Source: Shinella kummerowiae (GTDB lineage Bacteria; Pseudomonadota; Alphaproteobacteria; Rhizobiales; Rhizobiaceae). Taken from it: a stretch of 64,000 nucleotides of DNA. The translations under genes and the position numbers were made by a program. The stretch is taken from positions 558,001-622,000 of the forward strand of contig NZ_WUMK01000001.1 of the NCBI RefSeq assembly GCF_009827055.1, given 5' to 3'. Positions 1-64,000 of this stretch are shown here, piece after piece (position 1 is the first letter of the stretch; each line of letters begins with the position of its first letter). Below the pieces are notes generated by a model. The model was not told where the DNA came from and ran no database searches. It saw nothing but the letters and a program-made list of their open reading frames with translations.

Positions 1-825
1 GCTGACGTCGATCCCGCCACCCTACCCCCGCCGCTGCGGGCCGCGCATGAACTGGCGGCAGCCGGCATAGCAATCCGCCGCTTGCACATGACGATTGCCC
101 GCAATGCCTTTTCACGCGCCATCGAGGCCGCAAAGCTTGCGCGCATCCCGGCTCTCATCGAGGAAGTGGAAGCCGACGCCGCAATACTGCACAAACCGGC
201 AGCCCGCCTGATTGAAAACGGTGCGGAGCGCTCGCTGCTCCCGGACGATGTCGAGGCGCTGCTGACGACAGACAGTCTGGTCGTCGACGCCTGCCGTCAT
301 GTCCTGCGCTGCGGGGAAGTTAAGCTGTCGCTCGCGACGCGACCCATCCTCTTCTCCCTGCTGCGCACCTTGGCCGAAGCCTTTCCCGACGATGCCAGCC
401 GGGAAACCCTGCTGCTGCGAGCCTTCCGGGCAAAACATGCCGATGAATCGCATCGTGCCCGCCTGCGCGTGGAAATGGGCCGTCTGCGCGCCGAACTGGC
501 ATCATTGGCCGACATTACCGCCACCCGGGACGGCTTCCTGCTGGCGCCGCGCGGTGGCCGGCCGGTCGCCGTGCTCGCCCCGCCGCGCGATGAACCACAC
601 GCCGATGTGCTGGCGCTCTTTGCCGATGGGGAGGCCTGGTCCAGTTCGGCGCTCGCCATTGCGCTCGGTACCAGTGCCCGCACGGTACAGCGCGCACTCG
701 AGCAGCTTTCCGCGGCGGGCAAGGTGCAGTCGATCGGCCGCGGGCGCACCCAGCGCTGGCTGACGCCGACACCCGGCGCTTTCTCGACACTCTTGTTACT
801 CCCGGGTCCGCTGCCGGGCGATTAG
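1..825 (+). CDS. Helix-turn-helix regulator-like protein, 5'-truncated by window edge
   Basis: The reading frame is open from base 1, so the gene starts upstream of the window; an internal ATG is at 82. The middle (about residues 90-190) is leucine/arginine rich and helical. The C-terminal part (SSALAIALGTSARTVQRAL, then a basic GRGRTQRW) reads as a winged helix-turn-helix in which TSARTVQRAL would be the recognition helix. It ends 33 bp before the beta-propeller gene on the same strand, so the two may be co-transcribed. It is probably a DNA-binding regulator or stress-response protein of unknown target. The family is not recognised more precisely. Confidence 0.6.
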   Translation, partial: ADVDPATLPPPLRAAHELAAAGIAIRRLHMTIARNAFSRAIEAAKLARIPALIEEVEADAAILHKPAARLIENGAERSLLPDDVEALLTTDSLVVDACRHVLRCGEVKLSLATRPILFSLLRTLAEAFPDDASRETLLLRAFRAKHADESHRARLRVEMGRLRAELASLADITATRDGFLLAPRGGRPVAVLAPPRDEPHADVLALFADGEAWSSSALAIALGTSARTVQRALEQLSAAGKVQSIGRGRTQRWLTPTPGAFSTLLLLPGPLPGD

Positions 826-858
826 GATCACACCATCAACGATCCAAAGGAGATGACA

Positions 859-1491
859 ATGACCACCACCCAAGCAGACATCATCCGCGAATACGGCCCC
901 TTCCCGGGCCTCGATCAGGTTCATGGCGTGACCTATGACGGAGAAAACGTCTGGTTCGCCTCCGGCGACAGTGTCAATGCGGTGAATCCCGACGATGGCA
1001 GCGTGCTGCGTTCCATCGATGTCGCCGCCCATGCCGGCACCGCCTATGACGGCCGCCACCTCTTCCAGATTGCCGAGGACCGCATCCGCAAGATCGATCC
1101 CGCCTCCGGCAGCGTGCTCGCCACCATTCCCGCCCCCGGCAATGGCGGCGATTCCGGTCTTACCTGGGCGGAGGGTTTTCTCTGGGTCGGCGAGTATCGC
1201 AGCAAGCAGATTCACCAGATCGAACCGGAAACCGGCAAGATCGTCCGCAGCATCCAGAGCAACCGCATGGTGACCGGCGTGACCTGGGTGGACGGCGAAC
1301 TCTGGCACGGCACGTGGGAGGGAGAGGAAAGCGACCTGCGCCGTCTCGATCCGCAGACCGGCGCCGTGCTCGACACCATCGTCATGCCCAACGGAACAGG
1401 CGTTTCCGGGCTTGAATCCGATGGCGCCGACCGGTTCTTCTGCGGCGGCGGCAGCAGCGGAAAGATCCGCGCCGTCCGCCGGCCGCGTTGA
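859..1491 (+). CDS. Beta-propeller (glutamine cyclotransferase/Vgb-like) protein
   Basis: A 210-residue protein built from repeated blade-like units of the type VTYDGENVWFAS, LTWAEGFLWVG and VTWVDGELWHG, each followed by an I-x-x-I/L-DP-x-[TS]G strand. This is the pattern of Vgb/glutaminyl-cyclase-like six-bladed propellers, although the protein is shorter than a full six-bladed one. There is no signal peptide, so it is likely cytoplasmic. The start is placed at 859 because the AAGGAG at 847-852 is well spaced from it; the in-frame ATG at 853 abuts the ribosome site. Function is unknown; a ligand-binding or lactonase-like role is possible. It converges with the DUF1989 gene, with 3 bp between stops. 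Confidence 0.7.
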   Translation: MTTTQADIIREYGPFPGLDQVHGVTYDGENVWFASGDSVNAVNPDDGSVLRSIDVAAHAGTAYDGRHLFQIAEDRIRKIDPASGSVLATIPAPGNGGDSGLTWAEGFLWVGEYRSKQIHQIEPETGKIVRSIQSNRMVTGVTWVDGELWHGTWEGEESDLRRLDPQTGAVLDTIVMPNGTGVSGLESDGADRFFCGGGSSGKIRAVRRPR

Positions 1492-1494
1492 GCG

Positions 1495-2355
1495 TTACAA
1501 GCCGTGGGTGCCGTCATAGCCGTTGATCGGTGGCGGCGCCCAGCCTTCCGGCAGGCCCTTGGGCTTGTAGATTTCCACGACCATCGGGTAGCACTTGGCC
1601 GTATCGGAAGAATGCTGCGCCGAACAATCCCCGCCCGGGCAGGCCGACATGCAGCCGAGAAGATCGATCTCGGCGAAGAATTCCAGATAGTCGCCCGGCC
1701 GCACCGGGCTCGCCTTCATGAAATACTGCCCGGTATCGCGGGTGAAGCCGGTGCACATGAAGACGTTCAGCACGTCGTGCACATAGGTTTCCGCCTCGCG
1801 CGGGGCCATGCCGGTTTTCGCGGCGAAGGCGCGGGTGAGGTTGGAGTGGCAGCAATGGTGGTACTGTCCGCCATGGCTCAAGAGATTGTGCGTATAGGGA
1901 TCGCAGCGCGTGCCGATCACGTCATGCACCGCCCCGCCGAAATCGTCGAAACCGTACCAGTCCAGCGTGTCGTGCGTGATGGTGGCGATCGGGCGCAGAT
2001 AGGGGAAATTGGAAAAGAGCTGGTCGCCGAGGCCGACATGCGTGCCGTTCAGCGCCCGCGTCTTGCCGGTGAACAGCCGTTCCTTGAGGTCGTTCGCGTT
2101 GAACAGGTTAAGGTCGCCGACCTGTGGCCCTTCGCTGGAGACGATGCGGCAGAAATGCCCCGCCGGCACCGACCACGTTGCCGCTTCGCGCGGCGGCACG
2201 ATGACGGTTTCGACGAGTGTCAGGTCATCCCGCACAGCGCGGTAGGCCGACAGATCCGGACGCGGCAAAGTTTCAACCGGATAGCAGACCACCGGCGCGA
2301 TGGCCTTGCGGGCAGCGGCATCCGCCGGTGCGGCTGTTATAGGATTGGGCTTCAT
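1495..2355 (-). CDS. DUF1989 / urea carboxylase-associated family protein
   Basis: 286 residues with the DUF1989 layout: IVPPREAATWSVPAGHFCRI near the N-terminus, GDLNLFNANDLKERLF, a His/Cys-rich GGQYHHCCHSNLTRA and a late MSACPGGDCSA. These His and Cys residues probably bind a metal. Family members are linked to urea/allophanate, guanidine or amino-acid nitrogen metabolism, mostly by gene neighbourhood. An in-frame ATG 57 bp upstream exists, but 2355 is preferred because a G-rich ribosome site (AGAGGGGG) lies just before it. A long imperfect palindrome lies 59-93 bp upstream. No urea carboxylase gene is adjacent, so the substrate is open. Confidence 0.8.
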   Translation of the reverse strand: MKPNPITAAPADAAARKAIAPVVCYPVETLPRPDLSAYRAVRDDLTLVETVIVPPREAATWSVPAGHFCRIVSSEGPQVGDLNLFNANDLKERLFTGKTRALNGTHVGLGDQLFSNFPYLRPIATITHDTLDWYGFDDFGGAVHDVIGTRCDPYTHNLLSHGGQYHHCCHSNLTRAFAAKTGMAPREAETYVHDVLNVFMCTGFTRDTGQYFMKASPVRPGDYLEFFAEIDLLGCMSACPGGDCSAQHSSDTAKCYPMVVEIYKPKGLPEGWAPPPINGYDGTHGL

Positions 2356-2413
2356 GACATTTCCCCCTCTTCCACCCGCTTGCCGCCGGAATTCTCCTCC
2401 GCGCAAACGCAAA

Positions 2414-2448
2414 CTTGTTGAATGACAATATTAGTATTGTTCAACAAG
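2414..2448. promoter_or_regulatory. Imperfect palindrome upstream of the DUF1989 gene
   Basis: The arms are CTTGTTGA...ACAATA and TATTGT TCAACAAG around a TTAG centre, with three unpaired bases (ATG) on the left. It lies in the 155-bp gap between the DUF1989 gene start and the putR stop. This is the expected position for an operator of the DUF1989 promoter. It could also act as a weak terminator for putR, but no clean T-run follows. Confidence 0.5.
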
Positions 2449-2510
2449 ATCGATTTCAAGCGGGAAGACGACAGCGACGGGCTTGGCCACGACGCGCACG
2501 ACAGGAACGG

Positions 2511-2993
2511 TCATCCGCGCTCCTTCACCGTCTCCATCGCCACGTTGGTCGATGTGCTTGCGACATAGGGCAGGTTGGAAATCCGCTCGCCGAGCACGAG
2601 CCGGTATTTCTTGATGTCACGCGTGCGGATCTTCAACAGATAGTCGAAACGGCCGGCGATCATGTGGCACTCTTCCACCTCCTTGATCTTGCGCACCGCC
2701 GCATTGAAACTGTTGAGCGCGTCCTCCTGCGTGTTGGTGAGCTTCACTTCGGCGAAGGCGATGTGGTCGAGGTTCATCTTGGCCGGATTGAGGATCGCCT
2801 TGAACCCCTGGATGAAGCCGTCCGCGATCAGCCGCTTGAAGCGGTTCTGGCACGGTGTCTTGGACAGGCCGACCTTTTCCGCGAGCTCCGCCACGGGAAT
2901 GCGGCCGTTCACCGCGAGTTCCTCGAGGATTTTCCGATCAAACGCATCCAACGACCCATCAACCTGCACTATTTCAGGCAAATCACCCTCCAT
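2511..2993 (-). CDS. putR: Lrp/AsnC-family regulator of putA (PutR)
   Basis: 160 residues. The N-terminal helix-turn-helix (LDAFDRKILEELAVNGRI, then VAELAEKVGLSKTPCQNRFKRL) is the Lrp/AsnC DNA-binding domain. The C-terminal half (about 75-150) is the RAM/ligand-binding alpha-beta domain (ECHMIAGRFDYLLKIRTRD). It is divergent from putA across a 420-bp gap, the arrangement known for PutR in rhizobia and related bacteria, where it activates putA in response to proline. It is likely to autoregulate from the shared intergenic region. The name rests on family plus position. Confidence 0.88.
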   Translation of the reverse strand: MEGDLPEIVQVDGSLDAFDRKILEELAVNGRIPVAELAEKVGLSKTPCQNRFKRLIADGFIQGFKAILNPAKMNLDHIAFAEVKLTNTQEDALNSFNAAVRKIKEVEECHMIAGRFDYLLKIRTRDIKKYRLVLGERISNLPYVASTSTNVAMETVKERG

Positions 2994-3413
2994 TCAAGCA
3001 AAAATAGACCCATATAGCCTAACACGGCACGATATGAAGTCCATTTGCTTCTAGGGCTCGTGATATTGTCCCGCGCAGTTTCCAGGAATGATTGCACGAC
3101 ATCCGACCGCCTCTTGCGTGACCGGGTGCAGGCGATGTTCCGGCGCCAGACGACAGGGGATATTGGTGCAAGACAACAGCTTCGATGATAGCATGCCGCC
3201 GGACCTCGTCCGCCACTACAAGCCGCTCGCCATTCCGGCGCTTGTCGCGGCGTGCAACATCAGGGCCGAGCGGTCCGAGCGCGCGCAAACGGGCCTTCAA
3301 TCCGGGCGCGCCTTACCGTTTCATGATGTCCCGGACGACCGGGACGCGCCTGCCGTCGCCTTCATTCGCTGACCCTATCTCCTACCATTGATCCGCTTCT
3401 CATAGGTCCTTCC
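2994..3413. promoter_or_regulatory. putR-putA divergent intergenic region
   Basis: 420 bp between divergent starts. Small open frames in it on both strands have no clear ribosome site or recognisable product and are treated as chance. It should contain both promoters and PutR-binding sites; AT-rich stretches lie close to the putR start (about 2995-3025). No unambiguous operator could be picked out by eye. Confidence 0.5.
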
Positions 3414-6400
3414 ATGCAGAATCCCGCCGCCGACGAAACCCTCATCCCCTTCGCACAGTTCGCCCCGCCGGTGCGACCGCAGAGCGATTTGCGCAAAGCG
3501 ATCACCGCCGCCTATCGCCGTCCCGAGACGGAATGCCTGCCGCCGCTGGTTGCCGCAGCGCGCGTCACCGAAACGCAGCGCTACGACATCCGCGCCACTG
3601 CCCGCACGCTGATCGAGGCGCTGCGCGCCAAGCACAAGGGAACGGGCGTCGAGGGGCTGGTGCAGGAATATTCGCTGTCGAGCCAGGAAGGCGTGGCGCT
3701 GATGTGCCTTGCCGAAGCGCTGCTGCGCATTCCGGATACGGACACCCGCGACGCGCTGATCCGCGACAAGATTTCCGAAGGGGACTGGACCTCCCACATC
3801 GGCGGCGGCAAGTCGCTGTTCGTCAACGCCGCCACCTGGGGCCTCGTCGTCACCGGCAAGCTCACCTCTACCGTCAACGATCGCGGCCTGTCCGCCGCCC
3901 TGACCCGCCTGATCGCCCGCGCCGGCGAACCGGTCATCCGCCGCGGCGTCGACATGGCCATGCGCATGATGGGCGAGCAGTTCGTCACCGGCGAGACGAT
4001 CGAGGAAGCGCTGAAGCGCGCCAAGCCTCTCGAAGCCCGCGGCTTCCGCTATTCCTATGACATGCTTGGGGAAGCTGCGACGACCGGCGCCGATGCCGAG
4101 CGCTATTACCGCGACTACGAGAAGGCGATCCACGCCATCGGCACCGCATCGGCCGGCCGCGGCATCTATGACGGCCCCGGCATCTCGATCAAGCTTTCGG
4201 CGCTGCACCCGCGCTACAGCCGTGCACAGGCCGCCCGCGTGATGGACGAGCTGCTGCCAAAGGTGAAGGCGCTCGCAGTACTCGCCAAGAAATACGACAT
4301 CGGCCTCAACATCGACGCGGAGGAAGCCGACCGGCTGGAGCTCTCGCTCGATCTGCTCGAAGGCCTCTGCTTCGATGCCGACCTTCAGGGCTGGAACGGC
4401 CTTGGCTTCGTCGTGCAGGCCTATGGCAAGCGCTGCCCCTTCGTGCTCGACTACATCATCGACCTCGCCCGCCGCTCTGGTCGGCGTGTCATGGTGCGCC
4501 TCGTCAAGGGCGCCTATTGGGATGCCGAGATCAAGCGCGCGCAGCTCGACGGCCTTGCCGACTTCCCCGTCTATACGCGCAAGATCCACACCGATGTCGC
4601 CTATGTCGCCTGCGCCCGCAAGCTGCTCGCGGCCCCGGACGCAGTCTTCCCGCAGTTCGCGACCCACAACGCGCAGAGCCTCGCCACGATCTACCAGCTC
4701 GCCGGCCCGGATTTCGCCGTCGGCAAATACGAGTTCCAGTGCCTGCACGGCATGGGCGAGCCGCTCTATGACGAGGTTGTCGGCAAGGACAAGCTCGATC
4801 GCCCCTGCCGCATCTACGCGCCGGTCGGCACGCATGAGACGCTGCTCGCCTATCTCGTCCGCCGCCTTCTGGAGAACGGTGCCAACTCCTCCTTCGTCAA
4901 CCGCATCTCGGACCCGAAGGTCTCCGTCGAATCGCTGATCGCCGACCCGGTCGACATCGTCGCCGCCATGCCGGTGGTCGGCGCGCCGCACGACCAGATC
5001 GCGCTACCGAACGCACTGTTCGGCAAGTCCCGCGAGAATTCGAAGGGCCTCGACCTTTCCAACGAAGAAACGCTTCAGGGCCTGTCGGCCGAACTGGCCG
5101 GTACCACCGCCAAGCAATGGCACGCGGCACCCCTCCTGGCAGACGGCAAGGCCTGCGGCGAAACGCTCGACGTGCTGAACCCGGCTGACCACCGCGACGT
5201 GGTCGGCCGCATCACGCAGGCGAAGGTCGAGGATGCCGAGGCCATCGTTGCCGCGGCGGCCGATCATGTCGCCGCCTGGTCCACCGTTTCGCCGGCCGAT
5301 CGCGCCGCCTGCCTCGACCGGGCAGCGGACATCATGGAAGGCCGCATCGAGCCGTTGATGGGCATCATCATGCGCGAAGCGGGCAAGTCGGCGGCCAATG
5401 CCATCGGCGAAGTTCGCGAGGCCGTCGATTTCCTGCGCTACTACGCCGAACAGGCCCGCCGCACGCTCGGTCCGTCCCACCTGCCGCTTGGCCCAATCGT
5501 CTGCATCAGCCCGTGGAACTTCCCGCTCGCCATCTTCACCGGCCAGGTTGCAGCCGCCCTCGTTGCCGGCAACCCGGTGCTGGCAAAACCTGCCGAAGAA
5601 ACGCCGATCATCGCCCATGAGAGCGTGAAGATCCTGCATGAGGCCGGCGTGCCGGTCGGCGCGCTGCAGTTCGTGCCCGGTGATGGCCGCCTCGGTGCCG
5701 CCCTCGTCGGCGCGCAAAAGACGGCCGGCGTGATGTTCACCGGCTCGACCGAAGTCGCCCGCCTCATCCAGGTGCAGCTTGCCGAGCGGTTGTCGGCCGG
5801 CGGCAAGCCGATCCCGCTGATCGCCGAAACCGGCGGCCAGAACGGCATGATCGTCGATTCCTCGGCACTCGCCGAACAGGTGGTCGCAGACGTCATTGCG
5901 TCGGCCTTCGACAGCGCCGGCCAACGCTGCTCGGCGCTACGCGTGCTCTGCCTGCAGGACGACGTCGCCGACCGCACGCTCACCATGCTGAAGGGCGCCC
6001 TGCAGCAGTTGACGCTCGGCCGCACGGACAGCCTGCATGTCGATATCGGCCCGGTCATCACTGCCGAAGCCCGCGACGGGATCGCGAGCCACATCGAGCG
6101 CATGCGCGGCCTCGGCAACAAGGTCGAGCAGCTGCCGCTGCCGGCGATTGCCGAACACGGCACGTATGTCGCGCCGACCATCATCGAGATCAAGAAACTC
6201 TCCGATCTCCAGCGCGAGGTCTTCGGCCCCGTGCTGCACGTCATCCGCTTCCGTCGCGCGGATCTCGACAAGCTGATCGACGACATCAACGCCTCGGGCT
6301 ACGGCCTGACCTTCGGCCTTCACACGCGCCTCGACGAGACGATCGCGCATGTGACGAGCCGCATCAAGGCCGGCAACCTCTACGTCAATCGCAACATCAT

Positions 6401-7100
6401 CGGCGCGGTCGTCGGGGTTCAGCCGTTCGGCGGACGCGGACTGTCCGGCACCGGCCCCAAGGCCGGCGGTCCACTCTATATCGGTCGTCTCGTGCAGAAG
6501 GCGCCAGTGCCGCCGCAGCAGGATTCGGTCCACACCGACCCGGCGCTGCGCGACTTCATCACCTGGCTCGACCGCAAGGGCAGGACGGCGGAAGGCGAGA
6601 CCGCGCGCGGCTTCGCAAACCGCTCGGCACTCGGCCTGCTGCGCGAACTCGCCGGCCCCGTCGGCGAGCGCAACCTCTATGCCCTGCACCCGCGCGGCCG
6701 CATTCTCCTGGTGCCCGAGAGCGAAACCGGCCTGCTGCGCCAGGTCGCGGCTGCGCTCGCGACAGGCAACGAGATCGCCATCAACGAGGTCGCATCCCTG
6801 AAGTCCACGCTGGCGGACCTGCCGACCTCGGTCGCTGCCCGCCTCTCGTGGACCTCCGAATGGGAAAAGGCCGGCCCGTTCGCCGGAGCACTGGTCGAGG
6901 GGAATGCCGAGACCGTGCTCGCCGCCAACCGCCGCATCGCGGCCCTGCCCGGCCCGCTGGTGCTGACGCAGGCGGCAACGACCGAGGAACTGGCAACCGA
7001 CCCGGAAGCCTATTGCCTCAACTGGCTGCTGGAAGAGGTCTCGACCTCCATCAACACCGCCGCCGCCGGCGGCAATGCCAGCCTGATGTCGATCGGCTGA
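3414..7100 (+). CDS. putA: Bifunctional proline dehydrogenase / delta-1-pyrroline-5-carboxylate dehydrogenase
   Basis: 1228 residues. Oxidises proline to P5C (FAD) and then P5C/glutamate semialdehyde to glutamate (NAD+), with channelling between the sites. The PRODH barrel spans about 170-500 (GIYDGPGISIKLSALHPRY, VRLVKGAYWDAEIK near 362, APVGTHETLLAYLVRRLLENG). The aldehyde dehydrogenase domain spans about 550-1010, with the general base at Glu805 (LIAETGGQN) and the nucleophile at Cys839 (SAGQRCSALRV). There is no ribbon-helix-helix N-terminus, so it is not a self-regulating trifunctional PutA. This fits the separate putR gene. The C-terminal 200 residues form the extra domain seen in long type-B PutAs. 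Confidence 0.97.
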   Translation: MQNPAADETLIPFAQFAPPVRPQSDLRKAITAAYRRPETECLPPLVAAARVTETQRYDIRATARTLIEALRAKHKGTGVEGLVQEYSLSSQEGVALMCLAEALLRIPDTDTRDALIRDKISEGDWTSHIGGGKSLFVNAATWGLVVTGKLTSTVNDRGLSAALTRLIARAGEPVIRRGVDMAMRMMGEQFVTGETIEEALKRAKPLEARGFRYSYDMLGEAATTGADAERYYRDYEKAIHAIGTASAGRGIYDGPGISIKLSALHPRYSRAQAARVMDELLPKVKALAVLAKKYDIGLNIDAEEADRLELSLDLLEGLCFDADLQGWNGLGFVVQAYGKRCPFVLDYIIDLARRSGRRVMVRLVKGAYWDAEIKRAQLDGLADFPVYTRKIHTDVAYVACARKLLAAPDAVFPQFATHNAQSLATIYQLAGPDFAVGKYEFQCLHGMGEPLYDEVVGKDKLDRPCRIYAPVGTHETLLAYLVRRLLENGANSSFVNRISDPKVSVESLIADPVDIVAAMPVVGAPHDQIALPNALFGKSRENSKGLDLSNEETLQGLSAELAGTTAKQWHAAPLLADGKACGETLDVLNPADHRDVVGRITQAKVEDAEAIVAAAADHVAAWSTVSPADRAACLDRAADIMEGRIEPLMGIIMREAGKSAANAIGEVREAVDFLRYYAEQARRTLGPSHLPLGPIVCISPWNFPLAIFTGQVAAALVAGNPVLAKPAEETPIIAHESVKILHEAGVPVGALQFVPGDGRLGAALVGAQKTAGVMFTGSTEVARLIQVQLAERLSAGGKPIPLIAETGGQNGMIVDSSALAEQVVADVIASAFDSAGQRCSALRVLCLQDDVADRTLTMLKGALQQLTLGRTDSLHVDIGPVITAEARDGIASHIERMRGLGNKVEQLPLPAIAEHGTYVAPTIIEIKKLSDLQREVFGPVLHVIRFRRADLDKLIDDINASGYGLTFGLHTRLDETIAHVTSRIKAGNLYVNRNIIGAVVGVQPFGGRGLSGTGPKAGGPLYIGRLVQKAPVPPQQDSVHTDPALRDFITWLDRKGRTAEGETARGFANRSALGLLRELAGPVGERNLYALHPRGRILLVPESETGLLRQVAAALATGNEIAINEVASLKSTLADLPTSVAARLSWTSEWEKAGPFAGALVEGNAETVLAANRRIAALPGPLVLTQAATTEELATDPEAYCLNWLLEEVSTSINTAAAGGNASLMSIG

Positions 7101-7108
7101 TCCCAACC

Positions 7109-7139
7109 GGTGCAGGCACCCGAACCGGTTGCCTGCACC
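7109..7139. terminator. Stem-loop between convergent putA and phosphatase genes
   Basis: A perfect 10-bp stem, GGTGCAGGCA at 7109-7118 with TGCCTGCACC at 7130-7139, and an 11-nt loop. It starts 8 bp after the putA stop and ends 12 bp before the stop of the convergent phosphatase gene. There is no long T-run, so Rho-independent termination is uncertain. Position and symmetry favour a bidirectional 3'-end hairpin. Confidence 0.5.
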
Positions 7140-7151
7140 AATCTCTGCCTC

Positions 7152-7952
7152 TCAGGCGATCCCTGCGAGTTTTTCGAGATCGGCCCGAGCGCCCGGCCCG
7201 CCTGCGACGACCGGTGCGCCCTTTGTCAGCAGTTCGCCCTCTGTCGGGAACGGGTGATACCAACCACCTGCCTCCTTCACGAGGCAGTAGCCGGCCAGGC
7301 AATCCCAGGCGTGCATGTAGGGCTCGTAGTAGCCAACAAGCCGACCGGCAGCGACATAGGCGAGCATCAGCGCACCGGAGCCGTTGCGCACGAAATTGCC
7401 ACCTGCCTGTAGCAACTGGCTCACCATGCCCGCCACGAATTCCGGCGCGACATAACTGTTGACGCCGATGCCGGTCAGGGCATTCCGGATCGTGCGGGAC
7501 GGGTCGAGCGTCAGCACCCTGCCGTTGAGCTTGGCGCCCTTGCCGATGGCGGCGGCATAGAGTTCGTTGTGGCAGGGCGCGCCGATGACACCGACGACGG
7601 GCACGCCCTCATGCAGCACCGCAATGGAGACGCACCAGTTCGGCATGCCGCTGACGAAGGGCGCAGTGCCGTCGATCGGATCGACGACCCAGGTATAACC
7701 CGAACTGCCGGCAGTGAGGCCGAATTCCTCGCCGAGGAAACCGTCCTCCGGCAGGTGGGCCGCAACCCGTTCGCGGATCAGTTTTTCGACGTTGCGGTCG
7801 GCGATCGAGACGACATCCTGCATGTCGCGCTTGGTTTCGATCACCAGCGTGTCGCGCCGGTTGAAATAGTCGAGCGCCATGGCGCCCGCTTCCTGGGCAA
7901 GGGCTTTGGCGAGGGCGAAGCGGGTGTCGAGGGCACTTTCGGGTGACGTCAT
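7152..7952 (-). CDS. Inositol monophosphatase-family sugar/inositol phosphatase
   Basis: Member of the Mg2+-dependent IMPase/FBPase family. The metal-binding motifs are present: GFLGEEFG (Glu-Glu), WVVDPIDGTAPFVSG (DPxDGT) and, towards the C-terminus, YMHAWDCLAGYCLVKEAGG (WD). The start at 7952 is chosen because AAGGA precedes it at normal spacing; an earlier ATG at 7982 overlaps the transporter stop as TAATG and is an alternative. It is the last gene of the ABC importer operon. Enzymes of this family include inositol, histidinol and 3'-phosphoadenosine phosphatases. Its place here suggests it dephosphorylates the imported compound, which is inference. Confidence 0.88.
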   Translation of the reverse strand: MTSPESALDTRFALAKALAQEAGAMALDYFNRRDTLVIETKRDMQDVVSIADRNVEKLIRERVAAHLPEDGFLGEEFGLTAGSSGYTWVVDPIDGTAPFVSGMPNWCVSIAVLHEGVPVVGVIGAPCHNELYAAAIGKGAKLNGRVLTLDPSRTIRNALTGIGVNSYVAPEFVAGMVSQLLQAGGNFVRNGSGALMLAYVAAGRLVGYYEPYMHAWDCLAGYCLVKEAGGWYHPFPTEGELLTKGAPVVAGGPGARADLEKLAGIA

Positions 7953-7981
7953 GCTGATGGTCCTTGCGGTGGTCATGGTCA

Positions 7982-9043
7982 TTAGCTGTTGATGAGCGCG
8001 ATGCCGCGGCTGCGGAAGCCAAGCGTCGCATCGGAGGCGGCCGGCAGGATACGATCGACGGCGTCGTCGACGATGAAGAGTGTGCCGACCTCCGTTTCCA
8101 CCTCGTATTCGACATGGTCGCCCAAGTAGGCAGAATGCAGTATGCGACCGGCAAGCCCCTCCCCGCGCCCTTCGGACAATGAGACGGCACCGGGGCGCAC
8201 GGCAAGGCTCGCCGCACCCGGCTTGGCCCTGCCCGCCGGCACGCAATGCTGGAACCCGCCGATGCGGATCTCGGCCTCGCTGCCATTGATACCGATCACC
8301 TCGCACGGGATGACATTCGCCTCGCCCATGAAATCGGCGATGAAGGAGGAGGCCGGCTGCTCGTAAAGCTCGCGCGGGGCGCCCGACTGAGCGATCTCGC
8401 CATCCTTCATGATGATGATGCGATCGGAGACGGCAAGCGCCTCGTCCTGGTCATGCGTCACATAGACGGCGGTGAAGCCGAGCCGTTGCTGGAGTTCACG
8501 GATTTCCGTGCGGACGCGGCGACGCAACCGCGCATCGAGGTTGGAGAGCGGCTCGTCGAGCAGCAGGACCTGCGGTTCCAGCACCAGCGCGCGGGCGACG
8601 GCGACGCGCTGCTGCTGGCCGCCGGACAGTTCGGCCGGCAGGCGCTGCCCCATGCCGGCAAGGCCGACCAGAGCCAGTCCTTCCTCCGCCTTCTCCCGCG
8701 CTTCCTTGCGGGAGAGACCGGAGGATTCGAGGCCGTAGGCGACGTTTTCAAGCGAACTCATATGCGGGAAGAGCGCGTAGGACTGGAACACCATCGAGAC
8801 GTCGCGCTCGTTGGCCGGCAGCATTGTGACATCCTTGCCGCCGATGAGGATTTTCCCCGCCGTCGGATGTTCGAGGCCGGCCAGCATGCGCAGCGTCGTC
8901 GTCTTGCCGCAGCCCGAGGGGCCAAGCAGGGTGACGAGCGTGCCGGGTTCGATGGTCAGCGACAGGTCTGCAATGGCGGTGAAGGCGCCAAACGTCTTCT
9001 TCACGTTCTGGAAGACGACGGAACCGGCTTTCGGGGTGATCAT
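7982..9043 (-). CDS. ABC transporter ATP-binding protein (AfuC/FbpC type)
   Basis: 353 residues. The N-terminal ATPase has Walker A GPSGCGKTTT, Q-loop, signature LSGGQQQR, Walker B VLLLDEPLSNLD and a switch His in VTHDQDEA. A TOBE-type regulatory domain follows (about 245-350). It energises the permease encoded immediately upstream, with which it overlaps by 4 bp. Such subunits are usually annotated as ferric-iron importers. In AfuABC the real substrates are hexose phosphates, and the neighbouring phosphatase and two-component genes make an organophosphate at least as likely here. Confidence 0.92.
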   Translation of the reverse strand: MITPKAGSVVFQNVKKTFGAFTAIADLSLTIEPGTLVTLLGPSGCGKTTTLRMLAGLEHPTAGKILIGGKDVTMLPANERDVSMVFQSYALFPHMSSLENVAYGLESSGLSRKEAREKAEEGLALVGLAGMGQRLPAELSGGQQQRVAVARALVLEPQVLLLDEPLSNLDARLRRRVRTEIRELQQRLGFTAVYVTHDQDEALAVSDRIIIMKDGEIAQSGAPRELYEQPASSFIADFMGEANVIPCEVIGINGSEAEIRIGGFQHCVPAGRAKPGAASLAVRPGAVSLSEGRGEGLAGRILHSAYLGDHVEYEVETEVGTLFIVDDAVDRILPAASDATLGFRSRGIALINS

Positions 9044-11262
9044 GCGGTTTTCTCCTGATGGGAGGAAGCGGATGGGGTGACGCCGGCGACGCGGTTTTCG
9101 CGCCGGAGGCGGCGTTCGCCCACGAGAAGCTGGAAGCCGGTGATGACCGTGATCATCACGACGATCAGCATGGAGGAATAGGCGATCGCCACGCCGTATT
9201 CGCCATTCTCGACGAGGCCGACGATGTAGGAGGTCGCCATGTTATATTCGGCGCTGACGAGGAAAATGACCGCGCTGATGGAGGTGATGGCCCGCACGAA
9301 GGAATAGACGAGGGCCGCGGTGATGGCGGGGCGCAAGAGCGGCAGGATGACCTTGCGGATCGTGCGGAAGCTGTTGGCGCGCAGCGTCAGCGAGGCCTCG
9401 TCCAGGCTCTTGTCGAGCTGGCTCATCGCCGCAATCCCGCCGCGCACGCCGACCGGCATGTTGCGGAAGACGAAGCAAGCAATCAGGATCAGCGCCGAGC
9501 CGGTCATTTCGAGCGGCGGCAGGTTGAAGGCCATGATGTAGCTGACGCCGATGACCGTGCCCGGAATGGCAAAGCTCATCATCAGCGCGAATTCGAAGGC
9601 GTTTTTGCCGGCGAATTTCTGGCGCACGATGATATAGGCCGTCAGCAGGCCGACGGCGGCCGTCAGCGGCGCGGATATCAGCGCGATCTCCATCGTCGTC
9701 CAGAACGAGTTCCAGGCGACGCCCGTCCAGGCAATCCCGTTGTCGAAGCTGATCGAGAAGGCTTTGGCGTAGTGGTCGAGGGTCAGGGAATTGTCGAGCC
9801 CCCAGGTCTTCACGAAGCCGCCGACGAGGATCATGCCGTAGATGACGAGCGTGAAGAGGCCCCACGGAATGACGACGGCGTGCACGCCGATCGACAGGCC
9901 GCGCGGGAGCGCGATGTGGGCGCCGCTGTCGCCCTTGCCAGTGACGGTGGCGAAGCTCTTGCCGGACAGCCAGAACCGCTGGGCGAGGAAGGCGGACAGC
10001 GTGAAACACAGGAGGACGGTGGCGAGCACGGCGGCGCGCGAGGGATCGTTCTGCGAGCCGACGACGGCGAAGAAGATTTCCGTCGACAGCACGCCGTGGC
10101 TGCCGCCGAGCACCAGCGGGTTGCCGAAATCGGCCATGCTTTCGATGAAGCCGATAAGGAAGGCGTTGGCGAGACCGGGCTTCATCAGGGGCAGCGAGAC
10201 ACGCCAGAAGGTGCGCCAGCGGTCGGCGCGCAAGGTCTGCGAGGCCTCCTCCATCGACGGGCTGACACCCTCGACGACACCGATCAACACGAGGAAGGCA
10301 ATCGGCGTGAAGGACAGAACCTGGGCGATCCAGATGCCGGTGAGACCATAGAGCCAGCGGCCGGGCTCGATGCCGAACAGGTCGGACAGGCCCTGCGTGA
10401 TGACGCCGGCACGGCCGAAGAGCAATGTCAGCGCAAGACCGATGACGAAGGGCGGCGTGATGATCGGCAGGATCGTCAGCAGGCGCAGGCCCTTCTTGTA
10501 GGGAAAGCGCGTGCGCGTGGCGACGAGCGCGAAGGCAAGGCCGAGCAGTGTCGAACCGAGGCCGGTCATGATGGCGAGCCAGAGCGTGCGCCAGGCGACA
10601 CCGCAGCGTGCACCGCCGGTCAGGCAGCCGAGGCTCCAAATGCCGGGATCCTGCATGTTGCGGATGAAGTTGTCCGGGTTGAACGAGCCGTCGAAATCCT
10701 GCACCGCGCCGATGAACATGCTACCGATCGGGTAGAAGACGAAGACGGCGACGAGGAAGACGAGCAGCGAAATCGCGCTGACGACGAAGGCATCCCCCTT
10801 CATCACGCCGCGCTCGGCAAGGCCGAAGGCAAAGAGCAATACGAAACAGACGGCCGACAGAACCGCGCCCGCGCCCGTCGACGGCTGGCCATCGGAAAGC
10901 GGGCCGAACAGGGCTTCGCTGATCGTCCATGTCCAGCCGGTGAAGCCGATCGCGAGGCCCTGCAGCGAGAGGAACAGCACGCCGAGCGCCCCCACCCAGG
11001 CCAGCACGGCACCGCGGCGCATCGGGTCCGCCATGCCGCGCGCCGCGCCCGCGACGAGGAGGAGCAACACGGCGACGGCGAGCCACAGCCGACCGTGCAT
11101 GGCGACCTGCACCAGATTGGGCGCCGCTTCGGAGGAAAGGGGGAAACCGGCGAGCCAGCCGAACCCGTAAAAGCCGCCCTCGATCCGGTACCAGGGCAGA
11201 AGGGTCAAAGCGACCGCGCCCAGGATCAGGACCATGTCCAGCCTGCGATTGCCATGCGTCAT
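9040..11262 (-). CDS. Fused ABC transporter permease (two membrane domains in one chain)
   Basis: 740 residues with about 14 hydrophobic segments. Two binding-protein-dependent permease units are present, each with an EAA-type loop: EEASQTLRADRWRTFWRVSLPLMKPG in the first half and DEASLTLRANSFRTIRKVILPLLRP in the second. This is the FbpB/AfuB fused type, forming the whole pore. The N-terminal ~180 residues contain extra membrane helices and a soluble insert. The start at 11262 follows GAGGTCGGCC; an in-frame start 63 bp upstream lacks a ribosome site. Its 3' end overlaps the ATPase gene (ATGA), indicating translational coupling. Confidence 0.92.
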   Translation of the reverse strand: MTHGNRRLDMVLILGAVALTLLPWYRIEGGFYGFGWLAGFPLSSEAAPNLVQVAMHGRLWLAVAVLLLLVAGAARGMADPMRRGAVLAWVGALGVLFLSLQGLAIGFTGWTWTISEALFGPLSDGQPSTGAGAVLSAVCFVLLFAFGLAERGVMKGDAFVVSAISLLVFLVAVFVFYPIGSMFIGAVQDFDGSFNPDNFIRNMQDPGIWSLGCLTGGARCGVAWRTLWLAIMTGLGSTLLGLAFALVATRTRFPYKKGLRLLTILPIITPPFVIGLALTLLFGRAGVITQGLSDLFGIEPGRWLYGLTGIWIAQVLSFTPIAFLVLIGVVEGVSPSMEEASQTLRADRWRTFWRVSLPLMKPGLANAFLIGFIESMADFGNPLVLGGSHGVLSTEIFFAVVGSQNDPSRAAVLATVLLCFTLSAFLAQRFWLSGKSFATVTGKGDSGAHIALPRGLSIGVHAVVIPWGLFTLVIYGMILVGGFVKTWGLDNSLTLDHYAKAFSISFDNGIAWTGVAWNSFWTTMEIALISAPLTAAVGLLTAYIIVRQKFAGKNAFEFALMMSFAIPGTVIGVSYIMAFNLPPLEMTGSALILIACFVFRNMPVGVRGGIAAMSQLDKSLDEASLTLRANSFRTIRKVILPLLRPAITAALVYSFVRAITSISAVIFLVSAEYNMATSYIVGLVENGEYGVAIAYSSMLIVVMITVITGFQLLVGERRLRRENRVAGVTPSASSHQEKTA

Positions 11263-11294
11263 GGCCGACCTCGCTGTTTTATTGTTTGTGGAAA

Positions 11295-11323
11295 GGCGGC
11301 GCCCGGGGGAGACGGGCGCCGCC
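11295..11323 (-). promoter_or_regulatory. Strong hairpin between binding-protein gene and permease gene
   Basis: A perfect 11-bp stem, GGCGGCGCCCG with CGGGCGCCGCC, around a 7-nt loop. It lies 14 bp after the binding-protein stop and 33 bp before the permease start. A short T-rich stretch follows on the minus strand. Hairpins here in ABC operons commonly protect the upstream mRNA or partially terminate, so that more binding protein is made than permease. That role is inferred. Confidence 0.6.
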
Positions 11324-11336
11324 ACTCAGGACATCA

Positions 11337-12362
11337 TCAGTTGGCGACGGCGCCGACTTCGTGGTCCCAACGCTCGAGCAGCGCCTTGCGCTTGGCCGGA
11401 TCGCCATAGGTCTTGAAGTCGTAGTCGATCAGCTTGATATCCTCGAAGCGCGGTGCTTCCTTGGGAATTTCAGCGCTCTTGTTGGAGGGAAGCTGGAAGG
11501 ACTTTGCATCCTTCATGCGCGACTGGACGTCCGCGGACAGCGCCCAGTCGTACCAGATCTTCGCATTGTCGAGGTTGCGCGCACCCTTGATGATCGACAT
11601 GGAGCCGATCTCGTAGCCGGTGCCCTCACAGGGCGTGATCGACTTGACCGGGAAACCTTCCGCCGTCTGCGCCACTGCATCGTGCACGAAAACGATGCCG
11701 AGCGCCGTCTCGCCGCGCGCGGCCGCCTTGACGGGTGCCGAGCCGGACTTGGTGTATTGCGAGATGTTGTCGTTGAGCTTTTTGAGGTAGTCGAAGGCCT
11801 GGTCCTCGCCCATGATCTGCACGAGGGAGGCGAGCGCCGTGTAGGCGGTGCCGGACGAGTTCGGGTTGGCGATCTGGATTTCGCCCTTCAGTTCCGGCGC
11901 CAGCAGGTCGGCCCAGCAGACCGGCTCCTTGAAGCCCTTCGACTTGAAGATTTCCGTGTTGTAGCCCCAGCCGAGCGCGCCGGCATAGACGCCGACCGTC
12001 TTGTAGCCCGAGCTTTCGGCCTGCTTCTTCGCCCAGTCGTTCAGCTCGTCGAGCTTCGGCGACTTATATTCCAGCGTAAGGTTTTCGGACGCCGCCTGGA
12101 GGTGGGGATCACCCGTGCCGGCCCACCAGATGTCCGTTTTCGGATTGCGGGCTTCCGCGCGCACCTTGGCATAGGTCTCGCCGGACGACAGGCGCACCAT
12201 GTTCACCTTGATATCGCTGTGCGCCTTCTCGAAGTCACCCTTCATCTGCTCGCAGATAACGACATCGGCCGAGCAGATGAGGTTGAGGTCACCGGCCGCC
12301 TGCGCCGGCAGCGCCGCAAGCGCCGTACCGGCGAAAAGCATAAGGGAAAGGGTCTTGGTCAT
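11337..12362 (-). CDS. Periplasmic substrate-binding protein, AfuA-like (first of two)
   Basis: 341 residues with a Sec signal peptide (MTKTLSLMLFAGTALAALPAQA) and strong AGGAGG before the ATG at 12362. Family-1/6 solute-binding fold: DIWWAGTGDPHLQAA, GEIQIANPNSSGTAYTAL, then VFVHDAV and CEGTGYEIG. The His-Asp of VFVHDAV and the Glu of CEGTG fall where sugar-phosphate contacts lie in AfuA as I recall it, rather than the two-Tyr iron site of FbpA. It delivers substrate to the fused permease downstream. The paralogue immediately upstream shares the same motifs. Confidence 0.85.
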   Translation of the reverse strand: MTKTLSLMLFAGTALAALPAQAAGDLNLICSADVVICEQMKGDFEKAHSDIKVNMVRLSSGETYAKVRAEARNPKTDIWWAGTGDPHLQAASENLTLEYKSPKLDELNDWAKKQAESSGYKTVGVYAGALGWGYNTEIFKSKGFKEPVCWADLLAPELKGEIQIANPNSSGTAYTALASLVQIMGEDQAFDYLKKLNDNISQYTKSGSAPVKAAARGETALGIVFVHDAVAQTAEGFPVKSITPCEGTGYEIGSMSIIKGARNLDNAKIWYDWALSADVQSRMKDAKSFQLPSNKSAEIPKEAPRFEDIKLIDYDFKTYGDPAKRKALLERWDHEVGAVAN

Positions 12363-12479
12363 GGGGGCATCCTCCTGTTGCCTGGTTTTGGATTTTTGGC
12401 GCTGGCGAGCCACGGCAAGGCCATCGGCCTGCTTGCGAGCGGCACGTTCACGATTTCGGAATTCAGTTGGCGTTGGCGG

Positions 12480-13502
12480 TCAGTTCGTCGCGGATATCAC
12501 CGCATCGAACCGTTCGAGCAGCCGACTTCGCTCTTCCGGCGAGCCGAAGGTGGCGAAGTCATAGTCCACCATCTTGATCAGCGAGATATCCGGCGCCGCA
12601 AGCGGCAGGGCTGATTTCGCATTGGACGGCACCTGGTTTTGGCCGGACGCGGCACCGGTGCCCTGCCCTTCCGGGCTCAGCGCGAAATCGACGAAGCGCT
12701 TCGCCTCTTCCGGATGCCGGGCGCCCTTGACGATGCTGACGGCGCCGATCTCGTAGCCGGTGCCCTCGCAGGGCGCGACGATGACCAGCGGCGAACCCGC
12801 CTGCTTCTGCGTGACGGCGTCATGCATGAAGGAAATGCCGATCAGAGTTTCACCGCGCGCCGCAGCCTTGACCGGCGCGGAACCGGCCGTCGTGTACTGG
12901 TCGATATTGCGGTTGAGCGCTGCGAGGAACCGGAAGGCCTCATCCTCGCCGAAAAGCTGAACAAGGGTCGCGAGCGTCGTAAACGCGGTGCCGGAAGAAT
13001 TCGGATTGCCACTCTGGATGCGGCCGCGATAGGCGATGTCCGTCAGGTCCTTCCAGCAGGTCGGGGCCGGCAGCTTCAGGTCGCGCAGCAGATCGGCATT
13101 GTAGGCAAAGCCGAGCGCTCCCGCATAGATGCCCGCCGAACGGCCGCCGGACATCGCGAAGAAATTCTGCGCCCAGGGCAGCATGTCGCGCTCATGCGCC
13201 GGCTGGTAGGGTTCCAGCAGGTCTTCGGATCCGCCCTGCAAATGGGTGTCACCCGTGCCGCCCCACCAGACGTCGACGGTCGGGGCCGCCTTTTCCGCGC
13301 GGATCTGGTTGAGGATGTCGCCGGTGCTCTTGCGGGTCATCGCGATGTCGAGACCGGACTTGGCCTCATAGGCCGTCTTCATCGCGGCGCACCACGCCTC
13401 GTCGACACCGCACAGCACGGTGAGCGATGGGGCCGTCATGCCGGCCGTGGCGCCGCATAGCCACAAAGCCACGCCCGCGCCGAATGCGGTGATGCCTCTC
13501 AC
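12480..13502 (-). CDS. Periplasmic substrate-binding protein, AfuA-like (second, operon-first)
   Basis: 340 residues if translation begins at the GTG at 13502, which follows GGGAGGAAC at good spacing and gives a normal signal peptide (GITAFGAGVALWLCGATAG). The open frame runs 53 codons further upstream to an ATG at 13661, but that extension lacks a ribosome site. It shares the hallmarks of the other binding protein: VDVWWGGTGDTHLQGG, NPNSSGTAFTTLATL, GISFMHDAVTQ and CEGTGYEIGAVSIVKGARHPEEAKRF. It is the first gene of a five-gene operon. The two paralogues may widen the substrate range of one membrane complex. Confidence 0.82.
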   Translation of the reverse strand: MRGITAFGAGVALWLCGATAGMTAPSLTVLCGVDEAWCAAMKTAYEAKSGLDIAMTRKSTGDILNQIRAEKAAPTVDVWWGGTGDTHLQGGSEDLLEPYQPAHERDMLPWAQNFFAMSGGRSAGIYAGALGFAYNADLLRDLKLPAPTCWKDLTDIAYRGRIQSGNPNSSGTAFTTLATLVQLFGEDEAFRFLAALNRNIDQYTTAGSAPVKAAARGETLIGISFMHDAVTQKQAGSPLVIVAPCEGTGYEIGAVSIVKGARHPEEAKRFVDFALSPEGQGTGAASGQNQVPSNAKSALPLAAPDISLIKMVDYDFATFGSPEERSRLLERFDAVISATN

Positions 13503-13724
13503 GATGTTCCTCCCATTTGGAACGATGAACGTCCCAATCTCCGCAGTCAGGATGTCATATCTGCCGCGCGCCGCAAGCCGCAGAATGGTTACCGTTCTTA
13601 CAGCCTGGAACACCATTGGCATGGCAAAAATGACAAAGATTACAAATGTGACACGTCGCATAACGCGAGGCCGCTTTGAAGATTGTGACCGCGCCTACTA
13701 TGATGCGTGCGGGAGGACGTGCAT
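13503..13724. promoter_or_regulatory. Divergent promoter region: ABC importer / two-component genes
   Basis: 222 bp between the GTG of the binding protein and the GTG of the response regulator. It contains AT-rich tracts (about 13625-13660, with ATGACAAAGATTACAAATG) suitable for promoters. The response regulator probably binds here to control the importer operon. No clear direct-repeat regulator site could be assigned by eye. Confidence 0.45.
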
Positions 13725-14465
13725 GTGTTGAATGAGAGGATACGGATTCTGATCGTCGAGGACGATCCGGATATGGCGGAGCTCATCTCCGACCTCGTGG
13801 AGGCGGAAGGCTGGATACCCTTGACCGCCCCCTCGGCGGAAGAGGCGACGGTCGTACTTGCGCGCGAAACGGTGCATCTGGTGCTCGTCGACCATAACCT
13901 GCCCGGCACCTCGGGCCGCACCTTCGCCCAGCGCCTGCGTGCGCAAACCAATATCGGCATCGTCATGGTGACGGCGGCGGGCAGTGCCGCGGACCGGGTG
14001 CTGGGGCTGGAGACGGCGGCGGACGACTATGTCGTCAAACCCTTCGAGCCGATCGAACTCACGGCGCGCATCAAGGCCGTATTGCGCCGGACGATCCCGT
14101 CGCTGAAGCCCGAGCGTGAAACCGAGCGTGAGCACGAACCGGCGGCGCTGAAACTCGGCGACTGGTCAGTCGATCTTAAAAAACGCCGCGCCATCTGCCT
14201 GAGTGATCCAACCAAGTCCCTCACCAGCGCCGAGTTTGCCCTGCTGGAAATCCTTGCCGAAACGCCGAACATGCCCGTCAGCCGCGCGCACATTCTCGAC
14301 CGGCTCGGCGCGGAAAGCGAGCGCTACATCGACCGCAATGTCGATGTGCTCGTGCTGCGCCTTCGCCGCAAGATCGAGCGCAATCCGGATCTGCCGCGCC
14401 ACATCCAGACGCGCCGGGGCAAAGGCTATATGCTGAGCACGGACGAAGGTGAGTCTTCGCCGTGA
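13725..14465 (+). CDS. OmpR-family response regulator
   Basis: About 246 residues. The receiver domain (residues 1-115) has acidic pocket VEDDPD, phospho-acceptor Asp in LVLVDHNLPG, and Lys in VVKPFEP. The winged-helix effector domain follows after a charged linker (ETEREHEPAA), with RYIDRNVDVLVLRLRRKIE and RGKGYML. GTG at 13725 is preferred, 8 bp after GGGAGG; upstream in-frame GTGs overlap that site. The stop overlaps the start of the kinase gene (GTGA). Its divergent position from the ABC importer suggests that operon is its target. Confidence 0.9.
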   Translation: MLNERIRILIVEDDPDMAELISDLVEAEGWIPLTAPSAEEATVVLARETVHLVLVDHNLPGTSGRTFAQRLRAQTNIGIVMVTAAGSAADRVLGLETAADDYVVKPFEPIELTARIKAVLRRTIPSLKPERETEREHEPAALKLGDWSVDLKKRRAICLSDPTKSLTSAEFALLEILAETPNMPVSRAHILDRLGAESERYIDRNVDVLVLRLRRKIERNPDLPRHIQTRRGKGYMLSTDEGESSP

Positions 14466-16555
14466 TCAGCCGCCCCTTCCTCTCGTCCATCGCCTTCAGG
14501 CTGCCCTTCGCGATCGCCTTCATCTGCGTGCTCGTCTTCAGCCTGGCGACCATCGCGGTCTACGGCCTGCAGCGTGCACGGGAGGAAATGGCGGCCTATG
14601 GCCTGCAGGCGTTTTCCAGCCTCGCAAAGGCCTCGCTCGTCTCGCGCCAGGTCTCCGACCTCGTATCCAGCGCACCCTTCCTGATGAACGCGACCTCACC
14701 CTACCGGGTCTCCAGCGAAAGCCGCGCCGTTGTCGCGCAGGTGGACGCGCTGCTGCGCACCATGCAGCCGGAAAACAAAGAAACGACCGTGAAGGGTTTT
14801 TCCGGTGGCCACATCGTCGAATTGCTGGAGACGATCCGAACGCAGACGACGACGCTCGCCGGTGACGCGGAAGCCGCCCAGCAGCACAAGGCGGAGGCGG
14901 CCGCGGCACTCGGCGAGATCGCCACCGGCAGCGGCATACCGGATGCCGATTTCCGCCGCCGACTGAATGGCATCGTGCAATCGGCCTCGAATTCCGACAG
15001 CCTTTTCCAGCTCGGCGAGCTGCGCCGCCGCTACGTCGCGGAAACCACGCCCCGCCTCGAACGGGCAGCGCCGGACGTGCGGATTTCCTCGGCCGAACTC
15101 GTGCCCTACGAGCGCGTCTTCGAGGCGCAGACCCGCTACCTGCTCGAAATGTTTTCCATCCGCGCGGCTGTTGCGCGCCTGCATTCCGTTTCCCGCGATC
15201 TCTCGCATGCTACCGAAACCCAAAGCGAAGCGGTCGCCCGCGGGCTCAACGAAGACCTCGTCTCGACCTCCGATGCGCTGAGCCGCCTGCTGGTCATCGT
15301 CGCCGTTGCCTCCCTGCTCGTGCTGGTCATGGCGATCTTCTCCATTCGCTCGGTCATGCGTGTGTCGCGCGGCATCGTGGCGCTCTCCACCGGCATGAAT
15401 GCGCTGGCGGAAGGACGCAAGGACGTCAATACACCCGCCTATGATGGCACGGAGACGGAACTCGTGCGGCTGCTCGAAGCCTTCCGGGCGTTCCGGGACA
15501 GCGTCGAGCGCGTCTCGCGGCTGCGGCGCACGGCGGAGGCGGCGGCGCGGACCATCCGCTCGACCTTCCGCAGCATGAACGAGGGCATCGCGCTGTTCGA
15601 TCCGCGCGGCCGGCCGATCACCATGAACCGGCGCGTCATCGAGTTGGTCGGCTGGTCGGGCTCGGCGCGGAAATTGCCGCTCCGCAAATTCGTGACGCCG
15701 CTGCCGGAGATCGACCCCGCGCTGCTTCCGGCCGAAAATGACGGCGGCCTGCTCAACGGGCGGTCGGTGCAGCGTCACCGCTCCGAAACGGGGCGGGTGA
15801 CGGAAGTGTCATTATCCCGCCAGCCGGATGGCGGCATCGTGCTTCTGGCACGCGACATTACCGATATGGACCGGCAGGAAGCAGAGGCCGCAAAAATCCA
15901 GCGCCTCGACGGCATCATGCGCATGACCCACCAGGTGAGCCACGAAGTGGGTAACATGATCGGCATCATCACCGGCAGTCTCGGCCTGCTGGAACGCGAA
16001 ACCGGCTTCAACGACCGCCAGAAGCGGCATCTCGCCCGCATCCGCAAGGCGGCCGACCGGGGCCGGTCGCTTGCCGGCAGCATGCTTTCCATCGGCAGCC
16101 AGCAGCCGATCCATCCCGGCGCGGTGGAGATCGGCGCGCTGTTGCGCGGCATGGCCGACGTTCTGGAAATCGCCATCGGCGAAAAATGCCGGCTTACCTT
16201 CGAGATCGCCGAGCCGCTGCCCACCGTCCTCATTGACGCGGCCCTCTTCGAGCAATCGATCCTCAATCTCTGCCTCAATGCAGCGGCGGCCATGCCAGGC
16301 GGCGGGACAATTCTTGTTCGTTGCGCCGGCAACGACGCCGGCGTCACAGTGTCCGTCACCGACAATGGCACCGGCATGTCGCCCGAGGCCGTCGACAGGG
16401 CCTTCGAGCCATACTTCACGACACGCGATAACGAAGGCGGCGCGGGCCTCGGCCTCGCTGTGGTCTATGGCTTCATGCGCCAAAGTGGCGGTGACGCGCG
16501 GATCATCTCGACGCCGGGAAAAGGCACGACGATAGAGTTGGGGTTTCCGGTCTAA
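14462..16555 (+). CDS. Membrane sensor histidine kinase
   Basis: 697 residues starting at GTG inside the stop of the response regulator gene. TM1 is about 12-34, a large periplasmic, mostly helical sensor domain about 35-270, TM2 about 275-297, then HAMP, a PAS-like segment (MNEGIALFDPRGRPITMNRRVIELVG) and a HisKA with MTHQVSHEVGNMIGII, whose His in SHEVGN is the likely phospho-site. The ATPase domain has N-box NLCLNAAAAMPGG, DNGTGMS and GAGLGLAVVYG. It probably senses a periplasmic ligand, possibly through the binding proteins of the divergent importer, in the way of UhpBC/PgtBC-like systems (inference). Confidence 0.9.
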   Translation: MISRPFLSSIAFRLPFAIAFICVLVFSLATIAVYGLQRAREEMAAYGLQAFSSLAKASLVSRQVSDLVSSAPFLMNATSPYRVSSESRAVVAQVDALLRTMQPENKETTVKGFSGGHIVELLETIRTQTTTLAGDAEAAQQHKAEAAAALGEIATGSGIPDADFRRRLNGIVQSASNSDSLFQLGELRRRYVAETTPRLERAAPDVRISSAELVPYERVFEAQTRYLLEMFSIRAAVARLHSVSRDLSHATETQSEAVARGLNEDLVSTSDALSRLLVIVAVASLLVLVMAIFSIRSVMRVSRGIVALSTGMNALAEGRKDVNTPAYDGTETELVRLLEAFRAFRDSVERVSRLRRTAEAAARTIRSTFRSMNEGIALFDPRGRPITMNRRVIELVGWSGSARKLPLRKFVTPLPEIDPALLPAENDGGLLNGRSVQRHRSETGRVTEVSLSRQPDGGIVLLARDITDMDRQEAEAAKIQRLDGIMRMTHQVSHEVGNMIGIITGSLGLLERETGFNDRQKRHLARIRKAADRGRSLAGSMLSIGSQQPIHPGAVEIGALLRGMADVLEIAIGEKCRLTFEIAEPLPTVLIDAALFEQSILNLCLNAAAAMPGGGTILVRCAGNDAGVTVSVTDNGTGMSPEAVDRAFEPYFTTRDNEGGAGLGLAVVYGFMRQSGGDARIISTPGKGTTIELGFPV

Positions 16556-16607
16556 AGCCGCACGCTCGCGGGCCGGATCGAAGCCTTCGAAGGTCCTGGA
16601 GCCGTCT

Positions 16608-17189
16608 TCAACGCGGCACGAATTCGACGAGCAGGGATTTGAGTTCGATTTCGCGAACGCGGCGGGCGGCCTCATCCGGGCTCACCCAGGCAAGCGTTCG
16701 CTCGGCCTTTTCCTTGAACTTGTCGGCGACCTCTGTCACCTCGATCTGGTAGATGTCCACGATACAGGGCGCGACATCGCCATCGTCCAGCACCTTCAGA
16801 TAGGTGTAGTGGCCGACCGGCGCTTTTTTGATCTTTCCGAGCACACCCGCCTCCTGAAAGGCCTCGATTGCCGCGGCCTGGTGCGGCTTCTTGCCTTTCA
16901 TCGGCCAGCCCTTGGGAATGATCCAGCGGCCGCTGTCGCGCGATGTGACGACGAGGATTTGAATGCTGCTGCCGTCGGACAGGTAACGGAAACAAAGGGC
17001 CGCATATTGCTGGCGGAAGGCCCCTGAAAACAGCTTTTCCGGCGACGCCGCGAGCTTCTGCAACAAGGTTTTGGGCTTGTCTTTTCGTCCCTTTGCCTTC
17101 CGCGTGGCTTTCAAGATTTTTCTTTCTGCAGACTGTGTCCAGTCGGACCATTTAGAGCAAACGGGGCGGAGTGCAAAACCCAACGGCAC
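16608..17189 (-). CDS. Nudix hydrolase-like protein with a degenerate Nudix box
   Basis: 193 residues if started at 17189; a TTG start near residue 31 would give about 163 and is equally possible. The fold is Nudix/DIPP-like: FRYLSDGSSIQILVVTSRDSGRWIIPKGWPMKGKKPHQAAAIEAFQEAGVLG. In the expected GX5EX7REUXEEXGU box the Arg is Ile, the first Glu of the EE pair is Gln, and the upstream Glu is Ala. Two of the usual metal ligands are thus altered. Rhizobial diphosphoinositol-phosphate-type Nudix proteins often look like this, so activity is possible but not assured. It converges with the sensor kinase gene. Confidence 0.82.
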   Translation of the reverse strand: MPLGFALRPVCSKWSDWTQSAERKILKATRKAKGRKDKPKTLLQKLAASPEKLFSGAFRQQYAALCFRYLSDGSSIQILVVTSRDSGRWIIPKGWPMKGKKPHQAAAIEAFQEAGVLGKIKKAPVGHYTYLKVLDDGDVAPCIVDIYQIEVTEVADKFKEKAERTLAWVSPDEAARRVREIELKSLLVEFVPR

Positions 17190-17274
17190 GCTTACGCTTG
17201 CCAGCCCTGTCTCCGTTCAGCGTCCTGTCAGGACACGCCGTCAAAGAGCGCCCCATACAAACGGGAAACGCTCC

Positions 17275-17847
17275 ATGCACACGTTGTTGAAATGGTCCGG
17301 TATTTTGTCCAGCCTGATCGGCCTTGTCCTCGCCGTCTATCTCGTCGCAATCCAGCTCACCGGGAATTTTGCAACGGTCCTGACTGGCGAGCTTTATCGC
17401 TCCAATCAGCCCACCCCTGCCCAGATTACCGGCTATGTCGCGAATTATGGCATCAAAACGATCGTCAATCTGCGCGGCAGCAAGCCGAATGCCACCTGGT
17501 ATCAGGAAGAAGTCGCCACGGCGCGTGCTCTCGGCTTGACCCTGATCGACTTCGATATGTCGGCGAACCGGGAGCTCAGCGTCGATGAGGCACGCCAGCT
17601 GGCGGCCCTTCTTCGTGACGCGCCGAAACCGCTGCTCATCCATTGCCGTTCCGGCTCCGATCGCACGGGCCTCGCTTCGGCGATCTATCTCAACCAGGTC
17701 GCCAACGTCGATGAGGAGACGGCCGAGTGGCAGCTTTCCCTTCGCTTTGGCCATATCGGCATACCCTTCGTGTCGCCGGCCTATGCCATGGATGAAAGCT
17801 GGGAGCGATTGGAGAAGAGTTTCGCGCCTGTCCCAGAGGCGTCGTAG
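17275..17847 (+). CDS. Membrane-anchored dual-specificity/tyrosine phosphatase
   Basis: 190 residues. A single N-terminal membrane segment (about 8-28, ILSSLIGLVLAVYLVAIQL) is followed by a DSP-like catalytic domain: GELYRSNQPTP, GIKTIVNLRG, a general-acid Asp in LIDFDMSAN, and the P-loop LIHCRSGSDRTGLAS (Cys and Arg of the CX5R signature). It probably faces the periplasm or the inner leaflet and removes phosphate from protein or lipid. Related proteins in alphaproteobacteria act near cell-envelope genes, consistent with the following eptA-pmr cluster. An upstream in-frame start at 17071 is judged artefactual. Confidence 0.88.
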   Translation: MHTLLKWSGILSSLIGLVLAVYLVAIQLTGNFATVLTGELYRSNQPTPAQITGYVANYGIKTIVNLRGSKPNATWYQEEVATARALGLTLIDFDMSANRELSVDEARQLAALLRDAPKPLLIHCRSGSDRTGLASAIYLNQVANVDEETAEWQLSLRFGHIGIPFVSPAYAMDESWERLEKSFAPVPEAS

Positions 17848-17880
17848 CCGCGTGCACCGCGAGCCGATGCCTGCCATCTC

Positions 17881-19284
17881 TCAGCGAGCGGCAGCAAACA
17901 CGATCTCGGCCTGAAATCCATCCGCCTGCCCGGGAATCGGCGAGGTCAGCATGAGGCTCGCCCGCATCTGTGCAAGCAGCCGGTCGGCGATGGAAAGGCC
18001 AAGCCCCGAGCCCGGCGCCAGCGTCCTGCCCCGCGCAAACCGTTTGCGCACGGCGACAAGGTCGGCATCGGACATGCGGGGGGAACCATTGCGGATGCGC
18101 ACATTGCCGGCCTCCGTGAGATGGACGCCGACCGGTTCGTCGGGCCGCCCGTGCAGAAGCGCGTTTTCGATGAGGTTGCGCAGCACGATGGCGAAGGCAT
18201 CCGCAGCGCCCTCGCATGTTCGCGACCCCGCAGGATCACGCGTGAAACGGATACGGTCGCTGTCTTCGGACGCGCGCTGGAAATCGGTGACAACGACGCC
18301 GACGACATCCGCGACGTCGAACGTGGTTTCGGTCACGCCTATCCCGGCCTCGGCGCGGGCGAGCTGGAGCAGTTTCTCGGTCAGCTTGGTGAGTTTCTGC
18401 AAGGAGGTTTCGATCTGCCGGGCACGCGCCGCCGTGGGGGAATCCTTGAGCTCGGCAAGAAGAAGCTGCGTCTGCGCCAGCGCGCCGGCAATCGGCGTTC
18501 GCAGCTCATGTGCGCTGTTCGAGGTGAATTCCCGCTCGGCGGCCAGCACGTCACGCAGACGCGCCAACAACAGGTTGACCGACCGCAGGATCGGCCGCAG
18601 CTCTTGCGGCAGGCTGACCTCCTCGATGGCGGCGAGATTGCCACCGTCCTTCTCGCCGATTGCCGCGCGCAACGTTTCGACCGGCCGCAGCACCCGGCGC
18701 ACGACGAACCAGACCGCGACAACCGTGACCGGCACGATGAGCAGGACAGGAAGGAGAAGCGCGAGCGAACCTTCGACCACGGCCTCGTGCCGCTCCTGCG
18801 CGGAATAGGTCACCTGCACGAAAATCGTCCCGTCTGCCGTCGACGCCGTATAGACACGGCCGTCCGCCCCATCGAAGAAGCCGACCTTCAGCGGTGCATC
18901 GAACGGCTCGCCTGCGGCGGCATGGGAATGCAGGAGCACGCGGCCCGTCTTGTCGCGCACCTGATAGGTGAGGTTCCCTTCACCGGGCTCCGCACGAAAC
19001 GAACCGGGGTTTTCCCGCGGGCCGAGATCCTCTTGGTGGCGCAGGTCATCGACGGCGAGCGGCACCAGGCGTTCCGCCGTCTCCTGCAGGGCACCGTCGA
19101 AAATTTCGCCGAACTCGTCGCGCATGACGAGCGCGCCAAAACCCACGGCAACGAGCCAGAGCGCGGTGATGATCACGGTGATCCACAGCATGAGCTGGCC
19201 GGCAAGGCTTTTCGGCGAGAAGGCACTCTTGCGCAGCGGCGGACGCGGTGCGGTTTTCTCCGTCTTCAGAAGTTGATCCATCAT
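17881..19284 (-). CDS. pmrB: Sensor histidine kinase, PmrB/QseC-like
   Basis: 467 residues starting at 19284, where the ATG overlaps the stop of the response regulator gene. TM1 is about 32-54 (LMLWITVIITALWLVAVGFG), the periplasmic domain about 55-180, and TM2 about 186-208. HisKA carries NSAHELRTPIAGALAQTQ, whose His is the phospho-site. The ATPase has IVLRNLIENALLHG, and PGSGLGLSIADRLL as the G-box. An earlier in-frame start at 19476 lies entirely within the response regulator gene and is rejected. Together with the two genes upstream it forms an EptA-PmrA-PmrB set that probably senses cationic peptides, metals or pH. The symbol reflects arrangement, not proven orthology. Confidence 0.88.
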   Translation of the reverse strand: MMDQLLKTEKTAPRPPLRKSAFSPKSLAGQLMLWITVIITALWLVAVGFGALVMRDEFGEIFDGALQETAERLVPLAVDDLRHQEDLGPRENPGSFRAEPGEGNLTYQVRDKTGRVLLHSHAAAGEPFDAPLKVGFFDGADGRVYTASTADGTIFVQVTYSAQERHEAVVEGSLALLLPVLLIVPVTVVAVWFVVRRVLRPVETLRAAIGEKDGGNLAAIEEVSLPQELRPILRSVNLLLARLRDVLAAEREFTSNSAHELRTPIAGALAQTQLLLAELKDSPTAARARQIETSLQKLTKLTEKLLQLARAEAGIGVTETTFDVADVVGVVVTDFQRASEDSDRIRFTRDPAGSRTCEGAADAFAIVLRNLIENALLHGRPDEPVGVHLTEAGNVRIRNGSPRMSDADLVAVRKRFARGRTLAPGSGLGLSIADRLLAQMRASLMLTSPIPGQADGFQAEIVFAAAR

Positions 19285-19991
19285 CGTCCCAGCCTGTAGC
19301 CGATACCGCGCAACGTCTCCACGCAATCCTTGCCGAGCTTCTTGCGCAGCCGGCTGACATAGACCTCGACCGTGTTGCTCTCGATCTCCGAGCCGAAGGC
19401 ATAGAGCGCCTCCTCGATTTCTCCCTTGGAGACGATGGCGTCCGGCCGTGTGGCAAGCCGCGCCAGCACCGCCCATTCGCGGCTGGAAAGATCGACCGGC
19501 ATGCCCTCCCGCACCACACGGCGGTCGGCAAGCTGGATCGTCAGCGGTCCGGCCTCCAGCACCGGAAGCGACGCGCCGGCATACCGCCTGGCAACGGCGA
19601 GCATGCGGGCACCGAGTTCGCCGAGATTGAACGGCTTGACGAGATAGTCGTCGGCCCCGCTGTTCAACCCCTCGATCCGGTCGGAAATCTGGTCATGGGC
19701 CGTCAGGATGATGATGGGCGTGGCGGCACCGGCACGGCGCAGGTCCTTCAGCAAGGTCAGGCCGCTGCCATCCGGCAGGCGCAGGTCGAGCAGGATCAGG
19801 TCGTAATCGACCGTTCCGGTCGCCGCCCGGCCGTCATCGAGCGTCTGCATCCAGTCCACGGCATGGCCAAGCCCGGCCACATAGTCCCGCACCGCCTCGC
19901 CCAGAACGGCGTCATCCTCGATCAGCAGAATTCTCAAGCCCCGGGCTCTCCGCATTGCAGCCGCGACGCCTGCATGCACCCTCGAGGTCAT
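19281..19991 (-). CDS. pmrA: OmpR-family response regulator, PmrA/QseB-like
   Basis: 236 residues. The receiver has LIEDDAVLG, phospho-Asp in LILLDLRLPDGSGL and Lys in DYLVKPFNLGE. The winged helix has PVDLSSREWAVLARLATRP and SNTVEVYVSRLRKKLG. AAGGTG lies upstream of the ATG at 19991; an internal Met at residue 13 is a possible alternative. It sits between eptA and the kinase gene on one strand and probably activates eptA. 63 bp separate it from the eptA stop. Confidence 0.88.
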   Translation of the reverse strand: MTSRVHAGVAAAMRRARGLRILLIEDDAVLGEAVRDYVAGLGHAVDWMQTLDDGRAATGTVDYDLILLDLRLPDGSGLTLLKDLRRAGAATPIIILTAHDQISDRIEGLNSGADDYLVKPFNLGELGARMLAVARRYAGASLPVLEAGPLTIQLADRRVVREGMPVDLSSREWAVLARLATRPDAIVSKGEIEEALYAFGSEIESNTVEVYVSRLRKKLGKDCVETLRGIGYRLGR

Positions 19992-20054
19992 GCCGCGTCA
20001 CCTTCCGGCTGCAAGAATACACGGGGCGGCACCGGTTGCCACCACCCCTCCCGC

Positions 20055-21692
20055 TCAGGACACTCCGCCAAGCCGGCATCTGGACACGAGATCCAGCGCC
20101 GGGTCGCGTACTTTGGTCTCCACCCGCATCATGCCGAGCACGGTATGGAACAGGTTGTCATGCGATTGCGGTTCCGTCGTTTCCGCATCGAGGCAGGTGC
20201 CGGAATAGGCCGCCTTGGCATCCTTGCCGAGCCACAGCACGAACGGGACATGGGTCTGCACGTCGGGCGCGATCATATAGGGCGCAGCGTGCAGGTAGAG
20301 ACCGAATTCACCGAGCGATTCGCCGTGGTCGGACATATAGAGCATCGACACGTCGAGACGGTCCTGTTGCGCCGTGAGCCGATCGATCACGCCGGCGAGG
20401 ATATGGTCGGTGTAAACGATCGTGTTGTCATAGGCGTTGACGATTTCCTCGAGCGTGCACTCGGAGAATTCCGCACTCCGGCAGTCCGGCGTGAAACGGC
20501 GGAAAGCGTCGGGATAACGCTCGGAATAGGCCGGCCCGTGGCTGCCGATCTGGTGTAGCACCAGCACGGTGTCCTTTTTGACCGAGCCGATCCAGGCGTC
20601 CAGATCGTCGAGCAGCACCTGGTCCTGGCATTCGCCGCCCTTGCAATATTGCGGGTTGCCGCCCTCGATGACGGAGCGTTCCTTGACACGAGCGGCAATC
20701 TTCTTGCTGCCGGTATTGTTGTCCCACCATTCCACGTCGATGCCGGCATGGGAGAGCACGTCGAGCAGGGTCTCGGTCTCCAGCCCCTTGCGATGGGTGT
20801 ATTCGGTGCGCGGATAGACGGAGAACATGCAGGGCAGCGAGACGGCGGTCGCCGTGCCGCAGCTCGTCGTATCGCTGAAATAGCGGATATCCTTCGTCTT
20901 CAGTTCCGGATTGGTCTCCCGACCATATCCGCCAAGCGAGAAATTGGCGGCCCGCGCCGTTTCGCCGGCAACGACGATCATCAGCCGCGGCTTGCGCTCG
21001 GTCAACGGCGCGTCGCCCACACGGGCATCGACCCCCAGCGGCGCGGCCACCACATTGCGTTCCGCCGACTGGCGGGCGGCAAACTTCACGGTGTTCGCCA
21101 GCGGCACGACGGGGTTCAGCATCTGGAACCAGTCACGGTGGTTGCGCACGGTCGCCGCATAGACGCGGGCATGCGAAAACCCCGCGACGACCGCGATGAC
21201 GATCATCGGCACGATGACGGTGAGGTTGGCGCGCACCTTCCACAGAAACGGGCGGTGACGGATCTTGACCCAGACGAGAAGCGCCGAGGGCAGCACGCCA
21301 TAGGCCAGCATGTGGAGCACAAAGCCGGGCGTGATCATGTGACCGGCCTCGGCACTGTTCGTCTCGGCGGCGTTGCGAATCATCTCGGTATCGATGATCA
21401 CGCCGTAGCGATCCATGAACCAGGCGGCCGCCGCGCTTGCCAGGATCAGCAGGACGAAGAGCGGCTTCATCACATATTTCAGCGAAACGGCAACACAAAC
21501 CGCGATGTAGAGCGAGGCGACGCCGATGGCGATGGAGGCGAAGGTCGTCAGCCTGCCATCGAGATAGAGCCAGCCTTTCGTCCAGAAACTGCCGTTCGTC
21601 ACGGCCAGCAGGTAAAGCGCCGTCAGGATGCTGACGGTGATGCTGCCCAACTCGGGCCGCCACAGGCCGCCACGACCGGTTGTTTCGCGCAT
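20055..21692 (-). CDS. eptA: Lipid A phosphoethanolamine transferase, EptA-like
   Basis: 545 residues. Five N-terminal membrane helices (about 20-190) are followed by a periplasmic alkaline-phosphatase-superfamily domain. Visible zinc/catalytic motifs are VVAGETARAANFSLGGYGRETNP, the nucleophile Thr in TSCGTATAVSLPCMFS, HQIGSHGPAYSERYP, and MSDHGESLGEFGLYLHAAPY. Paired cysteines in the soluble domain are typical. It transfers phosphoethanolamine from phosphatidylethanolamine to lipid A, reducing negative charge and affinity for cationic peptides. Start 21692 follows GAAAGGA; the in-frame ATG at 21767 is less likely. It is the first gene of the eptA-pmrA-pmrB operon. Confidence 0.92.
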   Translation of the reverse strand: MRETTGRGGLWRPELGSITVSILTALYLLAVTNGSFWTKGWLYLDGRLTTFASIAIGVASLYIAVCVAVSLKYVMKPLFVLLILASAAAAWFMDRYGVIIDTEMIRNAAETNSAEAGHMITPGFVLHMLAYGVLPSALLVWVKIRHRPFLWKVRANLTVIVPMIVIAVVAGFSHARVYAATVRNHRDWFQMLNPVVPLANTVKFAARQSAERNVVAAPLGVDARVGDAPLTERKPRLMIVVAGETARAANFSLGGYGRETNPELKTKDIRYFSDTTSCGTATAVSLPCMFSVYPRTEYTHRKGLETETLLDVLSHAGIDVEWWDNNTGSKKIAARVKERSVIEGGNPQYCKGGECQDQVLLDDLDAWIGSVKKDTVLVLHQIGSHGPAYSERYPDAFRRFTPDCRSAEFSECTLEEIVNAYDNTIVYTDHILAGVIDRLTAQQDRLDVSMLYMSDHGESLGEFGLYLHAAPYMIAPDVQTHVPFVLWLGKDAKAAYSGTCLDAETTEPQSHDNLFHTVLGMMRVETKVRDPALDLVSRCRLGGVS

Positions 21693-21860
21693 CGGGTATC
21701 CTTTCACGTTCCAACGGGCGAAAGCGCCTGCGCGCATCGCTCCCACGGCCCTTCCCTGCCGAGGCAAGCTGACAGCCGGCTGAACGTGTCCCGCTACCGG
21801 CGTTCAGCGCGGTGTCAGGTTCAAGGCCGATATGTCGGCCGGTCGAAGATGAGGTGATCC

Positions 21861-22004
21861 GTGAAATCGAGACTGCTGCACCCGGGTATGCTGTTCGTCA
21901 CAGCCTTTGTCGCCCTGGTTTTCGTGATACCGCTCGCCCAGGTGCTGTTCTCGCGACCGCATGGCGAGAGCCTGCGGCAGGTCCTGCTGCTGCGCGCGGG
22001 CTAG
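21861..22004 (+). CDS. Small single-helix membrane protein, divergent from eptA
   Basis: 47 residues from a GTG at 21861 preceded by GAGGTG. The sequence has a basic start (MKSRLLHPG), one hydrophobic stretch (LFVTAFVALVFVIPLAQVLF) and a short basic tail (LRQVLLLRAG). It is short and not recognised, but ribosome site, start, membrane segment and stop fit a real small protein. Its position 168 bp divergent from eptA suggests shared control by the PmrAB-like system. Small membrane proteins of this kind often modulate sensor kinases, which is speculation here. Confidence 0.5.
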   Translation: MKSRLLHPGMLFVTAFVALVFVIPLAQVLFSRPHGESLRQVLLLRAG

Positions 22005-22286
22005 AAGCCAAACGACATCTCCGGGTCTTCATTGCCTCTGGGCTTCCGCGCGCGGCGAGGTGCCGCGCCAAGGAAATGCGCGTTCTATCGGATCAAAATC
22101 GCTGCCGCGACACCTGTTTTACGCCCCGTGAACCCGGGCGATGGCGCGCAAAAACCCTCCCGGCATTCACGCTTTGAATTACTTTGATACCGAAAGTCAG
22201 TTCCTATTCGGGTCAGATATGTGCAGTGGTTTTTACACATTGTTCATTTGGTTGCTCTGCGACCTGGATTCGAGAGAACTGGCACT

Positions 22287-23630
22287 ATGGAAAACCCGAT
22301 TCCTTTGATGCAGATTCCGCAGGAAAACATCTTCCGCAAAGGCGATGTCTTCGTTCTGTTCGGTGAACTGTTCGGTCGCGGTTATGCCACAGGCCTGCTT
22401 GACCAGGCCAAAAAGGCCGGCATGGACATCATCGGCATCACGGTTGGACGGCGCGGTGATGACAACGTCCTGCGGCCGCTCACCGATGAAGAGCTGCTGG
22501 CGGCAGAAACCCAGCTGGGCGGCCGGATTATCAACGTTCCCGTCATGGCCGGCTTCGACCTCGATGCCCCCGCCGGTGAACCCACTCCCACCGATCTCCT
22601 CGCAGCCTTGACGCTCGAGACATGGGAAGACGAGAAGCTCGACTGGTCCCATATCGACAGATGCCGGGAAGCCGGCGTCGAACGCTTCAAGGCATCCCTG
22701 TCGCAGGTCATGGCCATTCTCGACGGCATGATCGAGGACGGAAAGAACGTCTATTTTGCGCACACCATGGCCGGCGGCATCCCGAAGGCCAAGGTGTTCC
22801 TGGTGATCGCCAATCGCATCTATAAAGGCCGGGGCGCTCGACACATGTCGTCGCAAACTCTGCTGGATAGCGATATGGGCAAGCTCATCCTCCAGAATTT
22901 CGACGAGGTCTCGGCCAACACGTTCCGCCATCTCATCGATTTGAGCGCAGGCATCCGCGCGCGCGTCGAGGCATCCGGGGCTCAGGTCCGTTATTCGGCC
23001 TATGGCTACCACGGGACGGGCATTCTCGTCGGCAAAGATTATCGCTGGCAGACCTACACGAACTACACCCAGGGCTATGCCAAGATGCGCCTCGAGCGCA
23101 TCGCGGAAGAGGCCTGGGCCGCAGGCATCAAGGCGACTGTCTACAACTGCCCCGAAATTCGCACCAACTCGTCCGACGTCTTCGCCGGCATCGAACTGCC
23201 CCTCATTCCGCTTCTGCTCGCCTTGAAGAAGGAAGGCGGCGGCGAATGGGCGCAAGCGCAGTGGCAGGCGTGCCAGGACCTTCTTGCGGAGCCGTTCACG
23301 GTCGACGACGTTCTGCAGAAAATCAGCGACATGCAGACGAGCGACGTGATGCGGCCCTTCTACGATTTTTCGTCCTGGCCCATGCCCAACAGCCAGGGCC
23401 AGTCCGACATCACGATCGGCACGTCGAACGAGATCACGTCGATGCACAAGGACGGCAAGGTCCTTATCTCCGACCACCTCAGCCGGCTCGTTGTGGAAGC
23501 GACCGGGCGACTGATCTTCCGCTCGTCATCCTCGCCGTCGGGCCCCGTCCTATGGCTCAATCATGACATCGTTGCGCGTACGCTGAACGAGACCAAAGCG
23601 GCAGACCAACACAGCCTGGAAGCTGCATAA
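22287..23630 (+). CDS. FabMG-like enoyl-ACP reductase family protein
   Basis: 447 residues, soluble. Start at 22287 after GAGAGAAC; an upstream in-frame ATG at 22221 has no ribosome site. Segments such as GDVFVLFGELFGRGYATGL, NVYFAHTMAGGIPKAKVFL, YSAYGYHGTGILVGKDYRW and YTQGYAKMRLERIAEEAWA resemble proteins annotated as FabMG family enoyl-ACP reductases, an isoform first reported from metagenomes. I base the name on remembered sequence similarity rather than a diagnostic motif. It would act in fatty acid elongation, possibly with resistance to enoyl-ACP reductase inhibitors. It stands alone, with 280 bp of gene-free DNA upstream. Confidence 0.55.
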   Translation: MENPIPLMQIPQENIFRKGDVFVLFGELFGRGYATGLLDQAKKAGMDIIGITVGRRGDDNVLRPLTDEELLAAETQLGGRIINVPVMAGFDLDAPAGEPTPTDLLAALTLETWEDEKLDWSHIDRCREAGVERFKASLSQVMAILDGMIEDGKNVYFAHTMAGGIPKAKVFLVIANRIYKGRGARHMSSQTLLDSDMGKLILQNFDEVSANTFRHLIDLSAGIRARVEASGAQVRYSAYGYHGTGILVGKDYRWQTYTNYTQGYAKMRLERIAEEAWAAGIKATVYNCPEIRTNSSDVFAGIELPLIPLLLALKKEGGGEWAQAQWQACQDLLAEPFTVDDVLQKISDMQTSDVMRPFYDFSSWPMPNSQGQSDITIGTSNEITSMHKDGKVLISDHLSRLVVEATGRLIFRSSSSPSGPVLWLNHDIVARTLNETKAADQHSLEAA

Positions 23631-23856
23631 GGGCCGCCGCTGCTCAGCCCGCGCCGTGAGACAGGCCTCTGCCTGCGCAGCGGTCGGCTGAATGCGAGAC
23701 CGCGTTCCGTTGGACGCGACATTATCCCTTCTCTCCACGACACCGTCGCTGAGGTGCAGATGCCCGTCCTTTCCGGAACGGGCATCTGACACGCTTCGCT
23801 CGACATCCTCTCCAGAAGGATGGCACAAACGAATCAGCAACGAAAAGGAAGCCATC

Positions 23857-24099
23857 ATGGCAACGACACCGCGACGACCGACCAATCCGAAGGATGCTGC
23901 CGAGGCGCTTTTCAAGCCGGCGAAGAAGGTTGCCGCTCCTGCGGTCGAACGGCCTGCGATCCCGAACACCAAGGAACTCGTCTCCTTGAAGCTCGATAGC
24001 GATGTGCTGGCGTTTTTCCAGTCGGACGGCCCCGGCTGGCAGGATCGGATCAACGACACCTTGCGATCCGCCATGAAAGAGTCCACGGATCGCGGCTGA
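23857..24099 (+). CDS. BrnA-like antitoxin domain protein (orphan)
   Basis: 80 residues with AAGGAA before ATG at 23857. The N-terminal 40 residues are Pro/Ala rich and probably disordered. The C-terminal part, VSLKLDSDVLAFFQSDGPGWQDRIND followed by TLRSAM, is the ribbon-helix-helix pattern of BrnA antitoxins. BrnA normally follows brnT, a ribonuclease toxin gene. No brnT-like frame precedes or follows it here, so it is an orphan that may act as a free-standing regulator. 226 gene-free bases lie upstream. Confidence 0.7.
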   Translation: MATTPRRPTNPKDAAEALFKPAKKVAAPAVERPAIPNTKELVSLKLDSDVLAFFQSDGPGWQDRINDTLRSAMKESTDRG

Positions 24100-24143
24100 A
24101 CAGGACATGACCGGCCGAACCGGACCAGCACGGGATCACAGCG

Positions 24144-24371
24144 GTGGATGACGATGAGGAGGGCATGAAGGCCCTCATGAAATTGGCGGTCGAAACGCCG
24201 AAGCGCGACAACACCGAATATCACCACGCCATTGCCGCTTTCCGACGAGCCTTTGCCGAGGCTGATGCGGCCTTGGGCCCTGAACTTCGGGTCCGGACGA
24301 AAGGCAAGTGGAAGCGGAACGGCGACTACGTGCTGAAAATGACCTTCAAAGGAAAGGCCTCAGGCGGCTGA
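24144..24371 (+). CDS. Small hypothetical protein
   Basis: 75 residues from a GTG at 24144, or 68 from the ATG at 24165, which has AGGAGG just before it at tight spacing. Acidic N-terminus, then AFRRAFAEADAALGPELRVRTKGKWKRNGDYVLKMTFKGKA with a basic C-terminal part. It follows the BrnA-like gene by 44 bp on the same strand. Not recognised; coding status moderate. Confidence 0.4.
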   Translation: MDDDEEGMKALMKLAVETPKRDNTEYHHAIAAFRRAFAEADAALGPELRVRTKGKWKRNGDYVLKMTFKGKASGG

Positions 24372-24657
24372 CCGGGGCCAAAGGGTAGCAAAACCGTCGG
24401 CACCGGACGACGCGCGCGAACCACCCGTGAAGCCCAAATCTGAGGCCCTCCCCGGGACGGCGCCGGGGCAAAAGAAAACTAATGGTGGACAAATCCGCGC
24501 CGGCACGATAGGAAGCCCGCATCGAATTTGCTTGCTGAGCTTTGGTTATTGCGCGATTAGCACCGCGTCCTGAACGAACCTTCCTTTCAAAATCGTCATC
24601 ATCATCCGCGGCGCATCGGCGTGGCGGTTCCTCAATGCTGCTATGAAAGGGTTCATC
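24372..24657 (+). promoter_or_regulatory. Gene-free leader region upstream of the cold shock gene
   Basis: 286 bp without a credible gene. A long antisense open frame across it is a GC-codon-bias shadow. Likely contains the csp promoter and 5' untranslated leader. I could not identify a specific cold box. Confidence 0.4.
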
Positions 24658-24867
24658 ATGACCACTGGCACAGTTAAATGGTTCAATTCCACCAAGGGCT
24701 TCGGCTTCATTCAGCCTGACAACGGCGATGCAGATGCATTCGTTCACATCTCGGCCGTCGAGCGTGCAGGCATGCGCGAACTCGTCGAAGGCCAGAAGGT
24801 CAGCTTCGAACTGGAGCGCGACAAGAAGTCGGGCAAAATGTCGGCTTGCAACCTCCAGGCCGCTTGA
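24658..24867 (+). CDS. Cold shock protein (CspA family)
   Basis: 69 residues, the normal family length. Contains RNP-1 KGFGFIQP and RNP-2 DAFVHISAV of the S1-like cold shock OB fold that binds single-stranded RNA/DNA and melts RNA structure. AAAGGG lies before the ATG at 24658; an upstream in-frame Met at 24643 is rejected. The 286 bp upstream contain no gene and could hold the long regulatory 5' leader typical of cold shock mRNAs. A strong terminator follows. Confidence 0.96.
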
Positions 24868-24931
24868 ACGGATAGGCGCTTTCCTTTGACCACAGATGTA
24901 CTGGCACTGCCGAAAGCACGTTGATCCAAGC

Positions 24932-24960
24932 AAGGCCAGGCGGTTCGCCTGGCCTTTTTG
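24932..24960 (+). terminator. Rho-independent terminator after the cold shock gene
   Basis: Stem AAGGCCAGGCG with CGCCTGGCCTT around a 3-nt loop, followed by TTTTTG. It lies 65 bp after the csp stop. Classic intrinsic terminator. Confidence 0.92.
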
Positions 24961-24999
24961 TTTCCTGCTCGCTCGCCGGGCCTCACGCCGGGAACACGC

Positions 25000-25224
25000 A
25001 TGACGGGAAAATACAGCATCTCGCGCCAGAAGGCGGAGATTGCCTTCAGCAATATTCAAACGCAGGTCTTCGCGAAGGATAAGGCCGTGGAGGAGCTTGC
25101 CTCCCTCACCCAATCGCGAGAGGAAAAGACCCTGCGGCTTCGCGAGGCGCGCCTTGCGAAGGAACGCGACGAACGCGCTTCGGCACCGTCTGCCGGCCTC
25201 ACGAAACGCGCGCGCCCGCGATGA
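25000..25224 (+). CDS. Small conserved-looking hypothetical protein
   Basis: 74 residues beginning MTGKYSISRQKAEIAFSN at the ATG at 25000. Charged and largely helical (EELASLTQSREEKTLRLREARLAKERDER), ending in a basic tail. No membrane segment or known motif. Located just after the csp terminator and 33 bp before the DUF6481 gene, with which it may form a transcription unit. The ribosome site is weak (GGGAA). Confidence 0.55.
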   Translation: MTGKYSISRQKAEIAFSNIQTQVFAKDKAVEELASLTQSREEKTLRLREARLAKERDERASAPSAGLTKRARPR

Positions 25225-25257
25225 GACACCAAGACCAAACATAGTCAGGACGACAAC

Positions 25258-25638
25258 GTGAAGAACTCGAGAGACAACCAACTTTCCGATCGCCGCACGG
25301 CCGCTGCCGATGCAAAGGCCGCCCTTCTGAAGGCCTATCGCGAAGCGCAGGTCGCCGCCGAGCCGGCCAAGGCGGCGCGCCAGGCGGAGCGCGCATCGAT
25401 TGCCGCGGCGCGCGAGGCACGACGCGTTGAGCGCGAACGGGTAAAGCTGGAAGAACGGGCGCGTATCGAAGCCGAGGCGGCTGCGCAGCAGGCCGCGGCA
25501 CAGGCTGCCGCACAGGCCGAGGCGGAAGCGCGCGAGAGCGCCGAAAAAGACCGTATTGCGCGCGTGATCGAGGACGAAGCGGCGCGAAAGGCGGCGCGCG
25601 ACCTGCGCTACGCCAATCGAAAAGCCCGCCAGGCATAA
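25258..25638 (+). CDS. DUF6481-family protein
   Basis: 126 residues from a GTG at 25258 preceded by AGGA. The N-terminal DRRTAAADAKAALLKAY matches the DUF6481 family found in rhizobia and relatives, often near cold shock genes. The rest is a long Ala/Glu/Arg helix, probably a coiled coil (about 35-115), ending in RYANRKARQA. It could bind RNA or ribosomes by charge, but no function is established. Confidence 0.75.
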   Translation: MKNSRDNQLSDRRTAAADAKAALLKAYREAQVAAEPAKAARQAERASIAAAREARRVERERVKLEERARIEAEAAAQQAAAQAAAQAEAEARESAEKDRIARVIEDEAARKAARDLRYANRKARQA

Positions 25639-25732
25639 TTCCCACACGGCGACAGGATCTCCAGGGCCTTCCCGCCGGAAATGATAGCATACCCCTCAAC
25701 CGCGAGCTGGCCCGCCGGTCAGAAAGACGCCG

Positions 25733-26800
25733 ATGAACTCGATGAACGCAATCGCCCCCAACGGCGTCGATCCCGCAAAACCCTGGCTCAAAATCCTGTC
25801 CGCCTACCGCAAACCCCATCTCGGCCGAAGCACGTTCGAGCTGGCCGTGACCTTTCTGTCCTTCGCCCTCCTCTGGGCGGCCGCATGGGCCTCGATACGC
25901 TTTGGCTACTGGCTCGGCCTGGTCCTCGTTCTACCGGCAGCCGGGTTTCTTCTCCGTCTCTTCATGCTGCAACATGATTGCGGCCACGGCTCCTTTTTCG
26001 GTCGCCGCCGCCTGGACGACTGGACAGGTCGTGTCATCGGCGTGCTGACGCTGACACCCTACGACTATTGGCGCCGCGCCCACGCGGAACACCACGCCTC
26101 GGCCGGCAACCTGGATGAACGGGGCGTCGGCGATATCACGACGCTCACCGTCACGGAATACGCAGCCCTGACGCGCTGGGGACGGCTCGGCTACCGCCTT
26201 TACCGACACCCGCTGGTCATGTTCGGTATCGGTCCTGCCTGGCTCTTCCTCTTCAAGCAGAGGCTGCCGTTCGGCATGATGAAGTCCGGCGCGTTGCCAT
26301 GGATTTCGACGATGGCCACAAATGCCGTGATCGTCGCTCTCGCAGCACTCCTCATATGGGCGGTCGGATGGGTTCCGTTCCTGCTGATCCACCTGCCGAT
26401 CGTGCTGCTTGCCGGATCGGCCGGCGTCTGGCTGTTTTATGTCCAGCACCAGTTTGAAGATACGCACTGGTCAAAGCCGCCGGAGTGGACATTCCAGCAC
26501 GCAGCCCTGCATGGCGCGTCGCACTACGACCTGCCCCGTCCCCTGCGCTGGATAACCGGCAACATCGGGATGCACCACATCCACCACCTTTCAAGCCGCG
26601 TGCCCTTTTACCGTTTGCCGGAGGTGCTGCGTGACCATCCCGAACTGGGGGATCTCGGCCGCATCACGATCAAAACAAGCCTGAGCTGCGTAAAACTCGT
26701 CCTGTGGGACGAGGCATCGCAACGGTTGGTGTCGCTGAAAGAAGCGGAAGATTTGGTGGGCCCGGAGGGACGACCGGACATAAACCATTGCAAGCCCTGA
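25733..26800 (+). CDS. Membrane fatty acid desaturase, 3' end altered by element A integration
   Basis: 355 residues. Acyl-lipid desaturase with the three di-iron His boxes: HDCGH (about residue 80), HAEHH (about 117) and HIHHL (about 283). Several membrane helices lie at about 40-80 and 195-245. It introduces a cis double bond into membrane acyl chains (delta-12/omega type likely), matching the cold shock neighbour. The last codons overlap a 16-bp sequence repeated at 38216, so the final residues (after LVGPEG) are probably supplied by the integrated element. The ribosome site is weak. Confidence 0.92.
   Translation: MNSMNAIAPNGVDPAKPWLKILSAYRKPHLGRSTFELAVTFLSFALLWAAAWASIRFGYWLGLVLVLPAAGFLLRLFMLQHDCGHGSFFGRRRLDDWTGRVIGVLTLTPYDYWRRAHAEHHASAGNLDERGVGDITTLTVTEYAALTRWGRLGYRLYRHPLVMFGIGPAWLFLFKQRLPFGMMKSGALPWISTMATNAVIVALAALLIWAVGWVPFLLIHLPIVLLAGSAGVWLFYVQHQFEDTHWSKPPEWTFQHAALHGASHYDLPRPLRWITGNIGMHHIHHLSSRVPFYRLPEVLRDHPELGDLGRITIKTSLSCVKLVLWDEASQRLVSLKEAEDLVGPEGRPDINHCKP
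26754..26769. other. Candidate attL of element A
   Basis: TGGTGGGCCCGGAGGG, inside the last codons of the desaturase gene. Identical to 38216-38231, which lies 110 bp beyond the element A integrase start. The reverse complement ends in CCA and resembles a tRNA 3' end, but no tRNA cloverleaf can be built on either copy. Confidence 0.7.
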
Positions 26801-26934
26801 AACGCTGGAACCCCTGCAACACAGGGACTTCACGTGTATCATCGCGAGTTTTGGGATGTGTAAAGAGCCCCCGAAACGGTGTCAACAATTTGGAATGCCT
26901 CGCCGGGGGCAGTCGATCCCGCGTCCCGCCCTTG

Positions 26935-27029
26935 GCGGCGCTATGCTGACGCTCCGGCGGCTGCCCTGATGTCCGGTCTCCGCATGCGCGAATTCCCGCC
27001 GTCCCGCTGTCAGCGGCGCTATGCTGACG
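26935..27029. repeat. 17-bp direct repeat pair, 78 bp apart
   Basis: GCGGCGCTATGCTGACG occurs at 26935-26951 and 27013-27029. The bases just upstream of each copy are also alike (CCCGC-GTCCCGC), extending the similarity to about 30 bp. Candidate protein-binding sites. Confidence 0.7.
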
Positions 27030-27100
27030 GCTCCGATATGCTCATCTCTGTTGTTCGGCAGGGGTTCCCCTCAGCTTCCCCACGACGATGCTCCAACCCT

Positions 27101-27128
27101 GCGACACGAGCCACTGGTCTCGTGTCGC
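27101..27128. repeat. Perfect 10-bp hairpin in gene-free DNA
   Basis: GCGACACGAG and CTCGTGTCGC enclose the 8-nt loop CCACTGGT. No T-run follows and no gene ends nearby, so it is not an obvious terminator. It could be part of a structured RNA or a protein site. Confidence 0.6.
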
Positions 27129-27427
27129 TCGCCTTCGGCGACCGGGCCTCACGCATAGTCGCGTGGCCCCGCGCTTCGGTGACAATCCCATGGGCCGCTC
27201 AGAAACGGCCTCCGGCCTGCGGCAGGCCCCTTTGGGGGCATGCCTCTTCCCGAGCATGGCGGCCCATGGGACAGTCAACCCCTTCCTGGCCTCGTGCCAT
27301 CCTGAATCACGTTAACGACTTCGACGCCCTGTTTCCGGGAAGCCAGAAATGATTGTCGATCGTCCTGGGCTCGACTCCTGAAATTTGCTATTAAGCTCAT
27401 GTTTTCAATGAGTTATGGAGATTTCGA

Positions 27428-27667
27428 ATGAAGACGACGACGACCGTGGTTCGCGGGCTCGCAATCGATGTTCTCGTCATCGAAACCGTGCACGCAGATG
27501 CCGTCGGTACTCTCTTTTACCGCGCCGAAGTCCTGATCCGGGAGCGGAGGTCGGGCGCACAGCGCCTTGTCCGCCGCACTCGGATCCCCGGCGCCGCGAA
27601 GGAACTGGCTCAGGCCGTCCAGCAACATGGCGTTCGTGCTCTGGAAACTTTTTCGCCGCCGTCCTGA
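27428..27667 (+). CDS. Small hypothetical protein of element A
   Basis: 79 residues with GGAG 8 bp before the ATG. The sequence (TTTTVVRGLAIDVLVIE, then TLFYRAEVLIRERRSGAQRLVRR) suggests a small beta-rich fold with a C-terminal helix (AAKELAQAVQQHGVRAL). No membrane segment. Followed after 43 bp by a hairpin that may end its transcript. Not recognised. Confidence 0.5.
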   Translation: MKTTTTVVRGLAIDVLVIETVHADAVGTLFYRAEVLIRERRSGAQRLVRRTRIPGAAKELAQAVQQHGVRALETFSPPS

Positions 27668-27710
27668 AATATTTTTCCAAGGTTTCACCAAGGACTCGCT
27701 TTGCCCCTGC

Positions 27711-27738
27711 AAGGATTCGATGCCCTGCGAATCCTTTT
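27711..27738 (+). terminator. Terminator-like hairpin
   Basis: AAGGATTCG and CGAATCCTT form a 9-bp stem with an 8-nt loop, followed by two more T. It is located after the 27428 gene. The stem sequence GGATTCG/CGAATCC recurs at 30908 and 31658. Confidence 0.6.
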
Positions 27739-27871
27739 CGGCAAGGATTCAAGACCGTTGCGAAGCCAAACCGGACACGCCTCAAGGATATGAAATTCCT
27801 CGATTATTTCCGAGGAATTCGCCACGCTCGCCAGCGTCATGAATGATCGGCAGACAGAAAAGGAGACCCTC

Positions 27872-28117
27872 GTGTCACACAATACGAACTGCATCATCGC
27901 CCGCCACATCGTTGACGAGTTCAACGCGTTCAAAGCGACCTACGATCGCTACCTCGACCGGATGGATGAACTCGTATGTTTACTTGATGAGAATAGCGAG
28001 ATTCAGAGGGCGGCTCGTTTTCTTGCCGTTGGTACCGACGACGTGACGAAGTTCACCCTCAATGGCAAGCAGGTTGTCAGTGGCATCCAGGCAATGCTGA
28101 AGGAGGAGGAGGCATGA
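27872..28117 (+). CDS. Small hypothetical protein of element A
   Basis: 81 residues from GTG at 27872, chosen because AGGAG lies 6 bp upstream; an in-frame ATG at 27839 has no such site. Predicted mostly helical and acidic (IIARHIVDEFNAFKATYDRY, then LDRMDELVCLLDENSEI). Its stop overlaps the next start, so these three genes (27872-28848) form a small operon. Not recognised. Confidence 0.65.
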   Translation: MSHNTNCIIARHIVDEFNAFKATYDRYLDRMDELVCLLDENSEIQRAARFLAVGTDDVTKFTLNGKQVVSGIQAMLKEEEA

Positions 28118-28401
28118 TGCAGGCTCCTGAACTCCTCGGCTGGGAACGCGACGACACCGTTGCCGACGATACTCACAGCACATGGACGAACCTCCTCGTC
28201 GTCGGTGACGGCGAGGAGGACACATACGACATGCTGGTGATTGGCGAGCCGGGCCGTACCGGACCAACGCACTACAGCGTCACAGGCACACGCGCCGGGA
28301 CCGGCGTGACATTTGCGGAGGGATGGGCATCCTCATGGGGTGAGGCTTGCCGCCTCGCCGAGATCGAAGCGCGGCGAGCCTCCATCAGACTTGTGAAATG
28401 A
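28114..28401 (+). CDS. Small hypothetical protein of element A
   Basis: 95 residues, strong AGGAGGAGG ribosome site and ATGA overlap with the preceding gene. Composition suggests a beta-sandwich-like protein (TWTNLLVVGDGEEDTYDMLV, then HYSVTGTRAGTGVTFAEGW) with a C-terminal helix SWGEACRLAEIEARRASI. Cytoplasmic. Not recognised. Confidence 0.65.
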   Translation: MMQAPELLGWERDDTVADDTHSTWTNLLVVGDGEEDTYDMLVIGEPGRTGPTHYSVTGTRAGTGVTFAEGWASSWGEACRLAEIEARRASIRLVK

Positions 28402-28413
28402 AAGGGGAAGAGA

Positions 28414-28848
28414 ATGGCATTCGAACAACAGGTCCGCGAACGTATCGAAGCCGTCCTGGACGGCGACAAGAAGCCGGAAGAAATTCCCGGCGCGACATCG
28501 GTACGCTGCGCTATGGGCCTTGTGCTTGGCACGCTGGAAGGCATCACGACGCTGTCGGAGAGCGATGCGTGGGACTATCTTGATGTCGGCAACGTCGCGC
28601 TAGTCCATGAACTCCGGGTGGAGTATTGGGACAAAGCAAAGGAATGGAGACAGCGCCGCGCTGCAGAAAAAGAGGCTATCGCCGAAGCTGAGGAAGCCGC
28701 ACGGACAAGACGCGCGTATCAGGCACGGGAGGCGAGGGACGAAAAATTCAAGGCATTGTGGGACGAGTTCGATGCGCAAAGAGCCGCTAGATTGGCAGCA
28801 GACGGCAACGCGAAATCGGATGGGCACAGACACCACCCGAACGCCTAG
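28414..28848 (+). CDS. Hypothetical coiled-coil protein of element A
   Basis: 144 residues with AGGGGAAGAG before the ATG. Residues 1-65 look globular (FEQQVRERIEAVLDGDKKPE); residues 70-125 form a long charged helix (AKEWRQRRAAEKEAIAEAEEAARTRR), likely a coiled coil. Last gene of the three-gene operon. Not recognised. Confidence 0.65.
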   Translation: MAFEQQVRERIEAVLDGDKKPEEIPGATSVRCAMGLVLGTLEGITTLSESDAWDYLDVGNVALVHELRVEYWDKAKEWRQRRAAEKEAIAEAEEAARTRRAYQAREARDEKFKALWDEFDAQRAARLAADGNAKSDGHRHHPNA

Positions 28849-28918
28849 AAGCGCTGTACGGGCCATTTAAACGCGATGGAAAGTGGACATCGGGGCCGAT
28901 CGGCCCCGTTTCCGTTCG

Positions 28919-29338
28919 TCAGGCGACAGCGATCAGAACTTCCGCCGTCACCGTCGTCCCGCTCGAATCCGTCGCGGATACCCACACTGTATAGCTCCCC
29001 GCGATCAGCGCCCGGCCATCGATCCTCCCCGTTGACGTGTGGAAGGTGGCACCTAGAGGCAACCTGCCGGAATATGAATACGACAGCGAGCTCGATGCCC
29101 CGAAGACGACCGGACCCAGGTCGAGCGCCGCTCCTGCTGCCATAGATGTCTGCCCAGTCATGGACAATGTGAAGCTCGCCGGAACCTGCGGCGGCAGCGA
29201 TGTCGTCGGCTCCTCCGGAGGAACCACGACCGGGGCGGCAATTACGCCCGTCGTCGTCGATCGGAGAACAAACGTCCCCGCCGACGCACCATTCGAGAGA
29301 GCCGCGATGGCGGCAAGAGCGACGACAGCCCTCCTCAT
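28919..29338 (-). CDS. Secreted protein with putative Ig-like (He_PIG type) domain
   Basis: 139 residues. Signal peptide MRRAVVALAAIAALSNGASAG, a Pro-rich linker (VVVPPEEPTTSLPPQVP), then a domain with LPLGATFHTSTGRIDGRALI and GSYTVWVSATDSSG, which is the LPxGLxxxxxTGxIxGTP-xxxGxYxxxVxAxDxxG pattern of putative Ig-like domains. Likely exported and surface-exposed. Start at 29338 overlaps the stop of the gene upstream. It is the last gene of a five-gene minus-strand operon (30815 to 28919). Confidence 0.7.
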   Translation of the reverse strand: MRRAVVALAAIAALSNGASAGTFVLRSTTTGVIAAPVVVPPEEPTTSLPPQVPASFTLSMTGQTSMAAGAALDLGPVVFGASSSLSYSYSGRLPLGATFHTSTGRIDGRALIAGSYTVWVSATDSSGTTVTAEVLIAVA

Positions 29339-29769
29339 GCTGCATTCCCCGGCAGTTCGCATGCCGGATAAGTCTTCAGCGTCTCACTGTCGCAGGGCGG
29401 ACATATCTCCGGCAGCCCTGCGAGGCCGTTCATCGAGGCACAGGCTTCGGGTGTCTGTATGCGAAGGGGATTCCATATCTGCTCTCCACCACGCCGGACA
29501 CGCCATGTTCCGGGAGGGACTGCCTCTAGGAAGCCGGATTCCAGGAGTCCGGTGAGAGAGGCACCGTCATTGCCGAGCGACGACACGCGACCGCCGTTCG
29601 TCTCGTAGAGATCGAGCGCCGCCGCTATCTGCTGCTGCTGTCCAGCGACGGCGACAAGCTCGGATCGGAGCCGTGCTCGCTCGTAGACCGCACCTCCATA
29701 CCAGGCGCCTGCAACGGCTAGTACTCCGAAGATCACGCCCGCGATCACGCCGACAACCAAATTATACAT
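29335..29769 (-). CDS. Pilin-like membrane-anchored protein
   Basis: 144 residues from 29769. A hydrophobic N-terminal segment (MYNLVVGVIAGVIFGVLAVAGAWYGG) continues into a charged helix (AVYERARLRSELVAVAGQQQQIAAALDLYETNGG), then a Cys-containing C-terminal domain (CASMNGLAGLPEICPPCDSE). This long-helix-plus-globular layout resembles type IV minor pilins, but the classic prepilin cleavage GF-E motif is not evident. It overlaps both neighbours, and is probably co-secreted or assembled with the Ig-like protein. Tentative. Confidence 0.6.
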   Translation of the reverse strand: MYNLVVGVIAGVIFGVLAVAGAWYGGAVYERARLRSELVAVAGQQQQIAAALDLYETNGGRVSSLGNDGASLTGLLESGFLEAVPPGTWRVRRGGEQIWNPLRIQTPEACASMNGLAGLPEICPPCDSETLKTYPACELPGNAA

Positions 29770-30025
29770 GGTCGATCTCCTCCTCGAATTCGCCGTCGTC
29801 ATCGTCGTCCCATGCCGACCAGTCGAATCCTAGTGCTTCGGCATTCGCGAGCAGATCCGCCGCTTCGAGGACGAGAGACGCGCATCCGTCCGTGTCGGGG
29901 TGGTCGCTTTCAAGCTCCCGGGCAAGCTCGCGGTCGATGGCGATCACCCGGTCACGAGCGGATGCCGGAAGTCCGACCCGATCGAGGAAGCCGGAGAGGC
30001 TGGGGCTGATGCTCTCGTCGGTCAT
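29762..30025 (-). CDS. Small acidic hypothetical protein
   Basis: 87 residues, helical, ending in a very acidic tail (DWSAWDDDDDGEFEEEIDHV). Overlaps the upstream gene by 4 bp and the downstream start by 8 bp, so translation is coupled. The acidic tail could bind a basic partner or mimic DNA, but there is no direct evidence. Not recognised. Confidence 0.6.
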   Translation of the reverse strand: MTDESISPSLSGFLDRVGLPASARDRVIAIDRELARELESDHPDTDGCASLVLEAADLLANAEALGFDWSAWDDDDDGEFEEEIDHV

Positions 30026-30618
30026 GGGCTCGGTCCTTTCTTGTCGTCTGGATCATCATCCGGGGTTTCCGGTTCGGGTGGTTCGACCTGCTGTCGCTCT
30101 GCTTCCCACATCTGGGCCGCCGTCAGCATGGACGCTATAACGTCGTCGTCAGAGGCACCGGGCCGAGCGGCCATCCTGAGCCGCCACAGGTCGCCCGTGT
30201 TGATCGAGTCGCGCAGCCACTCGATGACGGCACGCGGCACCCGCGCTTCCAGAAGTTCGCGCGCCTGGTCAGCCTTGCGGTGGCGCGAGAGGTCTTTCAC
30301 GAGCCACCTGAAGGATGGTGGTGGCCGCATGCGGCTAGTGGCATAGTTCAGCGGCTCAAGGCCGCGCTCCATCGCGTACGCCGCCGGACCCCTGTCCTCA
30401 TCGATCGACGAGGAGGGTTGCCGGGCCGGACGGAAGGGAAGCGAGAATGTTGGCATCGGGATCGGCGGCATCATCGCCAACGCTCCCGATAGGAGAGCAA
30501 GAAGTTGGAGCAAGATCTTTCCAGCAGGATCTCCGCCACGACGTTGCCGTTGCCGCTCGGCCAGCTCGCGGCGCATCTGATCGAGGCAGGTCCGGCGACG
30601 ACGATGTTTCTCATTCAT
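30022..30618 (-). CDS. Hypothetical protein with one membrane segment
   Basis: 198 residues from ATG at 30618 (AGGG upstream); longer in-frame starts exist but overlap the gene before. Basic N-terminus (MNEKHRRRRTCLDQMRRELAERQRQRRGG), one hydrophobic stretch (ILLQLLALLSGALAMMPPIP), a soluble region with FRWLVKDLSRHRKADQARELL, and an acidic Pro-rich tail (PPEPETPDDDPDDKKG). It could be a scaffold of the putative secretion/pilin cluster. Not recognised. Confidence 0.6.
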   Translation of the reverse strand: MNEKHRRRRTCLDQMRRELAERQRQRRGGDPAGKILLQLLALLSGALAMMPPIPMPTFSLPFRPARQPSSSIDEDRGPAAYAMERGLEPLNYATSRMRPPPSFRWLVKDLSRHRKADQARELLEARVPRAVIEWLRDSINTGDLWRLRMAARPGASDDDVIASMLTAAQMWEAERQQVEPPEPETPDDDPDDKKGPSP

Positions 30619-30815
30619 CGGAACCCTGCCGGGCGGACCTTTTCCCGCCACCTCTTCGAAAGGGCCAGAAGCTCGCGCGTGCGATGCCACTCCCGCGCAG
30701 CCTGAGCGATCTGGTCCGCGGACCAGCATTCCTCGCAGGCTTGTATCAGCACGCCCTGTGCCTGCCAGTGTGCCGACTGGTAGACCATCTCGATGCGCTC
30801 GTTGACTGCCGACAT
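30615..30815 (-). CDS. Small hypothetical protein, first gene of minus-strand operon
   Basis: 66 residues, ATG at 30815 with GGAGGATC upstream. Helical, with a Cys pair (IQACEECWSADQI) and a basic C-terminal region (LALSKRWREKVRPAGFR). Overlaps the next gene by 4 bp. The promoter would lie in 30816-30910, next to an 18-bp palindrome. Not recognised. Confidence 0.6.
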   Translation of the reverse strand: MSAVNERIEMVYQSAHWQAQGVLIQACEECWSADQIAQAAREWHRTRELLALSKRWREKVRPAGFR

Positions 30816-30907
30816 GCGCGATCCTCCATTACCATTGCCTCCTATGAGGATGCTGTTCGGCGAGGACCGGCGCAAATGCGAAGCGGGCGCCGCGAGTCCC
30901 GGGAGAA

Positions 30908-30925
30908 GGATTCGACGTCGAATCC
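30908..30925. repeat. Perfect 18-bp palindrome, copy 1
   Basis: GGATTCGACGTCGAATCC, extended by flanking CCG/CGG. A near copy lies at 31658-31675, so the two bracket the gene at 31018-31632. It lies in the region between divergent genes, fitting an operator. Confidence 0.7.
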
Positions 30926-31017
30926 CAGCGGAGTGGCCCAAGGGGCGTTGTCGGCTCTGTGAAACCGCCTATTCTGCCCCACCTAGATTCAGCTTGGCAT
31001 ACGAGGTGAATGTTCCG

Positions 31018-31632
31018 ATGAAGAAGAGACCCAGGGGTTTCGATGAGCTTCTGAATTTTGAACACCGATGGCCCAAGAAAGGCGATCGGTTGCTACGACG
31101 ATCGGGGGACTGGGACCGTGGGGTAGAATTCTCCAAGTGGCCCATCGATAGACATGCACATCTTTGGGAAGGCTACATGAGAGCCGGAGCCGGATTGATA
31201 GAATTGTGCACGCAGGATGGATACGAGGGCGACAGACACTTCGTGATCTACCCGATCTTGTTCAACTATCGGCACGGTCTCGAACTGGCAATGAAATGGA
31301 TCGTCCTTCGTTTCGGTGGAAATGGATTCCAAGGGATTGAAGAAGACCACGACCTTTGGAAGCTTTGGAAGCAGTGCCGCGCGATCATCGCAAGATTTGG
31401 CGAAGACGATGAGGAAGCTACCAAGGTGGTCGAGAAGATCGTCAAGGAACTCCACGACCTCGATCGCAGCGGAGTTAGCTTTCGCTATGGCTGGGGCAAA
31501 GCTGGAAGGGAGATCAAGCTGCCAGATCACATGATCGACCTGGAGAACATTCATGAGGTCATGCAGGGAGTGTCCGGCTATTTCACGGGGCTCGATGGAT
31601 GGCTGGACGAACTGCACTCGGCGGGACCGTGA
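31018..31632 (+). CDS. Hypothetical protein, possibly HEPN-like, AT-richer than its surroundings
   Basis: 204 residues from ATG at 31018 (GAGGTG upstream). Contains HFVIYPILFNYRHGLELAMKWIV, a helix with an RH-x-x-E-x-x-x-K pattern like some HEPN-type or nucleotide-signalling accessory proteins, followed by DHDLWKLWKQCRAIIARFGEDDEEA. The conserved HEPN RX4-6H motif is not clearly present. Base composition is visibly lower in GC than the flanking genes, suggesting separate acquisition. It is flanked by two copies of an 18-bp palindrome. Could be a defence-type cargo gene; function unknown. Confidence 0.6.
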   Translation: MKKRPRGFDELLNFEHRWPKKGDRLLRRSGDWDRGVEFSKWPIDRHAHLWEGYMRAGAGLIELCTQDGYEGDRHFVIYPILFNYRHGLELAMKWIVLRFGGNGFQGIEEDHDLWKLWKQCRAIIARFGEDDEEATKVVEKIVKELHDLDRSGVSFRYGWGKAGREIKLPDHMIDLENIHEVMQGVSGYFTGLDGWLDELHSAGP

Positions 31633-31657
31633 TACGCTGATGTGCCTTCCCGGTGAA

Positions 31658-31675
31658 GGATTCGACCTCGAATCC
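31658..31675. repeat. 18-bp palindrome, copy 2
   Basis: GGATTCGACCTCGAATCC, differing from copy 1 at one position. Outer bases CCCG and CGGG also pair, giving a longer interrupted stem. It begins 26 bp after the stop of the 31018 gene. Confidence 0.7.
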
Positions 31676-31732
31676 TGACGGGTACAAACCCATCCGGAAG
31701 CGCCGAATCCACTGTATGGCCTTCTCTGGCGC

Positions 31733-33052
31733 TCAATTTTTGTGCGAATTGCGATTTTCGGGGATTTTAGTCTCTTCGACGAAAAGCGGGGGCTGAACAC
31801 CAGGTGCACGTTCAGGCTCCAGAGGGCGCAGCGCGGCCAGTTCGTGCCGGGCCGCTGCCAGTTCCCGCCCAGTGTCAGTCAGGTTCTGCCGGAGGTTCCG
31901 CGCCCGCGCTTCGGCCTCCCGCCGTCCAGTGTCGGCAGCGGTCGCACGCTCGGCGGCATCGGCGGCGGTCCGACGGAGCGCTTCCATTTCAGCATCGACG
32001 GTAGCGCGGATGCGGGCCGCGACCTTGGACCGCTTGAAGCCGTCGAAAAGGCTGCGCAGTGCGCCCGGAAAGCGCTGGAGCCGTGCCGTCGCCTCCCGGA
32101 CACGGGCGGCTTCCTGCCGGACGCGGGACATCATCGACCGTGCCTTCCGCTGCTCGGCAACGGCACTGTCTTGTGCCGCCTTGGCGGCTTCCGTGGCAAC
32201 CTTGGCGGCGGCAAGCTGGCGATCCGCTTCCGCCTTGGCCGCAGCCGCCTCCGCCGCGATCCTGGCGACATCTTCCTTGGTTGCTGCAACGAAGGTCTCG
32301 CCCTTGCGCTTGACCTCTCTCGCGCGCTCGATCGTCGTCTTCAAAGCCTTGGCCTGCGTCTGCTCCGCCTGCCATTCCGCCCGCGACAGACGCCGACGCT
32401 GCGGACCGAGGCGCGTCAGGCCGGAGGGGATGGCGACGGTCTCGTGGTAAGCGTCCTGCCATTCGCGCATTGCCTGCCTGTATGCCGCGTCGCCACGCTT
32501 GTTCAGTGCCTTCGAATCCTCGCCTTCGACGGGACCTGCCGCCATCACAGCGGCCTTCGCGCACTGCCCCGGATGCAGGGCATTGGCCCGCATGGCGGGA
32601 TCGTCCGGCACGAGGTAGGCGTGAAGATGGTAGTGAGACTCGTCCTCGTGCCGGACGACGGATATGAGCTGGTCCCCGTATTTCGAACGGAGCCACGTCA
32701 CCGTTCGCTTTTCCCATTCCTCCGCCTCGCGTAACTTCACCGGATCGGCGCGGACCTCGTCCATCGCATGAGGATGCGAGGCGACGACGGTCATGAGCGT
32801 GTGCTGGCTCTTTTGAATACGCCGGGGCTTCCCGCCCTTCGGCGTGGTCATCGCTGCGTCGGCAGCGAAATCGTGTAGCCGTTCCACCTCGTCCACGCCG
32901 ATGCCGAAAATGACAACAGGCGGAGCAGGATTCGCGACATGGACGGAAGCGGCCATATCACGTCTGGCTTCCGCAAGGACGAAAGACGTGGAGCGACCCT
33001 TGCTATCGCCCTTCCGGGAAAAAGCCTCTAGGTGAATGAACTGGTAAGCCAT
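31733..33052 (-). CDS. MobV-type relaxase (Mob/Pre family)
   Basis: 439 residues; GGGAGGG before ATG at 33052. Relaxase core in the first 160 residues: VVRHEDESHYHLHAYLVPDD with H135-E-D and the His cluster H140, H142, H144, as in MobV/Pre enzymes that nick oriT and bind the 5' end. The C-terminal half is a long Ala/Arg/Glu coiled coil (about 215-420), ending in a Pro-rich tail. It would initiate mobilization of element A by a helper conjugation apparatus. An inverted repeat 55 bp upstream is the likely oriT. Confidence 0.88.
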   Translation of the reverse strand: MAYQFIHLEAFSRKGDSKGRSTSFVLAEARRDMAASVHVANPAPPVVIFGIGVDEVERLHDFAADAAMTTPKGGKPRRIQKSQHTLMTVVASHPHAMDEVRADPVKLREAEEWEKRTVTWLRSKYGDQLISVVRHEDESHYHLHAYLVPDDPAMRANALHPGQCAKAAVMAAGPVEGEDSKALNKRGDAAYRQAMREWQDAYHETVAIPSGLTRLGPQRRRLSRAEWQAEQTQAKALKTTIERAREVKRKGETFVAATKEDVARIAAEAAAAKAEADRQLAAAKVATEAAKAAQDSAVAEQRKARSMMSRVRQEAARVREATARLQRFPGALRSLFDGFKRSKVAARIRATVDAEMEALRRTAADAAERATAADTGRREAEARARNLRQNLTDTGRELAAARHELAALRPLEPERAPGVQPPLFVEETKIPENRNSHKN

Positions 33053-33107
33053 GACAACCCTCCCTGCTGGTGGAAGAATCGTGAGTGCCGGCGGAGCCAG
33101 AAACCAT

Positions 33108-33132
33108 AGTCTTTAGTGACCGACTAAAGACT
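33108..33132. other. Candidate oriT inverted repeat of element A
   Basis: AGTCTTTAGT and ACTAAAGACT form a perfect 10-bp inverted repeat with a 5-nt spacer, 55 bp upstream of the MobV gene. MobV oriTs are known for AT-rich inverted repeats beside the nick site just upstream of mob. The nick position cannot be set by eye. Confidence 0.65.
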
Positions 33133-33230
33133 TTCCCTGCGGTCAAGTCGTCGGCTCTCCGAGGGGGCTTCCGCAGGACTCTTCCGAGAGACCTGGCAGG
33201 GGCCTGGTCGCCGTCCGGAGGGACGACGAG

Positions 33231-33252
33231 CATCACGTAAATATGCGTGATG
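33231..33252. repeat. Inverted repeat in the mob-rep gap
   Basis: CATCACG and CGTGATG with an 8-nt AT-rich centre. It lies in the 246-bp gene-free stretch between the oriT candidate and the rep stop. Could be a promoter operator for mob or part of a replication origin. Confidence 0.45.
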
Positions 33253-33313
33253 CGATGGTGCCGAACTTTGCCGTCGTCACGCCGCAACGCGGCATATTCA
33301 CGATTCGTCGCGG

Positions 33314-33376
33314 TGTATGGTGTTTACCTATCATGGGGTCTGGGGGGCTTTGTCTCCCAGCACGATACACCATACA
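33314..33376 (-). terminator. Nested inverted repeat just downstream of rep
   Basis: Outer arms TGTATGGTGT (33314-33323) and ACACCATACA (33367-33376) are perfect complements. An inner stem, CTGGG with CCCAG, closes the middle. The right arm ends 2 bp from the rep stop, so on the minus strand it forms a compound hairpin at the rep 3' end: a terminator or an origin structure. Confidence 0.5.
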
Positions 33377-33378
33377 AA

Positions 33379-34851
33379 TCACTGCACTTCAGCCAGCCGC
33401 ATGGCCTTGTGCACCTGCCCGACCGAGACCCCGAGATGGACGGCCAGTTCCGCAACGGTCATCCCTGCTGAGGCACGGAGATAGAGGGCCTTCTGCCCCA
33501 TCTCCAGCCGCGCGGCCTGTTGCTCGGCTCGATCCTTCCCCCCACGACGAATCCGGGATGCCTTCGTCCGTTCGGTGTTCAGCTCCCGTTTCCTGTCCTC
33601 GTCCACCAGCACCCGAAGCCCCGCCGCTCGTTGCTCCGTCGGATCGATGCTCAGCCACTCGACAATCGTGTTGGCCTTCATCCGATAGCGGGAATCCACG
33701 TCCCGCCCCTGGAATGTCACCGTCTGCCCCGCAGCGGCTTGCCGCGCCCGCTTGATGACGGCGGACATACGGGATTTAGTCTCGCTGTCCCGCCAACCCG
33801 CCGCCTCATGTCCGAGGGCAAGGATTTCCCGCCCAAGAACCTCTGGCGGAGAAATCCATGCAATCGCGGAGGCTGCCACGAACAACCAGGTGTCTCGCTG
33901 GCCTTCCGGCAATGCACCCTCGGGGCACCGATATGCCCTAAGGCGCTGAAGGTCGGTCAGGACCGTTTCCCAGTACGTCCCTGCCGACAAAAATTTTGCC
34001 GGGCCTGCCTTGTCCTTCCCCTCCGCCTTGCGCTTGGCGCGCTCGGCACGGAGGGAAATGAGATCGGCGTGTGTGACAGGTAGCACCTCGTCGGCGAGCG
34101 TCCCGAAGACATTCCGCGTGGGTGCTTCAGGCGATCCATGACACCAGACCATGCCAACCGTCCGCCGATCATGATCGGCGCGGCTGTTGTGCGAGCCAAC
34201 GAGGCGGAAAACGCGAGCGGCATCCTGTGCCCTCTTGTCTGCCCCGAACGGCTCCAGGACCGCCCCTAAGCGCTTCTGGACGGCATTCCAGCGGGGCAGG
34301 GCCGCCCGTGGCAAGAGCTCCGTCAGCCAGACGCAGACAAGCCCCCGGCCCGTAGAGAGGATGTAGGAAGGATGCGGCAGCATCGCTTCTTCCAGATGAC
34401 CGAGAACAGCCCCGGCCACATCAGCCGGAAGCTTCCCGCGCCACCGCGATACACCGTGATAATCAAGGTCGGCATAGCAGGCACCGATCGCGGTCAGATC
34501 GGAAATCGACCGCCATTTCCCGAAAGCTGCCTGGGAGACATAGAGATCGGCCCGGTTGTCCTGACGAAGCAGACGTTCGGCCTCATCAACCGCACAGGAG
34601 CCAGCACGGGCAGTCCATTCTCGCCAAGGCTTGCCGCGGCCATCGCGGACGCGCTGCGCGAAGCTGATGACACCGTTCCGGATGCCGCCGTCACGGCCGT
34701 TGTAGGGATGCAGATTTTCAAGATGCTGACGCGTGCCGAATGCGCTGCAGTCGAATCCGCGCAGGCTTCGCGGGGCGTTGTCAACAATTTGGTTTGGAAA
34801 GATATGGTTCGGCTCGGCTTCGGAGGGGAAATATCCGAGCCCGGCGCTCAA
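33379..34851 (-). CDS. Replication protein with archaeo-eukaryotic primase (PrimPol) domain
   Basis: 490 residues if the TTG at 34851 is used; no ATG or GTG is available near the N-terminus, so the start is uncertain. AEP motifs: ACYADLDYHGV (acidic pair), ILSTGRGLVCVWLT, and DAARVFRLVGSHNSR (motif III). A helicase-like module is absent. The C-terminal 50 residues contain a helix-turn-helix (LRASAGMTVAELAVHLGVSVGQVHKAMRLAE) that may bind the origin. It is probably a plasmid-type initiator/primase giving element A an excised replicating form. Confidence 0.75.
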   Translation of the reverse strand: MSAGLGYFPSEAEPNHIFPNQIVDNAPRSLRGFDCSAFGTRQHLENLHPYNGRDGGIRNGVISFAQRVRDGRGKPWREWTARAGSCAVDEAERLLRQDNRADLYVSQAAFGKWRSISDLTAIGACYADLDYHGVSRWRGKLPADVAGAVLGHLEEAMLPHPSYILSTGRGLVCVWLTELLPRAALPRWNAVQKRLGAVLEPFGADKRAQDAARVFRLVGSHNSRADHDRRTVGMVWCHGSPEAPTRNVFGTLADEVLPVTHADLISLRAERAKRKAEGKDKAGPAKFLSAGTYWETVLTDLQRLRAYRCPEGALPEGQRDTWLFVAASAIAWISPPEVLGREILALGHEAAGWRDSETKSRMSAVIKRARQAAAGQTVTFQGRDVDSRYRMKANTIVEWLSIDPTEQRAAGLRVLVDEDRKRELNTERTKASRIRRGGKDRAEQQAARLEMGQKALYLRASAGMTVAELAVHLGVSVGQVHKAMRLAEVQ

Positions 34852-34915
34852 GCCGTCGTCAACAGCGGCTTTACAATGTCAGCGAAGTTGTTCAACATTC
34901 GAGTACATTCCCGTG

Positions 34916-34957
34916 AAAAACCGCCGGAGGGTTGCGAGCCCTATGATGGCGGTTTTT
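34916..34957. terminator. Bidirectional-type terminator
   Basis: AAAAACCGCC (34916-34925) and GGCGGTTTTT (34948-34957) form a perfect 10-bp stem with A/T tails on both strands. The loop holds a smaller GGG/CCC hairpin. Located between the 77-residue gene stop and the rep start; on the minus strand it ends the protease operon. Confidence 0.85.
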
Positions 34958-35007
34958 CTATGCTCGATCGTCGGCGCGAGTTGGTCAACACGCTCAATGG
35001 ATATTAG

Positions 35008-35241
35008 TTATCGAACCGCGTGGAAGACAGCGTTCATCGGCTCCTCGATCACGACCGGATAACCTTGGAAAGACGGAGGAACTGTTCGGTGGGCCAAGAT
35101 CCACTTTGAATCTGCCGAAACGATCAAGCGGTCACCGTGGTTGTCATGCCACGCAAAAACAGTTCCCCTGCCGCTAGGAAGGGATAGAGTTTTCGACAGC
35201 GCGACGGCAGCAGCCATCGCTTTTCTGTGACTCTCAGACAT
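35008..35241 (-). CDS. Small hypothetical protein overlapping the protease gene
   Basis: 77 residues; its start overlaps the protease stop by 8 bp, so the two are probably translated together. Short N-terminal helix (SHRKAMAAAVALSKTLSLP), then a beta-rich region (TVFAWHDNHGDRLIVSADSKWIL) and VPPSFQGYPVVIEEPMNAVF. Not recognised. It could be an effector cleaved by, or a specificity partner of, the protease. The operon ends at the strong terminator 50 bp downstream. Confidence 0.6.
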   Translation of the reverse strand: MSESHRKAMAAAVALSKTLSLPSGRGTVFAWHDNHGDRLIVSADSKWILAHRTVPPSFQGYPVVIEEPMNAVFHAVR

Positions 35242-36352
35242 GGTGTCCTGATACGATTTCTACCGACAGTTTCTGCATGATCTCCGGAAGAGGTAAAATG
35301 AATGATAAGCCTCTTTGTTCATTTCCGGCGAAAACCAATCCTACAGCATGGGTGTTCCCTTGGCCATCGTCAGCAACCACCAAGGATCCAGAATCGCCCG
35401 CTTTGGAGAACGGCAGGCCATTGTCACCTACCACGACGTATACCGTCTCGAAGAATACATTCTTCCTCACGCCATATTCAGGGACTTGGTACTGCACGGG
35501 CACTGGCGAGGCCGACTGGGCCACAATTGTTCCACCAGTGAGCCCGGTAGTCCTGCCCACTTTCTTGACTCTCATTGATGGCATAGGTGAGGCAACATGG
35601 GTGGGCGTGTCGAATGCCGATCCCTGGAAAGACGTGACCTTATCAGGTTCCGCCAGCCGGAAGATGCTTACATCCCAGTTGACATCAATCTGAATATTCT
35701 CCGGGATCCCGTCATTTATCGGTAGAAGCCGATGGTGCCGCCCTATAGTGAAGGGATCGCAAGCCTCCTCAGTGGCATCGAGCGGCCCCGGTGCCAGAAT
35801 GGGAAGGCCTGGCATCGCGTTGTTACAGGCGCCCGCGACATGGTTGTTGGTCATGCCGTACAGAACCCCGTTTTGGTCACGAACAATCAAGCCGAAGGTG
35901 CCCGCGCCGACGCAGTGAGCAGGATAGATCGATGAACCACAGGTGTATCGTCCACCACGCAGAGTGAAGGGTTTCGGGGTTTGCGGTGGAGGCGGGTTCC
36001 CCTTAACATACGCCACGCCTCCTTGGATGTAGTCGAAGCTGAATCCGGACGTGTGAAACGGAAGTATCTTCTCATCAGATTTGCTGAGCTTTCCATTCGT
36101 GAAGATGATCACTTTCTTCTCTGGCTCGCTGAATCCCACCAAATTGATCGACTTCTTCCGAAGGATTTCCTCGACCGCTTGCGCTCGGAATGCGTCGCCA
36201 CCGGAAGAAAAATCGCCTCCCACATCGTCAACAGCTTCATCAAGCGGCACCTTATCGAAAAGATTGTGCTTCTTCGCCCACGCCAATACATTTTCGGCCA
36301 CTTCTCTGGCCGTTTCCGGCTTCTTTTCGGAGTTGTCCACCACGTCTTGCAT
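35234..36352 (-). CDS. Trypsin-like serine protease with N-terminal helical extension
   Basis: 372 residues from ATG at 36352 (AGGGCG upstream); an ATG 42 bp earlier is the alternative. Residues 1-125 are helical/acidic without a signal peptide, so it is probably cytoplasmic. The chymotrypsin-fold domain shows His in GMTNNHVAG, a likely Asp in VNWDVSIFRL, and nucleophile Ser in KAGDSGSLVVADD. Cytoplasmic trypsin-like proteases on mobile elements often serve in defence or conflict systems, and the overlapping 77-residue gene supports a dedicated module. Target unknown. Confidence 0.82.
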   Translation of the reverse strand: MQDVVDNSEKKPETAREVAENVLAWAKKHNLFDKVPLDEAVDDVGGDFSSGGDAFRAQAVEEILRKKSINLVGFSEPEKKVIIFTNGKLSKSDEKILPFHTSGFSFDYIQGGVAYVKGNPPPPQTPKPFTLRGGRYTCGSSIYPAHCVGAGTFGLIVRDQNGVLYGMTNNHVAGACNNAMPGLPILAPGPLDATEEACDPFTIGRHHRLLPINDGIPENIQIDVNWDVSIFRLAEPDKVTSFQGSAFDTPTHVASPMPSMRVKKVGRTTGLTGGTIVAQSASPVPVQYQVPEYGVRKNVFFETVYVVVGDNGLPFSKAGDSGSLVVADDGQGNTHAVGLVFAGNEQRGLSFILPLPEIMQKLSVEIVSGHHV

Positions 36353-36425
36353 AAGATTCGCCCTGTTGCCCTTAACGCAACCATGGCGAGACATTACACA
36401 GAGTCAAGCTGATGTATTGACAACG

Positions 36426-38105
36426 TCAGCGCCTGCCGAATGTAAATGCAGAGAAATCCACACCCTCCGGGGCAGGCATTGCCATGATCTTGCGGACTTC
36501 CTTCGGCTTCAGGAGCTTTGCGCCGTAGTTGGCGCTGACACCTGAAAAGGCGTGACCGCATTGCTTGTCCGCCAGACGTTCGCCGACGTGATCGCGGAAC
36601 CAGTCCTTGGCGCTGTGCCGAAGACTATGGAAAACCTGCCGCTGCGTCTCGTGGATATCGAGAGCGTTCATCCAGTTGGACATCTGCTTCTGCGCTGCAT
36701 CCGGTGGATCGTCCGCCCTATGGAAGTGGCCGAACACGAAGCCGTCGGGAGACTTCACGCCCTTGGCGTACTCGATAAAACCGACCTCGTTGAGCAGCGG
36801 GTGGATTGCGACATACCGCTTCGACGTCTTCGTCTTGACCGGACGGTCAATCATCTGTCCCCCCATCAGTAGCGGGCGTGTCAGGTCGATGACTTCGTTC
36901 CCCTCGACGTTGACGATGTCGCTTCCTTGCAAGTAGATCAGTTCAGCAAGCCGCATGCCTGTGAGCAATCCCGCGAGAGGCAACCAGGCCTTGTGCGGTT
37001 TCTTCATCAGCTTGGGCGTTGCTGCATCCTTCAACCAGATGTTCAGCGAAGGTACTGCGATAGGCTCCCGGTCGATGGACGCGGCAGTGTTCTTCGGCAG
37101 GGTCACGCGGTATGCTCCCATGTCCTTCAATCCTGGAACACTGCCAGCAACTCGAGACCAGATATTCTTGACTTCCGAGAGGTAGCTCGCGATCGTCGTC
37201 TCCGCCAAGCAGGGCTCGCGCTGATCGAGCGGCAGCGCGGCATTCTTCTCAACTATCTGCCTCAACGTCAGGCCCTTGAAGATCGCGATCTTCGAACGGT
37301 TCTTCGGAACGCGGGCAAGAAAAGTTGCAAAGTCCTGCATGTGGATCGGCAGGTAGTATGTCAGAGGTTTGTCGCCGACGATTTCCAGAAACGCCGCGAA
37401 CGCCGTTTCCAGTCTCTCCTCGTACCGGGTCGCGTCCTTGTCATCAGGATTCACCGCCGCCTTGCGAGCGTCGAGGATTGCCCGCCCTGCGACACTGAGA
37501 AGCGTGCTCGGTTTGAACGCCCGCACATCGGTTTCGGTCTCCTGTTCTGGTTCGGCAGTAGCAACTGTAACCGCGACGGCAGCGGGCTCAGCCGAACGCT
37601 CCAGAGAGCCAAGAATCCGCACCACGGATTCATACGTCCCACGCTCGGCCTCCCACGCCACCTTGTCCTCGGCCATTGCTGCGCCGATCTTCTCCAACCG
37701 CCCCCGCATATCCTTGAGGTTCCGTCGCTTCTGGAGCGCCGCCGCCCTTTCCGATCGCATGAGATAGGCAACACCTCGGTCATTCTCTGAGGCACCATCA
37801 CCGTCAATCTCAGGAATTTCGGCGGCAGAAGGAGCCATGAAGAGAAGATAGCGGTCCCGCTTCGCGATGCCCTCAATCTCGGCGGCAAGAGCCTTGAGGC
37901 TGGCGGAAAGAATCTCTCTGGTCATGTGCGGTTCCTCAATCTGCGAGGTCATCGCCCCCGCCAAGATACGCGCACGACGACGCGCTTCCTCCGTCGGAAT
38001 CGAACCGAGACCGATTCGAATGGGGGACGACCCAAGCTTTCCGCGCAACCTAGTTGGAATGCCCTGCTGAAAGATGAATCCGGATGGACGGCGCCAAAGA
38101 TACAT
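36426..38105 (-). CDS. Tyrosine recombinase/integrase of element A
   Basis: 559 residues, long for the family because of a ~200-residue N-terminal region with charged helices (RRRARILAGAM, KRRNLKDMRGRLEKIGAAM). Catalytic residues visible: Arg in LLTGMRLAELIYLQ, HxxR in VFHSLRHSAKDWFRDH, and nucleophile Tyr in VSANYGAKLL. It acts on the 16-bp att core located 110 bp beyond its start. Two 11-bp direct repeats between gene and att are likely arm sites. Confidence 0.92.
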   Translation of the reverse strand: MYLWRRPSGFIFQQGIPTRLRGKLGSSPIRIGLGSIPTEEARRRARILAGAMTSQIEEPHMTREILSASLKALAAEIEGIAKRDRYLLFMAPSAAEIPEIDGDGASENDRGVAYLMRSERAAALQKRRNLKDMRGRLEKIGAAMAEDKVAWEAERGTYESVVRILGSLERSAEPAAVAVTVATAEPEQETETDVRAFKPSTLLSVAGRAILDARKAAVNPDDKDATRYEERLETAFAAFLEIVGDKPLTYYLPIHMQDFATFLARVPKNRSKIAIFKGLTLRQIVEKNAALPLDQREPCLAETTIASYLSEVKNIWSRVAGSVPGLKDMGAYRVTLPKNTAASIDREPIAVPSLNIWLKDAATPKLMKKPHKAWLPLAGLLTGMRLAELIYLQGSDIVNVEGNEVIDLTRPLLMGGQMIDRPVKTKTSKRYVAIHPLLNEVGFIEYAKGVKSPDGFVFGHFHRADDPPDAAQKQMSNWMNALDIHETQRQVFHSLRHSAKDWFRDHVGERLADKQCGHAFSGVSANYGAKLLKPKEVRKIMAMPAPEGVDFSAFTFGRR

Positions 38106-38145
38106 GTACGAACCCTTTCGATGGGCTCGCGATGTGTAAAGTCAG

Positions 38146-38168
38146 GTGTAATCCGGTGTGTAATCCGG
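38146..38168. repeat. Tandem 11-bp repeats, likely integrase arm sites
   Basis: GTGTAATCCGG occurs at 38146-38156 and 38158-38168, a 12-bp period, about one helical turn apart. It lies between the integrase start and the attR core. Arm-type binding sites for the integrase or its repressor/excisionase are the simplest reading. Confidence 0.65.
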
Positions 38169-38215
38169 AAAATTTATCCTGAAATTCCATAGCAATTTCA
38201 ATTGCTTGCGGTAGA

Positions 38216-38231
38216 TGGTGGGCCCGGAGGG
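38216..38231. other. Candidate attR of element A
   Basis: TGGTGGGCCCGGAGGG, identical to 26754-26769. The DNA beyond it does not encode a desaturase tail, because element B begins 62 bp further on. Confidence 0.7.
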
Positions 38232-38269
38232 CCTGCCGAATTCGAGCAAAATCAGCCGCTTAACCCCGC

Positions 38270-38325
38270 GTGGGACGAAAAAACCGCTTCATAAAAATCA
38301 ATGGCTTAACAACGCCGCCGTCCCA
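38270..38325. repeat. Inverted repeat spanning the left end of element B
   Basis: GTGGGACG (38270-38277) and CGTCCCAC (38318-38325) are perfect complements separated by 40 bp that include the att-like core. A GCTTAAC motif occurs in both halves. Possible recombinase arm sites, or an origin for the rep-like gene 60 bp downstream. Confidence 0.5.
38294..38307. other. Candidate attL of element B
   Basis: AAATCAATGGCTTA, preceded by CATAA. It matches 60599-60612 at 13 of 14 positions, and CGCCG follows within a few bases in both. It lies 62 bp right of the element A attR. Confidence 0.55.
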
Positions 38326-38384
38326 CTTTTTCCGGCCGTTTCCGGCCCTTCTTTCCCGGTCGTATTGCGGCCTGGGAGGCGCGC

Positions 38385-39146
38385 ATGAGCGGGGCGCGGC
38401 CATTTCGAGACGTGAAGCTGCAATGGCTTCAGCAGTTGAGTTGCGACAAGGATTTGAGCGACAGCGCGCGATCCGTGGCGCTCTATATCATCACCACGCA
38501 TTTGAACGGCCACACCGAGAAGGCGTGGCCGTCCTATCAAACGATTGCCGACGCGACCGGCAAGAGCGTCAAGACCATTCAGCGCGCCGTCCGTGAACTT
38601 GAGGTCAAAGGATGGTTCGAGGTCCAGCGCGGAAATGGCGTCGGGCACAACACGGAATATCGTCCCTCAGCGGCATCGATTTTACGCGCATCGGACGCCC
38701 GCGAAAAGACGGACAAAGTTGTCACCCTTTACCCTGACAAAGGCGGTCAAAATCGTCCGGAAAGGCGGTCAGATCTGTCCAGCGAAGGGGGACAAATATG
38801 TCCACCAAACTTAGAGAAAGAAAAAATATATAAACCTAACCCGCGCGAGGACGCCCCGCCGCGCATCGAGACGCGGCGAGCCGTCCCGCTCGTTTTTGTG
38901 GCCGAGAGCAAGGCGGATCAGGTCGAGCAGTGGCGCGATTGGCTACGTCGTCATGGCTTTCCTTCGATCGACGCCTTGGGCATGCGGACGGTAAAAACCG
39001 GAAAGCCCGGCTATGCCTTGCCCAGCTATTGGCCGCCGGACGAGACGAGCCCGAGTGCGCTGGATTGGATCGCTTTCTTCAGCCGCCGCCGTGACCACAT
39101 CGCCGATGAAACCGCCCGGCAGACGACAGTTCGGAGGGTTTCATGA
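38385..39146 (+). CDS. HTH-domain protein, plasmid replication/initiator-like
   Basis: 253 residues with GGGAGG before the ATG. N-terminal winged helix: DSARSVALYIITTHLNGHTE, then SYQTIADATGKSVKTIQRAVRELEVKGWFEV. This is the layout of small RepA-type or phage replication HTH proteins. A linker with low-complexity charged sequence precedes a C-terminal region (ESKADQVEQWRDWLRRHGFP). First gene of the mobilization operon and overlapping mobC. Could initiate replication of the excised circle or regulate mob; not resolvable. Confidence 0.65.
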   Translation: MSGARPFRDVKLQWLQQLSCDKDLSDSARSVALYIITTHLNGHTEKAWPSYQTIADATGKSVKTIQRAVRELEVKGWFEVQRGNGVGHNTEYRPSAASILRASDAREKTDKVVTLYPDKGGQNRPERRSDLSSEGGQICPPNLEKEKIYKPNPREDAPPRIETRRAVPLVFVAESKADQVEQWRDWLRRHGFPSIDALGMRTVKTGKPGYALPSYWPPDETSPSALDWIAFFSRRRDHIADETARQTTVRRVS

Positions 39147-39625
39147 CGGCTGGCGATTTGAAGGGAGCAAGGCGACCCCTGTCATACGGCGAGCCTTCTG
39201 ACAGGGAGCCTTGTGAGGGGAGGCAGGCCTCCCCTTCAAACCCCACCAAGAGCACGCGGCGATCACCCAAAGGCGAACTCAATGCCGTCGTGGTTTTCCG
39301 CTGCACCGCATCGGAAAAGCAGGCGCTGTCCGCACGCGCGGCGCGGGCCGGTCTGCCCTTCGCTACGCTGATGCGGGAAGCACTTGGCTTGACCGAGGCG
39401 CGCCGCCGCCGTCCGGTACCCAAGGTGGACCCGGAGCTGGTGCGCGCCATCGCCCGGATCGGCGGCAACCTCAACCAGATCGCCCGATGGCTGAACACGG
39501 CCCAGGCTCAGGGCCAGTTGTCCGCCATAGACGCGATCACGGTCGCCGCGCGCCTGGTCGCCATCGAGCGGGCGCTATCGGAAACCCTTGAGCAGTTCAC
39601 GGCCAAGGATGGCGCGCTGTGCTGA
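39143..39625 (+). CDS. mobC: Mobilization relaxosome accessory protein (MobC-like)
   Basis: 160 residues, ATG overlapping the preceding stop. A basic disordered N-terminus is followed by a ribbon-helix-helix-like core: VVVFRCTASEKQALSARAARA and GLPFATLMREALGL. The MobC hallmark is RAIARIGGNLNQIARWLN. Such proteins bind oriT, help melt it, and position the relaxase. Overlaps the relaxase start by 7 bp. Confidence 0.88.
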   Translation: MTAGDLKGARRPLSYGEPSDREPCEGRQASPSNPTKSTRRSPKGELNAVVVFRCTASEKQALSARAARAGLPFATLMREALGLTEARRRRPVPKVDPELVRAIARIGGNLNQIARWLNTAQAQGQLSAIDAITVAARLVAIERALSETLEQFTAKDGALC

Positions 39626-41244
39626 TCAAGTTCTTCCGCAACGGCCAGGGCGGCGGATCGGGACCGGTTGACTACCTAGTCGAGCGCGACGTCGTCGCTT
39701 ACGACCAGAACCGCAACGCGATCCGCGACGAGCGCGGCGAGAGCATGCTGTTTGCCCGCGAGCCCCTGCCGGAAGTGCTGCGCGGTGATCCAGACCGCAT
39801 GCGCGCGCTGATCGACGCCTGCCCGCACCAGTGGACCTATCGCGCCGGCGTCATCGCCTTTACGGCCGAGGACGCGCCAAGCCATGCCCAGCAACGGCAG
39901 GTGATGGACGCCTTCGAGAGCCTTGCCTTTGCCGGCCTCGAAGCCGACCAGCACGATATGCTTTGGGTCCGCCATACCCACGAGGGCCGCGTCGAGCTGC
40001 ATTTCGTGACGCCACGCATGGAGCTTGCGAGCGGGCGCAGCCTCAATATCGCGCCACCCGGCTACCAGAAGCACTACGACGCCCTGCGCGATGTTCTGAA
40101 CAAGGAACACGGCTGGAATGACCCAATGGCGCCGGAGCGCGCCCGCGAGACCGTCAGCCTCATCGAGAGCGTATGGCGCGGCGATGCGCGTGAGCTGATC
40201 CATGACTGGATCGTCCAGCGCATCGAGACCGGCGAAATCCGCGACCGCGAGAGCATGACCGAGGCCTTGACGGCGGCCGGTTTCGACCTACCGCGCGCCG
40301 GCAAAAATTACATCACCGTGCGCGACCCCGAGACGGACGAGCGCTGGCGTTTGAAAGGAGACCTGTTCCGTGAAGACTGGACCCGAGAGAATACCCTTGA
40401 GCGAGCGCTTGAAAGATCGGCTGGCGAGCCCAGCCGTTCCGGAAGCCGGCTCGACACCATCGCCCTCGGCGAGCTTCGAGATCGATTGGAGCGAAGCCTT
40501 GAAGCGCGCGCAAGCTACAATCGAGACCGATATCCGCAGCTTCACGGACGCGAACCGCCAGCACTTGAGCGAGGTACTGGCGACGACCGAGGCGGACGCG
40601 AACCGGCTCCGGTCGATGGTGCAGCCGTACTTCCTGACCATGAGCGCGGTCGTGTTGCTGGTGATCCTGCTCAGCTTCACCGCGAGTTGGTTTTGGGCGG
40701 GTCTGATGATCGACCGAGCCCAGAGCGCCAGCCTCTGGCAAATGGGCTTGCAGATCAACCAGACCAGCAACGGCAAAGTCCTGACCTGGGACCTCAACCG
40801 CCTTCAGCTGATCACCTGCCAGGCCGGGACCGACAAAACCCCATGCCTGAAGATCGTCCAGGGAGATTGACCAATGACCACACCCGCCAGACCACCGATG
40901 CCCGAGACCCTGTCGCCGCTAGAGCGCGAATTACTGGGCTACGTCGAGACGTTGATGAACGCCTTGAGCAGCGGGACCGCGCAATTCGAGGCGCTGGAGA
41001 AGCGCTCGACCGACATGATCGAAAACCGGCAAGCGGCTTTGGAAGGATCGCTGAAATCGCTCATCGCGTCACAGGCTACCTTCATGAACGCCTGGCTCGC
41101 CTCCGGCAATCCTTCCAGCGACACGACCTCGACCGAGCTGGCGGAAGCATTCGCCCTGCTGGAGCAAGCCGAAGCGATGCTGGAGGCGGTCGCGCCGCCG
41201 ACGTGACTGCCCGACCGCCTGGGCCAAGTCGCGGCCGCAACTGA
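39619..41244 (+). CDS. mobA: Relaxase (VirD2/MobA type), C-terminal half dual-coding
   Basis: 541 residues from GTG at 39619. The relaxase domain covers about 1-260: conserved start MLIKFFRNGQGGGSGPVDYL and HDMLWVRHTHEGRVELHFV, with H119, H121 and E122 then H128 as metal/catalytic residues. It would cut oriT and stay attached to the 5' end. The C-terminal ~290 residues are low-complexity Arg/Asp/Pro sequence, because this DNA also encodes two other proteins in the +1 frame. The same layout is known in ColE1 mbeA with mbeB/mbeD. Ends 28 bp before the coupling protein gene. Confidence 0.88.
   Translation: MLIKFFRNGQGGGSGPVDYLVERDVVAYDQNRNAIRDERGESMLFAREPLPEVLRGDPDRMRALIDACPHQWTYRAGVIAFTAEDAPSHAQQRQVMDAFESLAFAGLEADQHDMLWVRHTHEGRVELHFVTPRMELASGRSLNIAPPGYQKHYDALRDVLNKEHGWNDPMAPERARETVSLIESVWRGDARELIHDWIVQRIETGEIRDRESMTEALTAAGFDLPRAGKNYITVRDPETDERWRLKGDLFREDWTRENTLERALERSAGEPSRSGSRLDTIALGELRDRLERSLEARASYNRDRYPQLHGREPPALERGTGDDRGGREPAPVDGAAVLPDHERGRVAGDPAQLHRELVLGGSDDRPSPERQPLANGLADQPDQQRQSPDLGPQPPSADHLPGRDRQNPMPEDRPGRLTNDHTRQTTDARDPVAARARITGLRRDVDERLEQRDRAIRGAGEALDRHDRKPASGFGRIAEIAHRVTGYLHERLARLRQSFQRHDLDRAGGSIRPAGASRSDAGGGRAADVTARPPGPSRGRN
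40370..40870 (+). CDS. Nested MbeB/MobB-like membrane protein within the relaxase gene
   Basis: 166 residues in the +1 frame relative to the relaxase. GTG start at 40370 with AAAGGAG nine bases upstream. N-terminal helix/coiled coil (FEIDWSEALKRAQATIETDI), one strong membrane segment (PYFLTMSAVVLLVILLSFTASWFWAGLMI), then a short soluble tail with two cysteines. This frame has natural protein composition, while the relaxase frame here is low-complexity. It is probably a MobB-type protein stabilising the relaxosome at the membrane. Confidence 0.8.
   Translation: MKTGPERIPLSERLKDRLASPAVPEAGSTPSPSASFEIDWSEALKRAQATIETDIRSFTDANRQHLSEVLATTEADANRLRSMVQPYFLTMSAVVLLVILLSFTASWFWAGLMIDRAQSASLWQMGLQINQTSNGKVLTWDLNRLQLITCQAGTDKTPCLKIVQGD
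40874..41206 (+). CDS. Nested MbeD-like small protein within the relaxase gene
   Basis: 110 residues, same +1 frame, GGGAG before ATG at 40874, starting 3 bp after the preceding nested gene. Amphipathic helices throughout: LSPLERELLGYVETLMNALS, then FEALEKRSTDMIENRQAALEGSLKSLI; no membrane segment. By position and size it corresponds to MbeD/MobD, a mobilization accessory sometimes linked to entry exclusion. It is wholly contained in the relaxase reading frame. Confidence 0.75.
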   Translation: MTTPARPPMPETLSPLERELLGYVETLMNALSSGTAQFEALEKRSTDMIENRQAALEGSLKSLIASQATFMNAWLASGNPSSDTTSTELAEAFALLEQAEAMLEAVAPPT

Positions 41245-41272
41245 TCCTCATTTCCGTCCGGAGTTTCGATCC

Positions 41273-43123
41273 ATGAATTTGATCATTCAGCCCTATCGCT
41301 ATGCCCTTTCCATTGCCGTCGTTGCCGCCGGCTTCCTGCTGATGGAGACAGCGCCGTTGTTCTGGCCACCCATCTACCAAAACGCGCGCGCCGCGATCCT
41401 GGTCATGTTTTGCGGGTTTGCGCTGCTGACCTTGGCGGGAGACACCCAGGGCCGCATTCGCAGCGCGTCGGGCTTAGCTGTGGGGGCTGCCCTCCTTGCC
41501 GCGTCTGCTCTCGCCCTTACCGACCCCACCATTGCGGCAGGCGTCCTGCTCGACAGCTTCAAGGCTTGGCGAAATGCCGGCTATTCTGGAATCGAGAGCA
41601 TCCGAGGCATGGTTTCGACATGGGATCGCTTCACCGAGGCGCAAAAGCTTGGCGTGCAAACAAGCCTCGCCATCGGCCTGCCTGTGCCGCTGCTCCTCAT
41701 TCTGCGAGCGATCTCGATTGCCGCCCCCGCTTCCTCAAGCCGAATTTCAAAACAAGGCCCGTGGCGCGCCCGGTGGATGAATCGCCAGGAGTTGCGCCAG
41801 CTCCGGCACAACGACACGGGCTTACCGCTCGGTCTCTCCGGCGGTGCAATGCTGCGCTACCGCCCCAACCCGAAGACCGGATGGCGCGCCGGCCACCATG
41901 TCGCCATCGCCGGCACCCGCGCCGGGAAAGGCGTTTCCGTCGTCATTCCCGCCATCATTGATCATGACGGGCCGGTCGCGGTCCTCGACATCAAGGGTGA
42001 AAACTTCGCCGTGACCCGCCGCTATCGGCAGTCGCTCGGCCGCCAGGTCGTGGTTCTCAATCCCTTTGGCGTCATCGAACCGTCAAAGGACCGTTTCAAT
42101 CCGCTCGACTATATCCGGCAAGCGCACCTGGTCCGCGACATCGAGGTCATTGCCGAGGGGCTTGTTCGACCGGAAGGCGGAAACGGCGCGCACTTTGCCG
42201 AGATGGCGAAATCGATGATCGGCGCTGTGATCGAGGTGGTCATGACCAGGCGCGCGGAAGCTGATCGCAACCTGATCACCGTCATGGACATGTTGTTTTC
42301 CGCCGGCTTTGAAAAGACACTGACGGAATGGGCTAGTGAGCCGGAAACCTTCGGCATCCGCCCAGCCGCCGCCGCTGTCACCTTCCTTGCAGCGGGCGAG
42401 AACGAGCGCGGCGCGATCAAGACGACGATCAAGAAGGCATTCGATTGGGCACGCTCCGATGAATTGCGAGCCTTTCTCGGCAAGTCCACATGCTCGCTCG
42501 AAAACCTGTTCGAAGGGCGCGCCGATCTCTTCATGGTGGTCCCGCTCGATCAGGTGGACGCCCAGGCCGTCTTTCTCCGGCTGCTGACGAACATCATTCT
42601 TGGCATGGCCGTGCGCCTGGAGGGTGCCAAGAAGCCGAAAAAGAACGTGCTTTTGGTGCTGGACGAGTTTGTCCGTCTCGGCCGGATGGAAAAGCTGATC
42701 AACATAGCCAACGTCGCCGCCGGCTGCGGCATCGAGGCGCTGTTCATCACACAGGACAAGGGCCAGATCGAAAGCGTCTATGGCAAGGGCGACACCGCCA
42801 GCATTCTCGGCTCCTGCGTCACCACCCGCATTTTCGGCCTTGGCCGCGCCGAGTTCGAAACTGCCAACTGGGCCGCGAACGCCCTTGGCGATCAGACAGT
42901 GCTCACCCGCACGAAGCAATCCGCCGCAAAGTTCGGGGAGAGCCGCAAGACCTCAACCGCCGAGCAGCGCCAGAAACTCATGACCGCCGATCAAATCCTG
43001 GAAATGAAGGCCGGCAAAATGCTGCTGCTGACGGGGTCGAAACCGCCCGCTCTTGTAGACGCGATTGTCTCGCACCAGCATCCGGCTTATCGGGGGAAGC
43101 TGGACCGGAATCCGATGGTGTGA
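41273..43123 (+). CDS. Type IV coupling protein (VirD4/TraG family)
   Basis: 616 residues. Membrane segments lie in the first 150 residues (SIAVVAAGFLLMETAPLFW, VGAALLAASALALTDPTIAAG, IGLPVPLLLILRAISIAA). The cytoplasmic FtsK/VirD4 ATPase has Walker A in AIAGTRAGKGVSVVIPAI and Walker B in VLLVLDEFVRLGRM, plus GPVAVLDIKGENF typical of VirD4/TraG. It would link the element B relaxosome to a helper secretion channel. Having its own coupling protein but no pore genes is typical of some integrative mobilizable elements. Confidence 0.93.
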   Translation: MNLIIQPYRYALSIAVVAAGFLLMETAPLFWPPIYQNARAAILVMFCGFALLTLAGDTQGRIRSASGLAVGAALLAASALALTDPTIAAGVLLDSFKAWRNAGYSGIESIRGMVSTWDRFTEAQKLGVQTSLAIGLPVPLLLILRAISIAAPASSSRISKQGPWRARWMNRQELRQLRHNDTGLPLGLSGGAMLRYRPNPKTGWRAGHHVAIAGTRAGKGVSVVIPAIIDHDGPVAVLDIKGENFAVTRRYRQSLGRQVVVLNPFGVIEPSKDRFNPLDYIRQAHLVRDIEVIAEGLVRPEGGNGAHFAEMAKSMIGAVIEVVMTRRAEADRNLITVMDMLFSAGFEKTLTEWASEPETFGIRPAAAAVTFLAAGENERGAIKTTIKKAFDWARSDELRAFLGKSTCSLENLFEGRADLFMVVPLDQVDAQAVFLRLLTNIILGMAVRLEGAKKPKKNVLLVLDEFVRLGRMEKLINIANVAAGCGIEALFITQDKGQIESVYGKGDTASILGSCVTTRIFGLGRAEFETANWAANALGDQTVLTRTKQSAAKFGESRKTSTAEQRQKLMTADQILEMKAGKMLLLTGSKPPALVDAIVSHQHPAYRGKLDRNPMV

Positions 43124-43232
43124 TGCGTGTGCAAAGGCTTTGTCACAGGGTACGAATTGCTATCATTTCCAATCAGCGGACAACACATTCCCAATTGACC
43201 GAAAGTAGCTGACACCAATCGGCGCTCAGGTG

Positions 43233-43252
43233 AATTTCCCGACCGGGAAATT
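43233..43252. promoter_or_regulatory. Distal palindromic operator (O1) of the Y4mF-type regulator
   Basis: AATTTCCCGACCGGGAAATT: arms AATTTCCCG/CGGGAAATT around a central mismatch. Its centre is exactly 50 bp from that of the proximal site, so both lie on one face of the helix. Candidate binding site of the HTH protein encoded at 43307. Confidence 0.75.
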
Positions 43253-43284
43253 TGCGCTCGACAAGGGGCCCATTGTTTCGATAT

Positions 43285-43300
43285 TTTCCCGATCGGGAAA
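43285..43300. promoter_or_regulatory. Proximal palindromic operator (O2), overlapping the leader
   Basis: TTTCCCGATCGGGAAA, a perfect 16-bp palindrome ending 6 bp before the ATG at 43307. It occupies the ribosome-site position, so the mRNA may be leaderless or start within the operator. Regulator binding here would block transcription. Confidence 0.8.
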
Positions 43301-43306
43301 TCCATA

Positions 43307-43537
43307 ATGGCAAAGCAAGTCAGAACGTCCGCCGATATCGGCGTCTTGGTCAGAAGCGCACGTAAGGAGCAAAACCTGCGGCAGGACGAGCTTGCAGGCG
43401 TCTCCGGCGTCGGCGTTCGGTTTATTGTGGACCTTGAAGCAGGCAAGCCAACGGCTCAGATTGGAAAAGTCCTGCAGGTGCTTCAAATCCTTGGCTGCTC
43501 TGTCGATATTTTGGCCCCTGGCGAGCGTAAGCGTTGA
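43307..43537 (+). CDS. Y4mF/HipB-type HTH regulator without an adjacent toxin
   Basis: 76 residues, a single XRE helix-turn-helix: DIGVLVRSARKEQNLRQDEL, then AGVSGVGVRFIVDLEAGKPTAQIGKVLQVLQILG. This is the Y4mF subgroup of HipB-like antitoxins, normally followed by hipA. Here the next gene is the PLD-helicase of the four-gene operon 132 bp downstream, and the only hipA is 13 kb away on the other strand. It probably autoregulates through O1/O2 and may control the defence-like operon, which would suit a system silent until needed. Confidence 0.82.
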   Translation: MAKQVRTSADIGVLVRSARKEQNLRQDELAGVSGVGVRFIVDLEAGKPTAQIGKVLQVLQILGCSVDILAPGERKR

Positions 43538-43669
43538 TGATGTTTTCTCATCGTTCATTACGCGCAGCATAGGTCCCTCAATAAAATGAATTAGTATTGA
43601 ATCACCGTCGCTCAATTGGGAAACGTAATCTATGATTGATTCGATAATGCGGTATCTTGGATTGCAGAA

Positions 43670-46600
43670 ATGACGGTATCCGGCCTGAGGGACAACTACA
43701 TTCGAAGCACCGCTTCGGAATTTCTTCAGCATAGATTGAGGAAGGGCAGCTCTCTTCGCGCAGTTTCGGCTTATTTTTCAATGTATGCGTACTATTCCCT
43801 CCGGGAGAAGCTGGCTGATCTGCATGAAATGCGCTTTCTGTTCGGTGAGCCGCATTTGTCTGCGGAAAGCTTGGGCGGCGAAGGTGCTGCCTTCGCAATA
43901 ACGACGGCGAATGAAAAACACACCCTACAGTTGGGCCTCAAAAACCGGTTTGTTGCGAGGGAGTGTGCAAATTGGCTCGAAAGCATTGCGGAGATACGGT
44001 CTGTCCGTGAACGACTGGTTCATGGAAAACTCTACCATATTGATGATGGTTCGCGTGACCATGCAATGCTCGGCAGCTCTAACTTCACGCTCAGCGGTCT
44101 CGGAATATTCGGGAAATCGAACATCGAGCTGAATCTGGTCGTGGATAGTGATCGCGATCGTGACGATTTAAGAGCGTGGTTTGATGAACTTTGGTCAGAT
44201 CAACAGCTTACATACGACGTCAAACAGCAGGTAATATCGGCGCTTAAAGCGATTTTCCAGAATCACAGTCCTGAAGAGATCTACTTCAAAACACTATCGG
44301 AGATCTTTAACTACCTCGATGCCGACGATACCGTTGCCGGACTTCTAGATGACGCTGCAGTCACGACCAGTCAGATCTGGACAACGCTGTTTGATTTTCA
44401 GAAAGACGGCGCGAAGGCAGCGGTCCAAAAGTTGGATCGATATGGTGGTTGTATTGTCGCAGACAGCGTCGGTCTCGGAAAGACATTCACCGCTCTGGCT
44501 GTAATTAAGTACTACGAGTCAAAAAACAAATCCGTTTTGGTGCTGTGCCCAAAGAAATTGCGAGACAATTGGACAGTATACAGATCAGAGAACAACAGCG
44601 AAATTAATCCGTTTCTGAGAGACAAGTTCGGTTATACTGTACTTTCGCACACCGATTTATCTCGGGAGAGTGGTCATGTTGGTAACATTGACCTCTCTCG
44701 CATCAACTGGGGAAATTACGACCTCGTCGTCATTGATGAATCCCACAATTTCCGAAACAATTCGAAAGGGAAACGTGACGAAGACGGCAAACTGATCAGA
44801 AAATCGCGATATGAGCGATTAATGACCGATATCATACAATCGGGGGCAAAGACGCGCGTGCTTCTGCTTTCGGCAACGCCGGTCAACAACGATCTAAAGG
44901 ATTTGCGAAGCCAGCTTTACTTCATTACGGAAAATCGAGACGGCGCGTTTTCGGAAACGCTCGGCATCGGCAACCTCAAAGATTTGCTCGCTAGTTCGCA
45001 AAAGGTGTTTGCCGACTGGGCAAGTCGCTCCAAAGAACGCGATGTCGCACGTCTGATGGAACGTTTGCCGTCCGGGCTTTTTAAGCTACTGGACGGCCTC
45101 TCAATAGCGCGCTCGCGTAAGCACATTCAGCGCTACTACAGCGCCTCACTGGAGCAGATCGGCCAGTTTCCCAAGCGAGCAAAGCCAATATCAGTCTTCC
45201 CGCAGATTGATACCAAGGACCAGTTCCTATCCTATGACAGATTGAACGAGCAGATCAGCAAGTACCAACTGGCTGTCTTCAACCCCGCGCGGTTCCTTAA
45301 GCAGGAATTTGCACATCATTACGATGACGGCATTGTCCGCAATTTCACTCAGGCGGATCGCGAAACATTCCTAATTGGAATGATGAAGGTGAACTTCCTT
45401 AAGCGCCTAGAGAGTTCGATCCATTCCTTCATGATCACTATGGATCGGACGATCGAACGAATTGAGGCGCTTGAACGCCGACTGCTGGACTACAAGCGGG
45501 CGCACAGAAATGCTGAGGTGGACGTCGCGGAGTTTCAGGAAACACTCGATCTTTTCGAAGACGACGATCCCGATCCCTCGGAAGTCGGCGGAGCAAAGCG
45601 GTTCAGTCTTGACCATCTTAAGGTCGATGACTGGTTAAAGATGCTGAAGGAAGATCGCGTCAAGCTCAACGATATCCGGTTGCATGCGAAGGATGTCGGA
45701 CCAGATCGTGATGCCAAGCTCTTGAAGCTCAAAGAACTGATTTCCGAGAAGATGCGCAATCCGTCCGTCAATCATGACGGAAACGCTATCCGAAAAGTGA
45801 TTGTTTTCACAGCCTTTGCTGATACCGCGACTTACCTTTATACCCAGATCGAGAAATGGGCCCAGGAGGAATTCGGCACGAATTCCGGCCTCGTGACTGG
45901 AAGCGCAAGCGGCTGCAAGGCAACCTTTGGAAGGGCGCGATTCGACGAAATCCTCGTGAATTTCTCGCCCAAATCGAAGAAGCGCGAAGGTATGCGCGGC
46001 ATGCCCAAAGACGGCGAAATCGACATTCTCATAGCCACGGACTGTATATCTGAAGGCCAGAACCTTCAGGATTGCGATCTGTTGATCAATTACGACATTC
46101 ACTGGAACCCTGTCAGAATAATTCAACGCTTCGGCAGGATCGATCGGATCGGGAGTCGCAACAAAGAAGTTCAGCTTGTTAACTTCTGGCCGACCGATGA
46201 TCTCAATAAATACATCAATCTGAAGAGCCGCGTCGAAGCTCGCATGGCTTTGGTGGATCTTTCCGCAACCAGCGATGATAATATCCTTGGCGTGGCCGGT
46301 CTCGAAGAACTGATCAGCGAGGACATGCGATATCGCGATAAGCAGCTGCTGCGTTTGAAGGATGAAGTGGTCGATCTTGAGGACTTCACCGAAAGCGTCG
46401 CTCTAAGCAACTTCACCCTTGAGGATTTCCGGCGCGAACTTAGCAATTTCCACAAACAGCGGCGAGAGCCGGCATTGCCGAATGGCGTCTTCGGTATGGT
46501 ACCTCCGCACCCTGGATATGCGGCTGTCACACCGGGGGTCATTTATTGCTTGCGCGATCTCCGCGATCAGCAAGACCGCAGCTCGGTGAATCCCTTGCAG

Positions 46601-46957
46601 CCGTTCTATCTTGTGTACGTGCGGGACAACGGGGAAGTCGCCTATAGTTTCGCACAGGCCAAACAGGTTCTCGACGTTTATCGGGCGCTTTGCCTTGGGC
46701 AGAAAGATGCCTATCACGACCTATACGCCATGTTCGATCGGCAGACGGAGGGCGGACAAAATATGACCGTCTACGAAGCGCTTCTCGGAAAGGCTATTGA
46801 TAGTATCACCTCCCAGTTTTCATCGAGAAACATTGGAAACATGTTGTCAGAACGTGGGGGCCGATTGGTCCTTGAGCCGAACGCGGGTAAAGCCGATACC
46901 GAGTTCGAGCTGATCACGTGGCTGGTCATTAAAGAAGGCGAAGCATACAGAAAATGA
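43670..46957 (+). CDS. PLD-nuclease/SNF2-family helicase fusion, gene 1 of defence-like operon
   Basis: 1095 residues. N-terminal phospholipase-D-type domain (about 20-190) with one HKD motif, H118-x-K120-x4-D125 (VHGKLYHIDDG), then GSSNFTLSG. As with other single-HKD nucleases it should dimerise. SF2/SNF2 helicase: motif I G268LGKT, motif II D356ESH, motif III LLLSATPVNND, and the second RecA domain with FTAFADTATYL, ATDCISEGQNLQDCDLLINYD and IIQRFGRIDRIGS. It probably translocates on duplex DNA and nicks or cuts it. The ribosome site is weak. Its stop overlaps the methyltransferase start by 4 bp. Confidence 0.88.
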   Translation: MTVSGLRDNYIRSTASEFLQHRLRKGSSLRAVSAYFSMYAYYSLREKLADLHEMRFLFGEPHLSAESLGGEGAAFAITTANEKHTLQLGLKNRFVARECANWLESIAEIRSVRERLVHGKLYHIDDGSRDHAMLGSSNFTLSGLGIFGKSNIELNLVVDSDRDRDDLRAWFDELWSDQQLTYDVKQQVISALKAIFQNHSPEEIYFKTLSEIFNYLDADDTVAGLLDDAAVTTSQIWTTLFDFQKDGAKAAVQKLDRYGGCIVADSVGLGKTFTALAVIKYYESKNKSVLVLCPKKLRDNWTVYRSENNSEINPFLRDKFGYTVLSHTDLSRESGHVGNIDLSRINWGNYDLVVIDESHNFRNNSKGKRDEDGKLIRKSRYERLMTDIIQSGAKTRVLLLSATPVNNDLKDLRSQLYFITENRDGAFSETLGIGNLKDLLASSQKVFADWASRSKERDVARLMERLPSGLFKLLDGLSIARSRKHIQRYYSASLEQIGQFPKRAKPISVFPQIDTKDQFLSYDRLNEQISKYQLAVFNPARFLKQEFAHHYDDGIVRNFTQADRETFLIGMMKVNFLKRLESSIHSFMITMDRTIERIEALERRLLDYKRAHRNAEVDVAEFQETLDLFEDDDPDPSEVGGAKRFSLDHLKVDDWLKMLKEDRVKLNDIRLHAKDVGPDRDAKLLKLKELISEKMRNPSVNHDGNAIRKVIVFTAFADTATYLYTQIEKWAQEEFGTNSGLVTGSASGCKATFGRARFDEILVNFSPKSKKREGMRGMPKDGEIDILIATDCISEGQNLQDCDLLINYDIHWNPVRIIQRFGRIDRIGSRNKEVQLVNFWPTDDLNKYINLKSRVEARMALVDLSATSDDNILGVAGLEELISEDMRYRDKQLLRLKDEVVDLEDFTESVALSNFTLEDFRRELSNFHKQRREPALPNGVFGMVPPHPGYAAVTPGVIYCLRDLRDQQDRSSVNPLQPFYLVYVRDNGEVAYSFAQAKQVLDVYRALCLGQKDAYHDLYAMFDRQTEGGQNMTVYEALLGKAIDSITSQFSSRNIGNMLSERGGRLVLEPNAGKADTEFELITWLVIKEGEAYRK

Positions 46958-49900
46958 TTGATCGGGCGGGGCAGAGGCAAACAATCAAGCAGGCGCTAGG
47001 CAGCTTCCATCACGCCGCACCACGCGAGGGCGCGCGCGCGATCCTAAGCGCGCTCGGCTATACCAGCGAAAAGACCATTCGTTTGGACGGGAGCGTGTCG
47101 CAGTTTTTGTCAATCGTTGACCGTGACGGAAGGCTGGCAACATCTGAGCACGCGCAGACTCATCGCTGGAAGGGCGCGGACTTCGTTTTTCAGCTTACGA
47201 ATGACGAACTACCTATGCTTGCGGAGGGGCAGAAGGATCTCGTTCTCGGTGAAAGCGACTATCACCGAAGCATTATCGAGTCTTTCGTTTTCCTAACGAT
47301 CAATCTGGAGGATCGCGATTGGACGCGCACCGAGCTCGCGGAAATCACCCGCGCGGTGAACCGTCTCTTTCCGATGCCTGCGATCATCATCTTCTTATAT
47401 GGCGGAAAACTGACGCTTTCAGTCATCCCCCGGCGCCCCAATAAGAAAGACAATTCGCGTGACGTGATTGAGCCAACGCGAAAAGTCGCTCTCATCAAGG
47501 ACGTCGATCTCCAACGCCCACATCGAGCCCACCTCGACATCCTGACAGACCTGCATATTCGGGCAGGTGTGACCGCCAAGAAGGCGCCGAACAATTTCGA
47601 TGACCTCTATAAGGCTTGGACAGAGATCCTCTCAGCCGAGGAGCTCAACAAGCGCTTTTATCGGCGTCTCTCCGACTGGTATCTTTGGGCCGTGGGCACG
47701 AAGGATCACCCCCAGGTCATGTTCCCGGTCGCACGGGAGGTGGAACAGAAGGTTGGCGCTGAAGAACGGCATAAGCTCAATCAGATTTCTGTGATTCGCC
47801 TCCTGACTCGCCTGATCTTCGTTTGGTTCATCAAGGAAAAGGGTCTGGTACCGGACGCACTTTTCAATGCCAGCCAGTTACGAGAAATGTTGGTTCAGGA
47901 CCCGGAGAAGCATCGCGAAGCGAGCTCCTATTACAAGGCGATACTCCAGAACCTGTTCTTTGCGACCCTCAACACCCAAATGGAAGGTGACGGGCGAAAT
48001 TGGCGATCTGATGCTGCAGAAAGCGGCCGGACACCTGATTACCTGATTTCGACCTTTCTTCGCTACAGGCAAGACTTTCGCCAGCCCGATCAGGCGTTGG
48101 AGATTTTTCGTAAGGTTCCGTTCCTCAATGGTGGTCTGTTCGAATGTCTAGACCGGGAAGTGTCGGATGCCGAGTTGGCCCGAAATGATGATCTCAACAA
48201 GTGGATCAGCATGGAGGGCAGTCAGAAGGTTATTCGTGCTGATGGCTTTTCGGAGCGCAAGTCGAATACGCTTCACGTACCAAACAAGGTTTTTTTCGCG
48301 GTAGCTGAACAAGGAGATGACGTCGACACTCCATTGAATGAGGCCAACGGCACGAACAAAACTGGTTACAAAGTCGATGGCATCATCCGTATTTTCGAGA
48401 GCTACAAGTTCACGGTCGAGGAAAATACGCCATATGACGAGGAAGTGGCACTCGATCCGGAACTTTTGGGCAAGGTTTTCGAGAACCTGATCGCCAGCTA
48501 CAACGAGGACACTTCCACAACCGCCCGCAAGAAGTCCGGCTCCTTCTACACACCGCGCGTGGTCGTCGACTACATGGTCGATGAAGCCCTAGTCGGTTAT
48601 TTGAGGCCGGCTCTTGCAACGCGGAAGCAGCCCGAGGATCGGGGTATCCAGAGACACAGGAACATCAATGAGACCTTCGATCTCGGTTCGGTTCCTGGTG
48701 GGCTCAATTTGGCGCGCGATAGTGGCGCAGGAGATGCAAGCAGCGAGGGGACAGATTCGTCCGCAACCGATGCGCGGCTCCGAGCGCTACTGAGCTATGA
48801 GGACACAGAATACGATTTCACGGAGTCAGAAAAAGATGCGCTAATCGCGCGGATCGAAGGCGTTCGGGCCATAGATCCAGCCTGTGGTTCTGGCGCCTTT
48901 CCTATGGGTCTTTTGCAAAAGCTAATCCATATTCTGAAGCGCCTCGATCCAGACAACAGGCGCTGGAAAGCTGCGCTCCGAGAACCGTTGGTCCGGCAGT
49001 TACAGCATGCCGAGCAGAGCCCGGATATCGGCGCGAAGAGCGAGCAGATCGAAGCGCTAAAGGATCAGCTCGAAAAGCTCGACCGAGATTTTTCCGAGAC
49101 CAGCAATTTCCCGGATTATGCTCGCAAGCTTTATGTCATCGACAAATGCATTCACGGCGTCGACATTCAGCCGATCGCCGTGCAGATTACCAAGCTGCGT
49201 TTCTTTATCTCGCTGGTGGTAAGCCAGAAAATCGACGAAAACGCAGACAATCTGAACATCACACCGCTGCCAAACCTGGAAACCCGTCTGGTGGCGGCCA
49301 ATGCCCTACGACCCATCGAGCGAGGTCAGGGCGACCTGCTTCGCAACCCCGAAATCGACATTACCGAAAAAGCGCTGGTGGATGCGAACGAACGATATTT
49401 TGGCGCGCGCAACCGGCGGACAAAAAACAAGGCGAAAGAGCAGATCAACCAGCTTCGTGAGAAGCTCTCCGACCTGCTCAGCCAGACCCACGACCTACCT
49501 GAGGAAACTGCAAAGCAAATTGCCCGGTGGGACCCGTTTGATCAGAATGCTTCGGCAGATTTCTTCGATCCGGAATGGATGTTCGGGCTGCGCGAGCAGT
49601 TCAATATCGTCATGGCAAATCCGCCCTATGTGCGGCAAGAAAAAATCGGCGGGGACAAAGAATACTTCAAACAGAGAGCCGACGAGAACAAGCGTCGCAG
49701 AAATGCCTATGGACTGTACCAGAGTTTCGCAGGCACAGCGGACTATCTGGTTTACTTCATGGAGCGCGGGCTGGACCTCTTACAGCCTGGCGGCTCCTTC
49801 GTATTCATTACTTCGAACAAATGGTACCGCGCCGCCTATGGCCAAAACATTCGTCGATGGATTGGCCGCAACGCGCAAATTCGCTCTATCATCGATTTCG

Positions 49901-51111
49901 GTGATGCCGATGTCTTCGATGCGATTGCCTACCCCACAATTATCGTCGCGTCCAAGCGCGCCAAAGTGGTAGCTGCGCCGAACGAGAAAGATATTCTCCT
50001 TGCCTGGAACTGGCCAGCAGACCTGGGGCGCAAAGACATTTCGGAATTCCCGGAGCTCTTCCGTAGCCATGCGTTTCAGGTGCCCCAGAAGGCGTTGGAT
50101 GATGCCAAAGGGTGGCAACTAGAACCGCAGGTTAAGCGCAAATTATTGGGACGCATTCGTAAGGCGGGTAAGCCTCTTGGCGAATATGTTGAAGGCCGAT
50201 TGTATTACGGTATCAAAACGGGATTCAATGATGCCTTCGTAATCGATGGCGAGACCAAGGACCGTTTAATCCAAGAAGATCCAAAGTCGGCGGACATCAT
50301 CAAGCCCTTTCTTCGCGGCAGAGATGTGAAGCGATGGAAGGTAGAGCCACAGGATTTGTGGCTGATTTTTACCCGGCGCGGCGTTGAGATCGAAGCCTAT
50401 CCGGCAATTAGTAATCATCTACTTGCCTATCGCGAGCGACTAGAACCAAAACCGTCAAATTGGAATGACGACGAGAAATGGGATGGCCGGAAGGCTGGTT
50501 CGTATCAGTGGTTTGAGATTCAGGATAACGTTGCTTATTGGGAAGCTTTCCTAAAGTCGAAAATCATCGTCCCTGCAATACAGAATAAGGTGGACTACGC
50601 TCCAGACACCAAAGGATTTTTCAGCAACGACAAGACCAGCATTATTGCGCATGAAGATTGGCGCTATTTGCTCGGCATTCTCAATTCCAGCGTTTCCTGG
50701 TGGCTAACGCGGCAGACGTTTTCCAGTAAACAGGGCGGCTTTTTTGAATTCAAGCCGATGTATGTCGAGACGGTTCCCATTCCTACCGCTCAAGAGAAAC
50801 AGAAGGCACAAATCGAAGCATTGACCGGTATCTTAAGCTCCGGTCATCAGGATCCGCGGTTTGAACAGCTTCTCAACGGGCTGGTATACGAGCTATTCTT
50901 TATGGAAGAATTGCATGCTCGCAACATACGCCTATTCGATGCCTGTGATCGCTTCGGCCTTAGCAATCTCTCCGGCCTCGAGGGCGACGTGTTGAAGGAT
51001 ATGGCAGAGGCGCTCGCTCGCGAATTCTTTGTACCGTCACATGAGATCTACCGAATGCTCTTCGATCTGCGCGCCATTGATGTCGTCCGTATCATCGAGG
51101 GCGAGCAATGA
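46954..51111 (+). CDS. Eco57I-type adenine DNA methyltransferase, gene 2 of defence-like operon
   Basis: 1385 residues. SAM-binding motif I D641PACGSGAF, catalytic motif IV N889PPYVRQEKIGG (gamma-class N6-adenine type), and downstream KWYRAAYGQNIRRW and a C-terminal target-recognition-like region (about 1080-1320, with GRLYYGIKTGFNDAFVID and FLRGRDVKRWK). About 248 residues separate the two motifs, including a coiled-coil-like insert. The N-terminal 600 residues resemble large PglX/type IIG proteins, but I see no firm endonuclease motif. It could mark self DNA or form part of the restriction complex. Translationally coupled to both neighbours. Confidence 0.88.
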   Translation: MIDRAGQRQTIKQALGSFHHAAPREGARAILSALGYTSEKTIRLDGSVSQFLSIVDRDGRLATSEHAQTHRWKGADFVFQLTNDELPMLAEGQKDLVLGESDYHRSIIESFVFLTINLEDRDWTRTELAEITRAVNRLFPMPAIIIFLYGGKLTLSVIPRRPNKKDNSRDVIEPTRKVALIKDVDLQRPHRAHLDILTDLHIRAGVTAKKAPNNFDDLYKAWTEILSAEELNKRFYRRLSDWYLWAVGTKDHPQVMFPVAREVEQKVGAEERHKLNQISVIRLLTRLIFVWFIKEKGLVPDALFNASQLREMLVQDPEKHREASSYYKAILQNLFFATLNTQMEGDGRNWRSDAAESGRTPDYLISTFLRYRQDFRQPDQALEIFRKVPFLNGGLFECLDREVSDAELARNDDLNKWISMEGSQKVIRADGFSERKSNTLHVPNKVFFAVAEQGDDVDTPLNEANGTNKTGYKVDGIIRIFESYKFTVEENTPYDEEVALDPELLGKVFENLIASYNEDTSTTARKKSGSFYTPRVVVDYMVDEALVGYLRPALATRKQPEDRGIQRHRNINETFDLGSVPGGLNLARDSGAGDASSEGTDSSATDARLRALLSYEDTEYDFTESEKDALIARIEGVRAIDPACGSGAFPMGLLQKLIHILKRLDPDNRRWKAALREPLVRQLQHAEQSPDIGAKSEQIEALKDQLEKLDRDFSETSNFPDYARKLYVIDKCIHGVDIQPIAVQITKLRFFISLVVSQKIDENADNLNITPLPNLETRLVAANALRPIERGQGDLLRNPEIDITEKALVDANERYFGARNRRTKNKAKEQINQLREKLSDLLSQTHDLPEETAKQIARWDPFDQNASADFFDPEWMFGLREQFNIVMANPPYVRQEKIGGDKEYFKQRADENKRRRNAYGLYQSFAGTADYLVYFMERGLDLLQPGGSFVFITSNKWYRAAYGQNIRRWIGRNAQIRSIIDFGDADVFDAIAYPTIIVASKRAKVVAAPNEKDILLAWNWPADLGRKDISEFPELFRSHAFQVPQKALDDAKGWQLEPQVKRKLLGRIRKAGKPLGEYVEGRLYYGIKTGFNDAFVIDGETKDRLIQEDPKSADIIKPFLRGRDVKRWKVEPQDLWLIFTRRGVEIEAYPAISNHLLAYRERLEPKPSNWNDDEKWDGRKAGSYQWFEIQDNVAYWEAFLKSKIIVPAIQNKVDYAPDTKGFFSNDKTSIIAHEDWRYLLGILNSSVSWWLTRQTFSSKQGGFFEFKPMYVETVPIPTAQEKQKAQIEALTGILSSGHQDPRFEQLLNGLVYELFFMEELHARNIRLFDACDRFGLSNLSGLEGDVLKDMAEALAREFFVPSHEIYRMLFDLRAIDVVRIIEGEQ

Positions 51112-52655
51112 GTGAGGGAGAAGCAGCGGCGCCGGCGCCAATGGTAGCAGTCGCCCCAGCCGCACCGGCTGTAGATCCGCTCCGTATCGAGTCGGTGTCC
51201 ATATGTGCTTTCCGTGCCTTCCCTCATGAAGTAGCCCTCAACCTGCAGGGTAAAAACATTCTGATCTATGGTGAGAATGGATCTGGCAAAACATCGATTT
51301 TCCAAGCTTTGCGGCACTTCTTTGCAAAGTCGGCTCCCAGGTTCGAGACGATAAAGAATGTTTTCAACGCCAATGCCGACAACGAGTTCAGGATTAGCGT
51401 AAGGTTCAATGACGGCACGCCGGCCGTCGATTGGCTAAAGGCAAAACACCCAGGATCTGCGTTTACGGGGTCTGATCCTCGTGTCGTTGAGACGGCAATA
51501 CGAAAATCAGTCCTCGATTATCGCGCTTTGCTCGACACAAACTATATCCATGGTGATGATCGGCCGAACCTGTTTGACATCGTTGTCGAGCGGATTCTCC
51601 ACGACTTCCCGATCACCGTCGAAGGCGGTACGAACACAACAATTGGGGAGCTTTGGAGCAAAACTAAACGAAGCATTCCTTCCAACTACAACTATAAGCT
51701 GGATTCGATAACAGAGAACTGCTCTGCTTTCAGCAAAGGGCTACGGGGCGCCTTGGACGCACTGCAACCGCACTTGGCAGGTCTTTTAACGGAACTGATC
51801 GGCGATGCCGTCACGGTGGACTCCATGACTTTTTCCGGAGTCACCTACAATCATGCATGGTTCAAGCGAGATCGTGAAATCCGGGGGCAGACGCTTTATC
51901 CTGAGGTGGTATTCGGCACGCACGGGGTACATATCCCGCAGAACTTTCTCAATGAGGCACGTCTATCGGCCCTTGCATTGGCAATCTATCTCGCGGGACG
52001 CCTCGCTTGTGTGCCGACCGATGGAGCCAACCGGCTGAAACTGCTTGTCCTAGATGATGTGCTAATTGGATTAGACCATGATAACCGCATGCCGGTTTTG
52101 AGGCTTCTGCAGAAGTATTTCATCGACTGGCAGATTGTCATCCTGACCCATGATCGCGTTTGGTTTGACATGGCCAAGGACTTTTTCAAGAAGACTGATC
52201 CCTGGCAGTGGATTGAAGTAAAAGCTGATGGGAACAATGGCAAGGCGACGCCTACGGTGAAAAGGCACAACGGCGATGTAGTAGCTGATGCGCTTTCTGA
52301 TGCTAACCTCTTGAAAACATCTAGCATCGAAGCCGCCGCAAACAGTGCCAGGCGCGCATTTGAAGGGTGCCTCCGGCGATTTGCAGAAAAGCGAAGCTTA
52401 AAACTGCGGTTCAAGGTTGACCCGAAGGATGTAAATACAGACGATTTTCTTGATGCGATCGACGCCTGGATCGACGCAAAACTGTCCCGAGCAGCCTTGA
52501 AGCCAGTTGTGGCCGATCTTCGCGCGATGCGAACCGGCGTTCTCAACCCACAAAGCCATGATGGAGCACCAAGCCCTTCGACGGCGGAAGTGACAGCCGC
52601 GTTGACTCGGATAGAAGAATTACGTGCAGCCATATCAAATGCGGCACTCAATTAG
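51108..52655 (+). CDS. RecF/SMC-like AAA ATPase, gene 3 of defence-like operon
   Basis: 515 residues. Walker A G55ENGSGKT62 after RIESVSICAFRAFPHEVALN, as in RecF/SMC-type ATPases. A signature-like region FLNEARLSALALAIYLAGRL, Walker B LLVLDDVLIGLD (D316/D317) and switch His in IVILTHDRVWFDM follow. No long coiled coil: the span between the halves is about 200 residues. The C-terminal ~130 residues (AANSARRAFEGCLRRFAE, then VLNPQSHDGAPSPSTAE) form a separate helical domain. It may sense DNA ends or invading DNA. Overlaps gene 2 by 4 bp. Confidence 0.88.
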   Translation: MSEGEAAAPAPMVAVAPAAPAVDPLRIESVSICAFRAFPHEVALNLQGKNILIYGENGSGKTSIFQALRHFFAKSAPRFETIKNVFNANADNEFRISVRFNDGTPAVDWLKAKHPGSAFTGSDPRVVETAIRKSVLDYRALLDTNYIHGDDRPNLFDIVVERILHDFPITVEGGTNTTIGELWSKTKRSIPSNYNYKLDSITENCSAFSKGLRGALDALQPHLAGLLTELIGDAVTVDSMTFSGVTYNHAWFKRDREIRGQTLYPEVVFGTHGVHIPQNFLNEARLSALALAIYLAGRLACVPTDGANRLKLLVLDDVLIGLDHDNRMPVLRLLQKYFIDWQIVILTHDRVWFDMAKDFFKKTDPWQWIEVKADGNNGKATPTVKRHNGDVVADALSDANLLKTSSIEAAANSARRAFEGCLRRFAEKRSLKLRFKVDPKDVNTDDFLDAIDAWIDAKLSRAALKPVVADLRAMRTGVLNPQSHDGAPSPSTAEVTAALTRIEELRAAISNAALN

Positions 52656-52664
52656 GATTTAGCC

Positions 52665-55600
52665 ATGACCATTCACCTCACCGCGCGCGTTGCTTGGCAC
52701 GATGATGGATGGAATGGGAGGATCTGCTCGAAACCCGAACAGAACACCTACTGCGTCGGCATGAAATCCTTTCCCGGGGATTTGATCCATCGGGAGCGCG
52801 ATCTGGAACAGGAGAAAGCCTGTTCTGGACAAGCCGTCTGTAAGCTGAAAAGCGATAATTTGCCGCCCTGCATATATAGCATCAACGCCTTTGGGCCGGA
52901 TGCCATTCGCGGCTATTCCAATCCGCCCGATTTTTTCTACGGCGGTGCGGAGCGCGAAGAATGGGATATTCCTCCATCTTCAGTCTGCGTTTGGCCATAC
53001 GAGGCCATGTATGGTGAGGAAGTATACACCGATGGCCGCCTCGACAATAACAAGCGCCGGGTGGGAGCTGACGAGTTTTTTGCGGAGCTGGAGGAGGACG
53101 AGAGCCTAATCTTTTACTACGCCAACCATTCCAACCCGTTTACCGACGAAAACGATCCGAAGTACGTCATAGTCGGCGTTTCTCGCGTGAAGCAGATCGG
53201 AAAGCCGCTCTTCTATTCCAATCCCTCTGACTATGTTCGTCAGAATTATGCGGATGGCATGATATGGGCGCGAAACGTAACATCGCATTATCCAAACGAA
53301 GGCTTTCGCATTCCCTATCATGCTTACCGTCATCGGCCCGAAATTCTAGACAGGCTTTTGGTCACACCGGAAAATCCTGCTAGCTGTAAATATGGGGCTC
53401 GTCATCTCACCGACGACGTAACCATCGGCATGCTTGAGCAGATGCTCGACGTCATAGCGCGGCTAAAGGAAGTCGGTGACACCAATGAAGACTGGGATGC
53501 TCGCGCCAAGTGGGTGCAAGCCCAGATCGCGAAACTCTGGAAGCGTCGCGGCCTGTATCCGGGACTTTTGACCGTGATGGACCTTCTTGATGCAGGCGGC
53601 TCTATCAAAAACGGCAAGTGGTATTGTGATCGTGGTGAGGAGAAGAAGGCCTATGAGCTATTCTTCAATGCCCTGGAGGCCGGAAAAGACTGCCCCGAAC
53701 TGGAACTCACTGGCCTTGCTCTAAAGCGGGTGTCGCGCTCCTGGCAATTGCTTGAGGATGATGTACAGGCCTTTCTCAAGACGATAGCGGTTCGGATTGA
53801 CCTCTACCTTGATCAATTGCAGAGCATCGTCGGACAGAAGCGCGCCGCGCATGGCCTTCCGGAGAGCTTGTCATCCATCGTTGAAGACCCGTATTTGTTG
53901 AGCGAGTTTTTCATCGGTGATGGGCCTGACGATATTATTCCTTGGAGCACGATTGATCGTGGTGTCTTCCCATCGCCGGAGTTGGGCGGCGAGGTCCTCT
54001 GCGACATGCTCAATGACGATCCTCGAAGACTGCGCTCCCTTTGTGTTGAGCAATTGAAGCGCGAGCCGAACCAAACTTTTCGCCCGGCAGACATCATCCT
54101 CAAAGAAATCAATGCGCGCATGGATCGGTTGCCCGAATGGAAACGGCAAAATTTCAGTCTGCGCTATTTCGAAGTTGACCGGGAGCCTCTTGAAAAGGCG
54201 CTGGTGCTGAGAAAGGAAGAAGATAGGCTTTATCTCTATTTGAAGCATGTCTTCCAGGACGAAAGGACTGTAGACAAAACGTTGACCGAGCTTTTTGATC
54301 GGCCGCCGATCACGCTTCCACGCCCGGTTCCGGAGGGTTTTTGGCTTCGTGCCGTTTCCGACGATGAGTCCTCATTGGCCAAAAAGGGCGGCGACGAATA
54401 CCGGCTGGCAGTGGAAGCTCAGGCTGGCCAGTGCTCCCAGATCTTCAGGTTGCCGTTATCGGTTGTTTCCGGCCGCGCGGGAACCGGCAAGACCACCATT
54501 ATCCGCGCCATCGTTAAAGCCATTCGCCAGGTCGAAGGTACCGGAGCACCGATCAATGTGATGACACCCACCGGCAAGGCGACTGATCGCGTGCGCGCAG
54601 TGTTCGAGCGATACAATATTGGCGGCGTCAACGTCTCGACAATCCATTCATTCCTGGCATCAAACGGATGGCTCAACGACAACCTCACATTCAAACGATG
54701 GGGAGGAAAATGCGCTGATCTCGAAGGCACGATTGTTATCGACGAGACATCCATGCTCGACCTGGCCCTCGCAGCTACCTTTTTCCGGTCTATCGAATGG
54801 CAGAATGTAAAACGACTGATCCTGGTAGGCGATCATAATCAACTCCCACCCATCGGTCGCGGACGCGTCTTTTCCGACATCATCGAATGGCTACGCAAGG
54901 CCGGAGCACCCAACCTGGCGGTACTACAAACCAATATGCGCCAGATGGAAAATCGGCTCGATGCAAAAGGCCAGGGCATACTCGGTCTCGCCGAGTTGTT
55001 CCTGGTGGATTCTGCTGTTCACGGCGAGCAGACTTCGCCTGCGGCTGAACAACTCCTTCAGAAAGTGCATCAGGGCGGCAAGATCGATGAAGACCTGGAC
55101 GTGGTCTATTGGAATTCCGCCGATGAACTAGTCGCGAGTTTGGTTGCTGATATAGTCTCTGTTCTTCCAGGTGATGCCGACGACGATCAAATATACAAGC
55201 TTTGGCGAAATGAAGTCATGCAAAACAAACCAGAAGGACTTCAGGTTTTAACGCCACATCGCGGGGAGCTACACGGCGTCGAGGCATTGAACATCGAGCT
55301 GCAATCAATCCTCACCAATGATCTGATTGATAGAGTGGGAGCTGTTGATGGGATTACCTTGAACGACAAGGTGATTCAGATCCAGAACAGGACATCCCGC
55401 CGGGGAATTTGGGCTTACGATTTTGCTCTGGGAAAATCTCGTCAAGTTGAGTTGTTTAACGGGGAGATCGGGTATGTTGAGCCACACAACTTCGATCGAG
55501 CCGATCTGAAGAAGGTCTTTTCCGGTTACAGCAAAAAACGACTTAAGCGATTTCAGGTGAAATTTGCGCGGAAAGATAAGATCTGCGTCAATTACGGACG

Positions 55601-56285
55601 CGAGATTCCTACCTCAACGAAGGGAAAGTTCACCTCAGAGAGCGTCGAAAATAACCTTGAACTCGCTTACGCAATTTCGATACACAAATCGCAGGGAAGC
55701 GAGTTTTCTCGTACATTCGTCATACTACCGGCTTCGCGCAGGCCGCTTTCAGCAGAGCTGCTCTATACAGCGTTAACGCGCGCGCAAGCACATTGTCAGC
55801 TTTATATCCAGGGAAATCTTTCGCCATTGCTTGAAGCGCGAAGGAAGGAAAACGCCCAAAGCTTGCTGGTTTCGTCTTCGCTATTCGGGCACTTTAGAAC
55901 AGTCGATGACCGCCTGTTGGCGAGAAGTGATTGGTATCAAAGCGGGAAGGTCCATGAGGCGCTGAGCGGCGACATGGTTCGTTCGAAATCCGAGGTCATC
56001 ATCGCAAATCTACTCCACCAAGCTGGCGTGCCTTTCACCTACGAGGAGCCGCTTTACGCTGAAGACGGAACGTTCTTCTTGCCTGATTTCACGCTTCGAA
56101 TTGGTGGAGAAAAATACTACTGGGAGCATTGGGGCATGTTGTCCGACCAGGGCTACGCGGCGCATCGCGACCTTAAGAAACAGTGGTACATGACACATTT
56201 TCCAGGCCGCTTGATCGAGACGTTGGAAAGTGGGCAATTGAGCTCAGAAGCGAAAAGTCAGATCGAGGAAATTCGACTCAAATAG
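52665..56285 (+). CDS. RecD-like SF1 helicase with C-terminal PD-(D/E)XK nuclease, gene 4 of defence-like operon
   Basis: 1206 residues. The N-terminal ~270 residues (TARVAWHDDGWNGRICSKP, YYANHSNPFTDE, KYVIVGVSRVKQIG) form an unassigned module, possibly EVE/PUA-like. SF1B helicase: Walker A G603RAGTGKT610, D693ETSMLD, ILVGDHNQLPPIGRG, AISIHKSQGSEFSRTFVILP and LLYTALTRAQ. C-terminal nuclease: SKSE1110, P1140-D1141-F, E1154-H-W, the acidic triad of Vsr/DUF559-like PD-(D/E)XK enzymes. It would unwind and cut DNA. Starts 9 bp after gene 3; last gene of the operon. Confidence 0.88.
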   Translation: MTIHLTARVAWHDDGWNGRICSKPEQNTYCVGMKSFPGDLIHRERDLEQEKACSGQAVCKLKSDNLPPCIYSINAFGPDAIRGYSNPPDFFYGGAEREEWDIPPSSVCVWPYEAMYGEEVYTDGRLDNNKRRVGADEFFAELEEDESLIFYYANHSNPFTDENDPKYVIVGVSRVKQIGKPLFYSNPSDYVRQNYADGMIWARNVTSHYPNEGFRIPYHAYRHRPEILDRLLVTPENPASCKYGARHLTDDVTIGMLEQMLDVIARLKEVGDTNEDWDARAKWVQAQIAKLWKRRGLYPGLLTVMDLLDAGGSIKNGKWYCDRGEEKKAYELFFNALEAGKDCPELELTGLALKRVSRSWQLLEDDVQAFLKTIAVRIDLYLDQLQSIVGQKRAAHGLPESLSSIVEDPYLLSEFFIGDGPDDIIPWSTIDRGVFPSPELGGEVLCDMLNDDPRRLRSLCVEQLKREPNQTFRPADIILKEINARMDRLPEWKRQNFSLRYFEVDREPLEKALVLRKEEDRLYLYLKHVFQDERTVDKTLTELFDRPPITLPRPVPEGFWLRAVSDDESSLAKKGGDEYRLAVEAQAGQCSQIFRLPLSVVSGRAGTGKTTIIRAIVKAIRQVEGTGAPINVMTPTGKATDRVRAVFERYNIGGVNVSTIHSFLASNGWLNDNLTFKRWGGKCADLEGTIVIDETSMLDLALAATFFRSIEWQNVKRLILVGDHNQLPPIGRGRVFSDIIEWLRKAGAPNLAVLQTNMRQMENRLDAKGQGILGLAELFLVDSAVHGEQTSPAAEQLLQKVHQGGKIDEDLDVVYWNSADELVASLVADIVSVLPGDADDDQIYKLWRNEVMQNKPEGLQVLTPHRGELHGVEALNIELQSILTNDLIDRVGAVDGITLNDKVIQIQNRTSRRGIWAYDFALGKSRQVELFNGEIGYVEPHNFDRADLKKVFSGYSKKRLKRFQVKFARKDKICVNYGREIPTSTKGKFTSESVENNLELAYAISIHKSQGSEFSRTFVILPASRRPLSAELLYTALTRAQAHCQLYIQGNLSPLLEARRKENAQSLLVSSSLFGHFRTVDDRLLARSDWYQSGKVHEALSGDMVRSKSEVIIANLLHQAGVPFTYEEPLYAEDGTFFLPDFTLRIGGEKYYWEHWGMLSDQGYAAHRDLKKQWYMTHFPGRLIETLESGQLSSEAKSQIEEIRLK

Positions 56286-56358
56286 TTGGTTGTCACCTCC
56301 TTGGAGTTCAATCAAGGCGTCAGACGTACTCGCAATCTGGTTCGCTATTCTGTTCGCG

Positions 56359-56646
56359 CTATTGCTGTTCCCGGTTCCGCGGAACAAAGCCAACTCCGAA
56401 ACCGAATAGCCGCCCTATTTTATCCAACGTTTCAACCGTCGGATTTGCAGTGCCAGCTTCTATCTCAGCAACTTGGCGCCTAGTAAGCGATAGCGTGTTG
56501 GCAAACTCACTTTGCGTCATGCCAAAACCCTTACGGATCTCTGCAACCGCGCCAGGCAGCCTTAGATCCCCAGTTCGAGCACGTTCCGCCAGTGTTCGCC
56601 GGTTTTCCAGAATCTCTTCTTTCGTCGGCTTCTTCCAGCGAGCCAT
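56359..56646 (-). CDS. hipB: HipB-like XRE antitoxin/regulator, downstream of hipA
   Basis: 95 residues with AAGGG before the ATG. N-terminal helical extension (KPTKEEILENRRTLAERART), then an XRE HTH: EIRKGFGMTQSEFANTLSLTRRQVAEIEAGTANP, then TVETLDKIGRLFG. It is located 17 bp downstream of hipA on the same strand, the reverse of the usual hipB-hipA order. It should neutralise HipA and repress the promoter at 58027-58060. A 73-bp gap separates its stop from the convergent defence operon end. Confidence 0.85.
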   Translation of the reverse strand: MARWKKPTKEEILENRRTLAERARTGDLRLPGAVAEIRKGFGMTQSEFANTLSLTRRQVAEIEAGTANPTVETLDKIGRLFGFGVGFVPRNREQQ

Positions 56647-56663
56647 TTAGTTGCCCTTCGTCA

Positions 56664-57986
56664 TCAGTGGCATGCCGCCAAAACGCTATCTGCAATCTCG
56701 ATACAGCGTCCCATCGCACGGTCCAGAATGTCCGGAAATGCTCCCATATCTTTCGCCATGGCCGGAGTCTGGCGCAGGTGTTCGGCAAACTCGGTAAGCG
56801 TAGCTGCGAGCGCTTTCTGATCCGCAGGATCAGGCATCAGTTCGGCGCAAATGTGCTTCCAATCGGGAAGATGATCGCGACCACCGTCACGCATCATGGC
56901 CCAGCGGGTGGAACGAACGATTCCCTCTTTGGCGAGCCGCATTGGCGCGAAATCAAACAGCGGAGACAGGCGGATCGTGCCGTCCTGGTGTTTGCTCAAT
57001 GCGGAATTTCGGCCGTGATTATCGGGATTGCCGAGCGCCAGGTTGGCGATGTCGCGCTTCAGGTATTCAACAATGTCTGCGAAGGGATCAGCCGAATATT
57101 GGCGGAGAACGTCGATATAGGCCTCGTGCGTGCCGACATGGCCGAAATCGGCAACGCCGATCGCGGACACCAGGCTTTCTTGACCCAGCCTAACGGTTCC
57201 GCGGCCTTCTTTGTTCTTCCGGTCGAAACGGGGAATGATAAGGACGCCCTCGGCATAGGTCGACGGTTCGCTGACATTCAGCCCGATCTCTTGAGCGATC
57301 CGCGAATAGAGGGCTTCACCTTCGAGGATCAGTCGGTCTACCGGCTCGTTGCTGCGTACCAGCTTGACGATAACGTGGCGCACGGCCTCATCATCGCTGA
57401 CGAAGCTGTCGGGGTAATAGAGCCCGTCAGTCGCCTGGGTCATTGAGACCTTCGGCCATTCGCCCTGCAGGCCGCTTGAGCCTGAAGCGAGCATTCCAAA
57501 ACGGTCGGCGACTTCCATGAAGCGGTCTGATCGTTCAAGGATTTCCGCCTCTGTAACCCCTTGGCGCTCAACGCCGCGCAGCCGTTCCGCTTCGGCGTCC
57601 GCCGCTTCTTTGATGCGGATATTGCCTATGCCGCCAGTCGCCGATCGGAGAAGCAGGGGCAGATCAGAAGCGCGCGAGCCTTCAGTAAGGCCGAGGTGCT
57701 CGGCAAGCTTTCGCCTTGCATGCCCTTGGGGCATAAGATCCAAGAGGAAGGGCGGCCAGCTACGGCTATATCGATTTTCGAGATCGACGGGATAACGGAC
57801 GGATAAGGCGCGATGATCACGGACCGTGTTTCCAGCAGAAAACTCCGCCGATGCCACGGTGACGAAATAGTCGAGATCGTAATCGACGATCGACGCGCCC
57901 TGGAAGCCGGCCGCGTCGTCCTTAAGTTCCAGTGTCGCGGCGTGATGCCACTCACCGTCAAAATGGGTTTGGAGCGTTAGGCGCAT
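56664..57986 (-). CDS. hipA: HipA-family serine/threonine kinase toxin
   Basis: 440 residues from ATG at 57986, which follows AGAGGG; an in-frame ATG at 58019 lies inside the operator region. HipA fold: GY/F-N-terminal beta domain, FLLDLMPQGHARRKLAEHLG, phosphate-binding Gly loop GSSGLQGEWPK, catalytic loop GNPDNHGRNSAL (D322, N327), and metal-binding DFAPM in place of DFG. Family members phosphorylate aminoacyl-tRNA synthetases and induce dormancy. It may back up the defence operon as an addiction or abortive-infection module. Confidence 0.92.
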   Translation of the reverse strand: MRLTLQTHFDGEWHHAATLELKDDAAGFQGASIVDYDLDYFVTVASAEFSAGNTVRDHRALSVRYPVDLENRYSRSWPPFLLDLMPQGHARRKLAEHLGLTEGSRASDLPLLLRSATGGIGNIRIKEAADAEAERLRGVERQGVTEAEILERSDRFMEVADRFGMLASGSSGLQGEWPKVSMTQATDGLYYPDSFVSDDEAVRHVIVKLVRSNEPVDRLILEGEALYSRIAQEIGLNVSEPSTYAEGVLIIPRFDRKNKEGRGTVRLGQESLVSAIGVADFGHVGTHEAYIDVLRQYSADPFADIVEYLKRDIANLALGNPDNHGRNSALSKHQDGTIRLSPLFDFAPMRLAKEGIVRSTRWAMMRDGGRDHLPDWKHICAELMPDPADQKALAATLTEFAEHLRQTPAMAKDMGAFPDILDRAMGRCIEIADSVLAACH

Positions 57987-58026
57987 TAATTGACCCTCTA
58001 AATGGTTCAAATAATGCATTCTTCGA

Positions 58027-58060
58027 AATTATTCAACCCATCAAAGTGGGTTAAATAATT
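58027..58060. promoter_or_regulatory. Palindromic operator upstream of hipA
   Basis: AATTATTCAACCCA (58027-58040) and TGGGTTAAATAATT (58047-58060) pair at 13 of 14 positions with a 6-bp spacer. A further half-site, TGGTTCAAATAAT, lies at 58003-58015, just before the hipA start. Likely HipB/HipAB binding sites. The sequence is unlike O1/O2 of the Y4mF-type regulator, so the two circuits look independent. Confidence 0.75.
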
Positions 58061-58064
58061 GCTG

Positions 58065-58418
58065 TCAAAACTGCCAGCTACCGAAACGGTCATTGAAGTT
58101 TCTGATCCGGCTGACCATCTTTCGGCCACGCAATGCATTGGCGCAAGCGAACAGCATGAGGGAAAGGCTCAGCACCGGTGTCAACCAAGCATCGGAGCCG
58201 CTTCTTCCATCAAACACAATGAGCAAGACAGCTCCCATTGCGGCGAAGAAGACCATTCCGAAATCGTATTGCTTTGAAAGGCTCGCAAGCCGGGCCGAAT
58301 GTTGGGCATAGCGCAATTGCCTCGCCAACCTTCGCTTTTCGGAGGCCAGTTGATCGCGCTGGCGTCCGATCGCGTAGAAACCCTGTTCGATTTTCTTTTC
58401 AAAGCTCGACTTACTCAT
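58065..58418 (-). CDS. Small membrane protein with N-terminal coiled coil
   Basis: 117 residues. Charged helical N-terminus (FEKKIEQGFYAIGRQRDQLASEKRRLARQL), then two membrane segments (FGMVFFAAMGAVLLIVF, WLTPVLSLSLMLFACANAL) and a short basic tail. Start overlaps the stop of the repressor-like gene upstream (ATGA), so the pair is one operon. A two-helix membrane protein coupled to an HTH gene could be a pore-forming effector or a membrane anchor. Not recognised. Confidence 0.65.
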   Translation of the reverse strand: MSKSSFEKKIEQGFYAIGRQRDQLASEKRRLARQLRYAQHSARLASLSKQYDFGMVFFAAMGAVLLIVFDGRSGSDAWLTPVLSLSLMLFACANALRGRKMVSRIRNFNDRFGSWQF

Positions 58419-58858
58419 ATTGCTGACCTCAGATATTTTTCTGCAATTTCCTCTGTGAATTCGCCGTGCTGTTCGGCGTAGTCGATTAGGAACCGGATGA
58501 GCTTCAAGCGCTTATCAGGTTCCACCTGACAGTTTTCCCGCACGATAAATGCATCAACTTGGTTCGTGACCTCGTGGTAGAGGTCGACCGTGTCACGATT
58601 GTACGGGCTGCCTTCCCCGGTCATCATCCAGACTGGATTGACGTTGAACTTTGTGTAGAGCGAGCGCAGTACGCGAACGGGAATCTCGCGTTGGCCGCGC
58701 TCATAGGTATTGTAGCCGCCCTGGGAGACCTCAAGCGCTTCCGCAAAGGGGATCTGTTTCAGTCCCGAGTTTTCCCGGATCATCGCCAAACGTTTGCCCA
58801 TCTGAATGAGCAGGGTGTCTTGCGTCGAATTATTATTTTTCTGATAATCGCGTTGCAT
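58415..58858 (-). CDS. XRE-family repressor, phage CI-like
   Basis: 147 residues. HTH at about 18-75: LIQMGKRLAMIRENSGLKQI, then PFAEALEVSQGGYNTYERGQREIPVRVLRSL. Then FNVNPVWMMTGEGSPYN, the pattern of short phage repressors lacking a peptidase domain, and a helical C-terminus. It is divergent from the excisionase-like/integrase genes across 65 bp, so it probably represses their expression and keeps element B integrated. Confidence 0.82.
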   Translation of the reverse strand: MQRDYQKNNNSTQDTLLIQMGKRLAMIRENSGLKQIPFAEALEVSQGGYNTYERGQREIPVRVLRSLYTKFNVNPVWMMTGEGSPYNRDTVDLYHEVTNQVDAFIVRENCQVEPDKRLKLIRFLIDYAEQHGEFTEEIAEKYLRSAI

Positions 58859-58923
58859 TTTGAGGATCGATGTGATTCTTTTGCACTCATATCACTCTAT
58901 CATCAGTTGGAGGTGAATTTCCA
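58859..58923. promoter_or_regulatory. Divergent switch region between repressor and xis-int genes
   Basis: 65 AT-rich bp containing GTGAT...ATCAC and related half-sites (about 58872-58895). The ribosome site for the 58924 gene (GGAGGTG) is at the right edge. Both promoters must fit here, giving a compact lysis/lysogeny-like control region. Confidence 0.55.
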
Positions 58924-59142
58924 ATGCAGGCACAACTCTTGTCTCCCAAACAACTCGCAGATCGATCCGGATGGCCGGTTGCTCGCATCCGAAACCTGAT
59001 CGCCAAGCAGGAAATCCGGCATATCCGGATCGGAGGAAGTTTGTTCCTGCCGGAAAACGCAGTGGATGAGTATCTTGCGGCGAATATGGTCGAGCCCAAG
59101 CAGAAGGCTTTGGCACTTACTGACATCGCCTACAGAGCGTGA
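58924..59142 (+). CDS. Excisionase/AlpA-like DNA-binding protein 1
   Basis: 72 residues with GGAGGTG before the ATG. MerR-like winged helix of the excisionase family: LLSPKQLADRSGWPVARIRN, then LIAKQEIRHIRIGGSLFLPENAVDEYL. Such proteins bend DNA and direct the integrase towards excision. First gene of the xis-int operon. Confidence 0.8.
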   Translation: MQAQLLSPKQLADRSGWPVARIRNLIAKQEIRHIRIGGSLFLPENAVDEYLAANMVEPKQKALALTDIAYRA

Positions 59143-59152
59143 GGAGCGGCAC

Positions 59153-59419
59153 ATGAAGCAGCAAGCTGAAGCGTTGGCCCCACGGCCCATTTACAAGGTC
59201 GCGGTCAGCCGCATCCGTGCGGCGGAACTTCTCGACGTCTCGACGGGCACCTTTGATGACTGGGTTCGCCGTGGCCTTATGCCGAAAGGCGTGAAGATCG
59301 GCGCCTTGCGCCGTTGGGATGCCGAGGAAATCCGCGCGTCCTGGTACAACATCAAAGAACAGGGCTTGAGCGGAGACGAAGACGATGGCGAAAACCCGTT
59401 TGATTATGCGGTCGGGTGA
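59153..59419 (+). CDS. Excisionase/AlpA-like DNA-binding protein 2
   Basis: 88 residues from ATG at 59153 (GAGGAG upstream). A second small winged-helix protein: YKVAVSRIRAAELLDVSTGT, then FDDWVRRGLMPKGVKIGALRRWDAEEIRASW. It overlaps the integrase start by 35 bp, so translation is linked. Two different excisionase-like proteins in tandem may act as regulator plus directionality factor. Confidence 0.8.
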   Translation: MKQQAEALAPRPIYKVAVSRIRAAELLDVSTGTFDDWVRRGLMPKGVKIGALRRWDAEEIRASWYNIKEQGLSGDEDDGENPFDYAVG

Positions 59420-60575
59420 TCGGCGCGTCCCATTCAAATACTGCTCACGGGATATCGATCGGCACGGCAACGAGCGATTCTATCTCCGCCTGCCGGGCAT
59501 GCCGAAATATCGGATGACGTCCGCTTATCTGGACGAGGCGGGCAGTGTCACCCAGGCGTTTACCGAGGAATATCACCGCGTGCTGGCTGGCGATCGTGGC
59601 GAGAAAACCGTGCCTATTTCGCGACTGGAGCCCGGCTCGGTTCGCTGGCTGGTCGAGACCTATTATCGGTCCAAGGCATTTCAAAGCCAGTCTCCAGCCA
59701 CGCAGAAAGACAAGAAGAGCGTTCTCAATCGCTATTGCGTCAATGTGGGCGAACTGCCGTTCAAGAAGATCCGCAAATCCGACATCGAAGCTAGCCAGAT
59801 GAAGCGCAGCGGCACGCCCGGCGCGGCTGACAAGTTGGTGAAATATCTGAAGGCGCTGTTCAATTGGGCTATCAGCGCCGAGCTGGCGACCTTCAACCCC
59901 GCGAACGGTGTCACTAAAATCCATAAATCACCCGGCTTCCACACCTGGAGCGAAGCGGAGTTGGCGCGCTATCGTGCAGCGTATCCGCTCGGCTCCACAG
60001 CTCGGCTTGCAATGGAACTGATGCTGAACCTGGGCATCAGACGCTCTGATCTCGTCAAACTCGGCTGGCGGAACCTGGTCGGCGATCGGATCGAATTCAT
60101 GCCGGAGAAGGGTTTCGGCAAATATGCTCAGTCGCTCAGCCTGCCTGTCACAGACGAGCTACGCGAGGCGCTGGACGCGATCACGCATGATCAGCCAACC
60201 TTCCTTATCACCGAATACGGCAAGGCCTTCAGCGGCAACGGGTTCGGCAACAAGATGCGCCAGTGGTGCAACGACGCCGATTTGCCGGAATGCTCGTCGC
60301 ACGGCCTCAGAAAGGCGTCCGCGACCATACTCGCCGAGGCAGGTGCTACCGAACATCAGTTGATGGCGATCTTTGGCTGGTCTGATTCCAAGATGGCGCA
60401 GCACTACACGAAAACCGCCCAATCCAAGCGCATCATCGATGCCGGTTTCGAGCGCCGTAAAATCTACGTGGCCCGCAATAATGTCCCACTTTCATCGAGC
60501 CGGAATTCGGGTGAGACAAATCGAGGAAAAAACAATGGAAAAACAACGTCCGAAGACAGATGTGGCCCGCCATAA
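59385..60575 (+). CDS. Tyrosine recombinase/integrase of element B
   Basis: 396 residues. N-terminal beta region (FYLRLPGMPKYRMTSAYLDE), core-binding helices (SPATQKDKKSVLNRYCVNVG, FKKIRKSDIEASQM), catalytic domain with Arg in LNLGIRRSDLVKLGW, Lys in EFMPEKGFGK, HxxR in SSHGLRKASATILAE, and Tyr in SKMAQHYTKTAQS. Disordered C-terminal 40 residues. It is the last gene of the element, ending 23 bp before the right att-like core. Confidence 0.93.
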   Translation: MAKTRLIMRSGDRRVPFKYCSRDIDRHGNERFYLRLPGMPKYRMTSAYLDEAGSVTQAFTEEYHRVLAGDRGEKTVPISRLEPGSVRWLVETYYRSKAFQSQSPATQKDKKSVLNRYCVNVGELPFKKIRKSDIEASQMKRSGTPGAADKLVKYLKALFNWAISAELATFNPANGVTKIHKSPGFHTWSEAELARYRAAYPLGSTARLAMELMLNLGIRRSDLVKLGWRNLVGDRIEFMPEKGFGKYAQSLSLPVTDELREALDAITHDQPTFLITEYGKAFSGNGFGNKMRQWCNDADLPECSSHGLRKASATILAEAGATEHQLMAIFGWSDSKMAQHYTKTAQSKRIIDAGFERRKIYVARNNVPLSSSRNSGETNRGKNNGKTTSEDRCGPP

Positions 60576-60598
60576 ACGTCTGAACCGACGCCTACCAT

Positions 60599-60612
60599 AA
60601 ATCAATCGCTTA
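60599..60612. other. Candidate attR of element B
   Basis: AAATCAATCGCTTA, 23 bp after the integrase stop. It matches 38294-38307 with one mismatch and is followed by GCGCCG as the left copy is followed by ACAACGCCG. Confidence 0.55.
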
Positions 60613-60975
60613 GCGCCGTGGCCGCCACAACCACTTGGATGAGCCGCCACATACCTCTGCTCCGATGGCCATTCACCGCCACATTCCCTTGAACAACCGC
60701 ACAGTTGCCTGATAACAAAGGGAAAATTCTCGGAACTTCGTGACGATTATGGCGGGCTACGCTGTTCTCAGGCTGGAGCGAGGGTGCCACGAGTGTCTTT
60801 AGACTATTCGCCCGTCGAGATGTCAGCGGCTATCTGAGTGTTATAGTCGTTGGGCCGTTCGGCTTGTTGCCTGGCATTTACCCATCCCCAGAAGCAGCCA
60901 TCGGAGCTGCCGACGAAGACTATAGGACCAATACCGAGGTAAAGCCCACTATTCAGAAAAGCGCCCCGGCTTCGC
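60613..60975. other. Gene-free stretch right of element B
   Basis: 363 bp with only short, unconvincing open frames and no ribosome site. I see no clear structure in it. It may be backbone intergenic DNA or the decayed edge of an older insertion. Confidence 0.4.
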
Positions 60976-61308
60976 TCAGCTAGCCAGATTCAGCGCGGGG
61001 ACGGTGGACCCCATAGTCTGGCGCAAGTCAAGCAGACCACTCATGATTAGCTGCCTGATGTGGGGGTGTGAGAGTTTTAATTGGCTACCAGAGCCATATA
61101 TCCTTTCGGCCTCGGAGGCTGCCTCTGCTCGGCTGAGTAGTACACGATAGGTTTCTAATTGATCTTGAGTCGCGGTACTTATGATGGTCGCGTGGTTACG
61201 GTTTATCTGGGCGACCAACGTGCGAACGTTGCCGCATTCGTCGCTGAGGGCCAACGCCTTCAACATAAAATCCACTGGATTACCCTGCTTTTCGGTGAAA
61301 TCGTACAT
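60976..61308 (-). CDS. Hypothetical protein
   Basis: 110 residues; GAGGG just before ATG at 61308. Mostly helical (MYDFTEKQGNPVDFMLKALA, then TQDQLETYRVLLSRAEAASEAERIYG). No membrane segment or known motif. GC content is lower than the xthA side, so it may be acquired DNA. It is isolated, with gene-free DNA on both sides. Confidence 0.55.
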   Translation of the reverse strand: MYDFTEKQGNPVDFMLKALALSDECGNVRTLVAQINRNHATIISTATQDQLETYRVLLSRAEAASEAERIYGSGSQLKLSHPHIRQLIMSGLLDLRQTMGSTVPALNLAS

Positions 61309-61563
61309 ACCGCCCTCAAATCCTCCTCTAAAGGGTGACTTTCAGATTTCGCCGGCGCAACGGGTACACTGGCTTTGGTCCACGGAGCTAAAAACTAACA
61401 ACCTTAGGCGCTTACCGATTTGCCCGCCTTCCAATCCGTTGCAGGTTACGGCCGCCTTTTGAAACAACAAGGTGCAGTGCCCGCTAATAGCTGTTCCAGA
61501 ATCAGATGTGGTTTTGAAACAGATATCCACGGCCAGATATCGATAGGTGTGTAGCGGCCTGCC
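61309..61563. other. Gene-free stretch
   Basis: 255 bp. A 62-residue open frame on the minus strand (61342-61530) has no ribosome site or recognisable motif. Nothing else is seen. Confidence 0.35.
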
Positions 61564-61782
61564 CTATTTATCGGCTGCAGGCCATTCGTTCGCAGGTTCC
61601 TCAAGCGCCCTCTCCGAGAGGCTATCGGCGGGATCGGGGTCACGGTCGTCGGCCACCTTCAAGCGATCCATCTCGCTGGCAATCACCGCATATACTTCCG
61701 CTTGTCTTGCACCGCGGGTCACCGCCTTGTCCACCAGCTGCGCTAGATCGTCGGCGAGTGTCACCTTCCAGTCATCGGCCAT
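61564..61782 (-). CDS. Small hypothetical protein coupled to xthA
   Basis: 72 residues with AAGGAG before the ATG at 61782, which lies inside the 3' end of xthA. Sequence MADDWKVTLADDLAQLVDKA, then RQAEVYAVIASEMDRL is helical and acidic. Last gene of a three-gene operon. Not recognised, but the strong ribosome site and overlap support expression. Confidence 0.65.
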   Translation of the reverse strand: MADDWKVTLADDLAQLVDKAVTRGARQAEVYAVIASEMDRLKVADDRDPDPADSLSERALEEPANEWPAADK

Positions 61783-62578
61783 TGCGTTTTCTCCTTGCCG
61801 TCCGGTTATTCGAGAGTTCGATCCACACTGGGGCGTGGTCGCTCGTATGCTCCCACCCGCGTACGTGCTTATCGACGCCCGCTCTTGAAAGGCGAGCGGC
61901 GACATCGGGACTGAGAAGGAAGTGGTCTATGCGCAGACCAGCATCTCGCGCGTAGGCATTCCTAAAATAGTCCCAGAACGTATAGATGCGCTCACTTGGA
62001 TGGAGGTCCCTGACTGCATCAACCCATCCCTGGCCGATAAGCTCACGAAAGGCTCCGCGGACCTCGATGCGAAACAGGGCGTCGTCCAACCATCGCTCCG
62101 GTTTGTAAACGTCCAGCTCTGTCGGCATGACATTGTAATCGCCCGCAAGGATGACAGGCACTTCGAGTTCCATAAGCTCGGCGGCGTAGTCGGCAAGGCG
62201 TTTGAACCAGGCAAGCTTGTATTCGAATTTGGGACCCGGGTACGGATTGCCGTTCGGGAGATAGAGACATCCGATCACCATGCCTTCGACGGCTGCCTCG
62301 ATGTAGCGGCTCTGGCTGTCGTCGGGATCACCCGGCAGGCCTTTACGGGTCAACAGGGGCTTTGATTCCTTGGCCAGAATGGCGACACCGTTCCAGCTCT
62401 TCTGGCCATGCCAAACAGCACCGTACCCTGCGGCTTCGATCGCCTTGGCGGGGAATTTGGGGTCCGGGGCTTTCAACTCCTGAAGACACACGACATCGGG
62501 AGACGCCTCGTCGAGCCAGCGTAAAAGGACTTCGAGACGACCATTGACCCCGTTGACATTATAGGTCGCGATTTTCAC
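61772..62578 (-). CDS. xthA: Exodeoxyribonuclease III (AP endonuclease)
   Basis: 268 residues, normal length. EEP-family motifs: IATYNVNGVNGRLEVLLRWL, VCLQELKAPD (metal-binding Glu), VAILAKES, LAGDYNVMP (Asp/Asn), RIDHFLLSPD and TSDHAPVWIEL (catalytic Asp-His). It removes nucleotides 3'-5' from duplex DNA and incises abasic sites in base-excision repair. Middle gene of an operon with a 58-residue gene upstream (3 bp gap) and a 72-residue gene overlapping downstream. Confidence 0.95.
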   Translation of the reverse strand: MKIATYNVNGVNGRLEVLLRWLDEASPDVVCLQELKAPDPKFPAKAIEAAGYGAVWHGQKSWNGVAILAKESKPLLTRKGLPGDPDDSQSRYIEAAVEGMVIGCLYLPNGNPYPGPKFEYKLAWFKRLADYAAELMELEVPVILAGDYNVMPTELDVYKPERWLDDALFRIEVRGAFRELIGQGWVDAVRDLHPSERIYTFWDYFRNAYARDAGLRIDHFLLSPDVAARLSRAGVDKHVRGWEHTSDHAPVWIELSNNRTARRKRNGR

Positions 62579-62581
62579 GGA

Positions 62582-62758
62582 TCAGCGCTTGTGATCGCCT
62601 TTGTCACCTTCGCCCGGTTTGGCCTCGTGCTTGGCGTCATGCCGCTTGTCAGCCGACAATGATCGGCTGACATCCACGGATTCCTTGAACTTGCCGTCCT
62701 CGTCCCGGCGCACGTAGCGCTTGTCGGTTCCGGTATCGATTAGCTCGCGTTTCGACAT
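62582..62758 (-). CDS. Small charged hypothetical protein upstream of xthA
   Basis: 58 residues, GGAGGA before ATG at 62758. MSKRELIDTGTDKRYVRRDE continues with DGKFKESVDVSRSLSADKRH and a Lys/His-rich tail. Highly charged and probably disordered; I recall similar small proteins in rhizobia, without known function. First gene of the xthA operon; its promoter lies in the 197-bp divergent gap 62759-62955. Confidence 0.7.
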   Translation of the reverse strand: MSKRELIDTGTDKRYVRRDEDGKFKESVDVSRSLSADKRHDAKHEAKPGEGDKGDHKR

Positions 62759-62955
62759 GGGTCTGTCCTCCATTGATTCATAGTCGAGATCGCGGCGGAT
62801 GGGTGGGGCGCTCGCCTGCCTATTCGTTGGCCACGGTGAGAAAGCCGAAAAATCACCGTGTTCACCATCCCCATCGCGTCGGCTTGACACGCCGCGACCT
62901 CGTGCATGGAAACCTATGGCTCACTGGAAAGTTCCTACGAAGACAGGAGGTTGAC

Positions 62956-63276
62956 GTGAGCAAGTACCCTGATACACCAGACGGCAGATATTTCGTCGTC
63001 CGCGGTCGCCTCTGGCGCAAGAGCAACCCCGCGCTCGCCGAGGACCACCGTCAGCGCCTGGTCAACGACCTCATGTCCGCGCGCCGCGCTGTGCGGGACG
63101 CGAAGGGAAACTCGGACGAGATCGCGAAGGCCCGCAGACGGGTAGACGATGCAAAGGTCGCTCTTGGCGAGCGCGGCCCGGTGTGGTGGCACGACGGAAC
63201 ACCCGATCTCAATCGACATATGATCAAGAACACGCCTTACGTCGGCTGGTATTCCCGGCTCGCCGATGCTCGTTGA
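62956..63276 (+). CDS. Hypothetical protein
   Basis: 106 residues from GTG at 62956 with AGGAGG ideally placed. MSKYPDTPDGRYFVVRGRLW and RKSNPALAEDHRQRLVNDLM are followed by a basic helix and a tail with WWHDGTPDLNRHMIKN. Cytoplasmic, composition typical of the backbone. It resembles small uncharacterised proteins of rhizobia. Overlaps the following gene by 11 bp. Confidence 0.75.
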   Translation: MSKYPDTPDGRYFVVRGRLWRKSNPALAEDHRQRLVNDLMSARRAVRDAKGNSDEIAKARRRVDDAKVALGERGPVWWHDGTPDLNRHMIKNTPYVGWYSRLADAR

Positions 63277-63934
63277 CTTCATCCGCATCGGCACCCATTT
63301 CCCCCGTATGACGAAAGACAAACCCAGCGATATCGAACTCCTGAGGACGTGGACCTTGACCCCTGCCGCCACTCTAGGATCAGCGGTGCGCGCGAAGGGC
63401 ATTCTGCTGGAGCTGCGCGCAAGGCTGCCCATGTCGTCGAGGAAGTCGCTCGTTCTCGAGAGCGGCGAGATCGTGCTCACGATGCCGTCGTCGGCTAAAA
63501 CCGAGTTTCAGGCGGCCGTCGGTATAGTTTCGACGGCCGTGAAAGACATCGAAAGCCTGCCGGTCATTCCGCGGGAAATCCAGGACATCCTGACAATCAA
63601 GCAGGGCGAGAGGCACCGCTGGCTCGCCGACGGACGCCTCCCCAGCGCCGGAACGCGGACCGTGCGACTGGCGGGGCGTGCCAAGCAGATTACCTTCCAC
63701 GTCTTCGATCCCCGTGTCGTAGAGGAACTCCTAAACAACGGTACGGTCGACGAGTGGCGAGAGGACGACATCGCGGCGGCCGCCGAGAACAGACGTCGAG
63801 CGGCGTACAAAGCGAAGCTGACGCGCTCACTGAACAAACAGTCGAAGAATGGGTCTGCGAGCAGGAAGGCGGGCGACGCATCCGCGTCTCTCGATGACTG
63901 GGCCGAGTTCGACCGCGAGGGCCTGTTGCGATAG
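63266..63934 (+). CDS. Hypothetical protein
   Basis: 222 residues from ATG at 63266 (translation coupled to the gene before); an ATG at 63308 giving 208 residues (MTKDKPSDIELL) is equally plausible, as neither has a ribosome site. Alpha-beta N-terminal part (SLVLESGEIVLTMPSSAK), a central RHRWLADGRLPSAGTRTVRL that could bind nucleic acid, then FHVFDPRVVEELLNN and a basic, disordered C-terminus. Not recognised. The last 66 bp of the window hold no assignable gene. Confidence 0.65.
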   Translation: MLVDFIRIGTHFPRMTKDKPSDIELLRTWTLTPAATLGSAVRAKGILLELRARLPMSSRKSLVLESGEIVLTMPSSAKTEFQAAVGIVSTAVKDIESLPVIPREIQDILTIKQGERHRWLADGRLPSAGTRTVRLAGRAKQITFHVFDPRVVEELLNNGTVDEWREDDIAAAAENRRRAAYKAKLTRSLNKQSKNGSASRKAGDASASLDDWAEFDREGLLR

Positions 63935-64000
63935 CAGTACTTACAAAAATTTGCGGTGCAGTGTTGGTTCTCGGTCTCCTCGTTCGTCCTTCATCAAGAG

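Follow-up and report, generated by a model that had tools for sequence, protein, structure and literature searches.

PrrI-PrrC is a type Ic restriction system with a linked anticodon nuclease. For RloC the pattern Arg-x3-Glu-x36-52-His has been described, often with a serine preceding the histidine, and in PrrC the corresponding spacing is 31 (PMC2610378). Another cluster that we considered is ARMADA, whose tested form is described as holding a RapA-like SNF2 helicase, a PglX-like methyltransferase, a YprA-like helicase and a UvrD-family helicase (PMC12458937). In this study we analysed a locus at positions 43670-56285 of a window of 64,000 nt (the whole stretch of DNA analysed, to which all coordinates refer); this locus and all features discussed below lie on the forward strand. 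It consists of a conserved three-gene core (genes 1-3) and a neighbour (gene 4). The PLD-SNF2/Eco57I/ABC set of the core differs from the composition of ARMADA as that source describes it.

Layout of the locus and recurrence of genes 1-3

The locus holds four complete forward open reading frames of 1095, 1385, 515 and 1206 aa. We confirmed the junctions given in the preliminary description: ATGA, a 4-base overlap, between genes 1 and 2 and between genes 2 and 3, and a 9-base gap between genes 3 and 4. The operon had also been called AT-richer than the DNA around it. This is true on the left, where the transfer genes have a G+C of 0.61-0.65 (2-kb windows) against 0.49-0.54 in the operon, but to the right G+C remains low (0.54-0.57) as far as the integrase, hence the low value is not specific to the operon. 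The context is that of a mobile element, with MobC/NikA-like, relaxase-like (below the Pfam cut-off) and T4SS coupling protein genes at 39143-43123 and a tyrosine integrase (Pfam Phage_integrase, 4.2e-18) at 59385-60575.

With a profile of the gene 3 ATPase we collected relatives at 80 genome loci. Where at least 9 kb of upstream DNA was available, the upstream protein matched the methyltransferase in every case (65/65) and a PLD-SNF2 protein was found as well in 42 of these loci. The three genes occur together in 11 labelled phyla and their proteins diverge together; recurrence of the gene order in unrelated genomes, a check proposed for all four genes, holds for genes 1-3. Typed by the partner of the ATPase, 52 of the 80 loci carry a methyltransferase, 24 a specificity-only protein and 4 none. 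In this count L091 and L092 (1257 and 1262 aa), which keep an NPPY-type motif, and L115, which keeps such a motif and runs off the end of its contig, are taken as methyltransferases, against 49/27/4 in the automatic split. Given the 24 specificity-only loci, those short specificity proteins that occur in Nostoc and Thiospirochaeta may be true partners that stand alone and not remnants. No relatives of gene 3 were found in 50,697 phage records, and none were confirmed in viral contigs with a single-protein query. In a Prevotella record one relative lies between integrase and mobilisation-like genes (read by eye).

Gene 4 (52665-56285, 1206 aa) encodes a RecD-like helicase-nuclease. Pfam finds RecD-like SF1 helicase domains in it, and a putative E-D-E nuclease triad was read by eye in its translation. 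It alone matches the PADLOC model PDC-S68 over the full length (1653.3 bits, residues 1-1203 on model positions 1-1200 of 1202). A RecD-like relative above 100 bits was found in 0 of the 80 core loci (flanks up to 10 kb), and a RecD-like gene is absent from the 19.9 kb around the operon of G443, a genome from the family to which the window belongs. The unit of four genes that had been proposed is not supported, given the 0/80, and gene 4 looks like a separate, already listed defence candidate on the same mobile element. Two processive nucleases had been seen as the design of the system; because a gene 4 relative above 100 bits is missing from the 80 core loci and gene 4 is a separate PADLOC candidate, this is not the design of the conserved unit. 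As second effector of that unit, the HEPN-type domain of gene 3 is the likelier choice. Detection rules should take the three genes as the unit and PDC-S68 apart.

The three core proteins

Gene 1 (43670-46957, 1095 aa) encodes an HKD (PLD)-SNF2 helicase, with a match to PADLOC C3a139 (HKD+Snf2, 8.8e-118) and the Pfam domains PLDc_2, SNF2 and Helicase_C. Its helicase and HKD residues are conserved in an alignment of 44 sequences. At the HKD-type motif (residues 118-125, 44021-44044) and shortly behind it, H118 and N138 are kept in 43/44 and K120 and G135-S136-S137 in 44/44, whereas D125, the D of the textbook HxKx4D motif, is kept in just 20/44. The HKD nuclease plus helicase read earlier in this gene is borne out for the domains and for most residues, with D125 as the exception.

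Gene 2 (46954-51111, 1385 aa) encodes an Eco57I-type adenine methyltransferase with a DUF4391-like N-terminus and a TaqI_C specificity domain (PADLOC, Pfam). Pfam finds Eco57I, N6_Mtase and TaqI_C, with DUF4391 slightly below the cut-off. The two methyltransferase motifs already noticed are indeed present: DPACGSGAF at residues 641-649 (48874-48900), with most columns invariant in 24 sequences, and NPPY at residues 889-892 (49618-49629), with NPP invariant and Y in at least 90% of the same sequences. The TaqI_C domain (residues 1117-1276, 50302-50781; PF12950, 1e-11) is found in 24/24 relatives, and gene 2 has the type IIG layout of an Eco57I-type methyltransferase fused to a specificity domain. 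The DUF4391-like region at its start (about residues 1-230, 46954-47643) had been missed before. When residues 1-250 of the family were compared by hhalign with seven DUF4391 proteins the result was 97.06% (E 7.4e-11, 174 columns), with controls at or below 1.45%. Among residues 1-260, the D, E, K or H conserved in at least 18 of 24 sequences are E85, D166, D170, K182, D183, H190 and H193; a clear D...(D/E)xK pattern, as would be expected from the N-terminal PD-(D/E)xK nuclease of a type IIG enzyme, did not stand out in this region in the 24 sequences. A profile of the C-terminal tail (residues 1266-1385, 50749-51108) matches immediately upstream of the ATPase in 69/83 loci, and this tail might be the docking part for gene 3.

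Gene 3 (51108-52655, 515 aa) had been described as a RecF-like ATPase. This description fits its RecF/Rad50/SMC-type head (residues 24-394, 51177-52289; RecF/SMC-type in Pfam) but overlooked a C-terminal HEPN-type domain (residues 389-515, 52272-52652), which is new in the present analysis. As VIA and Foldseek with full gene 3 assessed the head only, the C-terminal domain was folded separately, and its predicted structure has the helical HEPN fold. R415, E419, N480 and H484 are the sole invariant residues of the domain in 61 sequences. They lie in R415-x3-E419 (52350-52364; 66/66) and in N480-x2-S483-H484 (52545-52559; N and H 66/66, S 60/66). The canonical HEPN motif Rx4-6H was not found in the domain in 66 sequences: R475 (R or K in 59/66) lies nine residues before H484, and position 479 is mostly L or M. 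Some HEPN families are described as being without this motif (PMC3710099). In sequence, the invariant residues resemble the Arg-x3-Glu...(Ser)His triad of PrrC and RloC. In hhalign the ATPase head reached 95.45% against RloC-type heads, while the C-terminal domain gave a weak 4-6% against 15 RloC-type C-domains, which is above the controls (0.04-0.98%) yet no proof of homology. PrrC and RloC structures were absent among the matches listed in the structure search, an absence that excludes nothing.

Proposed mechanism and alternative readings

The locus looks like the defence operon that it had been taken for, with the recurring order confined to genes 1-3. On balance we lean towards the view that these genes form a restriction-modification-like defence with two lines, in which an ABC-HEPN RNase would serve as guard. 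Gene 2 would mark adenines, with its TaqI_C domain selecting the sites. The DUF4391-like domain probably links gene 1 to gene 2, and gene 1 would translocate along unmarked DNA and cut it. Gene 3 would probably dock on the part of gene 2 that follows the specificity domain, and would be kept inactive for as long as the DNA-acting line is neither disturbed nor engaged; after that the ATPase head of gene 3 might free the HEPN RNase, RNA (tRNA by analogy) would be cut and growth would stop. The relation of gene 3 to genes 1 and 2 would thus mirror that of PrrC to PrrI, a type I system, and gene 4 would be a defence candidate of its own. We observed or computed the gene order and its recurrence, the domains, the predicted HEPN-type fold, the invariant residues and the joint divergence; from these we infer defence activity, methylation, DNA cutting, docking, RNase activity and its trigger.

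Genes 1-3 might also be a defence system in which gene 3 is only a RecF-like ATPase for DNA sensing or loading, with a HEPN-type domain that binds protein or nucleic acid but does not cut, the destruction of foreign DNA being the whole mechanism. Such a role would agree with the RecF/Rad50-like head, the weak RloC comparison and the lack of the canonical motif, as HEPN domains without it can be non-catalytic (PMC3710099). However, we consider it unlikely: the invariant residues are exactly four polar ones and nothing else, as in an active site, and their R-x3-E...SH pattern resembles that of RloC (PMC2610378). That all four genes are one system, with the RecD-like protein as a second DNA-degrading arm, seems to us very unlikely. 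Gene 4 does follow gene 3 closely on the same strand, and in Hymenobacter a gene 4 relative stands after an SNF2 protein that is distantly similar to gene 1 (81 bits), and a methyltransferase lies farther along; but besides its absence from the 80 core loci, gene 4 has relatives without the three-gene set on three plasmids and in two genomes, and PDC-S68 is a single-gene model. It is likewise quite improbable that the operon mainly stabilises the mobile element, as a selfish modification system that uses its restriction or RNase arm to kill cells from which it is lost. The element that carries the operon has mobilisation genes and an integrase, and the Prevotella relative has similar flanks, yet defence families adjoin the operon in 5/8 relatives scanned, a finding with which a double role is still compatible.

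That the locus is a divergent version of one of the named systems type-2 BREX-related/Hma, CxC-ABC/Pbe and DISARM is hardly credible. Each of these shares one or more parts with the locus, be it an HKD-SNF2 or SF2 helicase, a methyltransferase or an ATPase (PMC12839542, PMC8565338, PMC10853773), and gene 1 partly matches the DrmD, HmaA and PbeA models of PADLOC. Type-2 BREX-related (Hma-like) systems are described with an HKD-SNF2 helicase, an N6-methyltransferase and an ATPase, but that ATPase is DUF499 and is accompanied by DUF3780 (PMC12839542); neither is among the Pfam matches (E 0.001) of our four proteins. CxC-ABC/PbeABCD systems have an HKD-SF2 helicase, an ABC ATPase and sometimes methylases, but are reported to require a CxC zinc-hook ATPase and DndE (PMC10853773). 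Gene 3 lacks C-x-C in its 515 aa and, with 37 residues in the longest helix of its model, also a long coiled coil; a DndE-like gene was not found between or within the three core genes. For DISARM DrmA the four proteins gave just one match, which covers residues 576-838 of gene 1 and, like the HmaA match, is confined to the shared helicase part; DrmB is not among the 25 best PADLOC families listed for each protein, which for genes 1-3 come from longer lists.

Comparison with known systems

The preliminary description found no named system for the set, and the search against PADLOC profiles agrees with it. Neither of the two outcomes that it had set as refuting was observed: no single named system accounts for all four proteins, matches being limited to separate parts, and the order of genes 1-3 is conserved. 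For the three-gene set we found no name in PADLOC 2023 or in the literature searched. The operon may be mentioned in the ABC-ATPase classification that Krishnan and co-workers are said to have published in 2020. PLD-SNF2/DUF4391/Mod (/Res) plasmid operons carry relatives of gene 1 (38-41% identity among the 30 matches listed) and share DUF4391, which here appears fused-like at the start of gene 2. In contrast to gene 2, which matches IIG and not type III PADLOC models, their methyltransferase is type III-like (one protein), and the tail profile has 0 matches in seven such type III-linked loci. The separate DUF4391 and type III Mod genes of these operons do not occur here, and DUF4391 or Mod queries matched in 0/80 relatives. 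We know of no name for the plasmid operons beyond PADLOC C3a139 for gene 1.

More tentatively, and with some doubt, we suggest that the ABC-HEPN protein and the specificity-domain tail are an exchangeable pair of DNA reader plus RNase into which different defence systems plug. In the present operon the reader would be fused to a methyltransferase and coupled via the DUF4391-like domain to an HKD-SNF2 cutter; in the other arm its fusion partners would be TPR proteins, of which many have a TIR or FRG domain. If true, a restriction-type specificity domain could trigger RNA-based dormancy, and the pair would be the hallmark of a superfamily of defence systems not yet described.

The two-line defence that we favour has its closest counterpart in PrrI-PrrC and RloC, where an ABC ATPase encoded with a restriction-type system also ends in a HEPN-type domain, one that bears a similar R-x3-E...(S)H pattern (PMC2610378, PMC3710099). 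R415-x3-E419 and S483-H484 are conserved in gene 3, but the spacing between E and H is longer, 64 residues, and the DNA arm is an HKD-SNF2 protein with a type IIG-like methyltransferase instead of HsdRMS. If our reading is right, DUF4391 could be tested as the adapter that connects a methyltransferase with an HKD-SNF2 nuclease, and the core would be a restriction-like system, widespread but unnamed, that has a second line of its own for cutting RNA and is built from other parts than PrrI-PrrC. Guard RNases would then seem to have arisen more than once on restriction enzymes.

The operon and its mobile element

Four intact open reading frames had been proposed in the preliminary description, and they were confirmed. 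None has internal stops, ATGA overlaps join the genes for the HKD (PLD)-SNF2 helicase (gene 1, 43670..46957, +), the Eco57I-type methyltransferase (gene 2, 46954..51111, +) and the ABC ATPase with HEPN-type C-domain (ABC-HEPN; gene 3, 51108..52655, +), and a 9-base gap lies ahead of the RecD-like helicase-nuclease (gene 4, 52665..56285, +). Domain assignments by Pfam and NCBIfam were concordant, and in these two collections none of the four proteins reached a curated cut-off for a named system. The PADLOC comparison covered the 25 top-ranking families for each protein. Among the families listed, gene 1 matched 'C3a139 HKD+Snf2' best (8.8e-118), gene 2 type IIG enzymes (6e-91) and gene 3, weakly, several defence ATPases (best 1.1e-12); gene 4 gave a full-length match to the candidate PDC-S68 (1653 bits). 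In the window's genome, gene 1 and gene 3 each have a single strong match.

To the left of the operon, Pfam identified MobC/NikA-like, relaxase-like (under its cut-off) and T4SS coupling proteins. On the right it identified a tyrosine integrase and, ahead of the integrase at 56664-58858 (-), immediately behind gene 4, a HipA-type gene and an HTH regulator with a small uncharacterised gene between them. The operon had been described as AT-richer than the element around it; its G+C is indeed below that of the left-hand transfer genes, but low G+C persists rightward to the integrase. Given the mobilisation and T4SS-type genes on one side and the integrase on the other, the operon is most simply read as mobile-element cargo.

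A three-gene core and gene 4

Gene 3 has three plasmid relatives; in the one from Prevotella F0039, the genes for PLD-SNF2, an Eco57I methyltransferase and the ATPase keep the order of the window, with an extra gene between the first two. Searching the genome collection with a profile built from four ATPases yielded at least 589 candidate stretches, at least 269 of which encode relatives, and the best 80 loci were kept. In 65 of them the sequence extended 9 kb or more beyond the ATPase on its upstream side. A protein matching gene 2 lies upstream on the same strand in all 65, and PLD-SNF2 additionally in 42; the order of genes 1-3 recurs in unrelated genomes. Automatic typing of the immediate upstream neighbour in the 80 loci gave 49 methyltransferase, 27 specificity-only and 4 none; after row-by-row reading, with three reassigned, the numbers were 52, 24 and 4. 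Of the automatically typed methyltransferase loci, 44 offered 2.5 kb or more of room; PLD-SNF2 was present in 41 of these, the exceptions being L064, L109 and L114. In L114 (689-11767) the methyltransferase and ATPase genes are tandemly repeated, with no PLD-SNF2 within the stretch covered. Several loci carry extra genes between methyltransferase and ATPase, and a decayed relative (L010/L147, genome G186) has a 294-aa frame fusing a gene 1-like start with a gene 3-like end.

Full-length versions of the three proteins were available together from the window, the Prevotella locus and 41 of the 80 loci. In these 43 triads, Mantel r was 0.878 for SNF2-methyltransferase, 0.625 for methyltransferase-ATPase and 0.508 for SNF2-ATPase, and at most 0.218 in 1000 permutations per pair. 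Because the distance matrices correlate, this shows that the triad proteins are inherited jointly, while the correlation alone does not demonstrate contact between them. Labelled hosts in the triad tree belong to 11 phyla.

The proposal that all four genes form one undescribed defence operon was not borne out. No gene 4 relative in the 80 loci exceeds 100 bits, weaker matches being limited to L071 (20.7 bits) and L003 (28.9 bits; outside the 80), and relatives of gene 4 occur elsewhere without the triad. On a Bartonella plasmid one adjoins type I-like genes, on a Paracoccus plasmid one stands behind a type ISP enzyme, and on a Hymenobacter plasmid one lies amid other helicase and methyltransferase genes. 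In the Hymenobacter case it is preceded by a gene for an SNF2 protein distantly similar to gene 1 (81 bits) and followed by a methyltransferase that scores 90 bits against a type III Mod; the core has no close relationship to either. Two genomes have a gene 4 relative with no gene 1-3 matches within 19.9 kb around it. At 1e-60, gene 4 was found in 3 of 385 genomes of the class, counting the window's own. In G443, a genome of the same family, the triad is present, with genes 2 and 3 each split over two frames, and gene 4 was not found in the 19.9 kb around it.

The DUF4391 partner and the specificity tail

At least 80% of gene 1 is covered in 102 plasmid records (38-41% identity in the 30 listed), and seven of these loci (L029-L035) were examined. 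A DUF4391 gene directly follows PLD-SNF2 in all seven, a site-specific methyltransferase comes after it in all seven (with other genes intervening in two), and a DEAD/DEAH helicase follows the methyltransferase in five; no system name was found for these plasmid operons. The gene 2 family was represented by 24 sequences: gene 2 itself and 23 taken from the 54 relatives that had a suitable length. Profile comparison of residues 1-250 of this family with the seven DUF4391 proteins gave 97.06% (E 7.4e-11, 174 columns), with at most 1.30% for four other gene 2 segments and at most 1.45% for 20 shuffles. The Pfam DUF4391 model matched 12 of the 24 sequences at E 0.01, and gene 2 itself at 29.0 bits, below the cut-off of 29.9. 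A tree computed for 50 PLD-SNF2 proteins (quick method) places the seven type III-linked ones inside the triad lineage, interspersed with one triad protein, and therefore requires at least two partner changes. Our inference is that PLD-SNF2 has kept DUF4391 as its constant partner while the type of methyltransferase was exchanged.

The other end of gene 2 carries a tail (residues 1266-1385) behind the TaqI_C specificity domain. Of the 24 specificity-only loci, 19 are titled Poribacteria. Throughout this class the tail sits on the protein encoded ahead of the ATPase; at E 1e-10 that protein has TPR repeats in 22 loci, TaqI_C in 22, TIR in 11 and FRG in 4. In the two-gene set (L050, L055, L056, L063, L068 and 19 others in L036-L115) the TPR-TaqI_C-tail gene overlaps or adjoins the ABC-HEPN gene. 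In five of the 24 (L053, L056, L059, L105, L107) a second gene 2 relative, containing methyltransferase sequence, lies further upstream, and in L111 methyltransferase and PLD-SNF2 are both present too; on account of these loci the specificity-only and methyltransferase arms are not wholly separate.

A tail profile, built from the same 83 loci that it was used to scan (the 80 plus L003, L007 and L008), matched the immediate upstream neighbour of the ATPase in 69. In the remaining 14, the tail is located further upstream on a methyltransferase in nine and on a short frame in L113; three are cut off by a contig end, and L007 gave no match. None of the seven type III-linked plasmid loci matched. 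In a small outside test 2 of 299 genomes were positive, the window's own and G443, and in both the ABC-HEPN gene directly follows the tail. In two further genomes, G426 (L156) and G514 (L157), a gene for a distant ATPase relative overlaps a preceding gene for some other protein; in G426, the one of the two scanned, this is a GmrSD_N protein.

Defence neighbourhood and known systems

Flanks were scanned in 8 of 12 listed relatives, with flank proteins picked by size and nearness rather than randomly. A known defence family stands beside the operon in five: a SIR2/pAgo-associated family in L036, GmrSD in L040, L044 and L048, and Gabija A and B in L106. In L067 a HEPN-domain protein (991-2550) precedes the triad, and no defence family was seen among the scanned flank proteins of L037 and L039. 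A Fic-domain protein (1650-2708) lies directly before the triad in L036.

The core is best read as a system of restriction-like type in which ABC-HEPN, probably docked, forms a predicted second line. No earlier description of the operon was found in PADLOC 2023 and the literature searched. The literature consulted included PMC12458937, PMC12839542, PMC6459918, PMC8565338, PMC10853773, PMC2610378 and PMC3710099. Single parts are alike in DISARM, in the type-2 BREX-related system (Hma) and in CxC-ABC/Pbe, but the core lacks the defining part tested for each, namely DrmA, the DUF499 ATPase and the CxC zinc-hook. Although it is not classed as PrrC/RloC, the core is proposed to work in a manner similar to PrrI-PrrC.
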